Source: Sinomonas notoginsengisoli (GTDB taxonomy: Bacteria > Actinomycetota > Actinomycetes > Actinomycetales > Micrococcaceae). Taken from it: DNA of 64,000 nucleotides. Under the pieces are notes generated by a model, which ran no database searches, had not been told where the DNA came from, and worked only from the letters and a program-made list of their open reading frames with translations. The stretch spans positions 186,001-250,000 of the forward strand of contig NZ_JAIZDP010000001.1 of the NCBI RefSeq assembly GCF_021554725.1, read 5' to 3'. The position numbers and the translations under genes were made by a program. Positions within the stretch are counted from its first letter, which is position 1; every line of letters starts with the position of its first letter. Positions 1 through 64,000 of this stretch are shown here, in pieces.

Positions 1-1201
1 CGAACTTGGCCCGAGCCTTCTCCATGGCCCGGTTGTTCTCGACGACGTGCTCAGGGGCCTGCACGACGACGGTCCCCGCCGTGTCGTATCCGGCCCGCCC
101 CGCTCGTCCGGCGATCTGGTGGAACTCGCGCGCGTTGAGGTGCCGCGTGCGGGTGCCGTCGAATTTGCTCAGGGCGGTGAGCAGGACGGTGCGGATCGGA
201 ACGTTGATGCCCACGCCGAGCGTGTCCGTCCCGCAGATGACCTTGAGCAGTCCGGCCTGGGCGAGCTGCTCGACGAGACGGCGGTACTTGGGCAGCATCC
301 CGGCATGGTGCACACCGATGCCGTGCCGTACGAGCCGGTTGAGCGTCTTGCCGAAGCCTGCGGCAAATCGGAAGCCCCCGATGAGCTCGGCGATGCGGTC
401 CTTCTCCTCACGGGTGCACATATTCACGCTCATGAGCTGCTGCGCCCGCTCGATCGCCTCGAGTTGGCTGAAGTGGACCACGTAGACGGGGACCTGCTTG
501 GTCCCGAGGAGCTCCTCGAGGGTCTCGTGGACCGGCTTCTCCTCGTAGTAGTAGTGCAGCGGAATGGGACGTTCAGCGTGGGCGACCGTCGTCGTCGTGC
601 GCCCCGTGCGCTCGGTGAGCTCTCGCTCGAATCGGCTCACGTCCCCGAGCGTGGCGCTCATGAGCAGGAACTGCGCTTGGGGGAGCTCGAGGAGGGGCAC
701 CTGCCAAGCCCATCCGCGCTGTGGGTCCGAGTAGAAATGGAACTCGTCCATGATCACCGGGCCGAGCTCCGCACCGGATCCCTCGCGGAGGGCGTGGTTC
801 GCGAGGATCTCCGCCGTGCAGCAGATGATCGGCGCGTCCGGGTTGACGGACGAGTCGCCCGTGACCATGCCCACGTTCTCTGCCCCGAAGATGTCACAGA
901 GCGCGAAGAACTTCTCCGACACGAGTGCCTTGATGGGGGCCGTGTAGTAGCTGCGCTGCCCGGTCGCGAGGCCGTGGAAGTGCGCGCCGACCGCCACGAG
1001 CGACTTTCCAGAGCCGGTCGGAGTCGCGAGGATCACGTTCGAGCCCGACACGAACTCGAGGATGGCCTCGTCCTGCGCCGGGTAGAGCGCCAGGCCCCTG
1101 CCCTCGGCCCACCCCACGAACGCGTCATACACGGCATCTGGCAGCGACCAGGCCGGGTCGGGCGGGGAGGTCGGCGTGGGGATCAGGGTATCGAGTCGCA
1201 T
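1..1201 (-). CDS. Ski2/Mtr4-like DEAD/DEAH-box helicase (DUF3516 type), 3' end outside window
   Basis: An open frame on the minus strand runs from ATG at 1201 to the window edge without a stop (about 400 codons visible). Walker A (TPTGSGKS) lies near residues 60-67, the motif II variant DEFH near 152-155 and SAT near 182-184. The second RecA domain shows [21 protein letters not shown] and the motif VI stretch [14 protein letters not shown] and the HHAGM block are typical of Ski2/Mtr4-like RNA helicases, and in Actinobacteria such proteins usually carry a C-terminal DUF3516 domain, which would lie outside this window. The predicted role is ATP-driven RNA unwinding in RNA turnover. It is transcribed divergently from the methyltransferase at 1236, with only 34 bp between start codons. 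Confidence 0.85.
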
Positions 1202-1210
1202 GGCGCCCTC

Positions 1211-1229
1211 AGACTATCCGGATTAGCGT
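1211..1229. promoter_or_regulatory. Back-to-back -10 elements for helicase and tam
   Basis: On the plus strand TAGCGT (1224-1229) lies 6 nt before the tam ATG, a leaderless arrangement. On the minus strand TAGTCT (1216-1211) lies 9 nt before the helicase ATG. The two -10 elements are 7 bp apart, so the -35 region of each promoter must lie inside the other transcription unit. No convincing -35 hexamer is visible. The assignment rests on the TANNNT pattern and spacing only. Confidence 0.45.
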
Positions 1230-1235
1230 TGACCC

Positions 1236-2033
1236 ATGAGCTCTCCCACGTGGGATCCAGCCGTCTACACCGCATTCGGCAACTACCGCTCGCGGCCGTT
1301 CTACGACCTCACGGGACGGATCGCTGCCGAGGCGCCGCGCCACGTCGTCGACCTCGGGTGCGGTACCGGCGAGCTCACCGCCGCGCTGGCCGACCGCTGG
1401 CCAGAGGCGGTCGTCGAGGGGGTGGACAGCTCCCAGACGATGCTCGATGTTGCACGCTCGCGGATTGCGGGCACGGACCGCCTGGCGTTCACGCACGGTG
1501 ACATCGTGCACTGGGAGCCAGCCGACGACGTCGACGTGGTCGTCTCGAACGCGGCACTCCAATGGGTGCCTGGTCATCAGGGCCTCATGGGCCGTTGGCT
1601 CGAGCAGCTCGCCTCGGGGGCCTGGCTCGCTGTCCAAGTGCCGGGCAATTTCGCCGCTCCCTCGCACGCGCTCATGCGCGAGCTCGCCGATTCCCTGCAG
1701 TGGGAGCATCGGCTCCGTGGAGTGCTGCGCCATTCGGACACTGTCTCTGATCCCCGGCACTACCTTGAGCTGATGCTCGACGCCGGTTGGGAGGCGGACG
1801 TGTGGGAGACCACCTACTGCCACGTGCTCATCGGAGAGGACGCGGTGCTCACGTGGGTGCGCGGGACCGGCCTGCGCCCCGTGCTGGACGCGCTCTCCGT
1901 GGAGGAGGCGGCCCAGTTCGAGGAGCAGTACAACCAGCTCCTCTACGATGCCTACCCTGCGGTGGAACGCGACGGCGTCATGACGACTGTGTACCCTTTC
2001 CGCCGGATCTTCTGCGTGGGCCGCAAGCCGTAG
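1236..2033 (+). CDS. tam: Trans-aconitate 2-methyltransferase
   Basis: This 265-residue class I SAM-dependent methyltransferase is the usual length for Tam. The N-terminus (WDPAVYTAFGNYRSRP) resembles E. coli Tam. The SAM-binding motif DLGCGTG is at residues 39-45, an acidic loop (GVDSSQTM) follows near 65, and the motif IV stretch SNAALQWVP is near 105. The family methylates trans-aconitate, a spontaneous isomer of cis-aconitate that inhibits aconitase, so the likely role is metabolite damage control in the cytoplasm. It stands alone, with a leaderless promoter in front. A different small carboxylate substrate cannot be excluded from sequence. Confidence 0.85.
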   Translation: MSSPTWDPAVYTAFGNYRSRPFYDLTGRIAAEAPRHVVDLGCGTGELTAALADRWPEAVVEGVDSSQTMLDVARSRIAGTDRLAFTHGDIVHWEPADDVDVVVSNAALQWVPGHQGLMGRWLEQLASGAWLAVQVPGNFAAPSHALMRELADSLQWEHRLRGVLRHSDTVSDPRHYLELMLDAGWEADVWETTYCHVLIGEDAVLTWVRGTGLRPVLDALSVEEAAQFEEQYNQLLYDAYPAVERDGVMTTVYPFRRIFCVGRKP

Positions 2034-2053
2034 GCACGGAACCCGTCGTTGTC

Positions 2054-2947
2054 CTAGAGCCCGAGGAGCCGGGCGCCGTTCTCCCACAGGACCTTCCGCA
2101 TCCAGGAGTCGCCGAGGCCGAGCCGCGCCAGAGCTTCAAGCTGGTGTGCGTACGGATAGGGGATGTTGGGGAAGTCCGAGCCGAGGACGACGCGGTCCGA
2201 GAGCTGGGCGAGCCGCGCTGGGAATCCCTCGGGCAGGGGAGCGAAACGTTCTGTGAAGTCGGTCGCGACCATTGTCGTGTCAAGGTGCACGTTCGGGTAC
2301 TTCGCCGCGAGGTCGGCGAACTCCCAGTACTCCGGCATGCCGAGGTGGGCGATCACGAGCGCCAGGCGAGGATGCCGGCGCAGGACGGCCTCCACCCGCT
2401 GGGGCCCGGTGAACTCGCCGGGCAGCGGCCTCGACCCTGCGTGGATGACGACGGGAACCGCAGCCTCCTCCAGCCGGGCCCACGCCGGCTCGAGCAGTGG
2501 ATCGTCGGGACCGAAGCGCCCCACTTGGACGTGGACCTTGAACAGCCGCGCACCGGCGTCCAATGCCTCGCCGACGTAGCGCCCTGCCTCCGGCTCGGGG
2601 TACATCGTGGCGCAATGGATGGCGTCGGGAACACGGCGGGCGAAGTCCGCGCTCCAGCTGTTGAGCCACTCCGCCATTCCCGGCTTGTGCGGGTAGGACA
2701 GCGCCGGGATGGCCGCGAGGCCAAAGCTGCGGGCCAGACGAAGGCGCTCGTCTTCGCCGAAGCGGTAGGCGATGGGCCAGGGCCACCCGTAAGTGGACTC
2801 GGCGTTGTCGAAGTAGGTCCAGACCTTCTCCAGCATGGCCGGGGGCAGGAAATGGACGTGGATGTCGGCGAGTCCGCGGAGGCCCAGACGCGCGAGGTAC
2901 GCCGGGATCTCTTGATCCGCCGTTGGCCCGGGAGTCGTGGTGGTCAT
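2054..2947 (-). CDS. Amidohydrolase-2 family TIM-barrel hydrolase
   Basis: This 297-residue protein has the amidohydrolase-2 pattern: DIHVHF near residue 28-33 supplies the first metal-binding histidines, KVHVQVG the central strand, VVIHAG and IAHLGM the later histidine strands, and GSDFPN the final metal-binding aspartate. Relatives act as decarboxylases or hydrolases on cyclic or aromatic carboxylates, and the substrate here cannot be told. The start is the ATG at 2947, only 7 nt below the stop of the upstream beta-lactamase-fold gene, so the two are probably cotranscribed. A longer upstream reading in the same frame runs into that gene and is not credible. Confidence 0.8.
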   Translation of the reverse strand: MTTTTPGPTADQEIPAYLARLGLRGLADIHVHFLPPAMLEKVWTYFDNAESTYGWPWPIAYRFGEDERLRLARSFGLAAIPALSYPHKPGMAEWLNSWSADFARRVPDAIHCATMYPEPEAGRYVGEALDAGARLFKVHVQVGRFGPDDPLLEPAWARLEEAAVPVVIHAGSRPLPGEFTGPQRVEAVLRRHPRLALVIAHLGMPEYWEFADLAAKYPNVHLDTTMVATDFTERFAPLPEGFPARLAQLSDRVVLGSDFPNIPYPYAHQLEALARLGLGDSWMRKVLWENGARLLGL

Positions 2948-2954
2948 GCAGTGG

Positions 2955-3608
2955 CTACCAGCCGCGGCCTTTCCATTCGGCCAGATGCGGACGCTCTGCC
3001 CCGAGAGTCGTCGGCTTCCCGTGGCCGGGATGTACCTCCGCCTCATCCGGGTATACGCCGAAAAGGCGCTCGACGACGTCGCCGTAGAGCAGCGCGAAGC
3101 GGTCCGGGTCCTTCTGCGTGTTCCCCACGCCGCCCGGGAACAGCGAGTCCCCGGAGAAGATGACCGGTGGTGCGTCCGGCTCGGACAGCACATAGGCGAT
3201 GGACCCGGGCGTGTGCCCGCGCAGGTGGACGGCGGCGAGCTCGAAGCCGTCGAATGAGCCCACGTCGTCGCCGTGGTCCAGGACCACATCCACCGGTGTG
3301 GGGATGCCTGAGGCGTCCTGCCGTCCGGCGGCGACGGGGGCCCCCGTCTCGGCGACGAGCCCCTCAAGGGCGCGCACGTGGTCCCAGTGCTGGTGGGTGG
3401 TCGCGATGAGCTCGAGCTTGGCCGGTCGGGCAGCGTCGGCGGCGCCGTCGGCCAGCAGGTCCCGGATGGCCGGCAGGTCATCGGCGGCATCGATCAGGAC
3501 CTGCACCCCGGACCCCTTGGCGGTGATCAGGTAGACGTTGTTGTCCATATCGCTCACGGAAATCCGGCGCACTGTGACGCGCTCGAGGTCCTTGACGAGG
3601 GTGTTCAT
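2955..3608 (-). CDS. Metallo-beta-lactamase-fold hydrolase, glyoxalase II-like
   Basis: This 217-residue protein carries the metal-binding signature THQHWDH at residues 71-77. Further ligands lie in RGHTPGS near 128, SGDSLF near 149 and HPGHGKPT near 190. The arrangement matches small glyoxalase II-like or thioester hydrolases of the beta-lactamase fold. It is probably a dinuclear zinc cytoplasmic enzyme, with substrate unknown. On the minus strand TAGGGT (3621-3616) lies 7 nt from the ATG, suggesting a leaderless mRNA. The amidohydrolase follows after 7 nt, suggesting a two-gene operon. Confidence 0.82.
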   Translation of the reverse strand: MNTLVKDLERVTVRRISVSDMDNNVYLITAKGSGVQVLIDAADDLPAIRDLLADGAADAARPAKLELIATTHQHWDHVRALEGLVAETGAPVAAGRQDASGIPTPVDVVLDHGDDVGSFDGFELAAVHLRGHTPGSIAYVLSEPDAPPVIFSGDSLFPGGVGNTQKDPDRFALLYGDVVERLFGVYPDEAEVHPGHGKPTTLGAERPHLAEWKGRGW

Positions 3609-3615
3609 GGACGCA

Positions 3616-3638
3616 ACCCTAGGCGGCTTCGCTACGCT
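3616..3638. promoter_or_regulatory. Divergent leaderless -10 elements, MBL hydrolase and GntR gene
   Basis: Minus-strand TAGGGT (3621-3616) precedes the hydrolase ATG at 3608 by 7 nt. Plus-strand TACGCT (3633-3638) precedes the GntR ATG at 3645 by 6 nt. The two starts are 36 bp apart, so a GntR protein bound here could control both genes. That control is inference. Confidence 0.45.
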
Positions 3639-3644
3639 GGGCCA

Positions 3645-4034
3645 ATGCCACAGGGAAACTTCCCCGGGCGCTGGCGCCCGAATCCCGAACTTGCTGTACC
3701 CCTCTTCGACCAGTTGCGCCGGCGCGTCCTCGCGCTCGTCGAGGAGGGCAGCCTCGCCGCCGGCACGAAGCTGCCCTCAGTCCGCGCGCTCGCAGGGGAG
3801 CTCGGCGTGGCTCCCCATACCGTCGCCCGGGCGTACCGTGAGCTCGAGGAGGCCGGGATCCTTTCAACGGCCGGGCGAGCGGGAACCACAGTGGCGCCGC
3901 GCGGAAGGCGCGACGAGGAACTCGCGACGGCGGCCGCAGCCTTCGCGGACGCTGCCTGCTCCCGAGGATGTTCGCTCGAGGATGCGATAGCGCTTCTCAG
4001 GACTGCGTATGCGAGCCAGGAGAGCTCAGCCTGA
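3645..4034 (+). CDS. Short GntR-family (YtrA-like) transcriptional regulator
   Basis: This 129-residue protein is almost entirely a winged helix-turn-helix. It has VPLFDQLRRRVLALVEEG at residues 17-34, LPSVRALAGELGVAPHTVARAY as the recognition region, and a beta wing. The C-terminal tail of about 45 residues is too short for a FadR, HutC or MocR effector domain, which points to the YtrA subfamily. Such regulators often control adjacent transport or hydrolase genes. It is divergent from the beta-lactamase-fold/amidohydrolase pair and may regulate it. The ATG at 3645 is preferred because the longer frame runs antisense through the hydrolase. Confidence 0.85.
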   Translation: MPQGNFPGRWRPNPELAVPLFDQLRRRVLALVEEGSLAAGTKLPSVRALAGELGVAPHTVARAYRELEEAGILSTAGRAGTTVAPRGRRDEELATAAAAFADAACSRGCSLEDAIALLRTAYASQESSA

Positions 4035-4046
4035 GGCCGAACGTGA

Positions 4047-4062
4047 TCGAAGACATTTTCGA
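4047..4062. promoter_or_regulatory. LexA (SOS) box upstream of uvrA
   Basis: The 16-bp site has perfect outer arms, TCGAA at 4047-4051 and TTCGA at 4058-4062, with a 6-bp centre (GACATT). It matches the actinobacterial LexA consensus TCGAAC(A/G)NNNGTTCGA at all but two positions, both in the centre. The gene behind it encodes UvrA, a classic SOS member. The site overlaps the predicted -35 hexamer of uvrA, so LexA binding would block RNA polymerase directly. Confidence 0.75.
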
Positions 4063-4085
4063 ATTTCCTGATCGTCCACTAGCAT
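4057..4085 (+). promoter_or_regulatory. uvrA promoter, leaderless
   Basis: TAGCAT at 4080-4085 fits the TANNNT -10 pattern. TTTCGA at 4057-4062, 17 bp upstream, can serve as the -35. Transcription would start at or next to the GTG at 4092, giving a leaderless mRNA, and no Shine-Dalgarno sequence is seen. Confidence 0.55.
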
Positions 4086-4091
4086 AGACGG

Positions 4092-7055
4092 GTGCAGAGT
4101 CTGTCCACGCTCAATGAATCAACCCCTCTAGAGCACGATGCCCCTATCCCGGTCGCCGCGGCGGCGTCTGCTGCCACCGTCCTCGACAGCGATCTCCGCG
4201 CCCACGACCAGTCCCGTCTCGTGGTCAAAGGGGCGCGCGAGCACAACCTGCGAAACGTGGACCTGGACCTCCCCCGTGATGCGATCATCGTCTTCACCGG
4301 ACTGTCAGGATCCGGCAAGTCCTCACTCGCGTTCGACACCATCTTCGCCGAAGGGCAGCGCCGCTATGTCGAGTCGCTCTCGGCCTATGCCCGCCAGTTC
4401 CTGGGGCAGGTCGACAAGCCGGACGTCGACTTCATCGAGGGTCTCTCGCCCGCCGTCTCGATCGACCAGAAGTCCACCAGCAAGAATCCACGCTCCACGG
4501 TCGGCACCATCACTGAGATCTATGACTACATGCGCCTCCTCTGGGCGCGCATCGGGCGCCCGCACTGCCCGATCTGCCATGAGCCCGTCACCCGACAGAC
4601 CCCGCAGCAGATCGTGGACCAGCTCCTCGAGATGCCCGAGGGCACCAGGTTCCAGCTCCTGGCGCCTGTGGTGCGCGGCCGCAAGGGCGAGTTCGTGGAC
4701 CTCTTCAAGGAGCTCGCCGCGAAGGGCTACTCGCGCGCCCGAGTCGATGGGGAACTCGTCCAGCTCACGGAGCCGCCCAAGCTCGGCAAGCAGTTCAAGC
4801 ACACCATCGAGGTGGTCGTTGACCGCCTCGTAGTCAAGGAGGGCATGCGCCAGCGCCTCGCCGACTCGGTCGAGACCGCGCTCGGGCTTGCCGAGGGGCG
4901 CGTTCTCGCCGATTTCGTCGATCTCGAGCCGGACGACGACGCGCGGATCCGTGCGTTCTCGGAGCACCTTGCGTGCCCCAATGAGCATCCGCTCGCGATC
5001 GACGAGATCGAGCCGCGCTCGTTCTCCTTCAACAACCCCTTCGGTGCATGCCCCGTCTGCACGGGCATCGGCACGAGGCTCGAGGTAGATGTGGACCTCG
5101 TGGTCCCCGACGCGGCGCTCAGCCTCTCGGAGGGAGCGATCGCGCCATGGTCTCTTGGCACCGCGACACAGGAGTACTGGACCCGCCTGCTGGAGGGCCT
5201 CGCGAATGACCTCGGCTTCTCGATGACTACCCCCTGGCACAGCCTCCCCGAGTACGCGCGGGACTCGGTGCTCTACGGCAAGGACCACAAGGTGGTCGTG
5301 CAGTACCGCAACCGGTTCGGACGCGAACGCAAGTACAGCACGGGGTTCGAGGGTGCTGTGGCCTACATCCAGCGCAAGCACCTCGAGACCGAATCCGACT
5401 CCGCACGCGACCGCTACGAGGAGTACATGCGGGAGATCCCGTGCCCCGAGTGCGGGGGCGCGCGCCTCAACCCTGCCTCGCTCTCGGTCCTCGTAGGCGG
5501 ACAGTCGATCGCGGAGGTTTCACGCCTCCCGCTGCGCGAGGCCCGCGCGTTCCTCGAGACCCTGGAGCTGACACCGCGCGAGCAGCAGATTGCCGCCCAG
5601 GTCCTCAAGGAGATTGACGCACGGCTGCGGTTCCTCCTCGACGTCGGCCTCGAGTACCTCAACCTCGAGCGGGCCGCGGGGACGCTCTCGGGCGGGGAGG
5701 CCCAGCGCATTCGGCTCGCGACGCAGATCGGTTCCGGGCTTGTGGGCGTCCTCTATGTCCTCGACGAGCCGAGCATCGGACTCCATCAGCGCGATAACCG
5801 GCGCCTCATTGAGACGCTCACACGCCTGCGGGACCTCGGGAACACGCTCATCGTCGTGGAGCACGACGAGGACACGATCCACGAAGCCGACTGGATCGTC
5901 GACATCGGGCCGGGTGCCGGCGAGCACGGTGGCGAAGTCGTCCACTCCGGCACCCTCGAGGAGCTCAAGGCGAACACCGCCTCGCTTACCGGCGACTACC
6001 TGTCCGGGCGCCGCTCCATCGAGATCCCCGCCAAGCGCCGCAAAGTGGACCGCAAGCGGCAGCTTAAGGTGGTCGGGGCGCGAGAGCACAATCTCCAGGG
6101 TGTCGACGTCGTGTTTCCGCTGGGCGTGCTGACGGCGGTCACGGGTGTCAGCGGCTCGGGCAAGTCGACCCTGGTCAACGACATCCTGTACAAGGTGCTG
6201 GCGAACCGGCTCAATGGTGCGAAGCAGGTCGCGGGCCGTCACACGCGGATCGAAGGCCTCGAACACCTCGACAAAGTCATCCATGTTGACCAGAGTCCGA
6301 TCGGCCGGACGCCCCGGTCCAACCCCGCCACCTACACCGGGGTCTTCGACCACATCCGGAAGCTCTTCGCCGAGACCAATGAGGCCAAGGTCCGCGGTTA
6401 CATGCCGGGCCGGTTCTCATTCAACGTCAAGGGTGGCAGGTGCGAGGCGTGCAGCGGCGACGGCACGATCAAGATCGAGATGAACTTCCTCCCCGACGTG
6501 TACGTTCCGTGCGAGGTGTGCCACGGCGCCCGGTACAACCGGGAGACCCTTGAGGTCCACTACAAGGGCAAGACGATCGCCGATGTGCTCAACATGCCCA
6601 TCGACGAGGCTGCGGAGTTCTTTGCGGCCTTCAGCCCGATCGCCCGCCACCTCAACACGCTCGTCGATGTGGGTCTGGGCTATGTGCGGCTGGGGCAGCC
6701 GGCCACGACGCTATCGGGCGGTGAGGCCCAGCGCGTGAAGCTGGCCGCGGAACTGCAGAAGCGTTCCAACGGACGCAGCGCGTACGTCCTCGACGAGCCC
6801 ACCACCGGGCTCCACTTCGAGGACATCCGGAAGCTGCTCCTCGTGCTCCAGTCGCTCGTGGAGAAAGGCAACACCGTCATCACGATCGAGCACAACCTGG
6901 ACGTCATCAAGAGCGCGGACTGGATCATCGACCTCGGTCCAAACGGCGGTTCTGGCGGTGGCCAGATCGTCGCCACGGGGACCCCGGAGCAGGTGGCCAA
7001 GGTGGAGACGAGCTATACAGGCACGTTCCTTGCCGAGCTCTTCGAGATGAGGTGA
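4092..7055 (+). CDS. uvrA: Excinuclease ABC subunit A
   Basis: UvrA is the damage-recognition ATPase of nucleotide excision repair and loads UvrB onto lesions. The 987-residue protein shows both ABC halves. The first Walker A is GLSGSGKSS near residue 77 and the second is GVSGSGKST near 684; LSGGEAQR signatures occur in both. The zinc-binding CPICH and CPECGG and the CEACSGDG...CEVCHG zinc module are present. The length is slightly above the usual 940-960 because of an N-terminal tail of about 40 residues before the conserved VKGAREHNL. The GTG at 4092 is supported by a leaderless promoter with an SOS box. A start nearer the conserved region is possible but lacks a signal. Confidence 0.97.
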
Positions 7056-7097
7056 GGGTCCGCGCGCCCGAGGTCTCACGCGCCAATATGACCATCG

Positions 7098-7123
7098 CGG
7101 CATGCACAGCGATGTCCATGCCG
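7098..7123. terminator. Weak hairpin after uvrA
   Basis: CGGCATG (7098-7104) pairs with CATGCCG (7117-7123) across a 12-nt loop, 43 nt after the uvrA stop. There is no U-tract. It may terminate uvrA or be incidental. Confidence 0.25.
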
Positions 7124-7187
7124 GGGCGCTCATGCCATGGTTTGGTCTAGTTTCAGCCGCCCCCGTGGGGTGTGGGAGACTGTCCCG

Positions 7188-7928
7188 GTGACAGACAGCC
7201 CTGCGCTCGCGATCTTCGATCTGGATGGCACTCTCATCGACCCCGCGGGGAGCATCACCGGAGGAATCGCGCACGCGCTCAAGGTTCATGGCCTTCCGGT
7301 TCCAGACGCGGCCACGCTGTCGAGCATGGTCGGACCGCCCCTGCTCGAGTCGCTCCATCGCGTGGCGGACGTCCCGGGCGAGGTTCTGGACGCCATCGTG
7401 CACACCTACCGCAAGCGGTACATCTCCCAAGGCATGGCTGAGGGCCGTCCGTATCCCGGGATCCCCGATCTCCTCGCACGGCTCCGGTCTGCCGGGCTGT
7501 GGCTGGCCGTTGCCACTCAGAAGCCACAGGGCCTTGCCGAGAAGCTCCTGCGCGCGCATGGCCTCGACCAATACTTCAACAGCATCCACGGCGCCCCCGA
7601 CGACGAGACTCGGCCCCCAGCCCCGGATGGCAAGGCCGGAATCGTGCGCGCAGCACTGACAACGAACCATGCGCATCCGGACCGCGCGGTCATGATTGGC
7701 GATCGCCGCCATGATGCCGCCGGCGCGGCCGCGTGCGGCATACCGTGCATAGGCGTCGCCTGGGGCTTCGCCCCGGAGGGGGAGTTCGCGGCGCTCGACC
7801 TTGCCGCCGTCGTCGTTGACGCCGCTGAGCTTGAGGATGCGATCGCCGTCGTGCTCAAGACCGCTGCCGCTTCGCCCGCTCCACACGCCGCATCCACCGC
7901 GACCGCCCGGGAGGGCGCAGCATGCTGA
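7188..7928 (+). CDS. HAD-superfamily phosphatase, phosphoglycolate phosphatase-like
   Basis: This 246-residue protein has HAD motif I FDLDGTL near residues 10-16, a cap domain, motif II VATQKP, and motif IV MIGDRRHDAAGA. The C-terminus ends in an Ala-rich tail. This pattern fits the Gph/PpaX subfamily, which dephosphorylates small phosphate esters or pyrophosphate. GTG at 7188 is chosen because motif I begins nine codons later and a GAGACT/6-nt spacing resembles a leaderless start. An in-frame start at 7137 would add a 17-residue non-conserved extension. The stop overlaps the next ATG (7922), so the acyltransferase is translationally coupled. Confidence 0.85.
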   Translation: MTDSPALAIFDLDGTLIDPAGSITGGIAHALKVHGLPVPDAATLSSMVGPPLLESLHRVADVPGEVLDAIVHTYRKRYISQGMAEGRPYPGIPDLLARLRSAGLWLAVATQKPQGLAEKLLRAHGLDQYFNSIHGAPDDETRPPAPDGKAGIVRAALTTNHAHPDRAVMIGDRRHDAAGAAACGIPCIGVAWGFAPEGEFAALDLAAVVVDAAELEDAIAVVLKTAAASPAPHAASTATAREGAAC

Positions 7929-8587
7929 TCTACTCGATGACCCGGCAGAGCATCCGTGGACTCATCGGCGGACTCTGCCGGCCCACCGTCACCGGGCTCG
8001 AGAATGTGCCTGAGAGTGGGCCCTTCATCGTCGCGTCCAATCACCGCTCCTTCCTCGATTCGGTGATCATCCAGGCCCTCATGCCCCGTAGTGTCGCATT
8101 CTTCGCGAAAGCGGAGTACTTCACGGGCAAGGGCGTGAAGGGCAAGCTCATGAAGGCGTTCTTCGAGGGTGTCGGCTCCATCCCCGTCGAACGGGGGGAA
8201 CAGGCCGCAAGCGTGGCGGCGTTGAAGACCCTTCTCGACATCCTCGACGGCGGCGAGGCGATCGGCATCTACCCGGAGGGCACACGATCACGCGACGGGC
8301 TCCTCTACCGTGGCCGCACGGGCGTCGGCTGGCTCGCGCTCACGACCGGCGCCCCTGTGGTCCCGGTGGGCCTCCTCGGCACGGAGAATCTCCAGCCGGC
8401 GGATAAGAGCATGATCAGGCCCCAGCACTTTGAAATGCGCGTGGGCCCGCCGCTGCAGTTCGCCAAGACGGGCCCTGACCACTCCCTGCCGCTGCGCCGG
8501 GAGGCCACGGACAACATCATGGACGCCATCGCCGCCCTGAGCGGGCAGGAGCGGGCGAGCGGCTACAACAAGCCGCCGGCCCACTAG
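7922..8587 (+). CDS. 1-acyl-glycerol-3-phosphate acyltransferase (PlsC/LPLAT family)
   Basis: The 221-residue protein has LPLAT motif I NHRSFLD at residues 40-46, a FFAKAEYF block typical of actinobacterial members, VGSIPVERG, and motif III YPEGTRSRDG near 118. The family transfers an acyl chain to lysophosphatidic acid at the inner face of the membrane to give phosphatidic acid. It overlaps the HAD gene by 7 nt. HAD-acyltransferase pairs occur in Actinobacteria, but a joint pathway here is only suggested. Confidence 0.9.
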   Translation: MLIYSMTRQSIRGLIGGLCRPTVTGLENVPESGPFIVASNHRSFLDSVIIQALMPRSVAFFAKAEYFTGKGVKGKLMKAFFEGVGSIPVERGEQAASVAALKTLLDILDGGEAIGIYPEGTRSRDGLLYRGRTGVGWLALTTGAPVVPVGLLGTENLQPADKSMIRPQHFEMRVGPPLQFAKTGPDHSLPLRREATDNIMDAIAALSGQERASGYNKPPAH

Positions 8588-8598
8588 TGGCACCCGCC

Positions 8599-8604
8599 TA
8601 GACT
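8599..8604 (+). promoter_or_regulatory. Leaderless -10 element of uvrC
   Basis: TAGACT is followed by 6 nt and then the GTG start of uvrC at 8611. GGAG within those 6 nt is too close to the start to act as a normal ribosome binding site. No clear -35 is seen. Confidence 0.45.
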
Positions 8605-8610
8605 GGAGCG

Positions 8611-10566
8611 GTGGCAGATCCAGCGAGCTACCGGCCCAAGACAGGGGAGATCCCGACCGATCCGGGCGTGTACCGGTTCCGGGATCCGCACGGGCGCGTC
8701 ATCTACGTCGGCAAGGCCAAGAGCCTGCGCCAGCGCCTCACGTCCTACTTCGCGAACCCTGCCACGCTGCTGCCCAAGACCTACGCCATGGTCAACGCGG
8801 CCGCGAGCGTCGAGTGGACCGTGGTCGGCAGTGAGCTTGAGGCCCTCCAGCTCGAATACACGTGGATCAAGGAGTTCAAGCCGCGCTACAACCTGGCGTT
8901 CCGCGACGATAAGACCTATCCCTACTTGGCCGTGACGATGTCGGAGAAGTACCCCCGCGTCCAGGTGATGAGAGGGGAACGCCGCAAGGGTACTCGGTAC
9001 TTCGGGCCATATACGGCCGGGGCGATCCGGGAGACCATGGACACGCTCCTGCGCGTGTTCCCCGTCCGCTCGTGCAGCGCTGGTGTGTTCCGCCGGGCCG
9101 AGCAGAGCGGCCGTCCCTGCCTGCTCGGCTACATCGACAAGTGCTCAGCCCCGTGCGTCGGGCGGATCTCGGAGGAGGATCACCGGGCCCTTGCCGAGGA
9201 CTTCTGCGACTTCATGGGCGGGGAGGCCAAGCGCTTTATCGTCCAGCTCGAGCGGAAGATGGCCGACGCCGTCGCCGACCTCGACTACGAGAACGCCGCA
9301 CGGCTGAGGGACGACATCATCGCGATGCGCAAGGTGTTCGAGCGCAACGCCGTGGTCCTGTCCGAAGACACGGATGCGGACCTCTTCGCGATCGAGGAGG
9401 ACGAGCTCGAGGCTGCCGTCCAGGTCTTCCATGTCCGCGGTGGCCGCATCCGGGGGCAACGCGGATGGGTGGTGGAAAAGGTTGAAGACACGACCACTCC
9501 TGAACTCGTGGGCCACCTCCTGCAACAGGTGTACGGCGACCATGAGGAGACCAATGGCCGGCTCCCGCGCGAGGTGCTCGTGCCCGTCATGCCGGACGAC
9601 GCCGCCGAGCTCACCACGTGGCTATCGGGGCTTCGCGGCGCGCGAGCGACGTTGAGGGTGCCTCAGCGCGGAGACAAGGCGGCCCTGGCGAAGACCCTCC
9701 ATGAGAACGCTGTCCAAGCGCTCCGGCTGCACAAGAGTCGCCGTGCGGGCGACATCACGACTCGGTCCCTCGCCCTGCAGGAGCTCCAGGAGGCGCTCGA
9801 GCTGCCTGAACCGCCCCTGCGGATCGAGTCCTTCGACATCTCCCACGTGCAGGGCACCAATGTGGTGGCGTCGATGGTGGTCGTCGAGGACGGGCTCACC
9901 AAGAAGAGCGAGTACCGGAAGTTCTCCATCACCGGCGACGCCGCGCGCGACGACACGAGCGCCATGCACGACGTGCTGACCCGGCGGTTCCGCAACTATT
10001 TGGCCGAACGGGAGCTGCCGGCCGCAGAGCGAGACCGAAACAGCAAGTTCGCCTACCCGCCCAACCTCGTCGTAGTGGACGGAGGGCAGCCGCAGGTCAC
10101 AGCCGCGGTCCGCGCCCTCGCCGAGCTCGGCATAGCTCAGGAGGTGCGCGTCGTCGGCCTCGCCAAGCGCCTCGAGGAGGTGTGGCTGCCGGAGGGTGAC
10201 TTCCCGGTGATCCTTCCCCGCGCTTCTCAGGGCCTCTACCTGCTCCAGCGCATCCGGGACGAGGCGCACCGCTTTGCGATCACCTTCCATCGGCAGAAAC
10301 GGGCGAAGTCCATGACCGCGTCGCTCCTCGATGAGGTGCCTGGGCTCGGTCCGGCCCGCCAGAAGGCGCTCCTCGCTCATTTCGGCTCGCTCAAGAAGCT
10401 CAGGGCCGCGAGCGTCACCGAGATCACCGACGTGACCGGCGTTGGCCCCGCCCTCGCTGCGGCAGTGCACGCACGTCTCCACGGGGCCGCCAGCACCGAG
10501 GGGACAGGAGCCGAGCATCCCGCCCTTGCGGTGAATTACGCCACCGGCGAAATCCTGGAAGCTTAG
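8611..10566 (+). CDS. uvrC: Excinuclease ABC subunit C
   Basis: UvrC makes both incisions around the lesion held by UvrB. The 651-residue protein has the GIY-YIG nuclease domain at the N-terminus (GVYRFRD...[12 protein letters not shown]), the UVR UvrB-binding motif near 210-245, the RNase H-like C-terminal nuclease (VVVDGGQPQ near 490), and tandem helix-hairpin-helix repeats near 570-625. It heads the conserved actinobacterial cluster uvrC-rapZ-yvcK-whiA. The length and all catalytic regions are normal. Confidence 0.97.
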
Positions 10567-10567
10567 C

Positions 10568-10573
10568 TAGGCT
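10568..10573 (+). promoter_or_regulatory. -10 element in front of rapZ
   Basis: TAGGCT starts 2 nt after the uvrC stop and lies 7 nt before the rapZ ATG. The GGAGG that follows could instead be a Shine-Dalgarno with very short spacing, so rapZ may be read both from uvrC and from its own leaderless start. Confidence 0.4.
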
Positions 10574-10580
10574 GGAGGCC

Positions 10581-11504
10581 ATGAGCGAGACGAAGGCCCC
10601 CGAGGCCGACCACGAGACAGAACTGACGCCCGTCAAGCCCACTGCCTCGGAGCTGCTCATCGTCACCGGCATGTCAGGAGCGGGCCGGAGCACGGCGGCA
10701 AACGCCCTCGAGGACCACGGATGGTACGTCGTCGAGAACCTCCCTCCGCAGCTGCTCGGCACGCTCTCCGAGCTCGTGGGGCATGCGTCCGAGCGCATCC
10801 CGAAGCTCGCCGTCGTCGTGGATGTGCGCAGCAAGGCCCTCTTCGCGGACATCCGTGAAGCCCTTGCCCAGCTCTCTGCGAGCGGGACCGAGTACCGCGT
10901 CCTCTTCCTCGACGCGAGCGACGACGTCCTGATCCGGCGCTTCGAGCAGGGCCGCAGGCCACACCCCCTCCAGGGCGGGGGCCGGATCTCGGACGGCATC
11001 GAGGCCGAGCGGGCGATCCTCAGCGAGCTGCGCGACCACGCCACTCTCGTGCTCGACACGTCGGACTTCAACGTCCACGGCCTGGCCACCGCGATCACGG
11101 AGCTCTTCTCGGAAAAGGGACCGGTGACCCTGCGGCTGAACGTCATGAGCTTCGGCTTCAAGTACGGCCTCCCCGCGGACGCGAACTACGTTGCCGACGT
11201 GCGATTCCTCCCGAATCCGCACTGGGTGCCGCAGCTGCGCCCGCACACCGGGTTGGACCCGGACGTGCGCGACTACGTGCTCGTCGCCAACGGTGCTCAG
11301 GAATTCGTGGAACGCTACGTGCACGCCCTCGAGCCGGTGCTGGCCGGGTACCGCAAGGAGAACAAGCACTACGCGACGATCGCCGTGGGCTGCACTGGAG
11401 GCAAGCACCGCTCGGTGGCCATCGCCGAGGAGCTGTCCAAGCGCCTCGCCCAACAGCCACGAGTCACTGTGACCACGTCGCACCGAGACCTCGGCCGCGA
11501 GTGA
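10581..11504 (+). CDS. rapZ: RNase adapter/nucleotide-binding protein RapZ (YvcJ family)
   Basis: This 307-residue P-loop protein has Walker A GMSGAGRST near residues 30-38, with Arg in place of the usual Lys, as is common in actinobacterial homologues. The C-terminal domain contains GCTGGKHRSVAIAE, which binds small ligands or RNA in E. coli RapZ. RapZ homologues bind and hydrolyse nucleotides; in E. coli RapZ controls glucosamine-6-phosphate synthase through sRNA decay, but the actinobacterial role is unsettled. It overlaps yvcK by 4 nt. Confidence 0.93.
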   Translation: MSETKAPEADHETELTPVKPTASELLIVTGMSGAGRSTAANALEDHGWYVVENLPPQLLGTLSELVGHASERIPKLAVVVDVRSKALFADIREALAQLSASGTEYRVLFLDASDDVLIRRFEQGRRPHPLQGGGRISDGIEAERAILSELRDHATLVLDTSDFNVHGLATAITELFSEKGPVTLRLNVMSFGFKYGLPADANYVADVRFLPNPHWVPQLRPHTGLDPDVRDYVLVANGAQEFVERYVHALEPVLAGYRKENKHYATIAVGCTGGKHRSVAIAEELSKRLAQQPRVTVTTSHRDLGRE

Positions 11505-12547
11505 GCACACTGTTCACCGGCCAGCTACCGCTCATCCGTCCGGGCGCCGGGACCGAGGGAGGGACGCCCAAGGGGCCTTCCGTCGTGGCCCTCGGGGGCG
11601 GTCATGGCCTCGCCGCCTCACTCTCGGCGCTGCGCCTCCTCACGACGGAGCTCACAGCAGTGGTCACGGTGGCCGACGACGGCGGCTCCTCCGGGCGTCT
11701 GCGAGAGGACTTCGGCGTCCTCCCGCCTGGGGACCTGCGGATGGCACTCGCCGCGCTCTGCGACGACACCGACTGGGGACGGACATGGCGAGACGTCATG
11801 CAGCACAGGTTCCGCTCGCCAGCCGGGACGAGCGGGCTCGAGAACCACGCGATGGGCAATCTCCTGATCGTCACACTCTGGGAACTCCTGGGCGACATCG
11901 TGGACGGCCTTCGCTGGGCCGGCGCGCTCCTGGGCGCTCGGGGCCAAGTGCTTCCCATGTCCCGGGTCCCGCTCACCATCGAGGGCGATGTGCTCGTCGC
12001 AGGCGGTGGCACGCACGGAGGCGCGGCACGCACGGAGACTATCCGCGGCCAGGCGTCGTGCGCGGTCGCGGGGCGGCTCGAGGAGGTCCGGCTGATCCCG
12101 GATGACGCCCCCGCCTGCCCTGAGACGCTGAGCGCGATCGAGCTCGCCGACTGGGTGGTCCTGGGCCCGGGCTCGTGGTACACATCTGTGCTCCCGCACC
12201 TGCTCCTGCCCCAGATGCGCCAGGCGCTGACGGACACCCCGGCCCGGCGATGCCTCACCATGAATCTCGCGGTGGACACGAAGGAGACCACCGGGATGAC
12301 CGCTGCAGACCATCTCCGCGCCATCCGGCGCGTTGCACCCGAGTTCAGCGTGGATGCCGTGATCGCGGATGAGGCGTCGGTGGCAGATCGCGAGGAGTTC
12401 GCCGGGGTGGCCGCCGAGCTCGGGGCCCAGGTGCTCTTCGATAGAGTGAGGTCCTCCGGTCATCGGCCGGTGCACGATGTGCTCCGGCTTGCCGGGGCAT
12501 ACCACGAGGTCTTCACCGGAGCCGGCGCCTCCGGTGGTGGCCGATGA
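11501..12547 (+). CDS. yvcK: Gluconeogenesis factor YvcK (CofD-like)
   Basis: The 348-residue protein has the N-terminal glycine-rich stretch [17 protein letters not shown], the [13 protein letters not shown] motif and [14 protein letters not shown]. These match the CofD/YvcK fold that binds UDP-sugars. YvcK homologues are needed for growth on gluconeogenic carbon and for normal cell wall synthesis and shape. GTG at 11501 overlaps the rapZ TGA, indicating coupled translation. Confidence 0.93.
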
Positions 12548-12590
12548 CAGGCACCCCGGACCGGGCACCGTCGGAGCAGGAAGGACCACC

Positions 12591-13571
12591 ATGGCATTGA
12601 CCCAGAGCGTCAAGGACGAGCTGTCCAGGCTGACGGTGAAGAAGTCCTCAGAACGCAAGGCCGAAGTCTCCACGATCCTCCGCTTCGCCGGCGGTCTGCA
12701 CATCATCTCGGGCAGGATCGTCATCGAAGCCGAGGTCGACCTCGCAGCCACCGCGCGCCGCCTGCGTGCGGCGATCGCGGAGGTCTACGGTCATCCCAGT
12801 GAAATCATCGTCGTCTCGGGCGGCGGACTGCGGCGCGGGAGCCGCTACGTGGTCCGTGTGGTGCGCGACGGTGAGGCCCTGGCCCGCCAAACCGGCCTGC
12901 TCGACAATCGCGGACGTCCCGTGCGCGGCCTGCCCTCGACAGTCGTCAATGGCTCCACGGCCGACGCCGAGGCGGTGTGGCGCGGCGCGTTCCTCGCGCA
13001 CGGCTCGTTGACGGAGCCGGGCCGCTCCAGCTCCCTCGAGGTCACGTGCCCGGGCCCCGAGGCCGCGTTCGCCCTCGTCGGCGCCGCACGCAGGCTGGGG
13101 GTTGCCGCCAAGGCGCGGGAAGTGCGGGGGGTGGACCGCGTCGTCGTGCGGGACGGCGATGCGATTGCCGCGCTTCTGACCCGCATGGGAGCGCACGATG
13201 CGCTCATGGCCTGGGAGGAACGCCGCATGCGCAAGGAGGTGCGCGCAACCGCCAACCGTCTCGCCAACTTCGATGACGCGAATCTTCGCCGCTCGGCCCA
13301 GGCGGCCGTCGCGGCGGGCGCCCGGGTGGAACGGGCGCTCGAGATCCTGGGCAGCGATGTCCCGGAGCACCTGCGGTACGCGGGGGAGCTCCGCGTGGCG
13401 CACAAGCAGGCCAGTCTGGACGAGCTGGGCCGCCTCGCCGATCCGCCGATGACCAAGGATGCGATCGCCGGGCGGATCCGCCGCCTGCTCGCCATGGCGG
13501 ACAAGAAAGCCGCCGAAACCGGGATTCCGGGGACGGAGGCGAATGTTACCCCCGAGATGCTTGATGGGTAA
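12591..13571 (+). CDS. whiA: Sporulation/cell-division transcription regulator WhiA
   Basis: WhiA binds DNA through a homing-endonuclease-like (LAGLIDADG fold) N-terminal domain and a C-terminal helix-turn-helix. The 326-residue length equals that of typical WhiA. The start [14 protein letters not shown] is the conserved N-terminus. [11 protein letters not shown]...[12 protein letters not shown]-like sequence and a C-terminal [11 protein letters not shown] match the family. In non-sporulating actinobacteria WhiA is linked to division and growth. ATG at 12591 follows GGAAGG; an upstream frame of 38 codons overlaps yvcK and is not conserved. Confidence 0.95.
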
Positions 13572-13690
13572 TGCGACCAGGATGGGCACGGGAGTTTCCG
13601 TGCACCCTCGCGGCGTCTGCATAGGATGGAGCCGTCACTAGCCCGCCGACCACGGCACGTGGTGCGGGAAGTCAACCGATGGAGGATGTT

Positions 13691-14314
13691 GTGACCTACG
13701 TACTGCCTGAGCTCCCGTACGACTACGCGGCCCTCGAGCCGCACATTTCGGCGCGGATCATGGAACTTCACCACGACAAGCACCACGCGGCCTACGTTAC
13801 CGGCGCCAACACCGCGCTTGAGAAGATGGCCGAGGCACGGTCCAACGGGGACGGCGCCGCCGCTGCGAAACTGTCGAAGGACCTCCAGTTTAATCTGGGC
13901 GGCCACCTGAACCACTCGATCTTCTGGAACAACCTTTCCCCCGAGGGCGGGGACAAGCCCGAGGGTGAGCTCGCTGCTGCGATCGACGAGTACTTCGGTT
14001 CGTTCGACGCATTCCGCGGTCAGTTCACGGCCGCCGCAACCACCATCCAGGGCTCCGGCTGGGCGATCCTCGCCTACGAGCCCCTCGGCGGCAACCTGAT
14101 CATCGAGCAGATGTACGACCAGCAGAATGGTGTTCCGGTTGCCACCACCCCCGTCCTCCAGCTGGACATGTGGGAGCACGCGTTCTACCTCGACTACCAG
14201 AACGTCAAGGCCGACTACGTCAAGGCGTTCTGGAGCATCGTCAACTGGGCGGACGTCGCGAAGCGCTTCGAGGCGGCCCGGGCGGGTGCGAAGGGACTCG
14301 TCCTTCCCGCCTGA
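13691..14314 (+). CDS. sodA: Superoxide dismutase, Fe/Mn family
   Basis: The 207-residue enzyme converts superoxide to oxygen and hydrogen peroxide. Its metal ligands are visible: His in [11 protein letters not shown], His in [10 protein letters not shown], and Asp/His in [11 protein letters not shown]. The Mn-versus-Fe choice cannot be settled by eye; actinobacterial homologues are usually Mn or cambialistic. GTG at 13691 is preferred because GGAGG lies just upstream and [10 protein letters not shown] is the conserved beginning. No signal peptide is present, so it is cytoplasmic. It is monocistronic, with a hairpin 45 nt downstream. Confidence 0.95.
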
Positions 14315-14359
14315 GCATGGCCTTCCGGGAGATTTCCGTCACATTTTGTGACATTCAGT

Positions 14360-14397
14360 GCGAAAGGGTCCGTCTGTTCCGAGGCGGACCCTTTCGC
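14360..14397 (+). terminator. Terminator hairpin after sodA
   Basis: A 17-bp stem (14360-14376 with 14381-14397, one G-T pair region) closes on a TTCC tetraloop. It lies 45 nt past the sodA stop. No U-tract follows, as is common for actinobacterial terminators. Confidence 0.75.
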
Positions 14398-14517
14398 CGT
14401 AGGATGGGGGACGGAAAGGCCCGTACGGCCTTCCAGCCATGGACACTGGAGACTTGGGCTGACGGCCTTTCCCTGTGCAAAATCTCTGCCCAACGACGTG
14501 CGGGACCGTCTAACAGG

Positions 14518-15575
<1,058 letters not shown>

Positions 15576-15604
15576 TACCGGACGTCACGGAAGAGGAACT
15601 CGGA

Positions 15605-15610
15605 TAGCCT
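15605..15610 (+). promoter_or_regulatory. Leaderless -10 element of pgk
   Basis: TAGCCT is followed by 6 nt and the pgk ATG at 15617. This would add an internal, leaderless start within the glycolytic operon. Confidence 0.4.
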
Positions 15611-15616
15611 GAGTCC

Positions 15617-16861
15617 ATGACTGCACGCACTCTCGACGACCTGCTCGCCGATGGTGTCCGCGGGCGGCGCGTTCTGGTCCGTAGCGACCTCAACGTGCCG
15701 CTCGACGGTTCCACCATCACCGACGATGGCCGCGTCCGCGCCTCCCTGCCCGTGATCCGGAAGCTGGCCGAGGCCGGTGCCCGCGTTCTGGTCATGGCCC
15801 ATCTGGGCCGCCCCAAGGGCGCGCCGGACCCGAAGTACTCGATCAAGCCCGCGGCGGATCGCCTCGCCGAGCTAGCGAAGCCTGCTGGCATCACCGTCAC
15901 CCTAGCCGCGGACACCGTCGGGGAGAGTGCGCGCTCCTTGGCGGCCGCCCTCGAGGACGGCCAGGTGCTCGTGCTCGAGAACGTCCGCTTCGACTCCCGC
16001 GAGACCAGCAAGGACGACGGCGAGCGGGGGGCGTTCGCGCGCGAGCTCGCGGCACTGACGGAGCCGGACGGCGCCTATGTGGACGACGCGTTCGGCGCGG
16101 TCCACCGCAGGCACGCGTCCGTCTATGACATCGCGCGGGTCCTCCCGGCCTACCAAGGGGAGCTTGTCCGGGCCGAGGTCGAGGTGCTCAAGCGCCTGGC
16201 CGAGGGCGCCGAGCGTCCCTACGTCGTCGTCCTCGGTGGGTCGAAGGTCTCGGACAAACTCGCCGTCATCGACAATCTGATTGGCAAGGCGGACAAGCTC
16301 CTCGTTGGCGGCGGCATGCTGTTCACCTTCCTCGCGGCCCAAGGCCGCACGGTGGGCTCGAGCCTCCTCGAGCAGGATCAGATCGCTACCGTCCAGGACT
16401 ATCTGGAGTGCGCTTCGGCGGCGGGCACCGAGTTTGTCCTGCCGACTGATGTCGTGGTCGCGGCGAAGTTCGCCGCGGACGCCGAGCACGAGGTCGCCGC
16501 GGCTGATGCGATCGAGGAGACTGAGTTCGGCCCGGCCGGCGTCGGCCTCGACATTGGACCCGACACGGCAGCCTCCTTCGCGAAGGAGATCGCGGGCGCG
16601 AGGACCGTCTTCTGGAACGGCCCCATGGGCGTCTTCGAGTTCCCGGCGTTTGCTGCGGGCACGAAGGCTGTCGCGCAGGGTCTAGTCGATGCGACCGAGG
16701 CGGGCGCCCTGACCGTCGTCGGTGGCGGGGATTCCGCGGCCGCCGTACGGACGCTTGGTTTCGAGGACAGCCAGTTCGGCCACATCTCGACCGGCGGCGG
16801 CGCGAGCCTCGAATATCTCGAGGGGAAGGAACTCCCCGGCCTGACGGCCCTCGGCGCCTGA
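15617..16861 (+). CDS. pgk: Phosphoglycerate kinase
   Basis: PGK makes ATP from 1,3-bisphosphoglycerate. The 414-residue protein has the substrate-binding [10 protein letters not shown] near residue 22, MAHLGRPKG near 59, the hinge and nucleotide region [11 protein letters not shown], the [10 protein letters not shown] stretch and the C-terminal GGGDSAAAV...STGGGASLE. The length is within the usual 390-420. It lies 41 nt after gap. Confidence 0.97.
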
Positions 16862-16965
16862 GCCCGGCCCGCTGCGCCGCGGCATCGTGGCGCCGCAGGC
16901 CCACGCAGGCCGCGGCACGCACCTGGACACGCAGCGCGTCCAGCAGAACCAGACAAGGAGCCACC

Positions 16966-17778
16966 GTGACCACTTCCACGAACGGCACGTTCGATCGCAC
17001 GCCCCTGATTGCGGGCAACTGGAAGATGAACCTGGACCACGTCCAGGCCATCACCCTCACCCAGAAGCTCGCGTGGACCCTCGACGACGCGAAGCACGAC
17101 TTCGGCCGCGTCGAAGTGGCGGTGTTCCCACCATTCACCGATCTGCGCAGCGTCCAGACCCTTGTGGCAGGGGATGACCTCTCCATCGCCTACGGCGGAC
17201 AGGACCTCTCGCAGTTTGACTCCGGTGCGTACACGGGCGACATCAGCGGCGAGTTCCTCGCCAAGCTCGGCTGCCGGTACGTCCTCGTGGGCCACTCCGA
17301 GCGCCGCACCATCCATGGCGAGCCGGACGAGGTGCTCAACGCGAAGGTGCACGCCGCCTACAAGCACGGTCTGGCGCCCATCCTCTGCGTGGGTGAGGGG
17401 CTTGAGATCCGTCAGGCCGGGACCCATGTAGAGCACACGCTCACCCAATTGAGGGCGGACGTCGCGGGCCTCGATCCGGAGCAGGCAGCGCGGCTCATCG
17501 TGGCGTACGAGCCGGTCTGGGCGATCGGGACAGGCGAGGTCGCGGGCCCAGAGGATGCCCAGGAGATGTGCGCGGCCATCCGTACCGAGCTTGCGTTGAT
17601 TTTCGGTCAGGAGGCAGCCGCCAGGGCACGGCTCCTGTACGGGGGATCGGTGAAGGCCGCCAACGCCGCGGCGATCCTCGCGCAGCCCGACGTCGACGGC
17701 GTCCTCGTGGGCGGTGCGAGCCTCGACACGGCCGAATTTGCTAGCATTGTCAGGTTCGAGAGCCACGCTGGCGCTTAG
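16966..17778 (+). CDS. tpiA: Triosephosphate isomerase
   Basis: TIM interconverts dihydroxyacetone phosphate and glyceraldehyde-3-phosphate. The 270-residue protein has the active-site lysine in AGNWKMN, the catalytic histidine in GHSERR and the catalytic glutamate in [14 protein letters not shown] at 16966 follows AAGGAG by 6 nt. About nine residues precede the conserved PLIAGNWK, as is usual in this group. Confidence 0.97.
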
Positions 17779-17834
17779 CCGCGGGCCCCGCACCCACGCC
17801 GCACACCACTGACGGAAGGCCACGAGGCAAACCT

Positions 17835-18092
17835 GTGGAAGTACTCCAGATCATCCTGCAGATCGTGCTCGGCATCACGAGCCTTCTGCTGACCATGCTC
17901 ATCCTCATGCACAAGGGGCGCGGCGGCGGGCTCTCGGACATGTTCGGCGGCGGCATGTCCTCGGGCCTCGCGTCCTCCGGCGTGGCCGAGAGGAACCTCA
18001 ACCGCTTCACCATTGTGCTCGGCATCACGTGGGGCGTGGTGATCATCGCGCTCGGGCTCATCATGCGCTTCTCCAACGTCACGGAGTCGTGA
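17835..18092 (+). CDS. secG: Preprotein translocase subunit SecG
   Basis: SecG is the small accessory subunit of the SecYEG export channel. The 85-residue protein has two membrane segments: residues 3-22 before the cytosolic loop [15 protein letters not shown], and residues 54-76 after NRFTIVLG. The glycine-rich loop is the family hallmark. Its position after tpiA is common in Actinobacteria. Confidence 0.93.
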
Positions 18093-18124
18093 GCCACTCT
18101 GACACAACGCCGTCGGAAAGCTTC

Positions 18125-18158
18125 AGGGCCGGGAACAGCGCACGCTGTTCCCGGCCCT
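18125..18158. terminator. Bidirectional terminator between secG and pgl
   Basis: A perfect inverted repeat of 16 bp (18125-18140 with 18143-18158) lies between the convergent stops of secG and pgl. It is GC-rich and has no strong U-tract on either side. Confidence 0.8.
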
Positions 18159-18183
18159 TGGCATATCAGGAGCCTTCCCAGCC

Positions 18184-19020
18184 TCACGTCGAGGCCGGCT
18201 CCTTGTGCACAAGATCCTCAGGCACCTTGGCCGCCGCAGCAGCGTCGATGAGCCATAGTGTGCGCGACCGGCCGCGGGCGCCCGCCGCGGGAACGTGCAC
18301 GGGCCCCGCGCCGGCGAGAGCGAGGCCGACCGCGCCCGCCTTGTCCTCGCCGGCCACGAGCATCCAGACTTCGTCCGCGGACTTGATCGCGGGCAGTGTG
18401 AGCGAGATGCGCGACGGGGGCGGCTTGGGTGCGTTCTGGACGCCCACCACCATGCGCTCCGACTCCCTGATGCCAGCCATCTCTGGGAACAACGACGCCA
18501 CATGGGCGTCGGGGCCGACGCCCAAAAGTAGCACGTCGAACCGCGGCACCCTGCTCGGTCCCTGACGCCGCGAATCGGCGACGCCTGTTTCCTGCGCGCT
18601 GTCCGTTTCCCGCTCCGCGGCCGCCGCCTCGGCGAGCCTGCGCGCATAGTCCGCCGCGGCGTCGTCCGCCGTCGGGAAGTCGTCTGTGCTTCCCGGCCTA
18701 TGGATACGCTCGGGGTCCAGCGGCAGCCGGTTCAGGAGGGCTTCTTCCGCCTGGCGGGTGTTGCGCTCGGGGGAGTCCGCCTCGACGAACCGCTCGTCAC
18801 CCCACCACACGTTGACCATGGACCAGTTCACTGCGGGACACGCGGGAGAATCGGCGACGGCCCTGAGCGTTCCGATGCCCATCGTGCCACCGGTGAGGAC
18901 GATGGTCGCCTCCCCGTACTTGTCCTGGAGGTCCACGAGTTTCGTGATGAGGCGCGCCGCAATAGCGGCGAGGAGCACTGACGAGTCGGGATGGATGCTC
19001 ACTCGGGGGTCAGCGCTCAC
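18184..19020 (-). CDS. pgl: 6-phosphogluconolactonase
   Basis: Pgl hydrolyses 6-phosphogluconolactone in the oxidative pentose phosphate pathway. The 278-residue protein has TGGTMG near 45, the WWGDERFV motif near 74-81 and GVGPDAHVASLFP near 175, where Ala stands in place of the common Gly before His. A low-complexity stretch of about 30 residues near 135-160 (EAAAAERETDS region) lengthens it slightly. The GTG at 19020 overlaps the opcA stop by 11 nt. It is the last gene of the tkt-to-pgl operon. Confidence 0.92.
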   Translation of the reverse strand: MSADPRVSIHPDSSVLLAAIAARLITKLVDLQDKYGEATIVLTGGTMGIGTLRAVADSPACPAVNWSMVNVWWGDERFVEADSPERNTRQAEEALLNRLPLDPERIHRPGSTDDFPTADDAAADYARRLAEAAAAERETDSAQETGVADSRRQGPSRVPRFDVLLLGVGPDAHVASLFPEMAGIRESERMVVGVQNAPKPPPSRISLTLPAIKSADEVWMLVAGEDKAGAVGLALAGAGPVHVPAAGARGRSRTLWLIDAAAAAKVPEDLVHKEPAST

Positions 19021-19951
19021 TCGGCTGCACGCTCCTCAGGTTGGTGCGCGGCATCCCAGAGGAGAGGACTTCTCCGAAGACCTCATCGGGGTCGAGCCTG
19101 CGCAGCTCCTCGGCGAGGCAGTCCTGCAGACTGCGCCGCGGCAGTGCGATGCGCTGGGCGGGCTGGTTCGGCTGGGTGAGCTCCGCGACCGTGAGGCCCG
19201 GACGGTACAGCTGCACGTCACCGGCCGCCCGTTGGAGGCGGACGCGGCGGATTCCGGTGCCCACCGGGTCGGCCACGATCGTGACCGGGGCGTCGAGGTC
19301 GAGTCCGAGCCACGCAGCCAGCAGAACGGTCGAGGGCGAGTCCGAGGCACCCTCGACCGTGATGGCGGTGATGGGGCTCCAGGCCACCTGGTCAAGCGCG
19401 GAAGCGAGCTGGATGCGCCAGTTGGTCAGGCGGGTCCATGCGAGGTCAGTGTCGCCCGGTCGGTACGTCTCCCGGAGGTGGAACAATGCGGCCACCGGGT
19501 CCGGCTCATTCCCGGAATCGGTGATGCGGCGGTGCGCGATGCAGCCGACGGAGGTTGCGCTGGCGTTGTCCGGCGCGCCGTGGGGCCACCAGGCGACGAT
19601 GGGCGCATCGGGGAGGAGCAGGGCCGCGACGAGGGATTCGCTCTCTTCCGCGAGGCGCCCGTAGCCGCGCAGGACGATGACCTCGGAGGCACCGGCGTCG
19701 CCACCCACGCGGATCTGCCCATCGATACGGTCCGCGGAGTCTCGGCCGGAGTCCACGAGGACGATGATGCGGCAGGGGTGCTCGCGGCTTGCCTCGTTGG
19801 CGGCCTCGATGGCCTCCTCCTCGAATCCGTGCCGGGTGATGACGACGAGAGTCAGCACGCGGCCGAGGGCGACGACGCCGCCGCGGTGGCGGAGGTTGGT
19901 GATCTCCTTGGAGATCTTCGAGGTGGTCGTGTTCGGCAGGTCGATGATCAT
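19010..19951 (-). CDS. opcA: Glucose-6-phosphate dehydrogenase assembly protein OpcA
   Basis: OpcA is an actinobacterial and cyanobacterial protein required for full activity of glucose-6-phosphate dehydrogenase. The 313-residue protein matches actinobacterial OpcA: MIIDLPNTTTSKISKEI at the start, RVLTLVV, and VAWWPHGAP in the middle. Its ATG (19951) overlaps the zwf TGA (ATGA), so the two partners are translated in a coupled way. An in-frame GTG at 19963 exists, but GGAGG is best placed for the ATG. Confidence 0.93.
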   Translation of the reverse strand: MIIDLPNTTTSKISKEITNLRHRGGVVALGRVLTLVVITRHGFEEEAIEAANEASREHPCRIIVLVDSGRDSADRIDGQIRVGGDAGASEVIVLRGYGRLAEESESLVAALLLPDAPIVAWWPHGAPDNASATSVGCIAHRRITDSGNEPDPVAALFHLRETYRPGDTDLAWTRLTNWRIQLASALDQVAWSPITAITVEGASDSPSTVLLAAWLGLDLDAPVTIVADPVGTGIRRVRLQRAAGDVQLYRPGLTVAELTQPNQPAQRIALPRRSLQDCLAEELRRLDPDEVFGEVLSSGMPRTNLRSVQPSER

Positions 19952-21507
19952 GGTCGCCTCCACATACGTTCGTCGCGGGCCAGCAGCTCATCGGCCGAGG
20001 ACGGCCCCCAGCTCCCTGGAGCGTAGGGTTCGGGCTGTTTCCCCGTGCTGGCCCAGTAGTCCTCGAAGGGGTCAAGGATCTTCCACGAGAGCTCGACCTC
20101 CTCGTGCCTCGGGAACAACGGCGGTTCGCCCAGGAGCACGTCCAGGATGAGCCGCTCGTAGGCCTCGGGGGAGGACTCGGTGAACGAGTGCCCGTAGCCG
20201 AAGTCCATGCTCACGTCACGGACTTCCATCTGCGTTCCGGGAACCTTGGACCCGAAGCGGATCGTGGCGCCCTCGTCCGGCTGGACGCGGATCACGACCG
20301 CGTTCTGGCCGAACTCATCCTCGGGCTGGTCCAGGAACAGGAGGTTGGGGGCGCGCTTGAACATGACGGCAATCTCTGTCACCCGCCGTCCGAGTCGCTT
20401 TCCAGCGCGTAGGTAGAACGGCACTCCGGCCCAGCGGCGGGTGTTGATGTCGACCCGAATTGCTGCGTAGGTCTCAGTCGTCGAATCGGCCGGGATACCG
20501 TCCTCCTCGAGATAGCCCTTCACGAGCTCCCCGCCCTGCCAGCCTCCCAGGTACTGCCCGCGTGCGGAGTGGGTCGAAAGGTCCTCGGGCAGCTTGACGG
20601 CTGCGAGCACCTTCTCCTTCTCCGCCCGCAGGTGCTCGGCGTTGAAGGAGATGGGCTCCTCCATCGCAGTCAGAGCCAGCAGCTGTAGCAGGTGGTTCTG
20701 GATGACGTCACGCGCGGCACCGACGCCGTCGTAGTAGCCTGCACGGCCGCCTGTGCCGATGTCCTCGGCCATAGTGATCTGGACGTGATCAACGTAGTTG
20801 GCGTTCCAGAGTGGCTCGAACAGCATGTTCGCGAACCGCAGCGCGAGGATGTTCTGGACGGTTTCCTTGCCCAAGTAGTGGTCAATGCGGAATACCGAGT
20901 CCTGGGGGAAGACGGACTCGACAATATCGTTCAGCGCCCGGGCCGAGGCGAGATCATGCCCGAAGGGCTTCTCAATCACCACGCGGCGCCACTTGCCCGG
21001 CTCCGGCTGGGCAAGGCCGTGGTCCGAGAGTTGGCGGCACACCTGCTCGAAGGCCTTGGGCGGGATGGAGAGGTAGAAGGCGTGGTTGCCGCGCGTACCA
21101 CGTTTCTCGTCCAGCTCATCGAGGGTCGTCTTGAGGGTCTCGAAGGCCTCACCCTCGTCGAAGGAGCCCTGCACGAACCGAATGCCCTCGTTCAGCTGGG
21201 CCCACACGGCCTCGTCAAAAGGCGTACGGGCGTACTGCTTGACGGAAGCCCTGACCTCCTCCGCAAAGTCCTCGGTCTCCCACTCGCGTCGGGCGAAGCC
21301 CACGAGGGCAAAGCTCGGCGGGAGGAGGCCGCGGTTGGCAAGGTCGTAGACCGCTGGCATGAGCTTCTTGCGGGCCAGGTCGCCCGTGACCCCGAAGAGC
21401 ACGAGCGACGATGGTCCCGCGATACGGTTGAGGCGCCGGTCACGCGGGTCACGCAGCGGGTTGGGCCGCCGTTTCATCCCCGTCGAGCCGTTGTCGTTCT
21501 CTGGCAT
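19948..21507 (-). CDS. zwf: Glucose-6-phosphate 1-dehydrogenase
   Basis: Zwf is the NADP-dependent first step of the oxidative pentose phosphate pathway. The 519-residue protein has the coenzyme motif GVTGDLARKK near residue 39, the active site RIDHYLGKE near 205 and the substrate region EPLWNANYVDHVQI. It has the normal length and sits between pgi and opcA. Confidence 0.97.
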   Translation of the reverse strand: MPENDNGSTGMKRRPNPLRDPRDRRLNRIAGPSSLVLFGVTGDLARKKLMPAVYDLANRGLLPPSFALVGFARREWETEDFAEEVRASVKQYARTPFDEAVWAQLNEGIRFVQGSFDEGEAFETLKTTLDELDEKRGTRGNHAFYLSIPPKAFEQVCRQLSDHGLAQPEPGKWRRVVIEKPFGHDLASARALNDIVESVFPQDSVFRIDHYLGKETVQNILALRFANMLFEPLWNANYVDHVQITMAEDIGTGGRAGYYDGVGAARDVIQNHLLQLLALTAMEEPISFNAEHLRAEKEKVLAAVKLPEDLSTHSARGQYLGGWQGGELVKGYLEEDGIPADSTTETYAAIRVDINTRRWAGVPFYLRAGKRLGRRVTEIAVMFKRAPNLLFLDQPEDEFGQNAVVIRVQPDEGATIRFGSKVPGTQMEVRDVSMDFGYGHSFTESSPEAYERLILDVLLGEPPLFPRHEEVELSWKILDPFEDYWASTGKQPEPYAPGSWGPSSADELLARDERMWRRP

Positions 21508-21550
21508 GGTGCCTTTCTAGTCCATCAGTTCCAGTGCGCGCACCGGACTC

Positions 21551-21586
21551 AGCGGCCGGCTCGGATTGAATGCCGGGCCGGCCGCT
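21551..21586. terminator. GC-rich hairpin between pgi and zwf
   Basis: A 10-bp perfect stem (21551-21560 with 21577-21586) has a 16-nt loop and lies in the 86-bp gap. On the minus strand it follows pgi and precedes zwf, so it may attenuate or process the long operon transcript. Confidence 0.45.
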
Positions 21587-21593
21587 TGTGCCC

Positions 21594-23204
21594 TCAGCGG
21601 GCGAGGGCTGACACGAGATCAGTCAGCTGTGCCACTCCCGCCGCGCGGTCGGTGAAGTGCAGGCGGAGGACGGGGCGGCCATGCTCGGCAAGAATCTGGG
21701 CATCGCCGGCAGCCTGGGCAGCGATGAGCTGTCCGAACGTGAAGGGCCGCTCTGGGATATCGACGTCGACCCCTGCATCAGCGGTGATCTGGAGGAACAC
21801 GCCGACGGCTGGGCCGCCCTTGTGGTACTGCCCCGTGGAGTGCAGGAAGCGCGGACCCCAGCCGAACGTCGTCGGACGTCCGGTTGCGGACGCGAACTCG
21901 TCGCGCACAGCCTCCAGCTGCCCAAAGGCAAGCCTGTCGAGGTAGGCCTGGACACTCAGGTAGCCCTTCGGTCCGAGCTGGGTGAGGAGCGCCTTGACCG
22001 ATTCTTCGACGGTCGACGCGCTATCGAGCCAATCGCCGCCCCGCACCTCGATGGCACCCTCGGTGAAGAGCGCTGGGGTGGGCTCGGGCTGGGCGTCGAG
22101 CAGGCCCCGCGCCGCGGCCTTCGCGGTTTCCACGTCCGGCTGGTCGAATGGATTGATTCCGAGAAGGCGGCCGGCCACTGCAGTGGCGAACTCCCACATC
22201 AGCATCTGGCTGGCGAGGGTACCGCCGACGGCTGCCTCATTCGCCCGGAGGGACGGCTCCGAGTCCGAGGACACGAGACGCACGACCAGCACGTCCCCCG
22301 CGCCGCCGGAGACTTCGGGGGAATTGGCGCCCGCGACGACGGGGAGGACGCCGCGGCCGATCTTCCCCGTAGATTCGGCGATGAGCTGCTCGGCCCAGTC
22401 GGCGAAGCCCCTGATTCCTGAACCATCCTCGACGATGACGATCTTGTCCCGCAGCGGCGAGGTTCCGCCCAGCGCCGCACCGAGCCGGAGTCCGATGTTC
22501 TCCGGCGAGTCGTCGCGCAGGATCTCAGCAGCTTCCTCGGCGTCGTCGAGGAGCGACTGGATGTCCACGCCAGCCAGACCGGAGGGCACAAGGCCGAATG
22601 CGGTCAGGGCCGAGTAGCGGCCGCCCACGCTGGGATCGGCAGTGAACACCGCGCGGTAGCCAGCCTGACGGCTTGCCATCTCCAGTGGTGAGCCGGGATC
22701 GGTGACCACGACGATGCGGTTCGTTGCATCGATTCCGGCCGCCGTGAAGGCAGCCTCGAAGGCCCGCCGCTGGGAGTCCGTCTCGACCGTCGAGCCGGAC
22801 TTCGAGGAGACGACGATGGCTGTGTTCTCGAGGCGTTCGGCAAGTGCCGCGGAAACCTGCTCGGGGTCGGTCGAGTCGAGGACCGTCAGGGGCACCCCGG
22901 CGGTCGCCGCGATGACCTCGGGGGCCAGAGACGAGCCACCCATGCCGCACAGCACGATCCGGTCGACGGCTTCTGCGCGGAACGCGTCCCGCAGGGCCAC
23001 GATGTCCTTCACGAGGGGCTGGGAGACGCTGGCGGCCTCGACCCAGCCCAGGCGCTTCGCTGACTCCTCCTCGGCATCCCTGCCCCACAGAGTGTGGTCC
23101 TTGGCGAAGATGCGGCTTGCCACGGAGTCGGCCACGAGCTGGTCGACGTGGGCGTCGACTGCCTCGCGGGCCGCGCCGGTGGCGTCGAAGGTCAGCGCGC
23201 TCAT
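21594..23204 (-). CDS. pgi: Glucose-6-phosphate isomerase, actinobacterial type
   Basis: PGI interconverts glucose-6-phosphate and fructose-6-phosphate. The 536-residue protein contains two SIS sugar-isomerase halves, with [14 protein letters not shown] near 100 and [12 protein letters not shown] near 150 binding the phosphate. It resembles the divergent PGI encoded in actinobacterial pentose phosphate operons rather than the E. coli form. The ATG region overlaps the tal stop by 4 nt. Confidence 0.92.
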
Positions 23205-24322
23205 GCCCGGGCCCCGTGGGCCGTCTCCGCGAGGGTGTTTTCGACGTCGGCGAGGAGGTCGTTCCAGGATGTGACGAACTTGTCCAGGCCCTCGGTTTCG
23301 AGGACTGTGACGACGTCGTTGTAGTCGACGCCGAGCTCTGCAAGGGCATCGAGGTGGGCGTTGGATTCGGCGTAGGTGCCGGTGACCGTGTCCCCTGTGA
23401 CCTCGGCGTGGTCGAATGTCGCGTCAAGGGTCTTCTCGGGCATCGTGTTCACGACGCCAGGGGCGACGAGGCCAGTGACATAGAGCGTGTCGGGCAGGGC
23501 GGGGTCCTTGACCCCGGTCGAGGCCCAGAGGGGCCGTTGCGGGAGGGCGCCGGAGTCTGCGAGGAGCTTCCAGCGCTCGGAGGTGAATTCCTCCTCGTAG
23601 ATCTGGTAGGCGAGGCGGGCGTTGGCCAGGCCAGCCTTGCCCTTAAGCGCCTTGGCCTCATCGGTGCCGATGGCCTCGAGTCGCTTGTCCACCTCGGTGT
23701 CGACACGGGAGACGAAGAAGGAGGCGACCGAGTGGATCTCCGAGAGGTCGTGGCCGTTGGCCTTGGCCTTCTCGAGGCCCGTCATGAAGGCGTTGATGAC
23801 GGCGCGATAGCGCTCGAGGGAGAAGATGAGCGTCACATTGACGCTGATGCCCGCACCGAGGGTCTCGGCGATGGCTTCAAGGCCCTCGACCGTTGCCGGG
23901 ATCTTGATGTAGACGTTGGGCTCGGCCACCTTGTCGTGGAGATGCTTGGCCTCGGCAATCGTGGCCGCCGTGTCCCAGGCCAGCCGGGGGTCGACCTCGA
24001 TGGAGACGCGGCCGTCGACGCCGTGGGTTGCCTTGGCGATCGGGGCGAAGAGCCTGCACGCGTCGGCGACGTCGGAGGTGGTGAGCTCGAAGAGGGTCTT
24101 CTGGGCGTCAGCGCCGGCGGAGACCAGCTCGCGCAGCATCTGGTCGTAACCGTGGCCCTTGGTTATTGCAACCTGGAAGATCGTCGGGTTCGTGGTCACG
24201 CCGACCACGTTCTTCTCCTCGATGAGCTTCGCGAGCGAGCCGTCCACGAGCCGGGTCCGCGAGAGGTCGTCGAGCCAGATGGAGACGCCAGCGTCGGAGA
24301 GCGCCTGGGTGGGGGTAGTCAT
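23201..24322 (-). CDS. tal: Transaldolase
   Basis: Transaldolase moves a dihydroxyacetone unit from sedoheptulose-7-phosphate to glyceraldehyde-3-phosphate. The 373-residue protein is of the longer Mycobacterium-type class. The Schiff-base lysine is in VYIKIPAT near residue 138. IWLDDLSR near 15, GVTTNPTIF near 40 and ASTGVKDP near 278 are conserved. It lies 18 nt after tkt. Confidence 0.95.
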
Positions 24323-24340
24323 GAGCTATGCTCCTTGCGG

Positions 24341-26458
24341 TCAGGCCGCGGTGGCGGCGATGGAGTCCTTGGCGGCGGCCGTGACGGCCTCGGTGGTGAT
24401 GCCGAACTCCCGGAAGAGGGTCTTGTAGTCGGCGGAGGCGCCGAAGTGCTCGAGGCCGATGCTGCGGCCGGCGTCGCCGACGAATCGGCGCCAGCCGAGG
24501 GCGAGTCCTGCCTCGACCGAGACGCGGGCCGCGACGGCGCGGGGCAGGACGGACTCGCGGTAGTCGGGGTCCTGCGCGTCGAACCATTCGACGCAGGGCA
24601 TGGATACGACGCGGGCGGCGATCCCCTCGGAGGCGAGTGCCTGCCGGGCCTCTACGGCGAGCTGGACCTCGGAGCCGGTCGCGATGAGGATGACGTCCGG
24701 TGTCACGACAGCCCCGTCGCGGTGGGCCTCGGCGAGGATGTAGCCGCCCTTGGAGACGTTGGACGCGTCCGCGAAGGCGCCGTCGCCACGCTCGTACACT
24801 GGCAGGTTCTGGCGTGTCAGGACGATGCCGGCCGGATTCTGGTGGCGCTCGAGGATGGTCTTCCATGCGGCCGCGACCTCGTTCGCGTCGGCCGGCCGCA
24901 CGACGTCCAGGCCCGGGATCGCCCGCAGGGTGGCGAGCTGCTCGACGGGCTGATGGGTGGGGCCGTCCTCGCCGAGCCCGATCGAGTCGTGCGTCCAGAC
25001 GTAGGTGGACGGGATGCCCATGAGCGCGGAGAGGCGGATCGCGGGTCGCTGGTAGTCGGAGAAGATGAGGAAGGTGCCGCAGAAGGCACGGGTCTTCCCG
25101 CCCAGGGTGATGCCGTTGACGATCGCGGCGGCGGCGTGCTCGCGGATGCCGAAGTGCAGGACCCGTCCGTAGGGGTTGCCCTTCCACGCGCTCGTGGAGC
25201 GGCTTTCGGGGATGAAGGAGGGCGAGCCCTCGATCGTGGTGTTGTTCGACTCGGCCAGGTCCGCGGACCCGCCCCACAGCTCCGGCAGGACCGGGCCGAT
25301 GGCGTTGAGGACCTTGCCCGAGGCAGCGCGAGTGGAGACGTCCTTCCCGGCCGGGAAGACGGGCAGGGATTCCTCCCAGCCCGTGGGCAGCCGGCGGGCC
25401 TCGATGCGCTCATGCAGGGCCGCGTTCTCGGGGTTCGCGGCGGCCCAGGCATCGAAGCCCTCCCGCCAGGCGGCCTTGGCGGCCTCGCCGCGCTCGATCG
25501 CGCCGCGGGTGTGGGCGAGGACTTCTGGGTCGACCTGGAAGGACTGGGCCGGGTCGAAGCCCAGGATCTCCTTCAGCGCGCCGACCTCCTCGGCGCCCAG
25601 GGCGGAGCCGTGGATCTTGCCGGTGTTCTGCTTGGTCGGGGACGGCCAGCCGATGACAGTGCGCAGGGAGATGATCGAGGGTCGGCCCGTCTCGGCCTTG
25701 GCAGCCAGCAGCGCGGCATGGAGCTCCGGGACGTCCTCGACGTACTCGCCGGTCTTAGTCCAGTCCACGCGCTGCGTGTGCCAGCCGTAGGCCTCGTAGC
25801 GCTTGAGGACGTCCTCGTTGAACGCCACGTTCGTGTCGTCCTCGATGGAGATGTGGTTCTCGTCGTAGATGACCACGAGGTTGCCCAGCTCCTGGAGGCC
25901 GGCGAGCGAGGACGCCTCGGAGGTCACGCCCTCCTGCAGGTCGCCATCAGAGGCGATGACCCATACGGTGTGGTCGAACGGGGAGGTGCCCTGCGGGGCC
26001 TCGGGGTCGTACAGGCCCCGCTCGCGGCGCCCGGAGTACGCGAAGCCGACCGAAGAGGCCAAACCCTGCCCGAGCGGGCCTGTGGTGATCTCCACGCCCT
26101 TGGTGTGCCCGTACTCCGGGTGGCCCGGGGTCAGAGAGCCCCACGTGCGCAGCGACTCCAGATCGGACAGCTCAAGCCCATACCCGGACAGGAACAGCTG
26201 GATGTACAGGGTCAGTGACGAGTGCCCGGGGGAGAGGATGAAACGGTCGCGTCCAATCCACGTCGGATCGGCCGGATCGTGCCGCATGAGCTTCTGGAAC
26301 AGCAGGTACGCTGCCGGGGCCAGGCTCATCGCCGTGCCCGGGTGGCCGTTGCCCACCTTCTGGACGGCGTCCGCGGCCAGGACACGGATCGTGTCCACCG
26401 CCTTGCGGTCCAGATCAGTCCAGGTCAGTTCTTGTACATCCACAGCAGGCACGTACAC
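24341..26458 (-). CDS. tkt: Transketolase
   Basis: Transketolase is the thiamine diphosphate enzyme that moves two-carbon units in the pentose phosphate pathway. The 705-residue protein shows [13 protein letters not shown] near 38, SPGHSSL near 73, the thiamine-binding SDGDLQEG near 160 and the pyrimidine-domain stretch [15 protein letters not shown] near 440. GTG at 26458 is preceded by GGAGAGG at good distance. It is the first gene of the tkt-tal-pgi-zwf-opcA-pgl operon. Confidence 0.96.
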
Positions 26459-26869
26459 CGGCCCCTCTCCATCAATGACGGCAAGCAGCCTGCGTCGGGG
26501 CGCGGGAATGGGCGGCCCTGCATTGCAACCTGCCAGCCGTTCACCATCGAAACGAATTGTCTGTCTGCCCGCTACCCGCGGCGTCGTGTTCCAAGCGTCC
26601 TGTGCCCGTACGGCACTCCGGTTCCCGCCCGGCGCACAGCGTCAGGGGCTGGGCATCCAGCTCACATACTAGCCACGCAGGAACAGTCCGTGAGAGGGGT
26701 TTCGGAAAGTTTCCACAGTATGAATGGCACTACCACGCGCCTGAGTTCTCCGTGCACCGCCGAGCGGTGGCGTCGGCAAGGGCCCTGGGACCCCGCACGG
26801 GTATCATGGAGGCGGTTCCCCCGCACCCTTTAGGGAACCGAAGCCACCGAGTAGAAGAGTCGCGCACCC
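26459..26869. other. 411-bp divergent intergenic region, tkt / ctaB
   Basis: The region must carry the promoters for the pentose phosphate operon (-) and ctaB (+). TATCAT at 26802-26807 is a possible -10 for ctaB. A short palindrome GGAAAGTTTCC lies at 26704-26714. Frames passing through it show no family resemblance. No other structured element was found. Confidence 0.5.
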
Positions 26870-27817
26870 GTGAGCACAGCAGACGCAACCGCCACAGACC
26901 CGTCCAGGCCAGCGAAGCTCGGCCTGCGCCGCAAGATCAAGGCGTACGTAGCCCTCACGAAGCCCCGGATCATCGAGCTGCTGCTCGTGAGCACCCTTCC
27001 TACGATGATCTACGCGCAGCGCGGCTTCCCATCGCTTGGCCTGATCTTCGCCACGCTGGTCGGCGGGGCCTTCGCGGCTGGCAGTGCAGGGGCGTTCAAC
27101 TGCTATATCGACCGTGACATCGACCGCCTCATGCGCCGCACGGAGAAGCGTCCGCTCGTCACCGGGGAGGTGACACCCCGTGAGGCACTCGTCTTCTCAT
27201 GGGTGCTTGGCCTGGCGTCCCTGGCCATCCTGTGGTTCGGCGCGAATCCACTCTCCGCCGTCCTCGGTGCTGCCGCAATCTTCTTCTACGTGGTCATCTA
27301 CACGCTGATCCTCAAGCGCCGCACGGCGCAGAACATCGTGTGGGGCGGCGCCGCCGGCTGCTTCCCGGTACTGATCGCCTGGTCCGCGGTGACCAACACC
27401 ATCGAGTGGCCCGCCGTCATCCTCTTCCTCGTCATCTTCCTGTGGACTCCTCCCCACTACTGGCCGTTGTCCATGCGCTACGGCGAGGACTACCGGAACG
27501 CGCACGTTCCGATGCTCGGTGCGGTGGCGGGTGCGAAGATCGTGGCCGTCCAGGTGGTGCTGTACGCGTGGGCCATGGTGATCGCGTCGCTCCTCATGGT
27601 CCCCCTGGGCCATGCGGGCTGGGTCTACACCGTCGCGGCAGTCGGGGTCGGCGGCTGGTTCCTCTCCGAGTCCCACGCGTTGTACGGTCGGGCCCAGCGC
27701 GAGGAGGTCGAGGACAAGAAGGCCATGAAGGTCTTCCACGGCTCGATCAGCTACCTCACCGTGCTGTTCCTCGCTCTCGCGGTCGACCCGTTCGTGGGCG
27801 CGCCTCTGTTCGGCTGA
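26870..27817 (+). CDS. ctaB: Protohaem IX farnesyltransferase (haem O synthase)
   Basis: CtaB attaches a farnesyl group to haem B to make haem O, the precursor of haem A. The 315-residue membrane protein has the UbiA-family aspartate motif [15 protein letters not shown] near residue 85, a second motif near [13 protein letters not shown] at about 205, and about nine membrane segments. GTG at 26870 follows a stretch with weak GAGTAGAAGAG purine content. It faces ctaA, the next enzyme, across a shared terminator. Confidence 0.95.
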
Positions 27818-27862
27818 GCCCCACGCCGTAGGCACGGCGAGCCCACGAACCGCCTGCGCATC

Positions 27863-27906
27863 GCACAGCAGAGGCCCCCGGCACATGCCGGGGGCCTCTG
27901 CTGTGC
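27863..27906. terminator. Bidirectional terminator between ctaB and ctaA
   Basis: A 21-bp perfect inverted repeat (27863-27883 with 27886-27906) lies between two converging genes. It is the longest perfect stem in the window. Confidence 0.85.
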
Positions 27907-27933
27907 ACGGAGGTTCCCACCCCCGCCGGCAGG

Positions 27934-28872
27934 CTATGCCCGTGGGCTGTACCGCGCGACGTCGGCCGCGTTGACGGCAGCTGCCATGAGCAGCGCCGAG
28001 ACGAGCATGTGGGCCGCCACGAGCAGCGCGGGGATGCCCGTGTAGTACTGCGTGATGCCGATCGCGGCCTGGAGAACGGTGAGGCCGAGAAGAACCAGCA
28101 CGCCGTTCCGGAACGGGCCCTGGATCCGGCGTGCAAGTGCGACGACGAGGGCGAAGAGGGCACCGAAGGCGACGAGGTACGCCGGGACGGCGTGGATGTG
28201 CGAGAACAGGTCCCAGTCGAGCCCATTCCGGGGGGCGTTGGCATCGCCCGCGTGGGGACCCGCACCGGTGACGACGACGCCCAGCACCACCGCTGCTGCC
28301 GCCGCCACGGCGGTGACCATCATGGTCGGCGCCATCGAGCTGGGGAGGGCGGGATAGCTGCGGTCCATCACCCGGCCGGTCCGTCCGTAGGCCCGGTTGA
28401 CCAGCAGCATCGAGAGCACGACGAGGACCATCGAGACGAGGAAATGGAGGCCGACCACCCACGGGTTGAGCTGGGTGAGCACCGTGATCCCGCCGATGAC
28501 TGCCTGCGCGGGGACACTCGCGAGCAGGCCCACGGCCAGCCAGAACAGGTCTTTGCGCTCCTTGCGCAGGTTCCACAGCATGACGAGCATGATGAGCGCG
28601 ACCGCCGTCAGGGCGAACGTGAGGAGCCGGTTGCCGAACTCGATGATCCCGTGAACGCCCATCTCGGGGGTTGTGGCGAGGGAGCCCGAGGTGCACCGTG
28701 GCCACGTGGGGCAGCCGAGCCCCGACGCGGTCAGCCGGACCGCGCCACCGGTGAGGATGAGCACGATCTGGCCGATCAGCGAGGCGATCGCCATCGCGCG
28801 GATTCGCCCGTCCACCTCTCGGGGGAGTCTGGCGGTGAGTCGGGTCAGGCGAGTGAGCGAGGTATCGGTCAT
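27934..28872 (-). CDS. ctaA: Haem A synthase
   Basis: CtaA oxidises haem O to haem A for cytochrome aa3 oxidase. The 312-residue protein has about eight membrane segments. Candidate haem-ligand histidines occur in VGLHFLVS, HIHAVPAYL and AAHMLVSA. The first-half acidic motif reads IEFGNRLL, with Asn where the Bacillus enzyme, as I recall it, has a His ligand; this looks typical of actinobacterial CtaA. The ATG at 28872 is 4 nt from the permease stop, so it is cotranscribed with the ABC exporter. A longer upstream reading overlaps the permease. Confidence 0.9.
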   Translation of the reverse strand: MTDTSLTRLTRLTARLPREVDGRIRAMAIASLIGQIVLILTGGAVRLTASGLGCPTWPRCTSGSLATTPEMGVHGIIEFGNRLLTFALTAVALIMLVMLWNLRKERKDLFWLAVGLLASVPAQAVIGGITVLTQLNPWVVGLHFLVSMVLVVLSMLLVNRAYGRTGRVMDRSYPALPSSMAPTMMVTAVAAAAAVVLGVVVTGAGPHAGDANAPRNGLDWDLFSHIHAVPAYLVAFGALFALVVALARRIQGPFRNGVLVLLGLTVLQAAIGITQYYTGIPALLVAAHMLVSALLMAAAVNAADVARYSPRA

Positions 28873-28876
28873 GGGA

Positions 28877-29617
28877 TCAGCTCCATCGGAACCAGCGGGT
28901 GGCGGCGGCGCCGGCGAGCACAGTCCACAGGACGAGTACGACGGCGGCAGGGACGTTGAGTGAGCCTTCGAGGAACGCCGAGCGCACGGCGTCCCCAAGG
29001 GCCCCAGAGGGGAGGAACCCGACGAGGGGAGCGATGGCTGCAGGAACGCGTTCCACGGGCAGCACGATCCCGCCCATGACCCCTAGGAGGATCCAGACGA
29101 GGTTTGTGACGGCGAGGGTCGCCTCCGGGCGGGCGGTTCCCGCGATCAGGAGTCCGAGGGCCGTGAAGGCGGCGGCACCGAGTGCGAGCAGGGGCAATCC
29201 GAGGAGCAGCCCGGTGCCGGCGGGCCGCCAGCCGAGGACCACTGCGACGCCGCCGACGACCACGATCTGGACGGCGAGCACGACGAGGACGGCGACGACC
29301 TTGCCTGCGATGAGCCCGCCGCGTCCGAGCGGCGTGGTCGAGAGGAAGCGCAGCACTCCGTAGCGTCGGTCGAACCCAGTAGCGATGCCCTGCCCCGTGA
29401 ATCCGACGCTCATGGTGCACAGCGCGAGGACTCCTGGCGCGGCAACGTCGACGCGGGCCGGTCCGAGTCCGTCGAGAAGGGGCGTGACGGTGAGGCCGAC
29501 GAGCGCGAGCAGCGGCAGGACGATCATGAGCGTGAGCTGCTCGCCATTGCGGAGCATCGTGAGCGTCTCGTACCGGCCCTGCTGCCATACGCGGCGGGTC
29601 AGGGTGGCGGCGCTCAT
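28877..29617 (-). CDS. ABC-2 type exporter permease
   Basis: This 246-residue protein has about six membrane segments (for example near 28-48, 65-80, 100-125, 130-150, 165-185 and 220-238). It has the FDRRYGVLRFLSTTPLGRG cytosolic loop typical of DrrB-like permeases. It overlaps the ATPase gene by 4 nt and would form the membrane part of that exporter. The substrate is unknown; the position directly before ctaA is frequent in Actinobacteria and suggests a link to haem or cytochrome oxidase assembly. Confidence 0.87.
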   Translation of the reverse strand: MSAATLTRRVWQQGRYETLTMLRNGEQLTLMIVLPLLALVGLTVTPLLDGLGPARVDVAAPGVLALCTMSVGFTGQGIATGFDRRYGVLRFLSTTPLGRGGLIAGKVVAVLVVLAVQIVVVGGVAVVLGWRPAGTGLLLGLPLLALGAAAFTALGLLIAGTARPEATLAVTNLVWILLGVMGGIVLPVERVPAAIAPLVGFLPSGALGDAVRSAFLEGSLNVPAAVVLVLWTVLAGAAATRWFRWS

Positions 29618-30615
29618 GCGGCCCTCCCGCCCGTGCGCTCGGCCGCCGCCTGGTCTGCGGATTCAGCGGCGATCGCGAGGAATACGTCCTGCAGGTTGGC
29701 TCTGCCGAGTTCGAGGTGGGCCGGCATGATGCCCCGCGCGTGCAGCCAGGCTGTGACGCCGGCAAGGTCAGCAGAGGTGATCTCGCCCTCGACCACGTAG
29801 TGGCCCGCAGAGGGTTCGGCCACCGCGAGTTCCCCGGCCGTGGCCCTCCCTGCGAAGGCATCGGCGAGGGGCAGTCCGGACTGTGTCCGCAGGGTCAGCC
29901 GGAGGTGCGCATCCTCGCGGCCCTCGAGGATCTCGGCCACAGAACCGCTCGTGACGACTCGGCCGCGGTCGAGGATGTGTACGACGTCTGCGAGCCGCTC
30001 GGCGTCGTCCAGCAGGTGGGTGGTGAGGATGACGGCAAGCCCCTCGTGGCGCAGGCCGTCGATGAGGTCGACGACGAGCTGTCTCGACTGGGGGTCGAGG
30101 CCCGCGCTGGGCTCGTCGAGGAAGACGACCTCAGGACGCCCGATGAGTGCCGCCGCGAGCGCGACACGCTGCTTCTGGCCCCCGGAGAGCCGCCGGATGG
30201 TGGTGGTGGCGAAGTCACCGATGCCGAGGCGTTCCGCGAGGTCGTCCACCGGCTGCGGATTGGAATACATGCCTGCGACGTGCTTGAGCAGCGTCAGCGG
30301 GTGCGCTGCGGGTGGGAGGCCGCCTTCCTGGAGCATGATCCCGACGCGGGAGCGCAGCTCGGCATCTGCCCGCTCGGGGTCCTGCCCGAGGAGCCGCACG
30401 ACCCCGCCGGTGCGCTTCTGCAATCCCTGCGCGCATTCGAGGGTGGTGGTCTTCCCCGCTCCGTTCACCCCGAGGATCACGGTGATCTCGCCAGCGTTGG
30501 CGGTGAGGTCGACGCCGGCCAGCACCCTTTTCATCCGGCCGTCGAGTGAGGGGACGGGGCCGACGTCCTTCACCAGGCCCTCGATTTCGAGGCAGGGGGT
30601 ACCGGTCTGTAGCAC
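29614..30615 (-). CDS. ABC exporter ATP-binding protein
   Basis: The 333-residue protein has Walker A GVNGAGKTT near 50, the signature LSGGQKQR near 148, Walker B VVFLDEPSAGLDP near 168 and the H-loop TTHLLDDAE near 203. The C-terminal 100 residues are a regulatory extension as in DrrA-type ATPases. GTG at 30615 is preceded on the minus strand by TAGAAT and 6 nt, a leaderless start. It is the first gene of the ATPase-permease-ctaA unit. Confidence 0.9.
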   Translation of the reverse strand: MLQTGTPCLEIEGLVKDVGPVPSLDGRMKRVLAGVDLTANAGEITVILGVNGAGKTTTLECAQGLQKRTGGVVRLLGQDPERADAELRSRVGIMLQEGGLPPAAHPLTLLKHVAGMYSNPQPVDDLAERLGIGDFATTTIRRLSGGQKQRVALAAALIGRPEVVFLDEPSAGLDPQSRQLVVDLIDGLRHEGLAVILTTHLLDDAERLADVVHILDRGRVVTSGSVAEILEGREDAHLRLTLRTQSGLPLADAFAGRATAGELAVAEPSAGHYVVEGEITSADLAGVTAWLHARGIMPAHLELGRANLQDVFLAIAAESADQAAAERTGGRAA

Positions 30616-30704
30616 CCGCCCATTCTACGCAAGGTAGTAGTCTTCACCCACGTTGGCGTTCCAGGGCCCACGGTCCCTTCCGGCTCCGCCCACAGCGTGA
30701 TAAG

Positions 30705-30723
30705 TGTCTCCTTACTGGAGACA
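30705..30723. promoter_or_regulatory. Palindromic operator candidate upstream of sufR
   Basis: TGTCTCC (30705-30711) and GGAGACA (30717-30723) form a perfect 7-5-7 palindrome. A possible -35 (TGGAGA, 30716-30721) overlaps the right arm, and a -10-like AATGAT (30739-30744) follows at 17 bp, 6 nt from the GTG at 30751. This geometry suits autorepression by SufR. The match to known SufR sites was not checked. Confidence 0.45.
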
Positions 30724-30750
30724 AGCGGCATATTAGGCAATGATTGTCTT

Positions 30751-31506
30751 GTGTATTCCGTGAAGTCGCCCAAGGCTGAGCTCAGGCCTGACGTAGAGGA
30801 CCGCACCCGTGACCGAGTCCTCAGCGCCGTGCTCGAGCATGGCCCCGTCAGTGCCGCCGAACTCGGCGAGATGCTCAATGTCACCCCGGCCGCGGTGCGC
30901 CGACACCTCGATGCCCTCACGGACGCCGGCGTCGTTGAGGTCAAGCTGGTGGCGACGTCGGGGACCGGGGCTGGTCGGCCCGCTCGGCGCTACGTGCTGA
31001 CATCGCGGGGCCAGTCCACGATCGGTGACGACTACCTCGACATCGCCAGAAAGGCGCTCGAGCGCCTTGCGGAGCTCGGCGGACCCGGGGCGGTCGAGGA
31101 CTTCGCCCACGAGAGGTTCGCGGCCATGGAACGGCGGTACAAGCCGCTTCTCGAAGCGGCGGGCGATGACGTCGCTGCCCGCTCCCGCGCCCTCGCCGAG
31201 GCCCTTACCGCTGACGGCTTCGTTGCCTCGACGGCGACGGTGCACGGCAAGGCACCGATTCCAGCCCACCTCAAGAGCGTCCAGCTGTGCCAGGGCCATT
31301 GCCCCGTGCAGCAACTGGCGGCGGAGTTCCCCGCGTTCTGCGACAGTGAGACTGCCGCCTTCTCGCGCCTGCTGGGCGTGGACGTCCGGCGGCTCTCGAC
31401 TCTTGCGCAGGGCGGCCACGTGTGCACGACTCACATTCCTACCGGGCGCGGCCAGCTCAAGGCCGTCGTCTCGGAGACATCCATCGAGCAGCAAGAGAGG
31501 CCGTGA
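30751..31506 (+). CDS. sufR: SUF operon Fe-S-sensing repressor SufR
   Basis: SufR is a winged-helix repressor that senses cluster supply through its own Fe-S cluster. The 251-residue protein has a DeoR/ArsR-like HTH ([20 protein letters not shown] near 36-55). A C-terminal cysteine set starts with CQGHCP, has a third Cys 12 residues later in AFCDSE, and a fourth in HVCTT. Spacing of this kind fits cluster binding. It directly precedes sufB, its TGA overlapping the sufB ATG. GTG at 30751 fits a leaderless start; GTG at 30697 lies before the palindrome and is less likely. Confidence 0.88.
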
Positions 31507-32993
31507 TGACGGATCAATTAGCGCAGGACCGCGCTGTGACGGCCGTGGACCAGGCTGGCGCCGGGTCCACGGTGATCGCGGAGATCCTGGAGAAGAACCC
31601 GGAGCTCCACGGGATCGGCACCTACGAGTACGGCTGGGCCGACAAGAATGACGCCGGCGCGAACGCGCGGCGTGGCCTCAACGAGGACGTGGTCCGGGAC
31701 ATCTCGGCCAAGAAGGGCGAGCCCGAGTGGATGCTCGACCTCCGCCTGAAGGGCCTGAAGTACTTCGACCGCAAGCCGATGCCGCTGTGGGGCGCTGACC
31801 TCTCGGGCATCGACTTCGACAACATCAAGTACTTTGTCCGCTCCACGGAGAAGCAGGCGCAGTCCTGGGAGGACCTCCCGGAGGACATCCGCAACACCTA
31901 CGAGAAGCTCGGCATCCCGGAGGCAGAGCGCAGCCGTCTCGTGGCCGGCGTCGCCGCCCAGTACGAGTCGGAGGTGGTGTACCACCAGATCCGCGAGGAC
32001 CTCGAGGCCCAGGGCGTGATCTTCCTCGACACGGACACTGCGCTGAAGGAGCACCCCGAGTTCTTCACCGAGTACTTCGGCACAGTCATCCCAGCCGGCG
32101 ACAACAAGTTCGCCTCGCTCAATACGGCTGTGTGGTCAGGCGGCTCGTTCGTGTACGTCCCGAAGGGCGTCCACGTTGAGATCCCGCTGCAGGCCTACTT
32201 CCGCATCAACACGGAGAACATGGGCCAGTTCGAGCGCACGCTCATCATCGCCGACGAGGACTCGTACGTGCACTACATCGAGGGCTGTACGGCCCCGATC
32301 TACACGTCGGACTCGCTGCACTCCGCAGTCGTGGAGATCATCGTCAAGAAGGGCGCCCGCGTCCGCTACACGACGATCCAGAACTGGTCGAACAATGTCT
32401 ACAACCTCGTGACCAAGCGCGCCATGTGCCACGAAGGCGCAACGATGGAGTGGATCGACGGTAACATCGGCTCGAAAGTCACCATGAAGTACCCGGCCGT
32501 GTACCTGGTCGGCGAGCACGCCAAGGGCGAGACCCTCTCGATCGCCTTCGCCGGCGAGGGCCAGCACCAGGACACCGGATCCAAGATGGTCCACATCGCG
32601 CCGAACACGAAGTCCTCGATCGTCTCCAAGTCCGTGGCCCGCGGCGGCGGCCGCTCGGCCTACCGAGGCCTCGTCCAGGTCCGCGAGGGGGCCACGCACT
32701 CGGCCAACACGGTGCGCTGCGACGCCCTCCTCGTCGACACGATCTCGCGCTCCGACACCTACCCGTACATCGACATCCGCGAGGACGATGTGGTGCTCGG
32801 ACATGAGGCGACGGTCTCCAGGGTGTCCGAGGAGCAGCTCTTCTATCTCATGTCCCGCGGGATGCCCGAGGACGAGGCCATGGCCATGATCGTCCGCGGC
32901 TTCATCGAGCCGATTGCACGCGAGCTCCCCATGGAGTACGCCCTCGAGCTGAACCGTTTGATCGAACTGCAGATGGAAGGGTCCGTCGGCTGA
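31506..32993 (+). CDS. sufB: Fe-S cluster assembly scaffold SufB
   Basis: SufB is the scaffold subunit of the SufBC2D complex, where clusters are built. The 495-residue protein has [17 protein letters not shown] near 210, the EGCTAPIY cysteine region near 260 and the C-terminal LFYLMSRGM / [10 protein letters not shown]. It is continuous and carries no intein, unlike mycobacterial SufB. ATG at 31506 overlaps the sufR stop, with GAGAGG upstream. Confidence 0.97.
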
Positions 32994-34285
32994 TGACCGA
33001 GATGACAGAAGAGAAGACAGCAGCTGAGAAGGCAGGCGCCGGCAGGCCGTCCATCCCGGGCCTCACCGAGGAGGGCGAAAGCCTCACCCCGCTCGAGCCT
33101 GCCGAGCAGTCGCGCTCCACGCTGGGTGGGGACGCCGCCAAGCCGCATTCCCACGGCGGTGGATACGGCATCCCGGACAGCTCCCGCGCCGGCCGCCTCA
33201 CCTCGTACCGGCTCGAGGACTTCCCGGCCGTCAAGGGCACTGAGGAGGAGTGGCGCTTCACGCCCCTCAAGCGGCTCAGCGGCCTCCACACCACAGCGCT
33301 CGACGGCGCCGCCCCGGCTGTCGCAGTCGAGGCGCCTGACGAGGTCCGTGTCGAGACCGTGGGGCGTGACGATGCCCGCATCGGCTCGGCCAGCATCCCC
33401 GAGGACCGCGTCTCCGCGAATGCGTGGGCCCACTTCGCCGAGGCCACGGTCATCACCGTGCCTGCCGGGGCCGAGCTCACGGAGCGTGTCCTCGTCACGC
33501 TCACGGGTGCGGGCCTTGCGGCAGCAGCCCAGCACGTGGTGATTGTCGCCGAGAAGGGGGCGCGCGGTGTCGTCGTCCTCAACCACATCGGTGAGGCGAT
33601 CGTGGCCGAGAACGTCGAGATTCTCCTCGAGGACGGCGCGGACCTCACGGTCGTGTCCCTGCAGGAGTGGAGCGACGCCTCGGTGCATGCCTCGAGCCAG
33701 CAGGTCAGGATCGGCCGGGATGCGCACCTGAAGCACATCGCCGTGAGCCTCGGCGGCTCGCTTGTGCGTATGACCCCGACGGCCCGCTTTGCGGCGCCCG
33801 GCGGCGAGGCCGAACTGTACGGGCTCTACTTCGCCGATGCCGGCCAGCACCTCGAGCACCGTACCTACGTGGACCACGCCCAGCCCAACTGCATCTCGAA
33901 CGTCCTGTACAAGGGCGCTCTGCAGGGCAAGGACGCACGTACCGTGTGGGTCGGCGACGTGCTGATCCAGAAGCAGGCCGAGGGCACTGACAGCTACGAA
34001 AAGAACCAGAACCTGGTCCTCACCGACGGCGGCCGCGCCGACTCGGTCCCCAACCTCGAGATCGAGACAGGCCTCATCAAGGGCGCCGGCCACGCGAGCG
34101 CGACCGGCCGCTTCGACGACGAGCACCTCTTCTACCTCATGGCCCGCGGCATCCCCGAGGACGTGGCGCGCCGGCTGGTGGTGCGCGGCTTCCTGAACGA
34201 GATCATCCAGAAGATCGGCGTTCCGAGCATCGAAGAGCACCTCACCGAGGCCGTCGAGCGCGAGCTCGACGCCAGCGAAAACTGA
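32993..34285 (+). CDS. sufD: Fe-S cluster assembly protein SufD
   Basis: SufD pairs with SufB and is needed for iron entry to the scaffold. The 430-residue protein has the beta-helix core with YGLYFADAGQHLEHRTYVDHAQP near 275-297 and the C-terminal LFYLMARGIPEDVARRLVVRGF. The first 60 residues are a charged, non-conserved tail. Its ATG overlaps the sufB stop by one base. Confidence 0.95.
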   Translation: MTEMTEEKTAAEKAGAGRPSIPGLTEEGESLTPLEPAEQSRSTLGGDAAKPHSHGGGYGIPDSSRAGRLTSYRLEDFPAVKGTEEEWRFTPLKRLSGLHTTALDGAAPAVAVEAPDEVRVETVGRDDARIGSASIPEDRVSANAWAHFAEATVITVPAGAELTERVLVTLTGAGLAAAAQHVVIVAEKGARGVVVLNHIGEAIVAENVEILLEDGADLTVVSLQEWSDASVHASSQQVRIGRDAHLKHIAVSLGGSLVRMTPTARFAAPGGEAELYGLYFADAGQHLEHRTYVDHAQPNCISNVLYKGALQGKDARTVWVGDVLIQKQAEGTDSYEKNQNLVLTDGGRADSVPNLEIETGLIKGAGHASATGRFDDEHLFYLMARGIPEDVARRLVVRGFLNEIIQKIGVPSIEEHLTEAVERELDASEN

Positions 34286-34334
34286 CCCTCACCTCATGAC
34301 TTCGCCCGGGGCGACCGGGCACTAGGAGAAACAC

Positions 34335-35111
34335 ATGTCGACTCTGGAGATCAAGGACCTGCACGTCTCGATCGAGACCGAGCAGGGCGTCAAGGAGATC
34401 CTCAAGGGCGTCACCCTGACCGTGAAGACCGGCGAGACCCACGCCATCATGGGGCCCAACGGCTCCGGCAAGTCCACGCTCGCCTCGACCATCGCGGGCC
34501 ACCCGCGCTACACCGTCACCCAGGGCTCCATCACGCTCGATGGCGAGGACGTCCTCGCGATGAGTGTCGACCAGCGCGCCCGGGCCGGCCTGTTCCTCGC
34601 GATGCAGTACCCGGTGGAGATTCCCGGCGTCACGATGACCAACTTCCTGCGCACCGCGAAGACGGCGATCGATGGCACGGCGCCGGCGATCCGCACGTGG
34701 ACCAAGGACGTCAAGGCCGCCATGGAGCAGCTGCGCATCGACGCCGACTTCGCCCAGCGCAATGTCAACGAGGGCTTCTCCGGCGGTGAGAAGAAGCGGG
34801 TCGAGATCCTCCAGCTCGAGCTGTTCAAGCCGAAGTTCGCGGTTCTCGACGAGACCGATTCCGGCCTCGACGTGGACGCCCTCAAGGTCGTCTCGGAGGG
34901 CGTGAACCGCGCTCAGGCCGAGGGCAACATGGGCACCCTGCTCATCACGCACTACACCCGGATCCTGCGCTACATCAAGCCCGAGTTCGTGCACGTGTTC
35001 GTTGATGGCCGTGTGGTCGAGCAGGGTGGCCCCGAGCTCGCCGACCGGCTCGAGGACGAGGGCTACGACCGCTACCTTGTCGGCGCTGGCTCGGTCAGCG
35101 CCAAGGCCTGA
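34335..35111 (+). CDS. sufC: Fe-S cluster assembly ATPase SufC
   Basis: SufC is the ABC-type ATPase that drives conformational change in SufBC2D. The 258-residue protein has Walker A GPNGSGKST near residue 40, signature FSGGEKKR near 150 and the SufC-typical LDETDSGLDVDAL in place of a plain LDEP. AGGAGAAACAC precedes the ATG. It lies 49 nt after sufD. Confidence 0.97.
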   Translation: MSTLEIKDLHVSIETEQGVKEILKGVTLTVKTGETHAIMGPNGSGKSTLASTIAGHPRYTVTQGSITLDGEDVLAMSVDQRARAGLFLAMQYPVEIPGVTMTNFLRTAKTAIDGTAPAIRTWTKDVKAAMEQLRIDADFAQRNVNEGFSGGEKKRVEILQLELFKPKFAVLDETDSGLDVDALKVVSEGVNRAQAEGNMGTLLITHYTRILRYIKPEFVHVFVDGRVVEQGGPELADRLEDEGYDRYLVGAGSVSAKA

Positions 35112-35159
35112 CCTCGACGGCCCACGGCCGTCACCATTTCCGAAACAGGGAAGGCAGTG

Positions 35160-35489
35160 ATGACAGAGATCCAGCCGGCACCGACCTCGCTCGAGGAGGT
35201 CGAGGAGTGCCTCAAGGACGTGATCGACCCCGAGCTCGGCGTCAACGTCGTGGACCTGGGGCTCGTTTACGGGCTCGAATACGGCGAGGATGGCGCGCTG
35301 CTCATCAGCATGACGCTCACCACCGCCGCATGCCCGCTCACGGACATTCTCGAGGAGCAGGTCGGCAAGGTCCTCGATGGCATTGTCGACGAGTGGCGCC
35401 TCAACTGGGTGTGGATGCCGCCATGGGGTCCCGAGCGGATCACTGAGGATGGGCGCGACCAGATGCGCGCCCTTGGGTTCAACATCTAG
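35160..35489 (+). CDS. sufT: SufT-like DUF59 Fe-S maturation protein
   Basis: The 109-residue MIP18/DUF59 protein carries DVIDPELGVNVVDLGLVY near 25-42 and the conserved cysteine in TTAACPLTDIL near 62. SufT-type proteins help load Fe-S clusters into client enzymes. ATG at 35160 has AGGGAAGG at correct distance, whereas the GTG at 35157 would leave only 2 nt. It closes the operon; no cysteine desulfurase gene lies between sufC and this gene. Confidence 0.9.
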   Translation: MTEIQPAPTSLEEVEECLKDVIDPELGVNVVDLGLVYGLEYGEDGALLISMTLTTAACPLTDILEEQVGKVLDGIVDEWRLNWVWMPPWGPERITEDGRDQMRALGFNI

Positions 35490-35519
35490 GACCCGCACCG
35501 CGAACAGTGCCCAGTGCCA

Positions 35520-35561
35520 CGGCGGCCGGTCACCCTCCCTGCGGAGGGTGACCGGCCGCCG
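35520..35561. terminator. Bidirectional terminator between sufT and ypfJ
   Basis: A 19-bp perfect stem (35520-35538 with 35543-35561) has a CTGC loop. It lies between converging genes, 31 nt after the sufT stop. Confidence 0.85.
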
Positions 35562-35609
35562 TCGTGCAGGGGGCACATGCCCCGTCCGCGGCCAGACGCT
35601 GCTCCGCGG

Positions 35610-36521
35610 CTACACGCTGCCGACAAGCGTGTTGCACTGGTTGATGTCGCCGCTCGAGAAGCCGCGCATGAACCAGGTCTGGCGCTGTTGGCTCGTGCCG
35701 TGCGTGTAGCTCTCGGGGCTCACGCGGCCGGTGGCGGCCTGCTGGATCCGGTCATCGCCCACTGAGGCGGCCGCCGAGAGGGCGTCCTGCACGTCCTTCT
35801 GGGTGATGGGCTGCAGGTACGGCTTGCCGGTGGCAGGGTCCGGAGTTGTGCTCGCGTGGTGCGCCCACATGCCGGCGAAGCAGTCGGCCTGCAGCTCGAC
35901 GCGCACGCTGCCCGACTGCGGGCCCTGGGGGTCCTTCTGGGCATAGCCGAGGGTGCCGATGAGGTCCTGGACGTGGTGGCCGAACTCGTGGGCCACGACG
36001 TACTCCTGTGCGAGCGGGCCGCCGGAGGAGCCGAAGCGGTTCACGAGCTCGTCGAAGAACCCGGGATCGAAGTATGCCGTCGTGTCGCTCGGGCAGTAGA
36101 ACGGTCCGACCGCGGTGGACGCGGGACCGCATGCCGTCTGGGTGCGCCCGCTGAAGATGACGGCCTGGGGCTTGGTGTACTTGACGCCCTGCTGGGGCAG
36201 GTAGCCGCTCCAGAACGCGTTGACACTGTTGACCGTGCCGACGATGCGGCAGTCGAGGCGGGCCGATGCATCAGCGCCGGTCCTGCATTCGCTCGTGCCC
36301 CCGGCGGTGCCTACGGGCTGCTGCTGGCCCGAATCCTGGCCACCGCCGGTGAGGTCGTTCAGGATGCTGGGGTTCACGCCGAGGAGGCTCAGCACCAGAA
36401 CGAGGATCGCCCCGCCGAGGCCGCCGCCGATCATCGTCCCGCGGCCGAACCGCCCTCCACCGCCGCCGCGGCGGTCTTCGACCTGGGACGGATCCAGTTG
36501 GCTGCCTTCGTTGAAGCTCAT
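35610..36521 (-). CDS. ypfJ: YpfJ-family neutral zinc metallopeptidase
   Basis: The 303-residue protein starts with a Gly/Arg-rich cytosolic tail. One membrane anchor follows at about residues 30-50 (MIGGGLGGAILVLVLSLLGV), then an extracytoplasmic domain with the zinc-protease motif HEFGHH near 180 and the downstream ELQADCFAG, which provides the third ligand. Substrates of this family are unknown. Minus-strand TAACGT lies 6 nt before the ATG, a leaderless start. Confidence 0.9.
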   Translation of the reverse strand: MSFNEGSQLDPSQVEDRRGGGGGRFGRGTMIGGGLGGAILVLVLSLLGVNPSILNDLTGGGQDSGQQQPVGTAGGTSECRTGADASARLDCRIVGTVNSVNAFWSGYLPQQGVKYTKPQAVIFSGRTQTACGPASTAVGPFYCPSDTTAYFDPGFFDELVNRFGSSGGPLAQEYVVAHEFGHHVQDLIGTLGYAQKDPQGPQSGSVRVELQADCFAGMWAHHASTTPDPATGKPYLQPITQKDVQDALSAAASVGDDRIQQAATGRVSPESYTHGTSQQRQTWFMRGFSSGDINQCNTLVGSV

Positions 36522-36527
36522 GGACCC

Positions 36528-36580
36528 ACGTTAGCCGCCACGTCATGATCGCGGGCGCACCGGCGGCCCGCCGATAGAAT
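36528..36580. promoter_or_regulatory. Divergent leaderless promoters, ypfJ and acyl-CoA synthetase
   Basis: Minus-strand TAACGT (36533-36528) precedes the ypfJ ATG by 6 nt. Plus-strand TAGAAT (36575-36580) precedes the synthetase ATG at 36587 by 6 nt. The starts are 65 bp apart. Confidence 0.5.
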
Positions 36581-36586
36581 CTATGC

Positions 36587-38002
36587 ATGCCTTTTCTGGA
36601 CCGGCTGTCGCGCTGGGCGGCGGAGAAGCAGCACGAGCCCGCGGTCGTCTGCGGGCGTGAACGGCTTTCATGGTCCGAGCTGCACGGCGCCGCCGCCGCC
36701 CTCGCCCGATCGGGAGAGCCCACCGGTGTGCTCCGGGAGCCCAACAGCGTGGGCTTCGCCGTGCGCTGGGCGGCGGGAGTGGCCGGCGAGCGCGAGTGCG
36801 CGGTCCTGGACCCCGCGTGGCCGGATGACCTCGCGGACACCGTGGAGCGTCGCCTCGCCGAGCGCTGGGGCGCCCCCGCACACCGGCGTCCGGCGCCTGA
36901 GGCCCTCCGCGACGGGGAACCGGCCTCCAGCTTCCTCGTGGGCCTGACCTCGGGGACGACGAGCGTCCCCAAGGCCTTCAGCCGCTCCCGTGCCTCCTGG
37001 GTGCGCTCCTTCGAGGCCTCCGCCGCCGCATTCCGCCTCGACCCCGCCGATCGGGTCCTAGCCCCTGGCCCGCTCTCGGCGAGCCTGAACCTCTACACGC
37101 TCTCGGAATGCCTCTGGGCGGGAGCCACCTTCCACACCCTTGCGCGGTTCGACGTCGGCGATGCGCATGCCGAGGTCTCGCTTCGCGGCATCACGCGCCT
37201 CGTCCTAGTCCCAACGATGCTCCGGGTCCTCGCCGAGCGGGGCATCACCGGAGACGTCGACGCGAGCGGGATTACCGCCGTCGTCTGCTCGGGCCAAAAG
37301 CTCGACCGGCGTACCCTCGAGGCAGTGCGGCGCTGGGCGCCACGGGCCGTGGTGTGGGAGTACTACGGCGCCTCCGAGCTGAGCTTCGTCGCCGCGAGCC
37401 GCCACGACCCCGGTCCTGCAGCCGCAGCCGCAGAGGTGGGCACCGGTGTCGGCCGTGCCTTCGAGGGCGTCGAGGCGGCCATCCTGGACGATCGGGGCGC
37501 TCCCGTGTCCGATGGGCAGACCGGCAACATCTGCGTGCGGAGCCCCCTAGTGTGCGACGGCTACGTGTGGGGAGATGACGGGCAGGCGTTCACGCGCCTG
37601 GGAGACTGGTTCACCGTCCGCGACCAGGGCTTCCTCGACGCCGGTGAACTGCATGTGCTCGGCCGGTCGCAGGACATGATCAACACCGGCGGCCACAACG
37701 TGTACCCGCACGAGGTCGAGGCAGCCCTCGCGATGCTGCCCGGCGTGGCTGAGGTGGTCGTGGCGGGCGTCCCCGATGACGTGCGGGGCCAGCGCGTCGT
37801 GGCCGGGATTGTCCCGGCGCACGCGGGGCTGTGCCAGCTCCAGCTCCGCGCGGGGCTCGAGGGGCGGCTCGCGCCGGCGAAGCGGCCGCTCGAGTACCTG
37901 CAGCTCGACGCCCTGCCCGTCACCGAACGCGGCAAGCTCTCCCGCACCGAATTCTCCCGCTGGGCGCTCGAAGGGGACTCGCGTGCGCGGCGGCTCGCCT
38001 GA
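36587..38002 (+). CDS. AMP-forming acyl-CoA synthetase (YhfT-like)
   Basis: The 471-residue ANL-superfamily enzyme shows the ATP-binding loop TSGTTSVPK near residue 120, the YYGASELSF motif near 265, GDWFTVRDQGFLD near 343 and the catalytic lysine in TERGKLSR near 450. The family activates a carboxylate to acyl-AMP and then acyl-CoA. It is shorter than most fatty acyl-CoA ligases (500-560) because its N-terminal domain is compact. It overlaps the thiolase gene, and the pair recalls Bacillus yhfT-yhfS. The chain-length preference is unknown. Confidence 0.87.
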   Translation: MPFLDRLSRWAAEKQHEPAVVCGRERLSWSELHGAAAALARSGEPTGVLREPNSVGFAVRWAAGVAGERECAVLDPAWPDDLADTVERRLAERWGAPAHRRPAPEALRDGEPASSFLVGLTSGTTSVPKAFSRSRASWVRSFEASAAAFRLDPADRVLAPGPLSASLNLYTLSECLWAGATFHTLARFDVGDAHAEVSLRGITRLVLVPTMLRVLAERGITGDVDASGITAVVCSGQKLDRRTLEAVRRWAPRAVVWEYYGASELSFVAASRHDPGPAAAAAEVGTGVGRAFEGVEAAILDDRGAPVSDGQTGNICVRSPLVCDGYVWGDDGQAFTRLGDWFTVRDQGFLDAGELHVLGRSQDMINTGGHNVYPHEVEAALAMLPGVAEVVVAGVPDDVRGQRVVAGIVPAHAGLCQLQLRAGLEGRLAPAKRPLEYLQLDALPVTERGKLSRTEFSRWALEGDSRARRLA

Positions 38003-39224
38003 GCCCGGCTACCGCAGGCGGCTCGCGCCCCCGGGAGCGCCCCTCGTGATGGCCGGCCGACGGACCCCTCTTGCGCGTGCTGGCACTCTGCTCGCCGAGG
38101 TTCCCGTCCACCGGCTGCTAACTCCTGTGCTGGAAGCGCTGACCGGGACGCCGGGCCTCGACCCCGCGCGGCTTGCCGACGTCGTCGTGGGCAATGCAGC
38201 GGGCGGCGGAGGGAACCTCGCGCGGCTCGCGGTCCTGGAGGCGGGCCTGCCGGAGCGCCTTCCCGGCATCACCGTGGACCGACAGTGCGGGTCCGGGCTC
38301 GACGCTGTCGTCCTCGCGTGCCGCCTCGCCCAGGCGGGTGCCGGGGACCTGTTCGTCGCCGGCGGCGCCGAGTCGATCAGCACCGCGCCGGTGCGCGGGA
38401 GGCGGCGGCCAGGGGGCGGCGTCGACTTCTACCACCGTGCCCAGCACGCCCCGACGGAGGAGGGCGAGGCGGAGCCCGGCGATCCGGAGATGGGCGTCGC
38501 GGCCGAGACGGTGGCACGGGAGGCCGGGGTGGTGCGGGAGCGCCAGGACGAGTTCGCGCTGCGGAGCCACCGCCTGGCGCTCACTGCACTCTCGCGAGGG
38601 GCGTTCGACGCCGAACTCGTGCCCGTGCGCGGACCACGGGGCTGGGTGCGGGCGGACAACGGTCCGCGGGCCCGCCTCGACGCGCGGCTCCTCGCCCGTT
38701 TCCCGCCGGCATTCGTCCCAGAAGGGACGGTCACGGCGGGTAATTCCTGCTTCGACGCCGACGGTGCGGCGGGGGTGCTTGTGGCAGCCCGCGACGCCGC
38801 AGCGGACCTCGAGGGGGCTGGGGCGCGGCCCTCACTGGCCTTCGTCGACGCGGTGACGGTGGGGGTCGACCCCCGGCGGCTCGGCCTCGGAGCGGCGATG
38901 GCCGCGCAGTCGCTCCTCGCGGACCTCGGACTGGGCATCTCAGACATCGCCGCCATCGAGTTCAACGAGGCCTTTGCCGGACAGGTTCTCGCGTGCACCG
39001 ACCGTCTTGGGGTCGGACCCGTGCAGCTGGACACTGTTCTCAACACCGGAGGTGGGGCGCTCGCCCTCGGCCATGCCTATGGCGCCTCCGGCGCGGTGTC
39101 AGTGGTACGGCTGCTCGCACGGGCGCAACTGCTCCCCGAGGGTGCGCTGTGCCTCGCGCTGATCAGCTCGGCAGGCGGAATCGGGACGGCGGCCCTCTTC
39201 GAGACGACGATGCCTCGCCCCTGA
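37983..39224 (+). CDS. Thiolase-family acetyl-CoA acyltransferase
   Basis: The 413-residue thiolase has the nucleophilic cysteine in DRQCGSGLDA, NEAFAGQVLA and the catalytic histidine in GHAYGASGA. The last active-site block reads ISSAGGIG where most thiolases have CxGGGxG, so the second catalytic cysteine appears to be serine. GTG at 37983 overlaps the synthetase by 20 nt and keeps the first beta strand (APLVMAGRRTP); ATG at 38049 would cut into it. It probably acts with the synthetase in acyl-CoA chain shortening or condensation, and the altered residue leaves the activity open. Confidence 0.8.
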   Translation: MRGGSPEPGYRRRLAPPGAPLVMAGRRTPLARAGTLLAEVPVHRLLTPVLEALTGTPGLDPARLADVVVGNAAGGGGNLARLAVLEAGLPERLPGITVDRQCGSGLDAVVLACRLAQAGAGDLFVAGGAESISTAPVRGRRRPGGGVDFYHRAQHAPTEEGEAEPGDPEMGVAAETVAREAGVVRERQDEFALRSHRLALTALSRGAFDAELVPVRGPRGWVRADNGPRARLDARLLARFPPAFVPEGTVTAGNSCFDADGAAGVLVAARDAAADLEGAGARPSLAFVDAVTVGVDPRRLGLGAAMAAQSLLADLGLGISDIAAIEFNEAFAGQVLACTDRLGVGPVQLDTVLNTGGGALALGHAYGASGAVSVVRLLARAQLLPEGALCLALISSAGGIGTAALFETTMPRP

Positions 39225-39282
39225 GAGCGGCGAAGCCTTCGACGCGCCAGCGTTGTCCTGTCGCTCGCACTGCGATGTGGGA

Positions 39283-39288
39283 TATGCT
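39283..39288 (+). promoter_or_regulatory. -10 candidate for the formate dehydrogenase operon
   Basis: TATGCT is followed by 7 nt and the ATG at 39296, the same leaderless spacing seen for other genes here. In-frame ATGs at 39275 and 39284 lie before or inside it, which favours 39296. No clear -35 was found. Confidence 0.4.
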
Positions 39289-39295
39289 CGCCGAC

Positions 39296-42200
39296 ATGGC
39301 ACGGCGAAGCTTCCTCGAGTGGCCGGTCGTTCGGCAGGTGAGCACGGGCGACCTGTTCGGCCGCGGACCGTCAGTCACGTCGCCCCGGACCAAGGCGATC
39401 GCCCCGCGGACGTCCACCGCTGACCGCGTGGTGCAGAGCGTCTGCCCTTACTGTGCTGTGGGATGTGGACAGCGCGTCTACGTCAAGGACGAGAAGGTCA
39501 TCCAGATCGAGGGCGATCCCGATTCGCCCATTTCGCGCGGCCGGCTCTGCCCCAAGGGCTCCGCCAGCGAGCAGCTCGTCAACTCGCCGGGCCGGCAGAC
39601 CCGAGTGCTCTACCGTGCCCCCCGCTCCACCGAATGGGAGCACCTGGATCTGGAGACGGCCATCGACATGGTGGCAAACCGGTTCATCGAGTCACGCCGC
39701 AGGACCTGGCAGCAGGAAGACGGAAAAGGCCGGATGCTGCGCCGCACGATGGGCATCGCCTCGCTGGGCGGCGCAACGCTGGACAACGAAGAGAACTACC
39801 TGATCAAGAAGCTCTTCACGGCTGCCGGAGCAGTGCAGATCGAGAACCAAGCCCGCATTTGACACTCCGCAACGGTTCCCAGTTTGGGAACCTCGTTTGG
39901 ACGCGGTGGTGCGACGCAATCACTGCAGGACATGGCCAACGCTGACTGCATCGTCATCCAGGGTTCCAACATGGCTGAGTGCCATCCCGTGGGATACCAG
40001 TGGGTAACGGAAGCGAAGGCCCGCGGAGCGAAGATCATCCACGTCGATCCCCGCTTCACGCGTACGTCCGCTGTCGCTGACAGGCACATCCCGATCCGGG
40101 CGGGCTCTGACGTTGTCCTGTTGGGCGCGCTCATCAACTATGTGATCGCCAACGACCTCTGGTTCAAGGAGTACGTCAGCGCCTACACCAACGCGGCAAC
40201 GCTGGTCCACGAGGACTATCGCGATGCCGAGGATCTCGGCGGACTGTTCTCCGGCTTCGATCCGGAGAAGCGGGCGTACGACACGGCGTCATGGTCGTAC
40301 GCGGAAGAGGCGGGTGGCGGCGTCAAGGAGCCCGGGGCCGGCTCGGAACACGGCGTCCATGCCTCGGCTCGGGCCGCTGGCGACGCTTTCGGCAGCGGGG
40401 GACCAGCCTTAGAGCATGCCCAGGTGCAGCGTGATGACACGCTGCAGGACCCGCGGACCGTCTTCCAGATCGTCAAGCGGCATTACGCGCGGTACACCCC
40501 CGAGATGGTTCGGGACATGTGCGGCATCGGCATCGCGGACTTCGAGTACCTGGCCCGCACCATCACGGAGAACTCAGGGCGCGACCGGACGACTTGCTTC
40601 GCCTACGCCGTCGGCTGGACCCAGCATTCGCTGGGGGCGCAGTTCATCCGGGCTGCTGCGGTCCTGCAGCTTCTGCTCGGAAACGTGGGCCGTCCCGGCG
40701 GCGGAATCATGGCCCTGCGCGGCCATGCCAGCATTCAGGGCTCCACGGACATCCCGACGCTCTTCAACCTCCTGCCCGGGTACCTTCCCATGCCCAGCGC
40801 AGGCCGCCACGACACCTTTAGCGCCTATCTGGACGCCATCGCCTCGAAGAAGCAGAAGGGTTTCTGGGCCGAGGCCGATGCCTACACCGTCAGCCTGCTG
40901 AAGGCCTGGTGGGGCGAAGCAGCGAGCGCGGAGAACGACTGGGCCTACGACTACCTTCCGAGGCTGACCGGAGCGCACGGGACCTACGAGACGGTGATGT
41001 CCATGCTCGGGGACGAGGTCGAAGGCTACTTCCTCCTTGGGCAGAATCCTGCCGTGGGCTCTGCCAACGGCCGGATGCAGCGTCTGGGCATGTCCCACTT
41101 GAAGTGGCTTGTGGTGCGGGACTTGAACCTCATCGAGTCGGCCACGTGGTGGAAGGACGGCCCGGAGATCGCTTCGGGGGAGCTGCGCACCGAGGACATT
41201 GAGACCGAGGTGTTCTTCCTCCCCGCAGCCACACACGTGGAGAAGGCCGGCTCATTCACGCAGACCCAGCGGCTGCTGCAGTGGCGGCATCAGGCGGTCG
41301 CACCGCCCGGGGAATGCCAGAGCGAACTTCAGTTCTTCTATGAACTGGGCCAGCGCATCCGGAAGAAACTGGCCGGGTCCGACGACGCGCGCGACCGCCC
41401 GCTGCTCGACCTCACCTGGGACTATCCCACGGACGAGCACGGCGATCCCGATCCCGAAGCCGTGCTTGCCGAGATCAACGGCCGTCACCTCGAGGGGCCG
41501 GACGCAGGCAGGCCCCTCTCGGCGTATACCGAGCTGCGTGCCGACGGATCGACGGCGGCGGGCTGTTGGATCTACACCGGCGTGTACGCGGGAGGCACCA
41601 ACCACGCCGCCAACCGCAAGCCGGGCCACGAGCAGGGACCCGCGGCGCCGGAATGGGGATGGGCCTGGCCTGCCAACCGTCGGATCCTGTACAACCGGGC
41701 ATCCGCCGACCCAGCCGGCAAACCGTGGAGCGAGCGGAAGAAGTACATCTGGTGGGACGAGGAACAGGGGCGATGGGTCGGCGACGACGTCCCCGACTTC
41801 CCGCCTGACAGGGCCCCGGGCAGCACGCCCGACCCCGCGCTCGGCGGTCCCGCTGCGCTCAGCGGAGATGATCCCTTCATCATGCAGTCCGACGGCAAGG
41901 GCTGGCTGTTCGCGCCCAAGGGCCTCGTGGACGGGCCCCTTCCTACCCATTACGAGGCGCAGGAATCGCCGGTGGCCAACGCGCTGTACCCGCAGCAGCA
42001 GAGCCCAGCACGGCTTGTGTTCCCCCGAGCCGACAACCTCAGTGCCCCAAGCGCTGGCACCAGCGGCGCTGACGTCTATCCCTACGTCTTCACCACGTAT
42101 CGGCTCACAGAGCACCATACGGCTGGGGGGATGAGCCGCTGGCTGCCCTACCTCTCGGAACTGCAGCCCGAGATGTTCTGCGAGGTTTCGCCCGAGCTGG

Positions 42201-42640
42201 CCGCCGAACGGGGACTTGAGCCCTACGGGTGGGCCACGATCATCTCTCCGCGCTCGGCGATTGAAGCGAAGGTGATTGTCACTGAACGGATGGCACCTCT
42301 CGTCGTCGGCGGCCACACCGTGCACCAGATTGGTCTGCCCTACCACTGGGGTGTCGGTGAGAACGCGGTCGTCAGCGGTGATGCGGCCAACGACCTCCTG
42401 GGCGTGACGCTGGACCCGAATGTCCAGATCCAGGAATCGAAGGTCGCCTCCTGCGATATCCGGCCGGGCCGACGTCCCCGAGGGGCGGAACTGCTTGCCT
42501 TGGTGGCCGAGTATCAGACGCGGTCCGGTGCAACGCCCGACACCGGGAACAGCGCGGTCACCGATCCCGCTGCCGAAGGCATCGATCCTGGCCTCGGCGG
42601 GGACAGCCTCCCGGGTACCGATTCGAGGTTGGAGGATTAG
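39296..42640 (+). CDS. fdhA: Selenocysteine-containing formate dehydrogenase, catalytic subunit
   Basis: The frame is interrupted only by UGA at 39860-39862, read as selenocysteine 189, giving 1114 residues. The context ENQAR(I)-Sec-HSATVP matches the Sec site of FdnG-type enzymes. A [4Fe-4S] cluster is bound by C50, C53, C57 and C85. Later blocks (NVGRPGGGIMALRGHASIQGS in part, the ESATWWKDGPE region, the C-terminal molybdopterin domain) match molybdenum or tungsten bis-MGD formate dehydrogenases. The enzyme oxidises formate to CO2. Residues 2-7 read ARRSFL, a twin-arginine-like motif, but no hydrophobic region or cleavage site follows. fdhB and a membrane subunit follow directly; the Sec machinery lies just beyond. 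No fdhD is in view. Confidence 0.95.
39860..39892 (+). promoter_or_regulatory. Sec UGA codon and bacterial SECIS hairpin
   Basis: The UGA (39860-39862) is followed after 11 nt by GGTTCCC (39874-39880), a five-base loop AGTTT (39881-39885) and GGGAACC (39886-39892), a perfect 7-bp stem. The 11-nt spacing and the apical G-U match my recollection of the E. coli fdhF SECIS that SelB binds. Its codons remain coding (HSATVPSLG). Confidence 0.88.
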
Positions 42641-43651
42641 ATGGGCCAGCTGTCCGGACCGACCGATCCCGCTGCCGATGCGCACTGGGAGGACCACCAG
42701 TCGCGCAAGGGGTTCTTCACGGACACCTCTATCTGCATCGGCTGCAAGGCGTGCGAAGTTGCCTGCAAGGAGTGGAACCACAACCCCCAGGACGGGAATC
42801 TCGAACTGCTCGAATCCTCGTACGACAACACTGGGGGACTGGGCGCGAGCACATGGCGCCATGTCGCCTTCGTCGAACAGGGCAAGGAACGCATCGTCGA
42901 AGCCCGCGAGTCCGGGCGTGAACTCGTCAATCTGGGCATGCCCCGCATCGGTCCTCCCGCCGCTGCCACGGCTACCACGCCGGACTTGGGGGAGGCCGAC
43001 AGGACGCCGCCGGACACGGCGGACTTCCGGTGGCTGATGTCCTCTGACGTCTGCAAGCACTGCACCCACGCGGGATGCCTCGATGTTTGTCCTACCGGAG
43101 CGCTCTTCCGTACCGAGTTCGGCACCGTGGTGGTCCAGGACGACGTATGCAATGGCTGCGGGACCTGTGTGGCTGGGTGCCCCTTCGGCGTGATCGAACG
43201 CAGACGTGACGGGACCGTTGCGGTCGCCGCCCAACGGGAGGACCGGCACGCCGAACACCCGGCCGTCCCGAACGTCGGCATAGCCCAGAAGTGCACCCTG
43301 TGCTACGACCGACTGTTGGCCGACGAGACGCCGGCCTGCGCCAAAGCCTGCCCGACGACGTCCATCAAGTTCGGCGACCACGACGACATGGTGGAGACCG
43401 CGAAGGAGCGAGTCGCCCAGTTGCATGCGCAAGGCCTGACGGAGGCGAGGCTGTATGGCGCCAATGAACTCGACGGCGTCGGCGGAACCGGATCGGTCTT
43501 TCTGCTGCTCGACGAGCCGGAGGTCTACGGGCTCCCGCCGGACCCGAAGGTCCCCACGGCGGACCTACCGCAGATGTACAGACGCGCTGGCATTGCTGTG
43601 GCCGGAATGGTGGCCGCAGCCGCGTTGGCTTTTGTGAGAGGACGGGCGTGA
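42641..43651 (+). CDS. fdhB: Formate dehydrogenase Fe-S (beta) subunit
   Basis: The 336-residue electron-transfer subunit has four [4Fe-4S] motifs. The first is C32, C35, C38, C42 (CIGCKACEVAC). The second is CKHCTHAGCLDVCP, the third CNGCGTCVAGCP and the fourth starts CTLCYD and ends CAKACP. A single membrane segment near the C-terminus (residues about 313-331, AGIAVAGMVAAAALAFV) anchors it, as in FdnH. It starts right after the fdhA stop and passes electrons from the Mo/W site to the membrane subunit. Confidence 0.95.
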   Translation: MGQLSGPTDPAADAHWEDHQSRKGFFTDTSICIGCKACEVACKEWNHNPQDGNLELLESSYDNTGGLGASTWRHVAFVEQGKERIVEARESGRELVNLGMPRIGPPAAATATTPDLGEADRTPPDTADFRWLMSSDVCKHCTHAGCLDVCPTGALFRTEFGTVVVQDDVCNGCGTCVAGCPFGVIERRRDGTVAVAAQREDRHAEHPAVPNVGIAQKCTLCYDRLLADETPACAKACPTTSIKFGDHDDMVETAKERVAQLHAQGLTEARLYGANELDGVGGTGSVFLLLDEPEVYGLPPDPKVPTADLPQMYRRAGIAVAGMVAAAALAFVRGRA

Positions 43652-44736
43652 CCCACTCGGACTTCGACACCTTCCGACCGCCCCAGCCCACCCGCCGCCC
43701 CCGGAGTGGAGGCAAGCGTGGCATCGGCCGCCGGGACGGCGGTGATGGGTCGCGGGAAATGCCGATGGTCCCCGAGCCGGAATTCACCTCGTATTACGGC
43801 CGTCCCGTCGTCAAGCCAGCGCCTTGGGGCGACGACGTCGCCGCCTACCTGTTCCTCGGCGGCGTCGCGGGCGGCTCTGCCCTGCTCGGCCTCGGCGGAC
43901 AGCTGACACGCCGCCCTACCCTGCGCCGGAACGCGCGGTTGAGCGCCCTGGCGGCCGTAAGTCTCGGTGCCGCCGCTTTGATGAGGGACCTCGGCAGGCC
44001 GGAGCGTTTCCTGCACATGCTCCGGACCTTCAAGCTGACCTCGCCGATGAGCGTCGGATCGTGGATCCTCAGCGCCTTTAGCGCCGGCACGGCGGTCTCG
44101 GCCGCTGCGGAGATCGATCGCCTAAGCGGCAGCCGGCTGCCCTTGGGCCCCCTGCGTCCGGTGCTGCACGCGGTCGAGGGGGCCGCCGGCCTTGAGGCCG
44201 CCCTGTTCGCGGGTCCTTTGGCGGCATACACGGCGGTCCTGCTCGGCGACACCGCAACACCGACGTGGAATGCGGCGCACGAGGACCTGCCCTTCGTCTT
44301 CGTCAGCTCAGCGTCCCTCGCGTCCGCCGGGCTCGCCATGATCACCACTCCGGTGCACGAGGCGGGCCCCGCCCGGACGCTGGCCGCGCTCGGCGTGGCA
44401 GGCGACCTCGTGGCGACGCGGGTCATGGAGCATCGGATGGACCCGGTGGCAGCTGAGCCCCTGCATCAGGGCAAAGCGGGCGCCATGCTGAAGTGGAGCG
44501 AGCGGCTGGCGGTGGCCGGTGGGCTGGGGACACTGCTGGCCGGACGGAGCCGTGCGGTGGCCGCGGCATCGGGCGTGGCGTTGCTGGCAGCCTCCGCCCT
44601 CACCCGGTTCGGCGTCTTGGAGGCTGGCCTATCCTCGGCCGGGGATCCGCGCTACACCATCGAACCGCAGAAGCGTCGACTGGCAGCACGCCGCTCCGCC
44701 GGCATCACCAACGATTCGATCACTACGGCGCGCTAG
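43648..44736 (+). CDS. NrfD-like quinone-reactive membrane subunit of formate dehydrogenase
   Basis: The 362-residue protein has a charged cytosolic N-terminus of about 65 residues followed by about eight membrane segments. DVAAYLFLGGVAGGSALLGL, MRDLGRPERFLHMLRTFK and the TSPMSVGSWIL block are NrfD/PsrC hallmarks. It has no cytochrome b histidine pattern, so quinone reduction would be haem-free, unlike E. coli FdnI. GTG at 43648 overlaps fdhB by 4 nt. It ends tail-to-tail with selD, 11 bp away. Confidence 0.9.
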   Translation: MTHSDFDTFRPPQPTRRPRSGGKRGIGRRDGGDGSREMPMVPEPEFTSYYGRPVVKPAPWGDDVAAYLFLGGVAGGSALLGLGGQLTRRPTLRRNARLSALAAVSLGAAALMRDLGRPERFLHMLRTFKLTSPMSVGSWILSAFSAGTAVSAAAEIDRLSGSRLPLGPLRPVLHAVEGAAGLEAALFAGPLAAYTAVLLGDTATPTWNAAHEDLPFVFVSSASLASAGLAMITTPVHEAGPARTLAALGVAGDLVATRVMEHRMDPVAAEPLHQGKAGAMLKWSERLAVAGGLGTLLAGRSRAVAAASGVALLAASALTRFGVLEAGLSSAGDPRYTIEPQKRRLAARRSAGITNDSITTAR

Positions 44737-44753
44737 GCAACCCGGGTCTAGCG
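44731..44753. terminator. Small inverted repeat holding both stop codons
   Basis: CGCTAG (44731-44736) and CTAGCG (44748-44753) are inverted copies around an 11-nt GC-rich spacer. The arms contain the TAG stops of the membrane subunit gene and of selD. It is the only candidate terminator in the gap. Confidence 0.35.
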
Positions 44754-45773
44754 GATCTCGATGCCCTGGTTGGCGACGGTGTGGCCGATCACGGGATGCC
44801 CGGGCAGTTCGCCGACGACGAGCAGCCCTCCCGAGGTCTGCGCGTCGGCAAGAAGGAGCAGGTCCTCTTCAGTGACCCCCGGAGCGGCACGCAGGTGCGG
44901 TCGCACCCACTCGAGGTTGCGCCGGGTCCCACCCGAGACAAAGCCGGCCTGCAGCGCCTCCCGGGCCCCCTGAATGAGCGGCACAGACGACAGGTCGATC
45001 ACCGCGCCCACCCCGGACGCACGGCACATCTTGTAGAGGTGCCCGAGGAGGCCGAAACCCGTCACGTCCGTCGCCGCACGTGCACCCGCCGCCACCGCGG
45101 CCTCAGCCGCGTCGCGGTTGAGATGCGCCATCGTCGCCACCGCTTCGGGGAACACGTCACCGGTCCGCTTGTGCCGGTTGTTGAGGAGTCCGACGCCGAT
45201 CGGCTTGGTGAGCGTGATCGGCAACCCCGGCTCCGCGGCATCGTTGCGCAGCAGCCGGTCGGGATGGGCGACGCCGGTCACCGCCATGCCGTACTTCGGC
45301 TCGGGATCGTCAATGGAATGCCCCCCGATCACCGGACAGCCGGCCTGCGAGGCGATGCTCAGACCGCCGCGGAGGACCTCGGTCATCAGCTCCGGAGGGA
45401 GGACCTCACGGGGCCAGCCCACGAGGTTGACCGCCATGATGGGGCGGCCTCCCATCGCATAGATGTCGGAGAGCGCGTTGGCCGCGGCGATCCGGCCCCA
45501 GTCGTAGGCATCGTCGACGACGGGGGTGAAGAAGTCAGCGGTGGAGAGCACGGCTAGATCTTCGCGCACCATGACCGCAGCCGCATCGTCGCCGCTTTCG
45601 AGGCCCACCAGCACGTCAGCACCGGGCTGGCCTATGAGCCCCCGAACCGCGTCTTCCAGCTCTCCGGGAGGAATTTTGCAGGCGCAGCCGCCACCGTGGG
45701 CGTAACCGGTCAGCCTCGGCGCGCGGACCGCGCCGTCGTCGAGTTGTGGCAATGACGTCGGGGCTTCATTCAC
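44748..45773 (-). CDS. selD: Selenide, water dikinase (selenophosphate synthetase)
   Basis: SelD makes selenophosphate, the selenium donor for Sec-tRNA formation. The 341-residue PurM-type ATPase has the N-terminal glycine-rich region with C30, C32 and K33 (HGGGCACKI), where K33 and a cysteine correspond to the catalytic Lys and Cys of E. coli SelD. STADFFTPVVDD, GGHSIDDPEPKYG and TDVTGFGLLGHL follow. It uses cysteine, not selenocysteine. GTG at 45773 is used. It is divergent from selC-selA-selB. Confidence 0.95.
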   Translation of the reverse strand: MNEAPTSLPQLDDGAVRAPRLTGYAHGGGCACKIPPGELEDAVRGLIGQPGADVLVGLESGDDAAAVMVREDLAVLSTADFFTPVVDDAYDWGRIAAANALSDIYAMGGRPIMAVNLVGWPREVLPPELMTEVLRGGLSIASQAGCPVIGGHSIDDPEPKYGMAVTGVAHPDRLLRNDAAEPGLPITLTKPIGVGLLNNRHKRTGDVFPEAVATMAHLNRDAAEAAVAAGARAATDVTGFGLLGHLYKMCRASGVGAVIDLSSVPLIQGAREALQAGFVSGGTRRNLEWVRPHLRAAPGVTEEDLLLLADAQTSGGLLVVGELPGHPVIGHTVANQGIEIR

Positions 45774-45814
45774 CCGGCCAGCCTACCCTCCAGCCGCCTG
45801 CTACATTGGGCTCC

Positions 45815-45909
45815 GGTGGCGTCCGGGTCCTGGTGGGCCCCCCGGTCTTCAAAACCGGTGAGACCGAGCATCTCGGTCTGGCGGGTTCGATTCCCGTCCG
45901 CCACCGCCA
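45815..45909 (+). tRNA. selC: tRNA-Sec (anticodon UCA)
   Basis: The 95-nt gene has the long acceptor arm of Sec tRNAs: GGTGGCGT at 45815-45822 against CCGCCACC at 45898-45905, seven Watson-Crick pairs plus a T-C mismatch at pair 8. A 6-bp D stem (GGGTCC/GGGCCC) is followed by an anticodon stem CCGGT/ACCGG with loop CTTCAAA, giving anticodon TCA. The 8-bp variable arm is AGACCGAG/CTCGGTCT. The T stem and TTCGATT loop are normal. G73 and an encoded CCA (45907-45909) finish it. It sits between selD and selA. Confidence 0.95.
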
Positions 45910-45946
45910 ACCACCGGCAGGCGCTGCCGGGCACTGAGGAGGGGAT

Positions 45947-47278
45947 GTGGACCACGTCGACCCTCGCCGCCTGATTCCTCGCACGAACGACCTGCTGGCC
46001 CTGCCAGCTGTGCACGAGGCTCGGAAGCGGCTGAACGAGCGCGTTATCCGCGACATCATCCAGCACGTCCAGGAGCGGGCTCGGCGCGGGGAGCTCGCCC
46101 CCGGCCACGTGGAACCGGCGTTGGTGGCCGCTCTGGCTGCACGCAGGGCGACAATTCTGAGGCCGGTGCTGAACGCTACTGGCGTGATCGTCCACACCAA
46201 CCTCGGCCGCGCACCCCTTTCCCCTCAGGCGCTTGACGCTCTTGTCGCGGCCAGCGGCTACGTCGACGTGGAGCTGGACCTGGCCGACGGCACCCGCTCA
46301 CGCCGCGGCGCCGGTGCCCGTGATGCCCTGCTTGCCGCCTGTTCCGCCGCTGAGGACGCCCTGGTGGTCAACAACGGCGCTGCGGCGCTGGTACTTGCCA
46401 CCACAGCGCTCGCGGCCCGCCGGGAAGTTGTGGTCAGCCGCGGGGAACTGGTCGAGATCGGGGCTGGCTTCCGGCTGCCCGACTTGATCGAGTCCACCGG
46501 GGCGGTGCTCCACGAGGTGGGGACAACCAACCGGACGCACCTGCGCGACTACGCCGGCGCTGTGGGCCCCGAGACGGGCTGCGTCCTGAAGGTCCATCCG
46601 AGCAACTTCCGGGTGGAGGGATTCACCTCAGCAGTCACCCTGCAGGACCTGAGCTCCTTGACGGCCGCGAACGGGGTACCGCTCATCGCGGACCTTGGCA
46701 GCGGGCTCCTCGCCCCCGATCCGTGTCTGCCGCACGAACCCGACGCTGCGACCGCTTTGGCTGACGGGGCCGACCTCGTCATTGCCAGTGGCGACAAGCT
46801 GCTGGGCGGCCCCCAAGCGGGTCTGCTGCTGGGCCGCAGGGAGATCATCAAGCGGCTGGGCCGCCACCCGCTCGCCCGTGCTGTCCGCGCCGACAAACTC
46901 GCCCTCGCCGCCTTGGAGGCGACTGTTGCGGGCGATGCGCCGCCGGTGGTCCGGTCGCTGCATGCCGACGTGGGGGAGCTGCGGCGCCGCACCGAGGCGC
47001 TTGCCAGTGCCCTCGGCGTACCTGTCGTGCCGCATGACGGCCGGGTGGGCGGCGGCGGTGCCCCTGGGGTTCCCCTGCCGGGGTGGGCGCTCCGACTCCC
47101 CGAGGGGCTCGCGGCTCTGCTGCGCGCCGGCGAGCCGGCCGTGCTGCCGCGCGTCCATGACGGCTCGTGCCTCGTCGATCTCCGCTGTGTGCCGGAGGAG
47201 GACGACCCCCGCGTCCTCGAGGCCGTACGCCGGGCGCTGGCAGCCCTCGAGGGCGCGGCGGCAGGCAGGCCGGGCTGA
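45947..47278 (+). CDS. selA: L-seryl-tRNA(Sec) selenium transferase
   Basis: SelA converts Ser-tRNA(Sec) to Sec-tRNA(Sec) using selenophosphate. The 443-residue PLP enzyme has the N-terminal tRNA-binding domain, NATGVIVHTNLGRAPLS near 75, NNGAAALVLATTALA near 142 and the PLP lysine K284 in SGDKLLGGPQAG. GTG at 45947 follows GAGGAGGGG. It starts 37 nt after the tRNA-Sec gene, so the tRNA may be processed from a selC-selA-selB transcript. Confidence 0.96.
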   Translation: MDHVDPRRLIPRTNDLLALPAVHEARKRLNERVIRDIIQHVQERARRGELAPGHVEPALVAALAARRATILRPVLNATGVIVHTNLGRAPLSPQALDALVAASGYVDVELDLADGTRSRRGAGARDALLAACSAAEDALVVNNGAAALVLATTALAARREVVVSRGELVEIGAGFRLPDLIESTGAVLHEVGTTNRTHLRDYAGAVGPETGCVLKVHPSNFRVEGFTSAVTLQDLSSLTAANGVPLIADLGSGLLAPDPCLPHEPDAATALADGADLVIASGDKLLGGPQAGLLLGRREIIKRLGRHPLARAVRADKLALAALEATVAGDAPPVVRSLHADVGELRRRTEALASALGVPVVPHDGRVGGGGAPGVPLPGWALRLPEGLAALLRAGEPAVLPRVHDGSCLVDLRCVPEEDDPRVLEAVRRALAALEGAAAGRPG

Positions 47279-47281
47279 GCG

Positions 47282-49078
47282 ATGCACGTCGTGGCCACCG
47301 CCGGGCATGTCGATTCCGGCAAGAGCACCCTGGTGCGCGCCCTCACGGGGATGGAGCCTGACCGTTGGGAGGAGGAACGCCGCCGCGGACTGACCATTGA
47401 CTTGGGCTACGCCTGGACTACATTGGCGTCCGGGCAGGAGGTTGCCTTCGTCGACGTGCCGGGCCATGAGCGCTTCCTCGGCAACATGCTCGCTGGAATC
47501 GGGCCCGCGCCCGTCGTCTGCTTCGTGGTCGCCGCCGACGAGGGATGGCAGGCGCAGTCGGGCGACCACCGCGACGCGGTCGCTGCCTTGGGTATCGAGC
47601 ACGGCGTCGTGGTCCTCAGCCGCGCGGACCGGGCGTCTGCCAAGCGGATGGGCGAGGTGCTTGCCCAGACCCGCAGGGAGCTGGCCTCGACGGGACTGCA
47701 CGACGCGCCCGCAGTTGCTGTGTCTGCCACCCAAGGCACAGGTCTGGCGGAATTCCGTGACGCGCTCGAGGGCGTCCTGGCCGGCGTCCCTGCTCCCACC
47801 ACCACCGGCCGGGTCAGGCTATGGGTAGACCGGTCGTTCACCATCACCGGCTCCGGAACGGTGGCGACCGGAACGCTGGGTGCCGGAACGCTCGTGCAGG
47901 GCGACGTCCTCCAGCTGATCGGGCACGGTGACGCCCGGCCCGTGGTGGTCCGCGGCCTGGAAAGCCGCGGGGCCTCGTACCCGTCGGTGAGTCCGGTCAG
48001 TCGAGTGGCGCTGAACCTGCGTGATGTTTCCGCCGACGATGTGCGCCGCGGAGACGCGCTCGTCACGCCCAATGCCTGGCCGTCGACGAGCCTGCTCGGC
48101 ATCCGCCGAACCACCGGCGCCCCATACACGGAGGTTCCGGAGCAGATCGTGGTGCATGTCGGCACCGCATCCGTGCCGGCCCGGCTGCGTCCCTTCGGTG
48201 CTGACCATGCCCGCCTCGTCCTAGACCGTCAGCTGCCGCTCGTTCTCGGAGACCGTCTGGTGCTGCGCCACCCGGGAAGCCGCTCGGTCCTCGGCGGGGC
48301 CCGCATCCTCGATGCCGACCCGCCGGCCCCGCGACGGCGCGGCGATAGCGCCCGCTGGGCGGAACGCCTTGTGTCCATGGATCCCGCGGGGGACGTGCTG
48401 GGTGAAGTGGCGGCCCGTGGGGCCGTCCAGGAGAAGCATCTGCGGCGCCTCGGGCTGTTCAATGACGACGATCCTGGCCCGCCGTCGGCCGTCCGGGTCT
48501 TGGGCGAGTGGTGGGTGCACGGTCCCGTCTTCGAGGCGTGGCAGCAGCGGCTGCGCGCCGCCCTCGAGGCCTTGAGGGCCCGGGACCCCTTGGCCCCGGG
48601 CCTGTCCATGGGAGCCGCCCGGGACCTTCTCGCGCTCCCGGACGAACGGCTCGTCCCGCACATCGTCCGCGATGCAGGCCTCGAACAGGCGGGCGGCCAC
48701 ATCCGGCTGCCCGGCGGCAACGGAGGCCTCGGCGCCGCCGAGTCCGCGGTCGCTGAGTTGGAGCGACGGCTCACCGCCCATCCATTCCACGCCCCGGAAG
48801 CCGACGAGCTGGGAGCCCTGAGCCTGGGGGCCCGGGAGCTGGCCGCCGCCGAACGGTTAGGACGCGTACTGCGGCTCCGTGACGGGGTGGTGCTCCTTCC
48901 GAGTGCGCCGGCTCTCGCGATGCGCGTCCTCGCCCGTCTGGACCAGCCGTTCACCACAAGCCAGGCACGTCAGGCGCTCGGCACGACACGGCGGATCGCC
49001 GTTCCGCTGCTGGAACACCTCGACTCGCGGGGGTGGACCCGGCGTTTGGACGCCGGCCACCGGACGGTGGTGCACTGA
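47282..49078 (+). CDS. selB: Selenocysteine-specific elongation factor SelB
   Basis: SelB delivers Sec-tRNA to the ribosome at UGA codons marked by SECIS. The 598-residue protein has G1 GHVDSGKST (8-16), G2 within RRRGLTIDLGYAW, G3 DVPGHE near 59 and G4 read as SRAD (usually N/TKxD). EF-Tu-like beta domains follow (SFTITGSGTVATGTL), and the C-terminal 200 residues form the winged-helix repeats that bind SECIS RNA. It begins 3 nt after selA. Confidence 0.95.
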   Translation: MHVVATAGHVDSGKSTLVRALTGMEPDRWEEERRRGLTIDLGYAWTTLASGQEVAFVDVPGHERFLGNMLAGIGPAPVVCFVVAADEGWQAQSGDHRDAVAALGIEHGVVVLSRADRASAKRMGEVLAQTRRELASTGLHDAPAVAVSATQGTGLAEFRDALEGVLAGVPAPTTTGRVRLWVDRSFTITGSGTVATGTLGAGTLVQGDVLQLIGHGDARPVVVRGLESRGASYPSVSPVSRVALNLRDVSADDVRRGDALVTPNAWPSTSLLGIRRTTGAPYTEVPEQIVVHVGTASVPARLRPFGADHARLVLDRQLPLVLGDRLVLRHPGSRSVLGGARILDADPPAPRRRGDSARWAERLVSMDPAGDVLGEVAARGAVQEKHLRRLGLFNDDDPGPPSAVRVLGEWWVHGPVFEAWQQRLRAALEALRARDPLAPGLSMGAARDLLALPDERLVPHIVRDAGLEQAGGHIRLPGGNGGLGAAESAVAELERRLTAHPFHAPEADELGALSLGARELAAAERLGRVLRLRDGVVLLPSAPALAMRVLARLDQPFTTSQARQALGTTRRIAVPLLEHLDSRGWTRRLDAGHRTVVH

Positions 49079-49108
49079 GCCGCATGCCAGCAGGGGCGCC
49101 CGGACGCG

Positions 49109-49732
49109 TCAGTCGTCGCCGAGGCCGCGGGCGGCGAGGGCGTCGCCGGTGCGGCGTGCGTAGGCGACCGCCGAGAGCACCACAGGCACCGTCCTGGCGC
49201 GCACGCTCCGCTCGAGCCCGCGGGCACGGGCCGCATCGCCCACGTCGGCGAAGGCACCGGCGAGCACGGGGATGCTCCGCAGCATGATCGCGATCGCGAG
49301 CGCGAAACGCTCCGGGTCCGCCCCGAAGCGCTGGAACGGACGCGCGAGGGACGCGACGGCGTCGAGCAGGCGTTCGAGCGGCACCGTCGCTGTGAGGAGC
49401 CCGGCCGCGACGAAGCACAGCAGGAGATTGGCGACGATACGCGTCGCCGTCTCGGGCCCCTGTTGCCACCACTGGAACGCGAAGAGGACTGCGGCGATGG
49501 GCAGCACGAGCTTCCAGGACGCGATCAGACGGCGCAGCCCGAGCCGCGCCGAGAGCCACGCCGTCACCGCGAGTGCCAGGACGCCCACGGAAACACGCCA
49601 GTCCAAAAGCACGAAGCTCGCCGCGCCAGCCGCGGCGACCCCGAGGAATTTCGCCACCAGGGGTGTGCGGTGCAGCCATGATTCGCCGGGCACGTACCCG
49701 GCGAGCAGGCCTCCAGCCGATCGGGCGCGCAT
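49109..49732 (-). CDS. bioN: ECF transporter transmembrane (T) component, BioN/CbiQ family
   Basis: The 207-residue protein has about five membrane segments in the first 130 residues. The coupling helices near the C-terminus carry DAARARGLE and TGDALAARGLG, the Ala-Arg-Gly motifs that contact the ATPase. Such T components join ATPases and a substrate-binding S component to import vitamins or metals. ATG at 49732 overlaps the ATPase stop. The short length fits BioN, but the substrate cannot be proved without the S subunit. Confidence 0.82.
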   Translation of the reverse strand: MRARSAGGLLAGYVPGESWLHRTPLVAKFLGVAAAGAASFVLLDWRVSVGVLALAVTAWLSARLGLRRLIASWKLVLPIAAVLFAFQWWQQGPETATRIVANLLLCFVAAGLLTATVPLERLLDAVASLARPFQRFGADPERFALAIAIMLRSIPVLAGAFADVGDAARARGLERSVRARTVPVVLSAVAYARRTGDALAARGLGDD

Positions 49733-50493
49733 CAGCTGCCAGCCGCCGTCGTGCGCGGATGGGCGGTTCCGACAGGCGCGGCGCACAGCGTCCGATAGAA
49801 CCCGACCGCGGCCGCGGGTTCGCCGTCGTACGCGATCCGCCCGCCCTCGACGACGAGAACTCGGTCGGCGTCCAGGGCGAGCTCGAGGTCGTGGGTGGAG
49901 AGGATGAGCTGCTGGTCGAGTCCGGCGAGCGTGTGGCGTAGGAGCTCGCGGTTGCGCAGGTCGAGGAGGGTGGACGGCTCGTCGAGGACAAGTACCTCGG
50001 GTCCGACCGCCAGCACGGCGGCGAGCGCCATGAGCTGCCGTTCCCCGCCGGAGAGCTCGTACACGCTCTGGTCGGCGAGCGCGTTGAGCCCGAACCTGTC
50101 GAGGACGGCCTGCGCTGCTGCGGCCCTCTCCGCCCGGTCGCGGTGCCTCCGGCGCAGGGAGAGCTCAACATCCTCGCGGCCGGTGGGCATGACCAGTTGG
50201 GAGAGCGGATCCGTGAAGACGAACCCGACGCGCTGGCGCACCGCGCGCCCCTCGCGGACCGTGTCACGTCCGTCGATCCGCACGGTGCCCGACGTCGGCT
50301 CCATGAGTCCGTTGAGCAGCCGCAGGAGAGTGGACTTGCCGGACCCGTTGGCGCCGACGACGGCGATTCGCGGCTCCGTGAGCGTTGCATCGATGTGCTC
50401 GAGCAGCACCTTGGAGGCCGGCGCCCCGGGGGCCCCCGAGGGTTCGTCGACGGGGACGGCGACGGACACGCCGTCGATCTCGATGCGCGCCAT
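49732..50493 (-). CDS. bioM: ECF transporter ATPase (A) component, BioM-like
   Basis: The 253-residue ATPase has Walker A GANGSGKST at 47-55, signature LSGGERQ near 147, Walker B VLVLDEPSTLLDL near 168 and H-loop STHDLELALDADR. A Pro/Gly-rich insert at residues 14-28 is unusual. The ATG at 50493 has no Shine-Dalgarno of its own and lies 2 nt after the stop of the 29-codon mini-ORF, so its translation is probably coupled to it. Confidence 0.84.
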   Translation of the reverse strand: MARIEIDGVSVAVPVDEPSGAPGAPASKVLLEHIDATLTEPRIAVVGANGSGKSTLLRLLNGLMEPTSGTVRIDGRDTVREGRAVRQRVGFVFTDPLSQLVMPTGREDVELSLRRRHRDRAERAAAAQAVLDRFGLNALADQSVYELSGGERQLMALAAVLAVGPEVLVLDEPSTLLDLRNRELLRHTLAGLDQQLILSTHDLELALDADRVLVVEGGRIAYDGEPAAAVGFYRTLCAAPVGTAHPRTTAAGS

Positions 50494-50495
50494 GG

Positions 50496-50585
50496 CTACT
50501 GCACGGGGCGGACGAGCACGTCCGGGAACGCCCGGTGCGCCGCTGTGGCCACGGTGGCTGGCGTGCTGGGTGCGGTCTTGCTCAC
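50496..50585 (-). CDS. 29-codon mini-ORF upstream of bioM, possible bioY remnant or leader peptide
   Basis: A GTG at 50585 with a strong Shine-Dalgarno (AGGAGGA, minus strand 50595-50589) opens a 29-residue frame ending in TAG at 50496-50498. The product has a Thr/Pro/Ala-rich first half (MSKTAPSTPATV) and a second half AAHRAFPDVLVRP. No membrane segment is present. The position is where the S component BioY is expected in bioYMN operons, so it may be an internally deleted bioY that keeps both ends, or a coupling leader. I do not recognise it as a family. Confidence 0.5.
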   Translation of the reverse strand: MSKTAPSTPATVATAAHRAFPDVLVRPVQ

Positions 50586-50761
50586 GATTCCTCCTGTACG
50601 GCCGCCCGAAGCGGTCTCCCTGACAGGTTACGCACGGCAGACGGGCTCCTTTTTGTTGGCGCCCCACGAGGCGGTCCGGCACCCTTTGGTGGCCGCCGAC
50701 AACACGACGCCACCCCGTCCGGGCGTTTCCCCCGTCAGGGCGACGGGTAGGCGAAGAGACG

Positions 50762-52450
50762 ATGAGTGAGATGCAGCCGCCGCCTGAGGATGAACTCCGC
50801 CGGATTGCCGTCGACCGCTTCGGATTCGACGAGTGGCGCGAGGGCCAGTTCGAGGCCGTCCAAGCCGCCACCGCTGGCCGCGACGTCCTCGCGGTGATGC
50901 CCGCCGGACATGGCAAGTCGGCGGTGTACCAGGTCCCGGGGGCAGCCCTCGGCGGCGTCACCGTGGTCGTCAGCCCGCTCATCGCGCTCCAGCGCGACCA
51001 GATGGAGGCGCTCAACGCGATCTTGGGCGCCGAGCAGGCCGTCGCGCTGAACTCGTCGCTCGGGGTGCGGGCCGAGCGCCGCGTCTGGCAGGCCCTCGAG
51101 GGCGGGGAGGCCACCTTTGTGTTCCTCGCACCCCAGCAGCTCGCCCGTGAGGACATCGTCTCCCGGCTGGCCGGACTGTGGCCCTCGCTGTTCGTTGTGG
51201 ACGAGGCCCACTGCATCTCTGCGTGGGGACACGACTTCCGCCCCGATTACCTCACCCTCGGGGAAGTGGTGGACCGCCTCGGTCATCCGACGACCGTGGC
51301 CCTCACCGCGACCGCATCACCGCACGCCCGGGCGGAGATCATCGAGCGGCTCGGCCTGGTGGACCCGCTCGTGCTGGTGCAGAGCTTCGACCGGCCCAGT
51401 CTCGCCCTCCGAGTCACCCGGCACTCGAGCGATGCAGAGAAGCGCGCCGCAGCGCTGGACGAGGTCGCCGAGCTCGGCGGCCCCGGGCTCGTGTACACCG
51501 CCACCCGCCGTGCGACCGAGGACTACGCGGCTGCCCTGACGGAGCGGGGGCTGCGTGCCGAGGCCTACCACGCGGGCCGCAGAGCGGCCGAGAGGACCTC
51601 CGTCCACGCGCGCTTCCTCGCCATCGAGATCGACGTCGTCGTGGCCACGACCGCCTTCGGCATGGGTATCGACAAGCCGGACGTGCGGTTCGTCGTCCAT
51701 GCCGACATCCCCGACTCCCTCGACAGCTACTACCAGGAGATCGGCCGGGCCGGGCGGGATGGGGACCCGGCGCTCGCCGTGCTCCACTACCGGTCCGAGG
51801 ACCTCGGCCTCCAGCGCTTCTTCGCGGGGGGATCGGTCCCAGAGAAGCAGCTGGCCGCGGTGTTCGCGGCCGTGAGCACAGCCGGCCCGGTGCGGCCCGC
51901 GGCCCTTCGTGGCCAGACGGGACTGAGCGCCCGTACCCAGTCCCGCGCGCTCGCCCTCCTCGAGGCGAGCGGTTCGATCCGGGGCGGCCGGCGGGGCTAT
52001 CGGTCAGCTGACGGCGTGGGGTGGGCCGACGCCGTCGAGCGCGCCGCGGCGGAGGAGGAGGCACGACGGCGCGTGGACACCTCGCGCGTGGAGATGGCAC
52101 GCGGGTACGCGGAGACGGGCCAGTGCCGCCGACAGTGGCTCCTGAACTACTTCGGCGAGGAGGCTCCCGCGTGGTGCGGCAACTGCGACCGCTGCGAGGA
52201 GGTGGGCAGCCGCGAGCAGGCCCGGGAGCACGAGGAGGCTACGCCGCACGCGTGGTCGATGCAGGACACGGTGCGCCATCGCGACTGGGGACCGGGCCTC
52301 ATCATGGGGGTGGATCCGGGTCGGATCACCGTGCTGTTCGAATCAGTGGGCTACCGGGAGCTCGCCCTGTCGGTCATCGAGGACAACGACGGTCTGCTGG
52401 TGCGGGAAGGCGCCGGTGGACCAGCGGGCGTCCGCCACATCCGATCGTGA
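50762..52450 (+). CDS. RecQ-like DNA helicase with PcrA/UvrD-type C-terminal tail
   Basis: The 562-residue helicase has Walker A PAGHGKS near 47-53, [15 protein letters not shown] near 147, TATAS near 182, GRAGRDG near 330 and the RecQ zinc site (the arginine-rich [13 protein letters not shown] and CGNCDRC near 458-480). It lacks an HRDC domain. Residues about 500-545 form a separate beta-rich unit with [12 protein letters not shown] and [13 protein letters not shown], like the Tudor-type tail of PcrA/UvrD that contacts RNA polymerase. The plan resembles mycobacterial RqlH. It acts in DNA repair or recombination. Confidence 0.9.
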
Positions 52451-52529
52451 CCTGGCGCGAGCGCCTCGGCCAGAAGCAGGGCGAGCAGCTTGGTGCGCGT
52501 CAGGAGGCGCCAGCCAAGCCCGATACCAT

Positions 52530-52559
52530 GGGATGAGGCCCACCATCGGGCCCCATCCC
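52530..52559 (+). promoter_or_regulatory. Leader hairpin before the ABC-F gene
   Basis: GGGATG-A-GGCCC pairs with GGGCC-C-CATCCC, an 11-bp stem with one A-C mismatch, at 52530-52559. It lies 20 nt before the GTG at 52579. It may shape translation or be an attenuator. Confidence 0.3.
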
Positions 52560-52578
52560 CCGAAAGGCCCTACCCGAA

Positions 52579-54180
52579 GTGATCACTGTCTCCAACCTCG
52601 AACTCCGCGCCGGCGCGCGCCTGCTCATGGACGAGGTGAGCTTCCGGATCGACAAGGGCGACAAAATCGGGCTTGTGGGGCGCAACGGCGCCGGCAAGAC
52701 AACGCTCACCCGCGTCCTCGCCGGGGAGGGGATCCCAGCCGCCGGGACGGTCACACGCTCGGGTGAGATCGGCTATCTGCCGCAGGATCCGCGGACGCCG
52801 GACATGGAGCAGCTCGCGCGGGACCGCATCCTGTCCGCACGGGGGCTCGACGTCGTCATGCGCAAGCTGCGCATCACCCAAGCCGAGATGGCGAGCGAGG
52901 ATCCCGAGACCCAGCGCAAGGCGATGGCGCGCTATGACAGGCTCGAGGCAGAGTTCCTTGCGGGCGGTGGGTATGCGGCCGAGGCCGAGGCCGCCGCGAT
53001 CTCTGCGAACCTGGCGCTGCCGGACCGGATCCTCAACCAGCCGCTGCGAACGCTTTCGGGTGGCCAGCGGCGCCGCGTCGAGTTGGCCCGCATCCTGTAC
53101 TCGGCCGCGGACACGCTCCTCCTTGACGAGCCGACCAACCATTTGGATGCCGACTCGATCGCCTGGCTTCGGGACTTCCTCAAGGCGCATCAGGGCGGTC
53201 TCATCGTCATCTCGCACGATGTGGAGCTGCTCGAGGCGACGGTCACCAAGGTCTTCCACCTCGACGCGAACCGCGCGGTAATCGACATCTACAACATGGG
53301 CTGGAAGCGCTACCTCTCCCAGCGCGAGACGGACGAGCGCGCGCGGCGCCGCGAGCGGGCCAACGCCGAGAAAAAGGCCCAGGTGCTCTTCGACCAGGCC
53401 AACAAGATGCGTGCGAAGGCGACCAAGGCAGTGGCCGCGCAGAACATGGCCAAGCGCGCCGAGCGGCTCCTCGCCGGTGTGGCGGAGGAGCGTGTGGCCG
53501 ACCGCGTGGCCGCGCTGCGCTTCCCCGAGCCCGCGCCCTGCGGGAAGACGCCGCTCACCGCGGAGGGCCTCTCGAAGTCCTACGGCTCGCTCGAGATCTT
53601 CACGGACGTGGACCTGGCGGTGGACCGCGGCTCCCGGGTGGTGATCCTCGGTCTCAACGGCGCGGGCAAGACCACGCTCCTGCGCATGCTCGCGGGGGTC
53701 GACTCCCCGGACACGGGCGAGGTCGTCGCGGGCCACGGCCTCAAGATCGGTTACTACGCCCAGGAGCACGAGACCCTCGATACCGAGCGCACAGTCCTCG
53801 AGAATATGCGTAGCGCCGCCCCGGACCGCCTCGGCGACGCCGACGTGCGCGGCATTCTCGGTTCATTCCTGTTCACCGGGGACGACGTCGACAAGCCCGC
53901 CGGCGTCCTGTCCGGCGGCGAGAAGACCCGCCTCGCCCTCGCCACGATTGTCGCCTCGAGCGCCAATGTCCTGCTCCTCGACGAGCCGACCAACAACCTC
54001 GACCCCGCGAGCCGCCGCGAAATCCTCGGCGCCCTGAAGACCTACAAGGGCGCGGTGGTGATGGTCAGCCACGACGAGGGTGCCGTTGAGGCGCTGAACC
54101 CCGAGCGCGTGGTCCTCCTGCCCGACGGTGTCGAGGACCTGTGGAGCAGTGACTACCTGGACCTCATTACCCTCGCATAG
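52579..54180 (+). CDS. ABC-F family ribosome-associated ATPase
   Basis: The 533-residue protein has two ABC domains and no membrane segment. Walker A sequences are GRNGAGKTT near 35 and GLNGAGKTT near 357; signatures are LSGGQRRR and LSGGEKTR. The P-site-tRNA-interaction-type linker between them (residues about 245-300) is rich in Arg, Glu and Lys and predicted coiled. ABC-F proteins bind the ribosomal E site and either relieve stalls or protect from antibiotics. This one looks like a housekeeping member; a resistance role is not shown. Confidence 0.9.
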   Translation: MITVSNLELRAGARLLMDEVSFRIDKGDKIGLVGRNGAGKTTLTRVLAGEGIPAAGTVTRSGEIGYLPQDPRTPDMEQLARDRILSARGLDVVMRKLRITQAEMASEDPETQRKAMARYDRLEAEFLAGGGYAAEAEAAAISANLALPDRILNQPLRTLSGGQRRRVELARILYSAADTLLLDEPTNHLDADSIAWLRDFLKAHQGGLIVISHDVELLEATVTKVFHLDANRAVIDIYNMGWKRYLSQRETDERARRRERANAEKKAQVLFDQANKMRAKATKAVAAQNMAKRAERLLAGVAEERVADRVAALRFPEPAPCGKTPLTAEGLSKSYGSLEIFTDVDLAVDRGSRVVILGLNGAGKTTLLRMLAGVDSPDTGEVVAGHGLKIGYYAQEHETLDTERTVLENMRSAAPDRLGDADVRGILGSFLFTGDDVDKPAGVLSGGEKTRLALATIVASSANVLLLDEPTNNLDPASRREILGALKTYKGAVVMVSHDEGAVEALNPERVVLLPDGVEDLWSSDYLDLITLA

Positions 54181-54213
54181 GCGCAGCTTCGCTGGAGCGG
54201 AACCGGACGCCGA

Positions 54214-54699
54214 CTAGCGCACCCGGTGAGGCTCGGCCCCTGTGACCCGCAGCAGATCGCCGTATGAGATCGAGAGCATCGACCGATGGTCGCCGGCGCC
54301 CGCCCAGAGGAGCGGATGGTCGGCGAGGTGGATGTCGATGAGCGTGGGGAGCCGCTCCGGGTGCCCCACCGGTGCGACGCCGCCCACGCGTTGGCCGGTG
54401 TGCTCGAGGACGAATTCCGGCGCCGCCCGCCTCACCTTCGTCCCGAGTGCCCGTGAGATGAGCTCGATGTCCACGCGGGCTGCGCCGCTCGCGAGGATGA
54501 GGAGGGGCCCGCCGTCGAGTTCGAACACGAGGCTGTTCGCGATCGCGCCCACGTCGCAGCCCAGCACTGCGGCCGCGGCAACGGCCGTGGGGACGTCCTG
54601 CTCGAAGGTCCGCACGGTGTCGGGCAGGCCAGCGGCAGTCAGTGCCTTTCGTACACGCTCGACGGCGCCGGGGTCACCAGTGGCGTGCTCGTTCAGCAT
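54214..54699 (-). CDS. YbaK/ProX-type aminoacyl-tRNA deacylase
   Basis: The 161-residue editing domain has EQDVPTAVAAAAVLGCDVGAIANSLVF near 33-60, LILASGAARVD and a central GGVAPVGHP near 112, the loop that holds the family's catalytic pocket. These proteins hydrolyse misacylated tRNAs such as Cys- or Ala-tRNA(Pro). ATG at 54699 is used; the longer frame reads antisense-like sequence from the SURF1 gene and is rejected. Confidence 0.87.
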   Translation of the reverse strand: MLNEHATGDPGAVERVRKALTAAGLPDTVRTFEQDVPTAVAAAAVLGCDVGAIANSLVFELDGGPLLILASGAARVDIELISRALGTKVRRAAPEFVLEHTGQRVGGVAPVGHPERLPTLIDIHLADHPLLWAGAGDHRSMLSISYGDLLRVTGAEPHRVR

Positions 54700-54724
54700 C
54701 CGGGTGCTCCGACCGCGCCCCGGG

Positions 54725-55690
54725 TCAATGGAACCCCTGGGCGTCGAGGATCGCGTCCTCTTCCTCTTCGGCGGTGGGCCGGCGCTTCCTGCGGGGTGCA
54801 AACCGCGCGGCACGCGCTGCGGCCTCGTTCGCTGCCCGGTGGACGTCTTCGCGAGAGGCGGGTGGACCGGCGTCGTCTGTCGCACCCGCAGCCTCCCCGC
54901 CCCTGTCGGTCCCGTCCGTCGCGGCGGCGGCGCGCTCGGCCGCCGTGGCGGCTGCGTCGATCGCGTCGTTCTTCGCCTGCTGCCGCGCCGCGTAGCCAAA
55001 GCCGATGAACATGAGCACCGCGAAGGCGAGCCACTGCAGGGCATAGGAGAGATGCATGCCCTCGTCCGGCTGTGGCTTGGGCAGCGACGCGGGCGCGGGT
55101 TGCGCGGGCGCCGGATTCTCGCTCGCGAGCATCCCATACGCGCCCGTGAGGATCGAGTAGGGGAGCTGCTGCGCGTAGCCCGGCAGGTCGATCGAGGCAA
55201 GCTGCCCCTCGGGGGCGCCCCGATCCAGCGCCGGCTCGCTCGGGCGCAGACGCACGACGACGCTCGCCTCCCTCGCGGGAGGGGCGGGTATGGCGTCAGG
55301 CCGGCCGGCCTGCTTGTTCCCGATCGGGAGCCAGCCCCGGTCCACGATCACGGTCTGGCCCGAGTCGAGCCGGAACGGCACCACGACCTCGTAGCCCGGC
55401 TGGCCCGAGTTGGGGCGGTTGCGGACCACCTTTGTGTGGGTGGTGTCATACGATCCGCGGAGCTCGACCTGCTTCCATTCGCTGTCAGTGGGGAGGGAGG
55501 CGAACTCGCCGGTGGCTTGGGTGAACGGGACCGGGGCGGCGTCATAGTTCCGGGTGACGCGGTCGATGTTGGACTTGGCCTCGTCGAGGCGGGCCATCTG
55601 CCAGCGGCTCAGGAGCACGCACGTGATCGCGAAGACGATGGCCAGGCTAAGGTAGGTGAGCCAGCGGCGGGACACGAGGAACCGGTACAT
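54725..55690 (-). CDS. SURF1-family cytochrome oxidase assembly protein
   Basis: The 321-residue protein has an N-terminal membrane segment (residues 10-27) and a second near 215-232. The external domain has WQMARLDEAK, VELRGSYD, NRPNSGQPGYEVVVPF and VDRGWLP, all SURF1 hallmarks. The last 80 residues are a charged, Ala-rich cytosolic tail. SURF1 helps insert haem A into oxidase subunit I, which fits the presence of ctaA/ctaB elsewhere in this window. It overlaps the small upstream gene by one base. Confidence 0.9.
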   Translation of the reverse strand: MYRFLVSRRWLTYLSLAIVFAITCVLLSRWQMARLDEAKSNIDRVTRNYDAAPVPFTQATGEFASLPTDSEWKQVELRGSYDTTHTKVVRNRPNSGQPGYEVVVPFRLDSGQTVIVDRGWLPIGNKQAGRPDAIPAPPAREASVVVRLRPSEPALDRGAPEGQLASIDLPGYAQQLPYSILTGAYGMLASENPAPAQPAPASLPKPQPDEGMHLSYALQWLAFAVLMFIGFGYAARQQAKNDAIDAAATAAERAAAATDGTDRGGEAAGATDDAGPPASREDVHRAANEAAARAARFAPRRKRRPTAEEEEDAILDAQGFH

Positions 55691-55925
55691 CAGAGGGCCG
55701 CCTCCTCGAAGGGCAGCGTCTCACGCCACAGCATGCGGGTGCGCAGGTAGTCCTCGAGCCATTCGCGGTGCTCACCGCAGGCGAGCCATACCTTCCTCCG
55801 CTCCGGCGTGTGGATTCGGGGATTGTTCCAGAGGAGCCGCCATGCGGCGGCCTGTCGGCACCCCTTCCGGGAGCAGACGGGGGCCTCGATGGCCGCGCTC
55901 TCGCCGGGCAGCATGCTGAAGATGC

Positions 55926-55929
<4 letters not shown>
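55690..55929 (-). CDS. Small conserved Cys/His protein between DUF3099 and SURF1 genes
   Basis: The 79-residue protein has C19 and C24 (CSRKGC) and C51 with H54 (CGEH), a spacing that could bind zinc. WRLLWNNPRIHTPERRKVWLAC is arginine- and tryptophan-rich; no membrane segment or signal peptide is seen. Homologues in related genomes are, as I recall, sometimes called acetone carboxylase, which is not supported by this sequence. It overlaps DUF3099 and SURF1 genes at both ends, pointing to a shared operon and perhaps oxidase assembly. Function is unknown. Confidence 0.75.
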
Positions 55930-57250
<1,321 letters not shown>

Positions 57251-57325
57251 TCATCGCTGGCATGACGGTTCGACGTCACTGAGGCACGGGCCAGACCACA
57301 AACCACACCAGAAAGAGGAGCTCGC

Positions 57326-58069
57326 ATGGGACTTCTGGACAGCAAGACTGCGATCGTCACCGGTTCGTCGCGGGGCATCGGTGCAGCGACGGCGAAGATC
57401 CTGGCAGGCGAGGGCGCGGCCGTCGTCGTGAATTACCGTCAGAAGGCGCCGCGCGCCAACAAGGTCGTGGCGGAGATCGAGGCCGCCGGAGGCCGAGCGG
57501 TCGCAGTCGGTGCCGACCTGACCAACGAGGCGGACGTCGACGCGCTCGCCCAAGCGGCCGTTGACTCCTTCGGCTCGCTCGACGTCCTCGTGCTCAACGC
57601 CTCGGGCGGCATGGAGTCCGGCCTTGGCGAGGACTACGCGCTGCGCCTCAACCGGGACGCCCAGGTCTCGATGCTCAAGGCCGCCGCCTCGCGCATGAAG
57701 CCCGGCTCGCGCGTCGTGTTCGTCACGAGCCACCAAGCACACTTCATCGACCAGGTCGAGACGATGGACGCCTATGAGCCGGTCGCCCGCTCCAAGCACG
57801 CCGGGGAGACTGCCCTGCGCGAGCTCATCCCGTGGCTGGAGGAGAAGGGCATCACCTTCGTGGTCGTGTCCGGCGATATGATCGAGGGCACCATCACGGC
57901 CACCCTGCTCGAGCGCGCGGCCCCGGGCGCCATCGAGTCGCGCCGCGATGCCGCCGGAAAGCTCTACTCCGTCGAGGAGTTCGGCGCGGAGGTCGCGAAG
58001 ATGGTCACCGCCGACGTTCCCACCGGCCACACCGAGTATGTCGGCGGGGCCGAGCACTTCACGGCCTGA
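57326..58069 (+). CDS. SDR-family oxidoreductase lacking the YxxxK tyrosine
   Basis: The 247-residue Rossmann protein has GSSRGIG near 13-19 and NASGG near 92. Serine in VTSHQAH is present, but the usual YxxxK reads VARSK, and the nearest tyrosine is three residues earlier (YEPVARSK), giving Y-x6-K. A FabG-like reaction is therefore doubtful. AGGAGC precedes the ATG. It follows fabG by 75 bp and may be cotranscribed. Confidence 0.82.
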   Translation: MGLLDSKTAIVTGSSRGIGAATAKILAGEGAAVVVNYRQKAPRANKVVAEIEAAGGRAVAVGADLTNEADVDALAQAAVDSFGSLDVLVLNASGGMESGLGEDYALRLNRDAQVSMLKAAASRMKPGSRVVFVTSHQAHFIDQVETMDAYEPVARSKHAGETALRELIPWLEEKGITFVVVSGDMIEGTITATLLERAAPGAIESRRDAAGKLYSVEEFGAEVAKMVTADVPTGHTEYVGGAEHFTA

Positions 58070-58086
58070 CCAAGGACCAACCCGCA

Positions 58087-58135
58087 AGCGCCAGGGACCC
58101 CCATCACGATTCGTGGTGCCGGGGCTCCTGGCGCT
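58087..58135. terminator. Bidirectional terminator between SDR gene and serB
   Basis: A long hairpin has outer arms AGCGCCAGG (58087-58095) and CCTGGCGCT (58127-58135), inner CCCC/GGGG pairs and a further small stem (ATCACGA/TCGTGGT). It overlaps the serB stop by two bases and lies between converging genes. Confidence 0.75.
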
Positions 58136-59021
58136 ACACGCCGGCGAGGTGCCGCACCACGTCGAGGTATGGGAGGTCGATCGCGGCGTCGGCCGCCGCC
58201 CGGACCTTTGGCTTCGCATTGAAAGCCACGCCTAGGCCTGCCGCGCCCAGCATGTCAAGGTCGTTCGCGCCGTCGCCCACGGCAATGGCGTGCAAGAGTG
58301 GGATGTCGTGCTGCTCCGCCCACTCGCGCAGCATGAGCTCCTTGACCCCGCGGTCCACCACCGTGCCGAGCACGCGGCCGGTCAGCTTCCCGTCCACAGC
58401 CTCCAGGTCGTTGGCATGCCAGTGGTCCAGGCCGAGCCTTTCTGCGAGCGGGTCAAGGATCTGGGTGAACCCGCCCGACACCGCACACACCACGTGGCCG
58501 GCGGCGTGGAAGGCCGCGATGAGGTCCTCTGCGCCGAGGGAGAGGACGACGGCGTCGCGAACCTTCGCGATGACGTCCTCCGGGAGCCCCGCGAGGGTCG
58601 CGACGCGGGCGTGCAGGCTCTGGGCGAAGTCGAGCTCGCCGCGCATCGCCGCCTCGGTAACCGCCGTGACCTCCGCGCGCTTCCCCGCGTAGTCAGCGAG
58701 GAGCTCGATGACCTCCTGCTGGATGAGGGTCGAGTCGACATCCATGATGAGCAGCTTGCGCTCGGCCTCCCGCAGTTCGGCGGGAACCAGGGCGGCCGAG
58801 ACGGCGAGCCCGGCGAGCGATTCCCGCGCCGCGGCAACCCGTGCGGCGTCGAGCTTCACCTCCGCGGTCAGGACCCCGTAGCGCGCGTCGTCATGCGGCG
58901 CTGCGGGGCGTTCGAAGGGCCCGACGGCGCCGCCGGCACCCTCGAGCGCGCGGGCCGCCGCTGCAGCGTCGTCGTCGGTGAGCGTCGGGGCATGGAGGAC
59001 TGCGGCGAAGTGTGCTGGCAT
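58134..59021 (-). CDS. serB: Phosphoserine phosphatase
   Basis: SerB performs the last step of serine synthesis. The 295-residue HAD enzyme has motif I DVDSTLIQQE near 90-99, AVSGGFTQIL, and motif IV GDGANDLDML near 250. The N-terminal 80 residues may be a degenerate regulatory domain. ATG at 59021 is used. Serine supply also feeds Ser-tRNA(Sec), though no operon link exists. Confidence 0.93.
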   Translation of the reverse strand: MPAHFAAVLHAPTLTDDDAAAAARALEGAGGAVGPFERPAAPHDDARYGVLTAEVKLDAARVAAARESLAGLAVSAALVPAELREAERKLLIMDVDSTLIQQEVIELLADYAGKRAEVTAVTEAAMRGELDFAQSLHARVATLAGLPEDVIAKVRDAVVLSLGAEDLIAAFHAAGHVVCAVSGGFTQILDPLAERLGLDHWHANDLEAVDGKLTGRVLGTVVDRGVKELMLREWAEQHDIPLLHAIAVGDGANDLDMLGAAGLGVAFNAKPKVRAAADAAIDLPYLDVVRHLAGV

Positions 59022-59100
59022 AAGCCAAGATTCTACAGAGCTGCCTCCGGCATGGGCACGGTTCGCGGCAGGCGAACTACCTGCACTAATGTCAGGGGCC

Positions 59101-59916
59101 ATGAGCAATGTTCTCCAGCTGTCCGGCGTCAGCGTCGTCCGCGGGACGAAGAAGCTGCTGGACGGTATCGACTGGCAGGTGAAAGAGGGGGAGCGCTGGG
59201 TCGTGCTGGGGCCGAATGGTGCCGGCAAGACAACGCTCCTCTCCCTCGCGGCCGCGCGCCTGCACCCGACCAACGGCCGGGTCGACATCCTCGACGAGAC
59301 GATGGGCAAGGTCGACGTGTTCGAACTGCGCCCACGTATTGGCCTGTCCTCCGCCGCCCTCGCCAACCAGATTCCCGAGGACGAGAAGGTCCTCAACGTG
59401 GTGGTGACCGCCGCGTACGGCGTGACAGGCCGGTGGCTCGAGGAATACGAGCGCGACGACGAACGGCGCGCCTTCCGCCTCCTCAACGAGTGGGGGATGG
59501 GCCCGCTGCTCGGACGCCTGTTCGCCTCGCTGTCCGAGGGGGAGCGCAAGCGCGTCCAGATCGCCCGTGCGCTCATGACCGATCCCGAGCTGCTCCTGCT
59601 CGATGAGCCCGGGGCGGGCCTTGACCTGGCCGGGCGCGAGGAGCTCGTCTACAAGCTCTCCGAACTCGCGGAGGACGACGACGCCCCAGCCCTCGTGCTC
59701 GTCACGCACCATCTCGAGGAGGTGCCGCCGGGCTTCACCCATGCACTCCTGCTGCGCGACGGCGGCATCGTCGCCGCCGGGCCCATCGCCTCGACGCTCA
59801 CGGAGGAGCACCTGAGCAACACGTTCGGCATGTCCCTGGAGGTTCGCGCCCGCGAGGGCCGCTACACGGCGACCGCGAAGAACGGCGCAGCCGCTCTCTC
59901 CGCTCAGAGCGCGTGA
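59101..59916 (+). CDS. ABC transporter ATP-binding protein
   Basis: The 271-residue ATPase has Walker A GPNGAGKTT at 37-45, signature LSEGERKR near 142 (Glu in place of the second Gly), Walker B LLLLDEPGAGLDL and H-loop VTHHLEEV. No membrane partner is adjacent. The LSEGE signature and the lack of a permease suggest a soluble PhnC/ModF-like or regulatory ATPase. ATG at 59101 is preferred; ATG at 59089 is also in frame. It overlaps the TSUP gene by 4 nt. Confidence 0.82.
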   Translation: MSNVLQLSGVSVVRGTKKLLDGIDWQVKEGERWVVLGPNGAGKTTLLSLAAARLHPTNGRVDILDETMGKVDVFELRPRIGLSSAALANQIPEDEKVLNVVVTAAYGVTGRWLEEYERDDERRAFRLLNEWGMGPLLGRLFASLSEGERKRVQIARALMTDPELLLLDEPGAGLDLAGREELVYKLSELAEDDDAPALVLVTHHLEEVPPGFTHALLLRDGGIVAAGPIASTLTEEHLSNTFGMSLEVRAREGRYTATAKNGAAALSAQSA

Positions 59917-60713
59917 CCGGCTTCTGGAGCGACACGCTCATCTTCCTCGCCGGCCTCTGGGCGGGCACGATCAACACGATCGTCGGGTCGGGCTCGCTCG
60001 TGACGTTCCCGGTCCTCGTGGCCCTCGGCTACAACCCGGTCAACTCGATCATCTCGAATGCCATGGGCCTCGTGGCCGGCGGGTTCTCCGGGGCCTACGG
60101 CTACCGCCGGGAGGCCGTGAGCGCCAAGCGGACGCTGCTCAAGCTCCTGCCGGTCTCGCTCGTGGGCGGGCTGCTCGGCGCCTTCCTGCTCCTGATCCTG
60201 CCCGAGACCGTGTTCGGGTACGTCGCACCTGTGCTCATCGTCGTCGCGATCCTCCTTGTCGTGTTCCAGCCGCGCCTGTCCGCCTGGGCCAAGGCGCGGC
60301 AGGCGCTTGAGCACATCACGCCCGAGGAGGCGGACCTCCAGAAGGTCCCGCTTGTGCTGTACATCCTCGTGTTCTTCATCGGCGTGTACGGCGGCTACTT
60401 CACCGCCGCGCAGGGGGTGCTGTTCATGGGTGTCCTCGGCGTGTTCTTCCACGGGACCCTCCAGCAGTCAAACGCGATCAAGGTGGTCCTGAGCCTGGTC
60501 GTGAACCTCATTGCGGCGGCGGCGTACCTGATCTTCGCGTTCGAGCGGATCGACTGGCTCGTGGTGCTGCTCATTGCGGTGGGCTCAACGCTGGGCGGCT
60601 TCCTCGGCGCCGGCATCGGGCGGCGCATGAAGCCGATCGTGCTCCGCATCGTGATCGTGATCCTGGGTGTCCTCGCGCTCGTGAACATGGTCGGCAAGCT
60701 CGTCAATGGGTGA
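59913..60713 (+). CDS. TSUP (TauE/SafE) family membrane permease
   Basis: The 266-residue protein has about eight membrane segments with the family pattern AGTINTIVGSGSLVTFPVL near 17-35 and its internal repeat GVYGGYFTAAQGVLFM near 157. Members move sulfite, sulfoacetate or other sulfur-containing or organic anions across the membrane. The substrate is unknown. GTG at 59913 overlaps the ABC ATPase stop, which suggests they are translated together. Confidence 0.9.
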   Translation: MTGFWSDTLIFLAGLWAGTINTIVGSGSLVTFPVLVALGYNPVNSIISNAMGLVAGGFSGAYGYRREAVSAKRTLLKLLPVSLVGGLLGAFLLLILPETVFGYVAPVLIVVAILLVVFQPRLSAWAKARQALEHITPEEADLQKVPLVLYILVFFIGVYGGYFTAAQGVLFMGVLGVFFHGTLQQSNAIKVVLSLVVNLIAAAAYLIFAFERIDWLVVLLIAVGSTLGGFLGAGIGRRMKPIVLRIVIVILGVLALVNMVGKLVNG

Positions 60714-61548
60714 TGCGGCGAGACAAGGTCCGGGCCAGATCATCCGGCTCACGTCCGCGGACGATCCGCGCGTGGCCGACTACACCCAGCTCACGGACGT
60801 GCACCTTAGGAAGATGCGGGAGCCCGCCGAGGGCCTCTACATCGCCGAATCATCCCGCGTTCTGCGCCGCGCCCTCGCTGCCGGGCACCGGCCGCGCTCG
60901 TTCTTCCTCGCCGACAAGTGGCTTGGAGGCCTTGCGGACGTGCTCGAGGCCTATCCCGACGTTCCGGTATACATCGGGGCGCCGGAGCTGCTCGAGGAGA
61001 TCACCGGCTTCCACCTGCACCGCGGCGCCATGGCGGCCATGCGCCGGCCCGAGCCCGTGTCTCTGGTTGAGCTGCTCACCACGCTGCAGGAACGTTCTCG
61101 CTCGCGGATCGCCGTCCTCGAAAACCTGACCGATCATACAAACGTAGGAGCGGTCTTCCGCAGCGCCGCAGCGATCGGTGTCGATGCCGTGCTGGTGACG
61201 CCGCAGTGCGCGGACCCGCTCTACCGCCGCTCGATCCGCGTGTCCATGGGTACTGTCTTCCAGGTGCCGTGGACGCGGATCGGATCGTGGCCCGAGGACG
61301 TCGCACTGCTGAAGGAGGCAGGCTACGTCGTGGCCGGGATGACGCTGGGGGAGGGGGCCATCACGCTGGATGAGCTGGTCGCCGAGGACCATCAGAACCT
61401 CGCCCTGGTCTTCGGGACTGAGGGCGAGGGCCTGGCCCCGGAGTCGGACAGGGTGCTCGACCGGCGCGTCACGATCCCGATGATGAACGGCGTCGACTCG
61501 CTGAACGTCGCCGCCTCATCGGCGGTCGCCTTCTACGCGACACGATAG
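60706..61548 (+). CDS. SpoU/TrmH-family RNA 2'-O-methyltransferase
   Basis: The 280-residue SPOUT enzyme has motif 1 NLTDHTNVGAVFRSAAA near 143, motif 2 FGTEGEGL near 246 and motif 3 VDSLNVAASSAVAFY near 265, which build the knotted SAM site. An N-terminal substrate-binding domain (LYIAESSRVLRRAL) precedes it. The target is rRNA or tRNA ribose; which one cannot be told. It overlaps the TSUP gene by 8 nt. Confidence 0.9.
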   Translation: MGDAARQGPGQIIRLTSADDPRVADYTQLTDVHLRKMREPAEGLYIAESSRVLRRALAAGHRPRSFFLADKWLGGLADVLEAYPDVPVYIGAPELLEEITGFHLHRGAMAAMRRPEPVSLVELLTTLQERSRSRIAVLENLTDHTNVGAVFRSAAAIGVDAVLVTPQCADPLYRRSIRVSMGTVFQVPWTRIGSWPEDVALLKEAGYVVAGMTLGEGAITLDELVAEDHQNLALVFGTEGEGLAPESDRVLDRRVTIPMMNGVDSLNVAASSAVAFYATR

Positions 61549-61618
61549 TGGCTCGGCACGACCGGCTGACCTGGCTTCGGGACGCTGGCGGAGCGGCTGG
61601 AAAAGCTGCCGGATCCGG

Positions 61619-62653
61619 TCAGACCAGCCAGCGCCACCAGCGTGACTGTCCCGGTTCCGGCGTCGGTTCCGGCTCCGGCTGCTCGCCCAAGGCCAGCGCG
61701 GCCTCCACGATGTCGTCCGCGGTGAGCGTCATGACGGCCTCACGATCGAGCGCGTCGAGACTTTGTTCCTCGTCGAGCGACAGCCGCAGCGCCTGGCGGT
61801 TGAGCGCCTGCTCGAACAGCGTGCGCGCGAACCGTGCGTTGCCGGAGTCCTCGTCCGCGTGGAGCCCGGTGAGGATGCGGCGCAGCATCTGGTCCGCACC
61901 CGGCTCCAGCGTGTACTCGTGCTGGGCCAGCATCTGGTGGAAGATCGTCTGGAGTTCGTCGACGGAGTAGTCGGGGAACGTGATCTCGCGGGCGAACCGG
62001 GAGCGCAGTCCGGGGTTCGAGAGCAAGAAGGACTCCATCAGCCGCGGGTAGCCGGCCACGATCACCACCAGCCGGTGGCGGTGGTCCTCCATCCGCTTGA
62101 GCAGGACCTCGATCGCCTCGGGGCCGAAGTCCGTCCGGCCGTCCTCGGGGGCCAGCGCGTAGGCCTCGTCGATGAACAGGACGCCGTCCAAGGCACGCCG
62201 GATCACCCGGTCCGTCTTGATGGCAGTCGCGCCGACGTACTGCCCCACCAGGCCCGAACGGTCGACCTCGACCAGGTGGCCTTTCTGCAACAGGCCGACC
62301 GCACGGTACATCTCGGCTAGGAGTCGCGCCACGGTGGTCTTGCCCGTGCCCGGGTTTCCGAGGAACACCAGATGCTGTGATGTGGCCACCTCCGGCAGGC
62401 CGTGCGTTTTACGGCGAGCCTGGACCTGGAGCAGCGCGACAAGGGCCCGCACCTGTTCCTTCACGGTCTCCAGCCCGACCAGTGCGTCGAGCTCCGCCTG
62501 CACCTCCGAAAGCGGCCGGGCCGGCCCGGGCCTCGCACCGAGGAGATCGCCGACCAGATCGTCAACGCGCTCCGAACCGGGCAGCTTGAGCTGATCGGCC
62601 AGGCGGCCGATGGTTTCGCGCAGGTCGTCGAGCGGATTGCGGCTGGGAGCCAT
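61619..62653 (-). CDS. CbxX/CfxQ-type AAA+ ATPase
   Basis: The 344-residue AAA+ protein has Walker [10 protein letters not shown] at 99-107, Walker [13 protein letters not shown] near 155, a pore-loop region around [11 protein letters not shown] and the arginine-finger [13 protein letters not shown]. CbxX was named as a Rubisco activase, but actinobacterial members also occur beside type VII secretion genes, which are not present here. Its C-terminus is Pro/Glu-rich. ATG at 62653 is chosen; a TTG at 62731 would add 26 non-conserved residues. Confidence 0.88.
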
Positions 62654-62722
62654 GGACTCACTGTAGTACTCGGTTCCCGAGCGGGGGTGGGGCTTGCGCT
62701 GAGCTGGTAGTATTGACTGCTG

Positions 62723-62741
62723 GCCCTCCAATCGGGAGGGC
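62723..62741 (+). promoter_or_regulatory. Leader hairpin upstream of rpmE2
   Basis: GCCCTCC (62723-62729) pairs with GGAGGGC (62735-62741) around a five-base loop, 51 nt before the GTG. CCTGG and CCAGG further down can form a second stem. Actinobacterial L31 genes are reported to have structured autoregulatory leaders; this is a candidate. Confidence 0.4.
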
Positions 62742-62792
62742 GTTCACACCTGGCCTCTGGCAAAATCCAGGGGCACAAGCAAAGGGCCCATT

Positions 62793-63050
62793 GTGAAGTC
62801 TGATATTCACCCCAAGTACGGCTACGTCGTCTTCAACGACCTCGCCTCCGGCAAGAAGTTCCTCACGCGCTCCACCGTCTCCTCGGACAAGACCACCGAG
62901 TGGGAGGACGGCAACACGTACCCCGTCATCGACGTCGAGGTCTCCTCCGAGTCGCACCCGTTCTACACGGGCAAGCAGCGCATCATGGACTCGGCCGGCC
63001 GCGTCGAGCGCTTCAACGCTCGCTTCAAGAACTTCGGCAAGAAGGCCTGA
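62793..63050 (+). CDS. rpmE2: 50S ribosomal protein bL31, type B (zinc-independent)
   Basis: The 85-residue protein starts [17 protein letters not shown] and ends with [13 protein letters not shown], both bL31B hallmarks. It has no cysteine, so it cannot bind zinc as type A bL31 does. Type B forms often replace type A when zinc is short. GTG at 62793 is used. It is monocistronic with a hairpin after it. Confidence 0.95.
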
Positions 63051-63070
63051 CCACAGGCTCTGCCGTGCGC

Positions 63071-63097
63071 AGGCGCCGTCCCGTTGGGGCGGCGCCT
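63071..63097 (+). terminator. Terminator hairpin after rpmE2
   Basis: AGGCGCCG and CGGCGCCT pair, extended by CCC/GGG after one unpaired T, 20 nt past the rpmE2 stop. No U-tract is evident. Confidence 0.6.
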
Positions 63098-63117
63098 CCG
63101 CTATCTCGGGCCGGGTC

Positions 63118-63123
63118 TAGGCT
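63118..63123 (+). promoter_or_regulatory. Leaderless -10 element of lplA
   Basis: TAGGCT is followed by 7 nt and the GTG start at 63131. No Shine-Dalgarno sequence is present. Confidence 0.45.
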
Positions 63124-63130
63124 TGGTGCC

Positions 63131-64000
63131 GTGGCTGACTATCACGGTGAATTCAAGGTTCCCGGCGGCAAGCTCGTGATCGCGGACCTGATGGCGAACG
63201 GCGGGGAGATCACCGCCGCGAGCATCAATGGCGACTTCTTCCTGGAGCCGGACGAAGCCCTCGCGGACATCAACGGGGCCCTCGTGGGCCTGTCCACCGA
63301 GGCACCCAACGCGACGATCTCCGAGGCGGTGAGTGACGCCGTGGGGCCCACAACGGTGATGTTCGGCTTCGATCCGGCCGCCGTCGCCGTGGCCGTCCGT
63401 CGCGCACTCGGCCACGCCACGACGTGGGCCGACCACGACTGGGAGATCATCCCGCCGACCACCCTGAGCATCACCGAGAACGTTGCCCTCGACGAAATCC
63501 TCACCCGGGAGGTCGCCGACGGGCGCCGCAACCCGACGCTGCGCCTATGGGAGTGGGACGAGCGGTCCGTGGTGATCGGCAGTTTCCAGTCCTACCGCAA
63601 CGAGGTGGACCCCGAGGGTGTTCAGAAGTACGGCGTGACGGTAGTGAGACGGATCTCCGGCGGCGGTGCCATGTTCATGGAGGCCGGCAACTGCATCACG
63701 TACTCGCTATACCTGCCCAGCTCCCTTGTGGACGGCCTCTCGTTCGCGGACTCCTACCCGTTCCTGGACGCGTGGGTCATGGAGGCTCTCGCGAAGACCG
63801 GCGTGAAGGCCTTCTACAAGCCGCTCAATGACATCGCCACCGAGGCCGGGAAGATTGGCGGCGCCGCGCAGAAGCGGCTCGTCAACGGCGCGCTGCTGCA
63901 CCACGTGACCATGAGCTACGACATCGACGCGGCCAAGATGACCGAGGTGCTGCGGATCGGCCGGGAGAAGATCTCGGACAAGGGGATCGCGAGCGCGCAG
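63131..64000 (+). CDS. lplA: Lipoate-protein ligase A family, 3' end outside window
   Basis: The open frame runs 290 codons to the window edge. An N-terminal domain of about 95 residues (FKVPGGKLV, an LplA accessory-like fold) precedes the ligase core. The core has R173-R174 and SGGGA, and the lysine K241 in NDIATEAGKIGGAA, matching the RRxSGGGA and Lys-Ile-Gly motifs of LplA. It would attach lipoate to E2 or GcvH proteins. An octanoyltransferase role is possible until the C-terminus is seen. Confidence 0.85.
   Translation, partial: MADYHGEFKVPGGKLVIADLMANGGEITAASINGDFFLEPDEALADINGALVGLSTEAPNATISEAVSDAVGPTTVMFGFDPAAVAVAVRRALGHATTWADHDWEIIPPTTLSITENVALDEILTREVADGRRNPTLRLWEWDERSVVIGSFQSYRNEVDPEGVQKYGVTVVRRISGGGAMFMEAGNCITYSLYLPSSLVDGLSFADSYPFLDAWVMEALAKTGVKAFYKPLNDIATEAGKIGGAAQKRLVNGALLHHVTMSYDIDAAKMTEVLRIGREKISDKGIASAQ

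Follow-up and report, generated by a model that had tools for sequence, protein, structure and literature searches.

How did a complete set of genes for making and inserting selenocysteine (Sec) come to lie beside a single formate dehydrogenase (FDH) in Sinomonas notoginsengisoli, and what did this mean for the cysteine-type enzyme (Cys-FDH) of the same neighbourhood? The window that we analysed is the whole stretch of 64,000 nucleotides from contig NZ_JAIZDP010000001.1, and the island within it, at 39296-49078, consists of fdhA, fdhB, a gene for an NrfD-type subunit, selD, the gene for tRNA-Sec, selA and selB. An earlier sequence-only reading had placed these parts together with no unrelated gene between, and family matches agreed with it at every position; it did not give the strand of selD, which is the minus strand. 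The molybdopterin formate dehydrogenase alpha subunit is encoded by fdhA (39296..42640, plus strand), which matched NF041513 over its cut-off with 1947 bits, covering positions 3-1066 of the 1067 of the profile with one TGA inside. Its product has Molybdopterin, Fe4S4 and dinucleotide-binding Pfam domains, and its start is the ATG at 39296, around which the sequence is conserved in three genomes. The iron-sulfur subunit gene fdhB (42641..43651, plus) has Fer4 domains and matched TIGR01582 at E 5.3e-49, below the curated cut-off, and the FqoC-like membrane subunit (43648..44736, plus) matched PF03916 at E 8.7e-15. Next come selD for selenophosphate synthetase (44748..45773, minus; TIGR00476, E 1.8e-116 in the genome search), selC for tRNA-Sec with anticodon UCA (45815..45909, plus; ARAGORN, and RF01852 at 79.1 bits), selA for selenocysteine synthase (45947..47278, plus; TIGR00474, E 3e-124) and selB for the Sec-specific elongation factor (47282..49078, plus; TIGR00475, E 4.9e-78). 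SelD has HGGGCACK at the usual Cys/Sec place and its gene is without a UGA. The left flank is a thiolase-like ORF (37776..39224, plus), whose true start may be further in, and the right flank a CbiQ/BioN-type ECF transmembrane gene (49109..49786, minus; PF02361), beyond which lies a RecQ-type helicase gene (50762..52450, plus; Pfam DEAD, Helicase_C and RecQ_Zn_bind).

To judge from its sequence, the island is a real and complete actinobacterial Sec module around one client formate dehydrogenase. The Sec codon, UGA at 39860-39862, corresponds to residue 189 in the context QARI*HSATV and is the sole internal stop of fdhA. Eleven bases separate it from a SECIS-type hairpin (39874..39892, plus) with a 7 bp stem and a 5 nt loop (AGUUU), which is supported by its fold, by a covariation count and by the match of a model to the genome. 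In an alignment of 28 sequences, hand-picked for diversity from 100 distinct ones with the Cys rows excluded, standard pairs occupied 95.9% of 196 cells and changes on both sides were seen at three of the seven pairs. Run against the genome, a covariance model of the SECIS region gave one significant match, at E 1.4e-16; the next stood at E 0.15, and none of the four weaker matches had a TGA within its initial 20 bases. The genome was thus searched for more UGA-SECIS genes, as the sequence-only reading had advised, and only fdhA was significant with this FdhA-based model, whose FdhA-like design could let other kinds of SECIS escape. Profile searches of the genome returned a single copy over the cut-off of each of selA, selB, selD and tRNA-Sec, which bears out the idea that the island is self-contained for Sec. 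All four components of the Sec-decoding trait (SelA, SelB, SelC and SelD) are therefore present, together with a client that carries both the in-frame UGA and the SECIS hairpin.

What kind of enzyme does this machinery serve? In E. coli FDH-N (FdnGHI) the gamma subunit is a four-helix cytochrome b and the alpha subunit carries a Tat signal that includes a hydrophobic stretch, whereas the third subunit of the island is of the NrfD type. In FdhA (MARRSFLEWPVVRQ) a twin Arg is present, no hydrophobic segment was recognised by eye, the hydropathy maximum was 0.46 with upstream residues counted in, and the Arg pair is unconserved in relatives. The four helices of the FDH-N gamma subunit are described in the available part of PMC13332983, according to which a related Rhodococcus FdhA is assigned a signal peptide by one program and none by two. 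The earlier suggestion of a haem-free NrfD-type anchor is borne out by the PF03916 match, by the lack of an invariant His among 24 sequences of this subunit and by a structure prediction for which the closest fold was that of PsrC with menaquinone (E 3.4e-5). Such an anchor is that of the known FqoABC type, a formate:quinone oxidoreductase with an NrfD-like subunit that was assigned from genome surveys (PMC8076601). The island shares this NrfD-type arrangement, having an NrfD-like membrane subunit without haem ligands and peripheral subunits that are FdnG-like (NF041513, over its cut-off) and FdnH-like (TIGR01582, under its cut-off); in the available part of the same paper Sec goes unmentioned for FqoABC.

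The biochemical roles and the membrane side of the module we infer from these matches: the whole of it would serve a single membrane enzyme of the FqoABC type, a formate:menaquinone oxidoreductase. SelD would provide selenophosphate and SelA would convert Ser-tRNA-Sec to Sec-tRNA-Sec, which SelB, held at the hairpin just past the fdhA UGA, would bring to the codon. Sec would be placed at residue 189 of FdhA, where it should bind molybdenum. FdhA, probably facing the cytoplasm, would oxidise formate, and the clusters of FdhB would carry the electrons on to the haem-free NrfD subunit, where menaquinone would take them up.

The Sec-FDH module itself is already known and is not unusual in actinobacteria. 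The sequence-only reading had called Sec usage patchy in this group; rarity of the island is not supported, since islands with an identical order of genes occur widely in Actinobacteria. Among 149 family genomes, drawn evenly from a larger group, at least 40 have a UGA-fdhA, 39 have selA, and at least 38 have both selA and a UGA-FdhA over the cut-off; the three exceptions are a genome with fdhA at a contig start, an assembly of 430 contigs, and one with selA and a partial fdhA. The gene order of the window is common to 77 of 116 loci, counted after recognised same-genome duplicates had been removed by hand. In 15 others the sel genes stand on the other side, six loci are cut before or within selB, three are single arrangements, and 15 consist of FDH genes alone, of which 12 are Cys loci and three lie on short contigs. 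The available text of PMC2830990 describes a similar cluster in Corynebacterium aurimucosum, with fdnG (0962), fdxH (0964), selD (0966), selA (0967) and selB (0968); like the island, it has an internal-UGA FDH beside selD, selA and selB, with selC in the same figure, but it belongs to another genus and another site. Co-transfer of sel genes and fdhA was proposed in 2006 for the selA-selB-selC operons of Pseudomonadales with adjoining fdhA, where, as in our island, the Sec genes and the one FdhA that they serve were inferred to have moved together (PMC1794560, available part). In that account selD is given a separate evolutionary history, shared with ybbB, whereas the Sinomonas island contains selD, and a ybbB was not found. 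Actinomycetospora chiangmaiensis, in which formate removal is selenium-dependent, likewise has Sec-FDH, SelA and SelB in one cluster (FDH1); unlike Sinomonas, it has three Sec-FDH systems, and SelD is unlisted for FDH1 in the available part of the report (PMC7176365). Within the one library searched, the literature returned nothing on Sinomonas together with selenocysteine and, judged by titles and the beginnings of abstracts, nothing related on Sinomonas formate dehydrogenase or on selenocysteine in Micrococcaceae.

More questions are raised by the place of the island. The thiolase gene adjoins cbiQ in all 13 Sinomonas genomes that lack the island at this site, so that the clean insertion between the flanks, which the sequence-only reading had put forward for checking, is supported. 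The window, genome G121 and S. cellulolyticus have the island between thiolase and cbiQ (site A). No recombinase or transposase was found among the island genes by family and Pfam matches, nor was one recognised in nine proteins encoded in the flanks of four further island loci, three of these proteins being without a Pfam match. The island tree joined G121 to the pair of the window and S. cellulolyticus (100/100), the last compared by its locus, and the FDH and Sel halves gave identical Sinomonas groups. A tree of cbiQ and ecfA recovered the same trio (100/99.8) and rejected the grouping of the window with G153 and G154 (AU p 0.001). Trees of mfd and dnaE, the two genes on which our species trees rest, grouped the window with exactly these two genomes (100/99.8) and rejected the window with G121 (AU p 3e-65). 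There is also a conflict between dnaE and the upstream flank, so that recombination is general in Sinomonas and the species tree uncertain. The upstream flank also rejected the trio (AU p 3e-69). The recQ gene of the window is 85-87% identical in DNA to those of G121 and S. cellulolyticus and 70-73% identical to those of seven further genomes with the gene, and it falls within the co-inherited block. The island thus behaves as a unit, as the sequence-only reading had thought possible.

Transfer of the island is supported by these sequence comparisons, though not as a recent event. Of ten island copies compared with that of the window, the other two at site A are the nearest (86-87% DNA identity), yet copies at this site differ by 13-15% in DNA, which speaks for an older move. 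As to mechanism and order, the module would have entered this Sinomonas lineage between the thiolase and the biotin-ECF-like transporter gene, and the island with its downstream genes would have been exchanged between lineages, most likely by homologous recombination. We regard it as quite probable that a Sec module around one client entered, that the block was exchanged between lineages, and that the nearby Cys-FDH was then lost.

Could the island instead have moved within the genome from another Sinomonas site? At least five different sites across nine Sinomonas genomes (flanks up to 5 kb) would suit such a move, but we think it improbable, since copies at other sites are only 82-84% identical to the window copy, to which the two remaining site-A copies are closer, and no genome of 15 had two UGA-fdhA copies among the matches listed. 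Somewhat less plausible still is vertical inheritance at site A since the Sinomonas ancestor, with clean loss in the congeners that lack the island. For the three site-A genomes alone the island tree, with the rooting that was drawn, is not in conflict with the tree of the upstream flank, and one clade of all Sinomonas islands was not rejected for the whole island (AU p 0.063; 0.44 for the FDH half and 0.040 for the Sel half). On the other side, cbiQ and ecfA, which occur in every one of the 16 loci compared, group as the island does rather than as mfd and dnaE do, six other Sinomonas carry islands at four other sites, and no island remnant was seen by eye in 12 of the 13 empty gaps. Composition, which the sequence-only reading had advised to compute, gave a divided answer: GC3 is lower in all six island genes (0.80-0.83 against a median of 0.87 in 41 other window ORFs, chosen from their base composition and by hand; Mann-Whitney p 2.6e-4), but the codon-usage distance exceeds the 90th percentile only for fdhB and selA, and recent foreign origin on these grounds was rejected. 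Wholesale one-step transfer from a distant actinobacterium in recent times, which the slightly lower GC3 and a compact, complete island with clean junctions might suggest, is very unlikely given the ordinary codon-usage distance of four of the six genes, the other two site-A Sinomonas as nearest copies, and the position of FdhA within a Sinomonas/Arthrobacter group in a tree built from 100 of 131 rows, those set aside being duplicates and most of the Mycobacterium ones.

We return to the entry and exchange of the Sec module followed by loss of the nearby enzyme. A Cys-FDH lies downstream in 11 of 15 Sinomonas genomes and is gone in the window, where about 60 nt of the end of its nrfD seem to remain. 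This short, probable remnant (52477..52530, plus) aligns with the end of the G104 nrfD gene at 83% identity across 54 bp (E 3e-11), abuts the start of an ABC-F gene and reads in frame as QEAPAKPDTMG* against QEEPAKADTMG*. Compared with five relatives, the window has a tail of 60-61 nt, counted back from the last base of their nrfD stop, and G121 has one of 41-44 nt; as these endpoints differ, the losses were perhaps independent. Genome G155, which is without FDH, also matches here, reaching as far as 20 nt ahead of the nrfD stop in G149 and G151 but 2 nt in the other five; a portion of the tail may therefore be kept as a promoter. In S. cellulolyticus the island is accompanied by the start of a Cys-FdhA behind recQ, about 3.4 kb apart, which suggests insertion, coexistence and then loss. 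For the same reason we dropped a single event that swapped both enzymes by bringing in a block without Cys-FDH. The Sec module would have made the nearby Cys-type FDH dispensable, and the latter would then have been deleted. This loss, with its probable nrfD remnant, is the new detail here.

It may be, with about even chances, that living Sinomonas species keep successive stages of a displacement of Cys-FDH by a Sec-FDH that arrives with its entire Sec machinery: Cys only, both at one locus (S. cellulolyticus), and Sec only with a scar (the window and G121); the small length of the scar beyond the promoter-like stretch lowers these chances a little. If true, this would be a gain of Sec at the level of the enzyme, the reverse of the Sec-to-Cys changes that have been reported in FdhA. 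Sinomonas offers a tractable natural series of no FDH, Cys-FDH, both and Sec-FDH, in which empty sites are syntenic and a deletion scar is probable, and here one can ask why a cell keeps a costly Sec system. Does the Sec enzyme repay its cost in a cell that also has a Cys enzyme for the task, and does selenium supply decide which FDH is kept?

The sequence-only reading of the Sec formate dehydrogenase (FDH) island is accurate. All seven parts are present within 39296-49078: fdhA (start ATG 39296, in-frame UGA 39860), fdhB, an NrfD-type gene, a selD read in the opposite direction, tRNA-Sec, selA and selB. Only a few bases upstream of the fdhA ATG lies a -10-like TATGCT (39281-39298), as it does in S. 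cellulolyticus and G121 (G numbers denote the genomes compared, G000 being the source genome); so near to the start codon, it would hint at leaderless transcription. SelA, SelB, SelC and SelD have well-established roles. In G000 (3.59 Mb, 32 contigs, completeness 99.97; the window is C1:186001-250000) tRNA-Sec, selA, selB and selD each occur in one copy over the cut-offs, which bears out the claim that the island is self-contained for Sec. A search of the genome for a selenouridine synthase found none, so selD serves only Sec among the two selenophosphate uses tested. FdhD, the sulfurtransferase needed by formate dehydrogenases, is present in one copy off the island (contig C30), and the island is therefore complete for Sec, not for FDH maturation. 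Standard pairing of the hairpin 3' of the UGA, GGUUCCC-AGUUU-GGGAACC, is retained in 95.9% of 196 cells (28 sequences), and three of the hairpin's seven pairs show changes on both sides; sliding the partners brings standard pairing down to 29-71%. The search for further UGA-SECIS genes, made genome-wide with a covariance model of this hairpin, returned a single significant match, the hairpin itself; four weak matches have no TGA near the start.

FdhA matches NF041513 along its full length in a profile search. The enzyme is likely cytoplasmic, because inspection of its N-terminus by eye revealed no Tat-type hydrophobic stretch and an Arg pair found there is not conserved among relatives; for a related Rhodococcus enzyme, one report gives conflicting predictions of position (PMC13332983). 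The third subunit is NrfD-type by its family match, and the 24 sequences compared share no invariant histidine. The closest structures to its predicted model (mean pLDDT 81.5) are menaquinone-bound PsrC (E 3.4e-5) and subunits of alternative complex III. These results agree with the FqoABC assignment (PMC8076601).

In kind the island is ordinary and adds one more to the FDH-Sec clusters already known from Actinobacteria. Among 149 sampled genomes of the family, FdhA was over the cut-off in 42 (40 of them with UGA), selA in 39, and UGA-fdhA together with selA in 38. UGA occupies the Sec position in 79 of 80 named loci (L numbers); in the exception, L180, the motif was not found and fdhA is cut by the contig start. 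The order fdhA fdhB nrfD selD(-) selA selB holds in 77/116 loci; in a further 15, all from Mycobacteriaceae, the sel genes lie on the opposite side. All 46 Sec loci searched contain tRNA-Sec, as do none of 14 other loci. Earlier papers describe such a cluster in Corynebacterium aurimucosum (PMC2830990), propose co-transfer of Sec genes with fdhA (PMC1794560) and list Sec transfers into Arthrobacter (PMC5029168). Natural variants of the module include G059 (L102/L103), with about 11 kb between nrfD and selD, and G001 (L104), with the selB-selA part inverted. Knoellia koreensis (L186) has fdhA-fdhB-nrfD, tRNA-Sec and selB, while neither selA nor selD was matched in the stretch analysed. Sec-FdhA of genus g21 lacks about 35 profile residues (about 339-374) in 5/5 genomes over the FdhA cut-off by joined pieces (G048, G073, G093, G110, G140). 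Weakly related molybdopterin oxidoreductase matches at G135:C33:160498-161247 and G084:C1:1444861-1445610 have internal stop codons, one TAG and one TGA, which could reflect pseudogenes, errors or recoding.

How did the island come to its present place? Flank comparison with relatives found thiolase adjoining cbiQ in all 13 of the 15 genus genomes without an island here, the matches being 28-241 bp apart in the 12 whose gaps were read; the island lies between these genes (site A) in the window, G121 and S. cellulolyticus. The islands of G104, G061 and G150 share one other site, and those of G151, G152 and G156 occupy three further sites with no common flank within 5 kb. FDH-half and Sel-half protein trees group the Sinomonas islands alike. 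The G152 island groups with those of G104, G061 and G150 (100/99 whole; halves 83/68 and 99/98), a grouping rejected by mfd+dnaE (AU p 5e-75), which place G152 with G156 (100/99). The window, G121 and S. cellulolyticus form a clade in the cbiQ+ecfA tree (100/99.8), and genes upstream of site A reject this trio (p 3e-69); window+G153+G154, supported by mfd+dnaE at 100/99.8, is rejected by cbiQ+ecfA (p 0.001). Compared in 300-bp pieces over about 49.1-52.4 kb, the window resembles S. cellulolyticus and G121 more than the rest in most of them, the piece at 50.28 kb being an exception; upstream, from about 38 kb on, this greater similarity extends to G121 only of the two. Homologous-recombination exchange of a stretch would leave such a pattern of scan and trees. 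The genus recombines widely, judging by dnaE identity to the window (only 80% in G121 and G084 vs 88-90% in G104 and G153) and by an upstream flank that groups G121+G006, which mfd+dnaE reject (p 8e-6); both points count against a simple history. One origin of all Sinomonas islands (p 0.063 whole island, 0.44 FDH half, 0.040 Sel half) is neither shown nor excluded. The proposed transfer stands in substance, as an old event whose principle was already known.

UGA-fdhA occurs in 8/15 genus genomes and stop-free fdhA in 11/15, each with Cys (TGC) at the Sec position; six genomes have both types, two only Sec (window, G121), five only Cys and two neither. Both types, of the same family, are found in G104, G061, G150, G151, G152 and G156, and also in G018; such a combination may act as a selenium-dependent backup pair. 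Identity between Cys FdhA and the Sec FdhA of the window is about 64%. In 11 of the 15 genomes a Cys-type fdhA-fdhB-nrfD set precedes an ABC-F gene, at 2-5 kb downstream of thiolase; the window and G121 lack it at this locus. The slot from ecfA to the ABC-F gene (50430-52579) is variously empty or filled by Cys-FDH, recQ + Cys-FDH or recQ alone, and the recQ + Cys-FDH carriers (7/15) form one clade in the Cys-FdhA tree, against mfd+dnaE.

Is anything left of the Cys enzyme in the window? Between recQ (50762..52450) and the ABC-F gene, 54 bp (52477..52530) match the end of the G104 Cys-FDH nrfD (83%, E 3e-11). Measured against the nrfD stops of five references (G084, G104, G061, G150, G153), the match in the window starts 60-61 nt ahead of the last base of the stop; the distance is 41-44 nt for G121 and 2 nt for G155 (no FDH); in G006 (no FDH) it starts past the stop or is absent. 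Against G151 the distances are 13 nt (window) and 20 nt (G155), and against G149 20 nt (G155). In frame, the tail ends in GARQEAPAKPDTMG and a stop in the window vs AARQEEPAKADTMG and a stop in G150; that of G121 is shorter. Directly behind recQ in S. cellulolyticus is, at the end of the stretch analysed, an ATG frame beginning MASPLGWPVLRQ, identical at 48/55 positions to the start of G151 Cys-FdhA and at 28/51 to the window's Sec-FdhA, so that both enzymes probably exist together at site A in one lineage. The island would have been inserted, coexisted with the Cys enzyme and outlasted it, Cys-FDH then being lost in the window and G121. The kind of cluster and the principle of its transfer were already known; what would be new here is the displacement, suggested by sequence comparison, of a Cys-FDH by a Sec module, with a probable scar.
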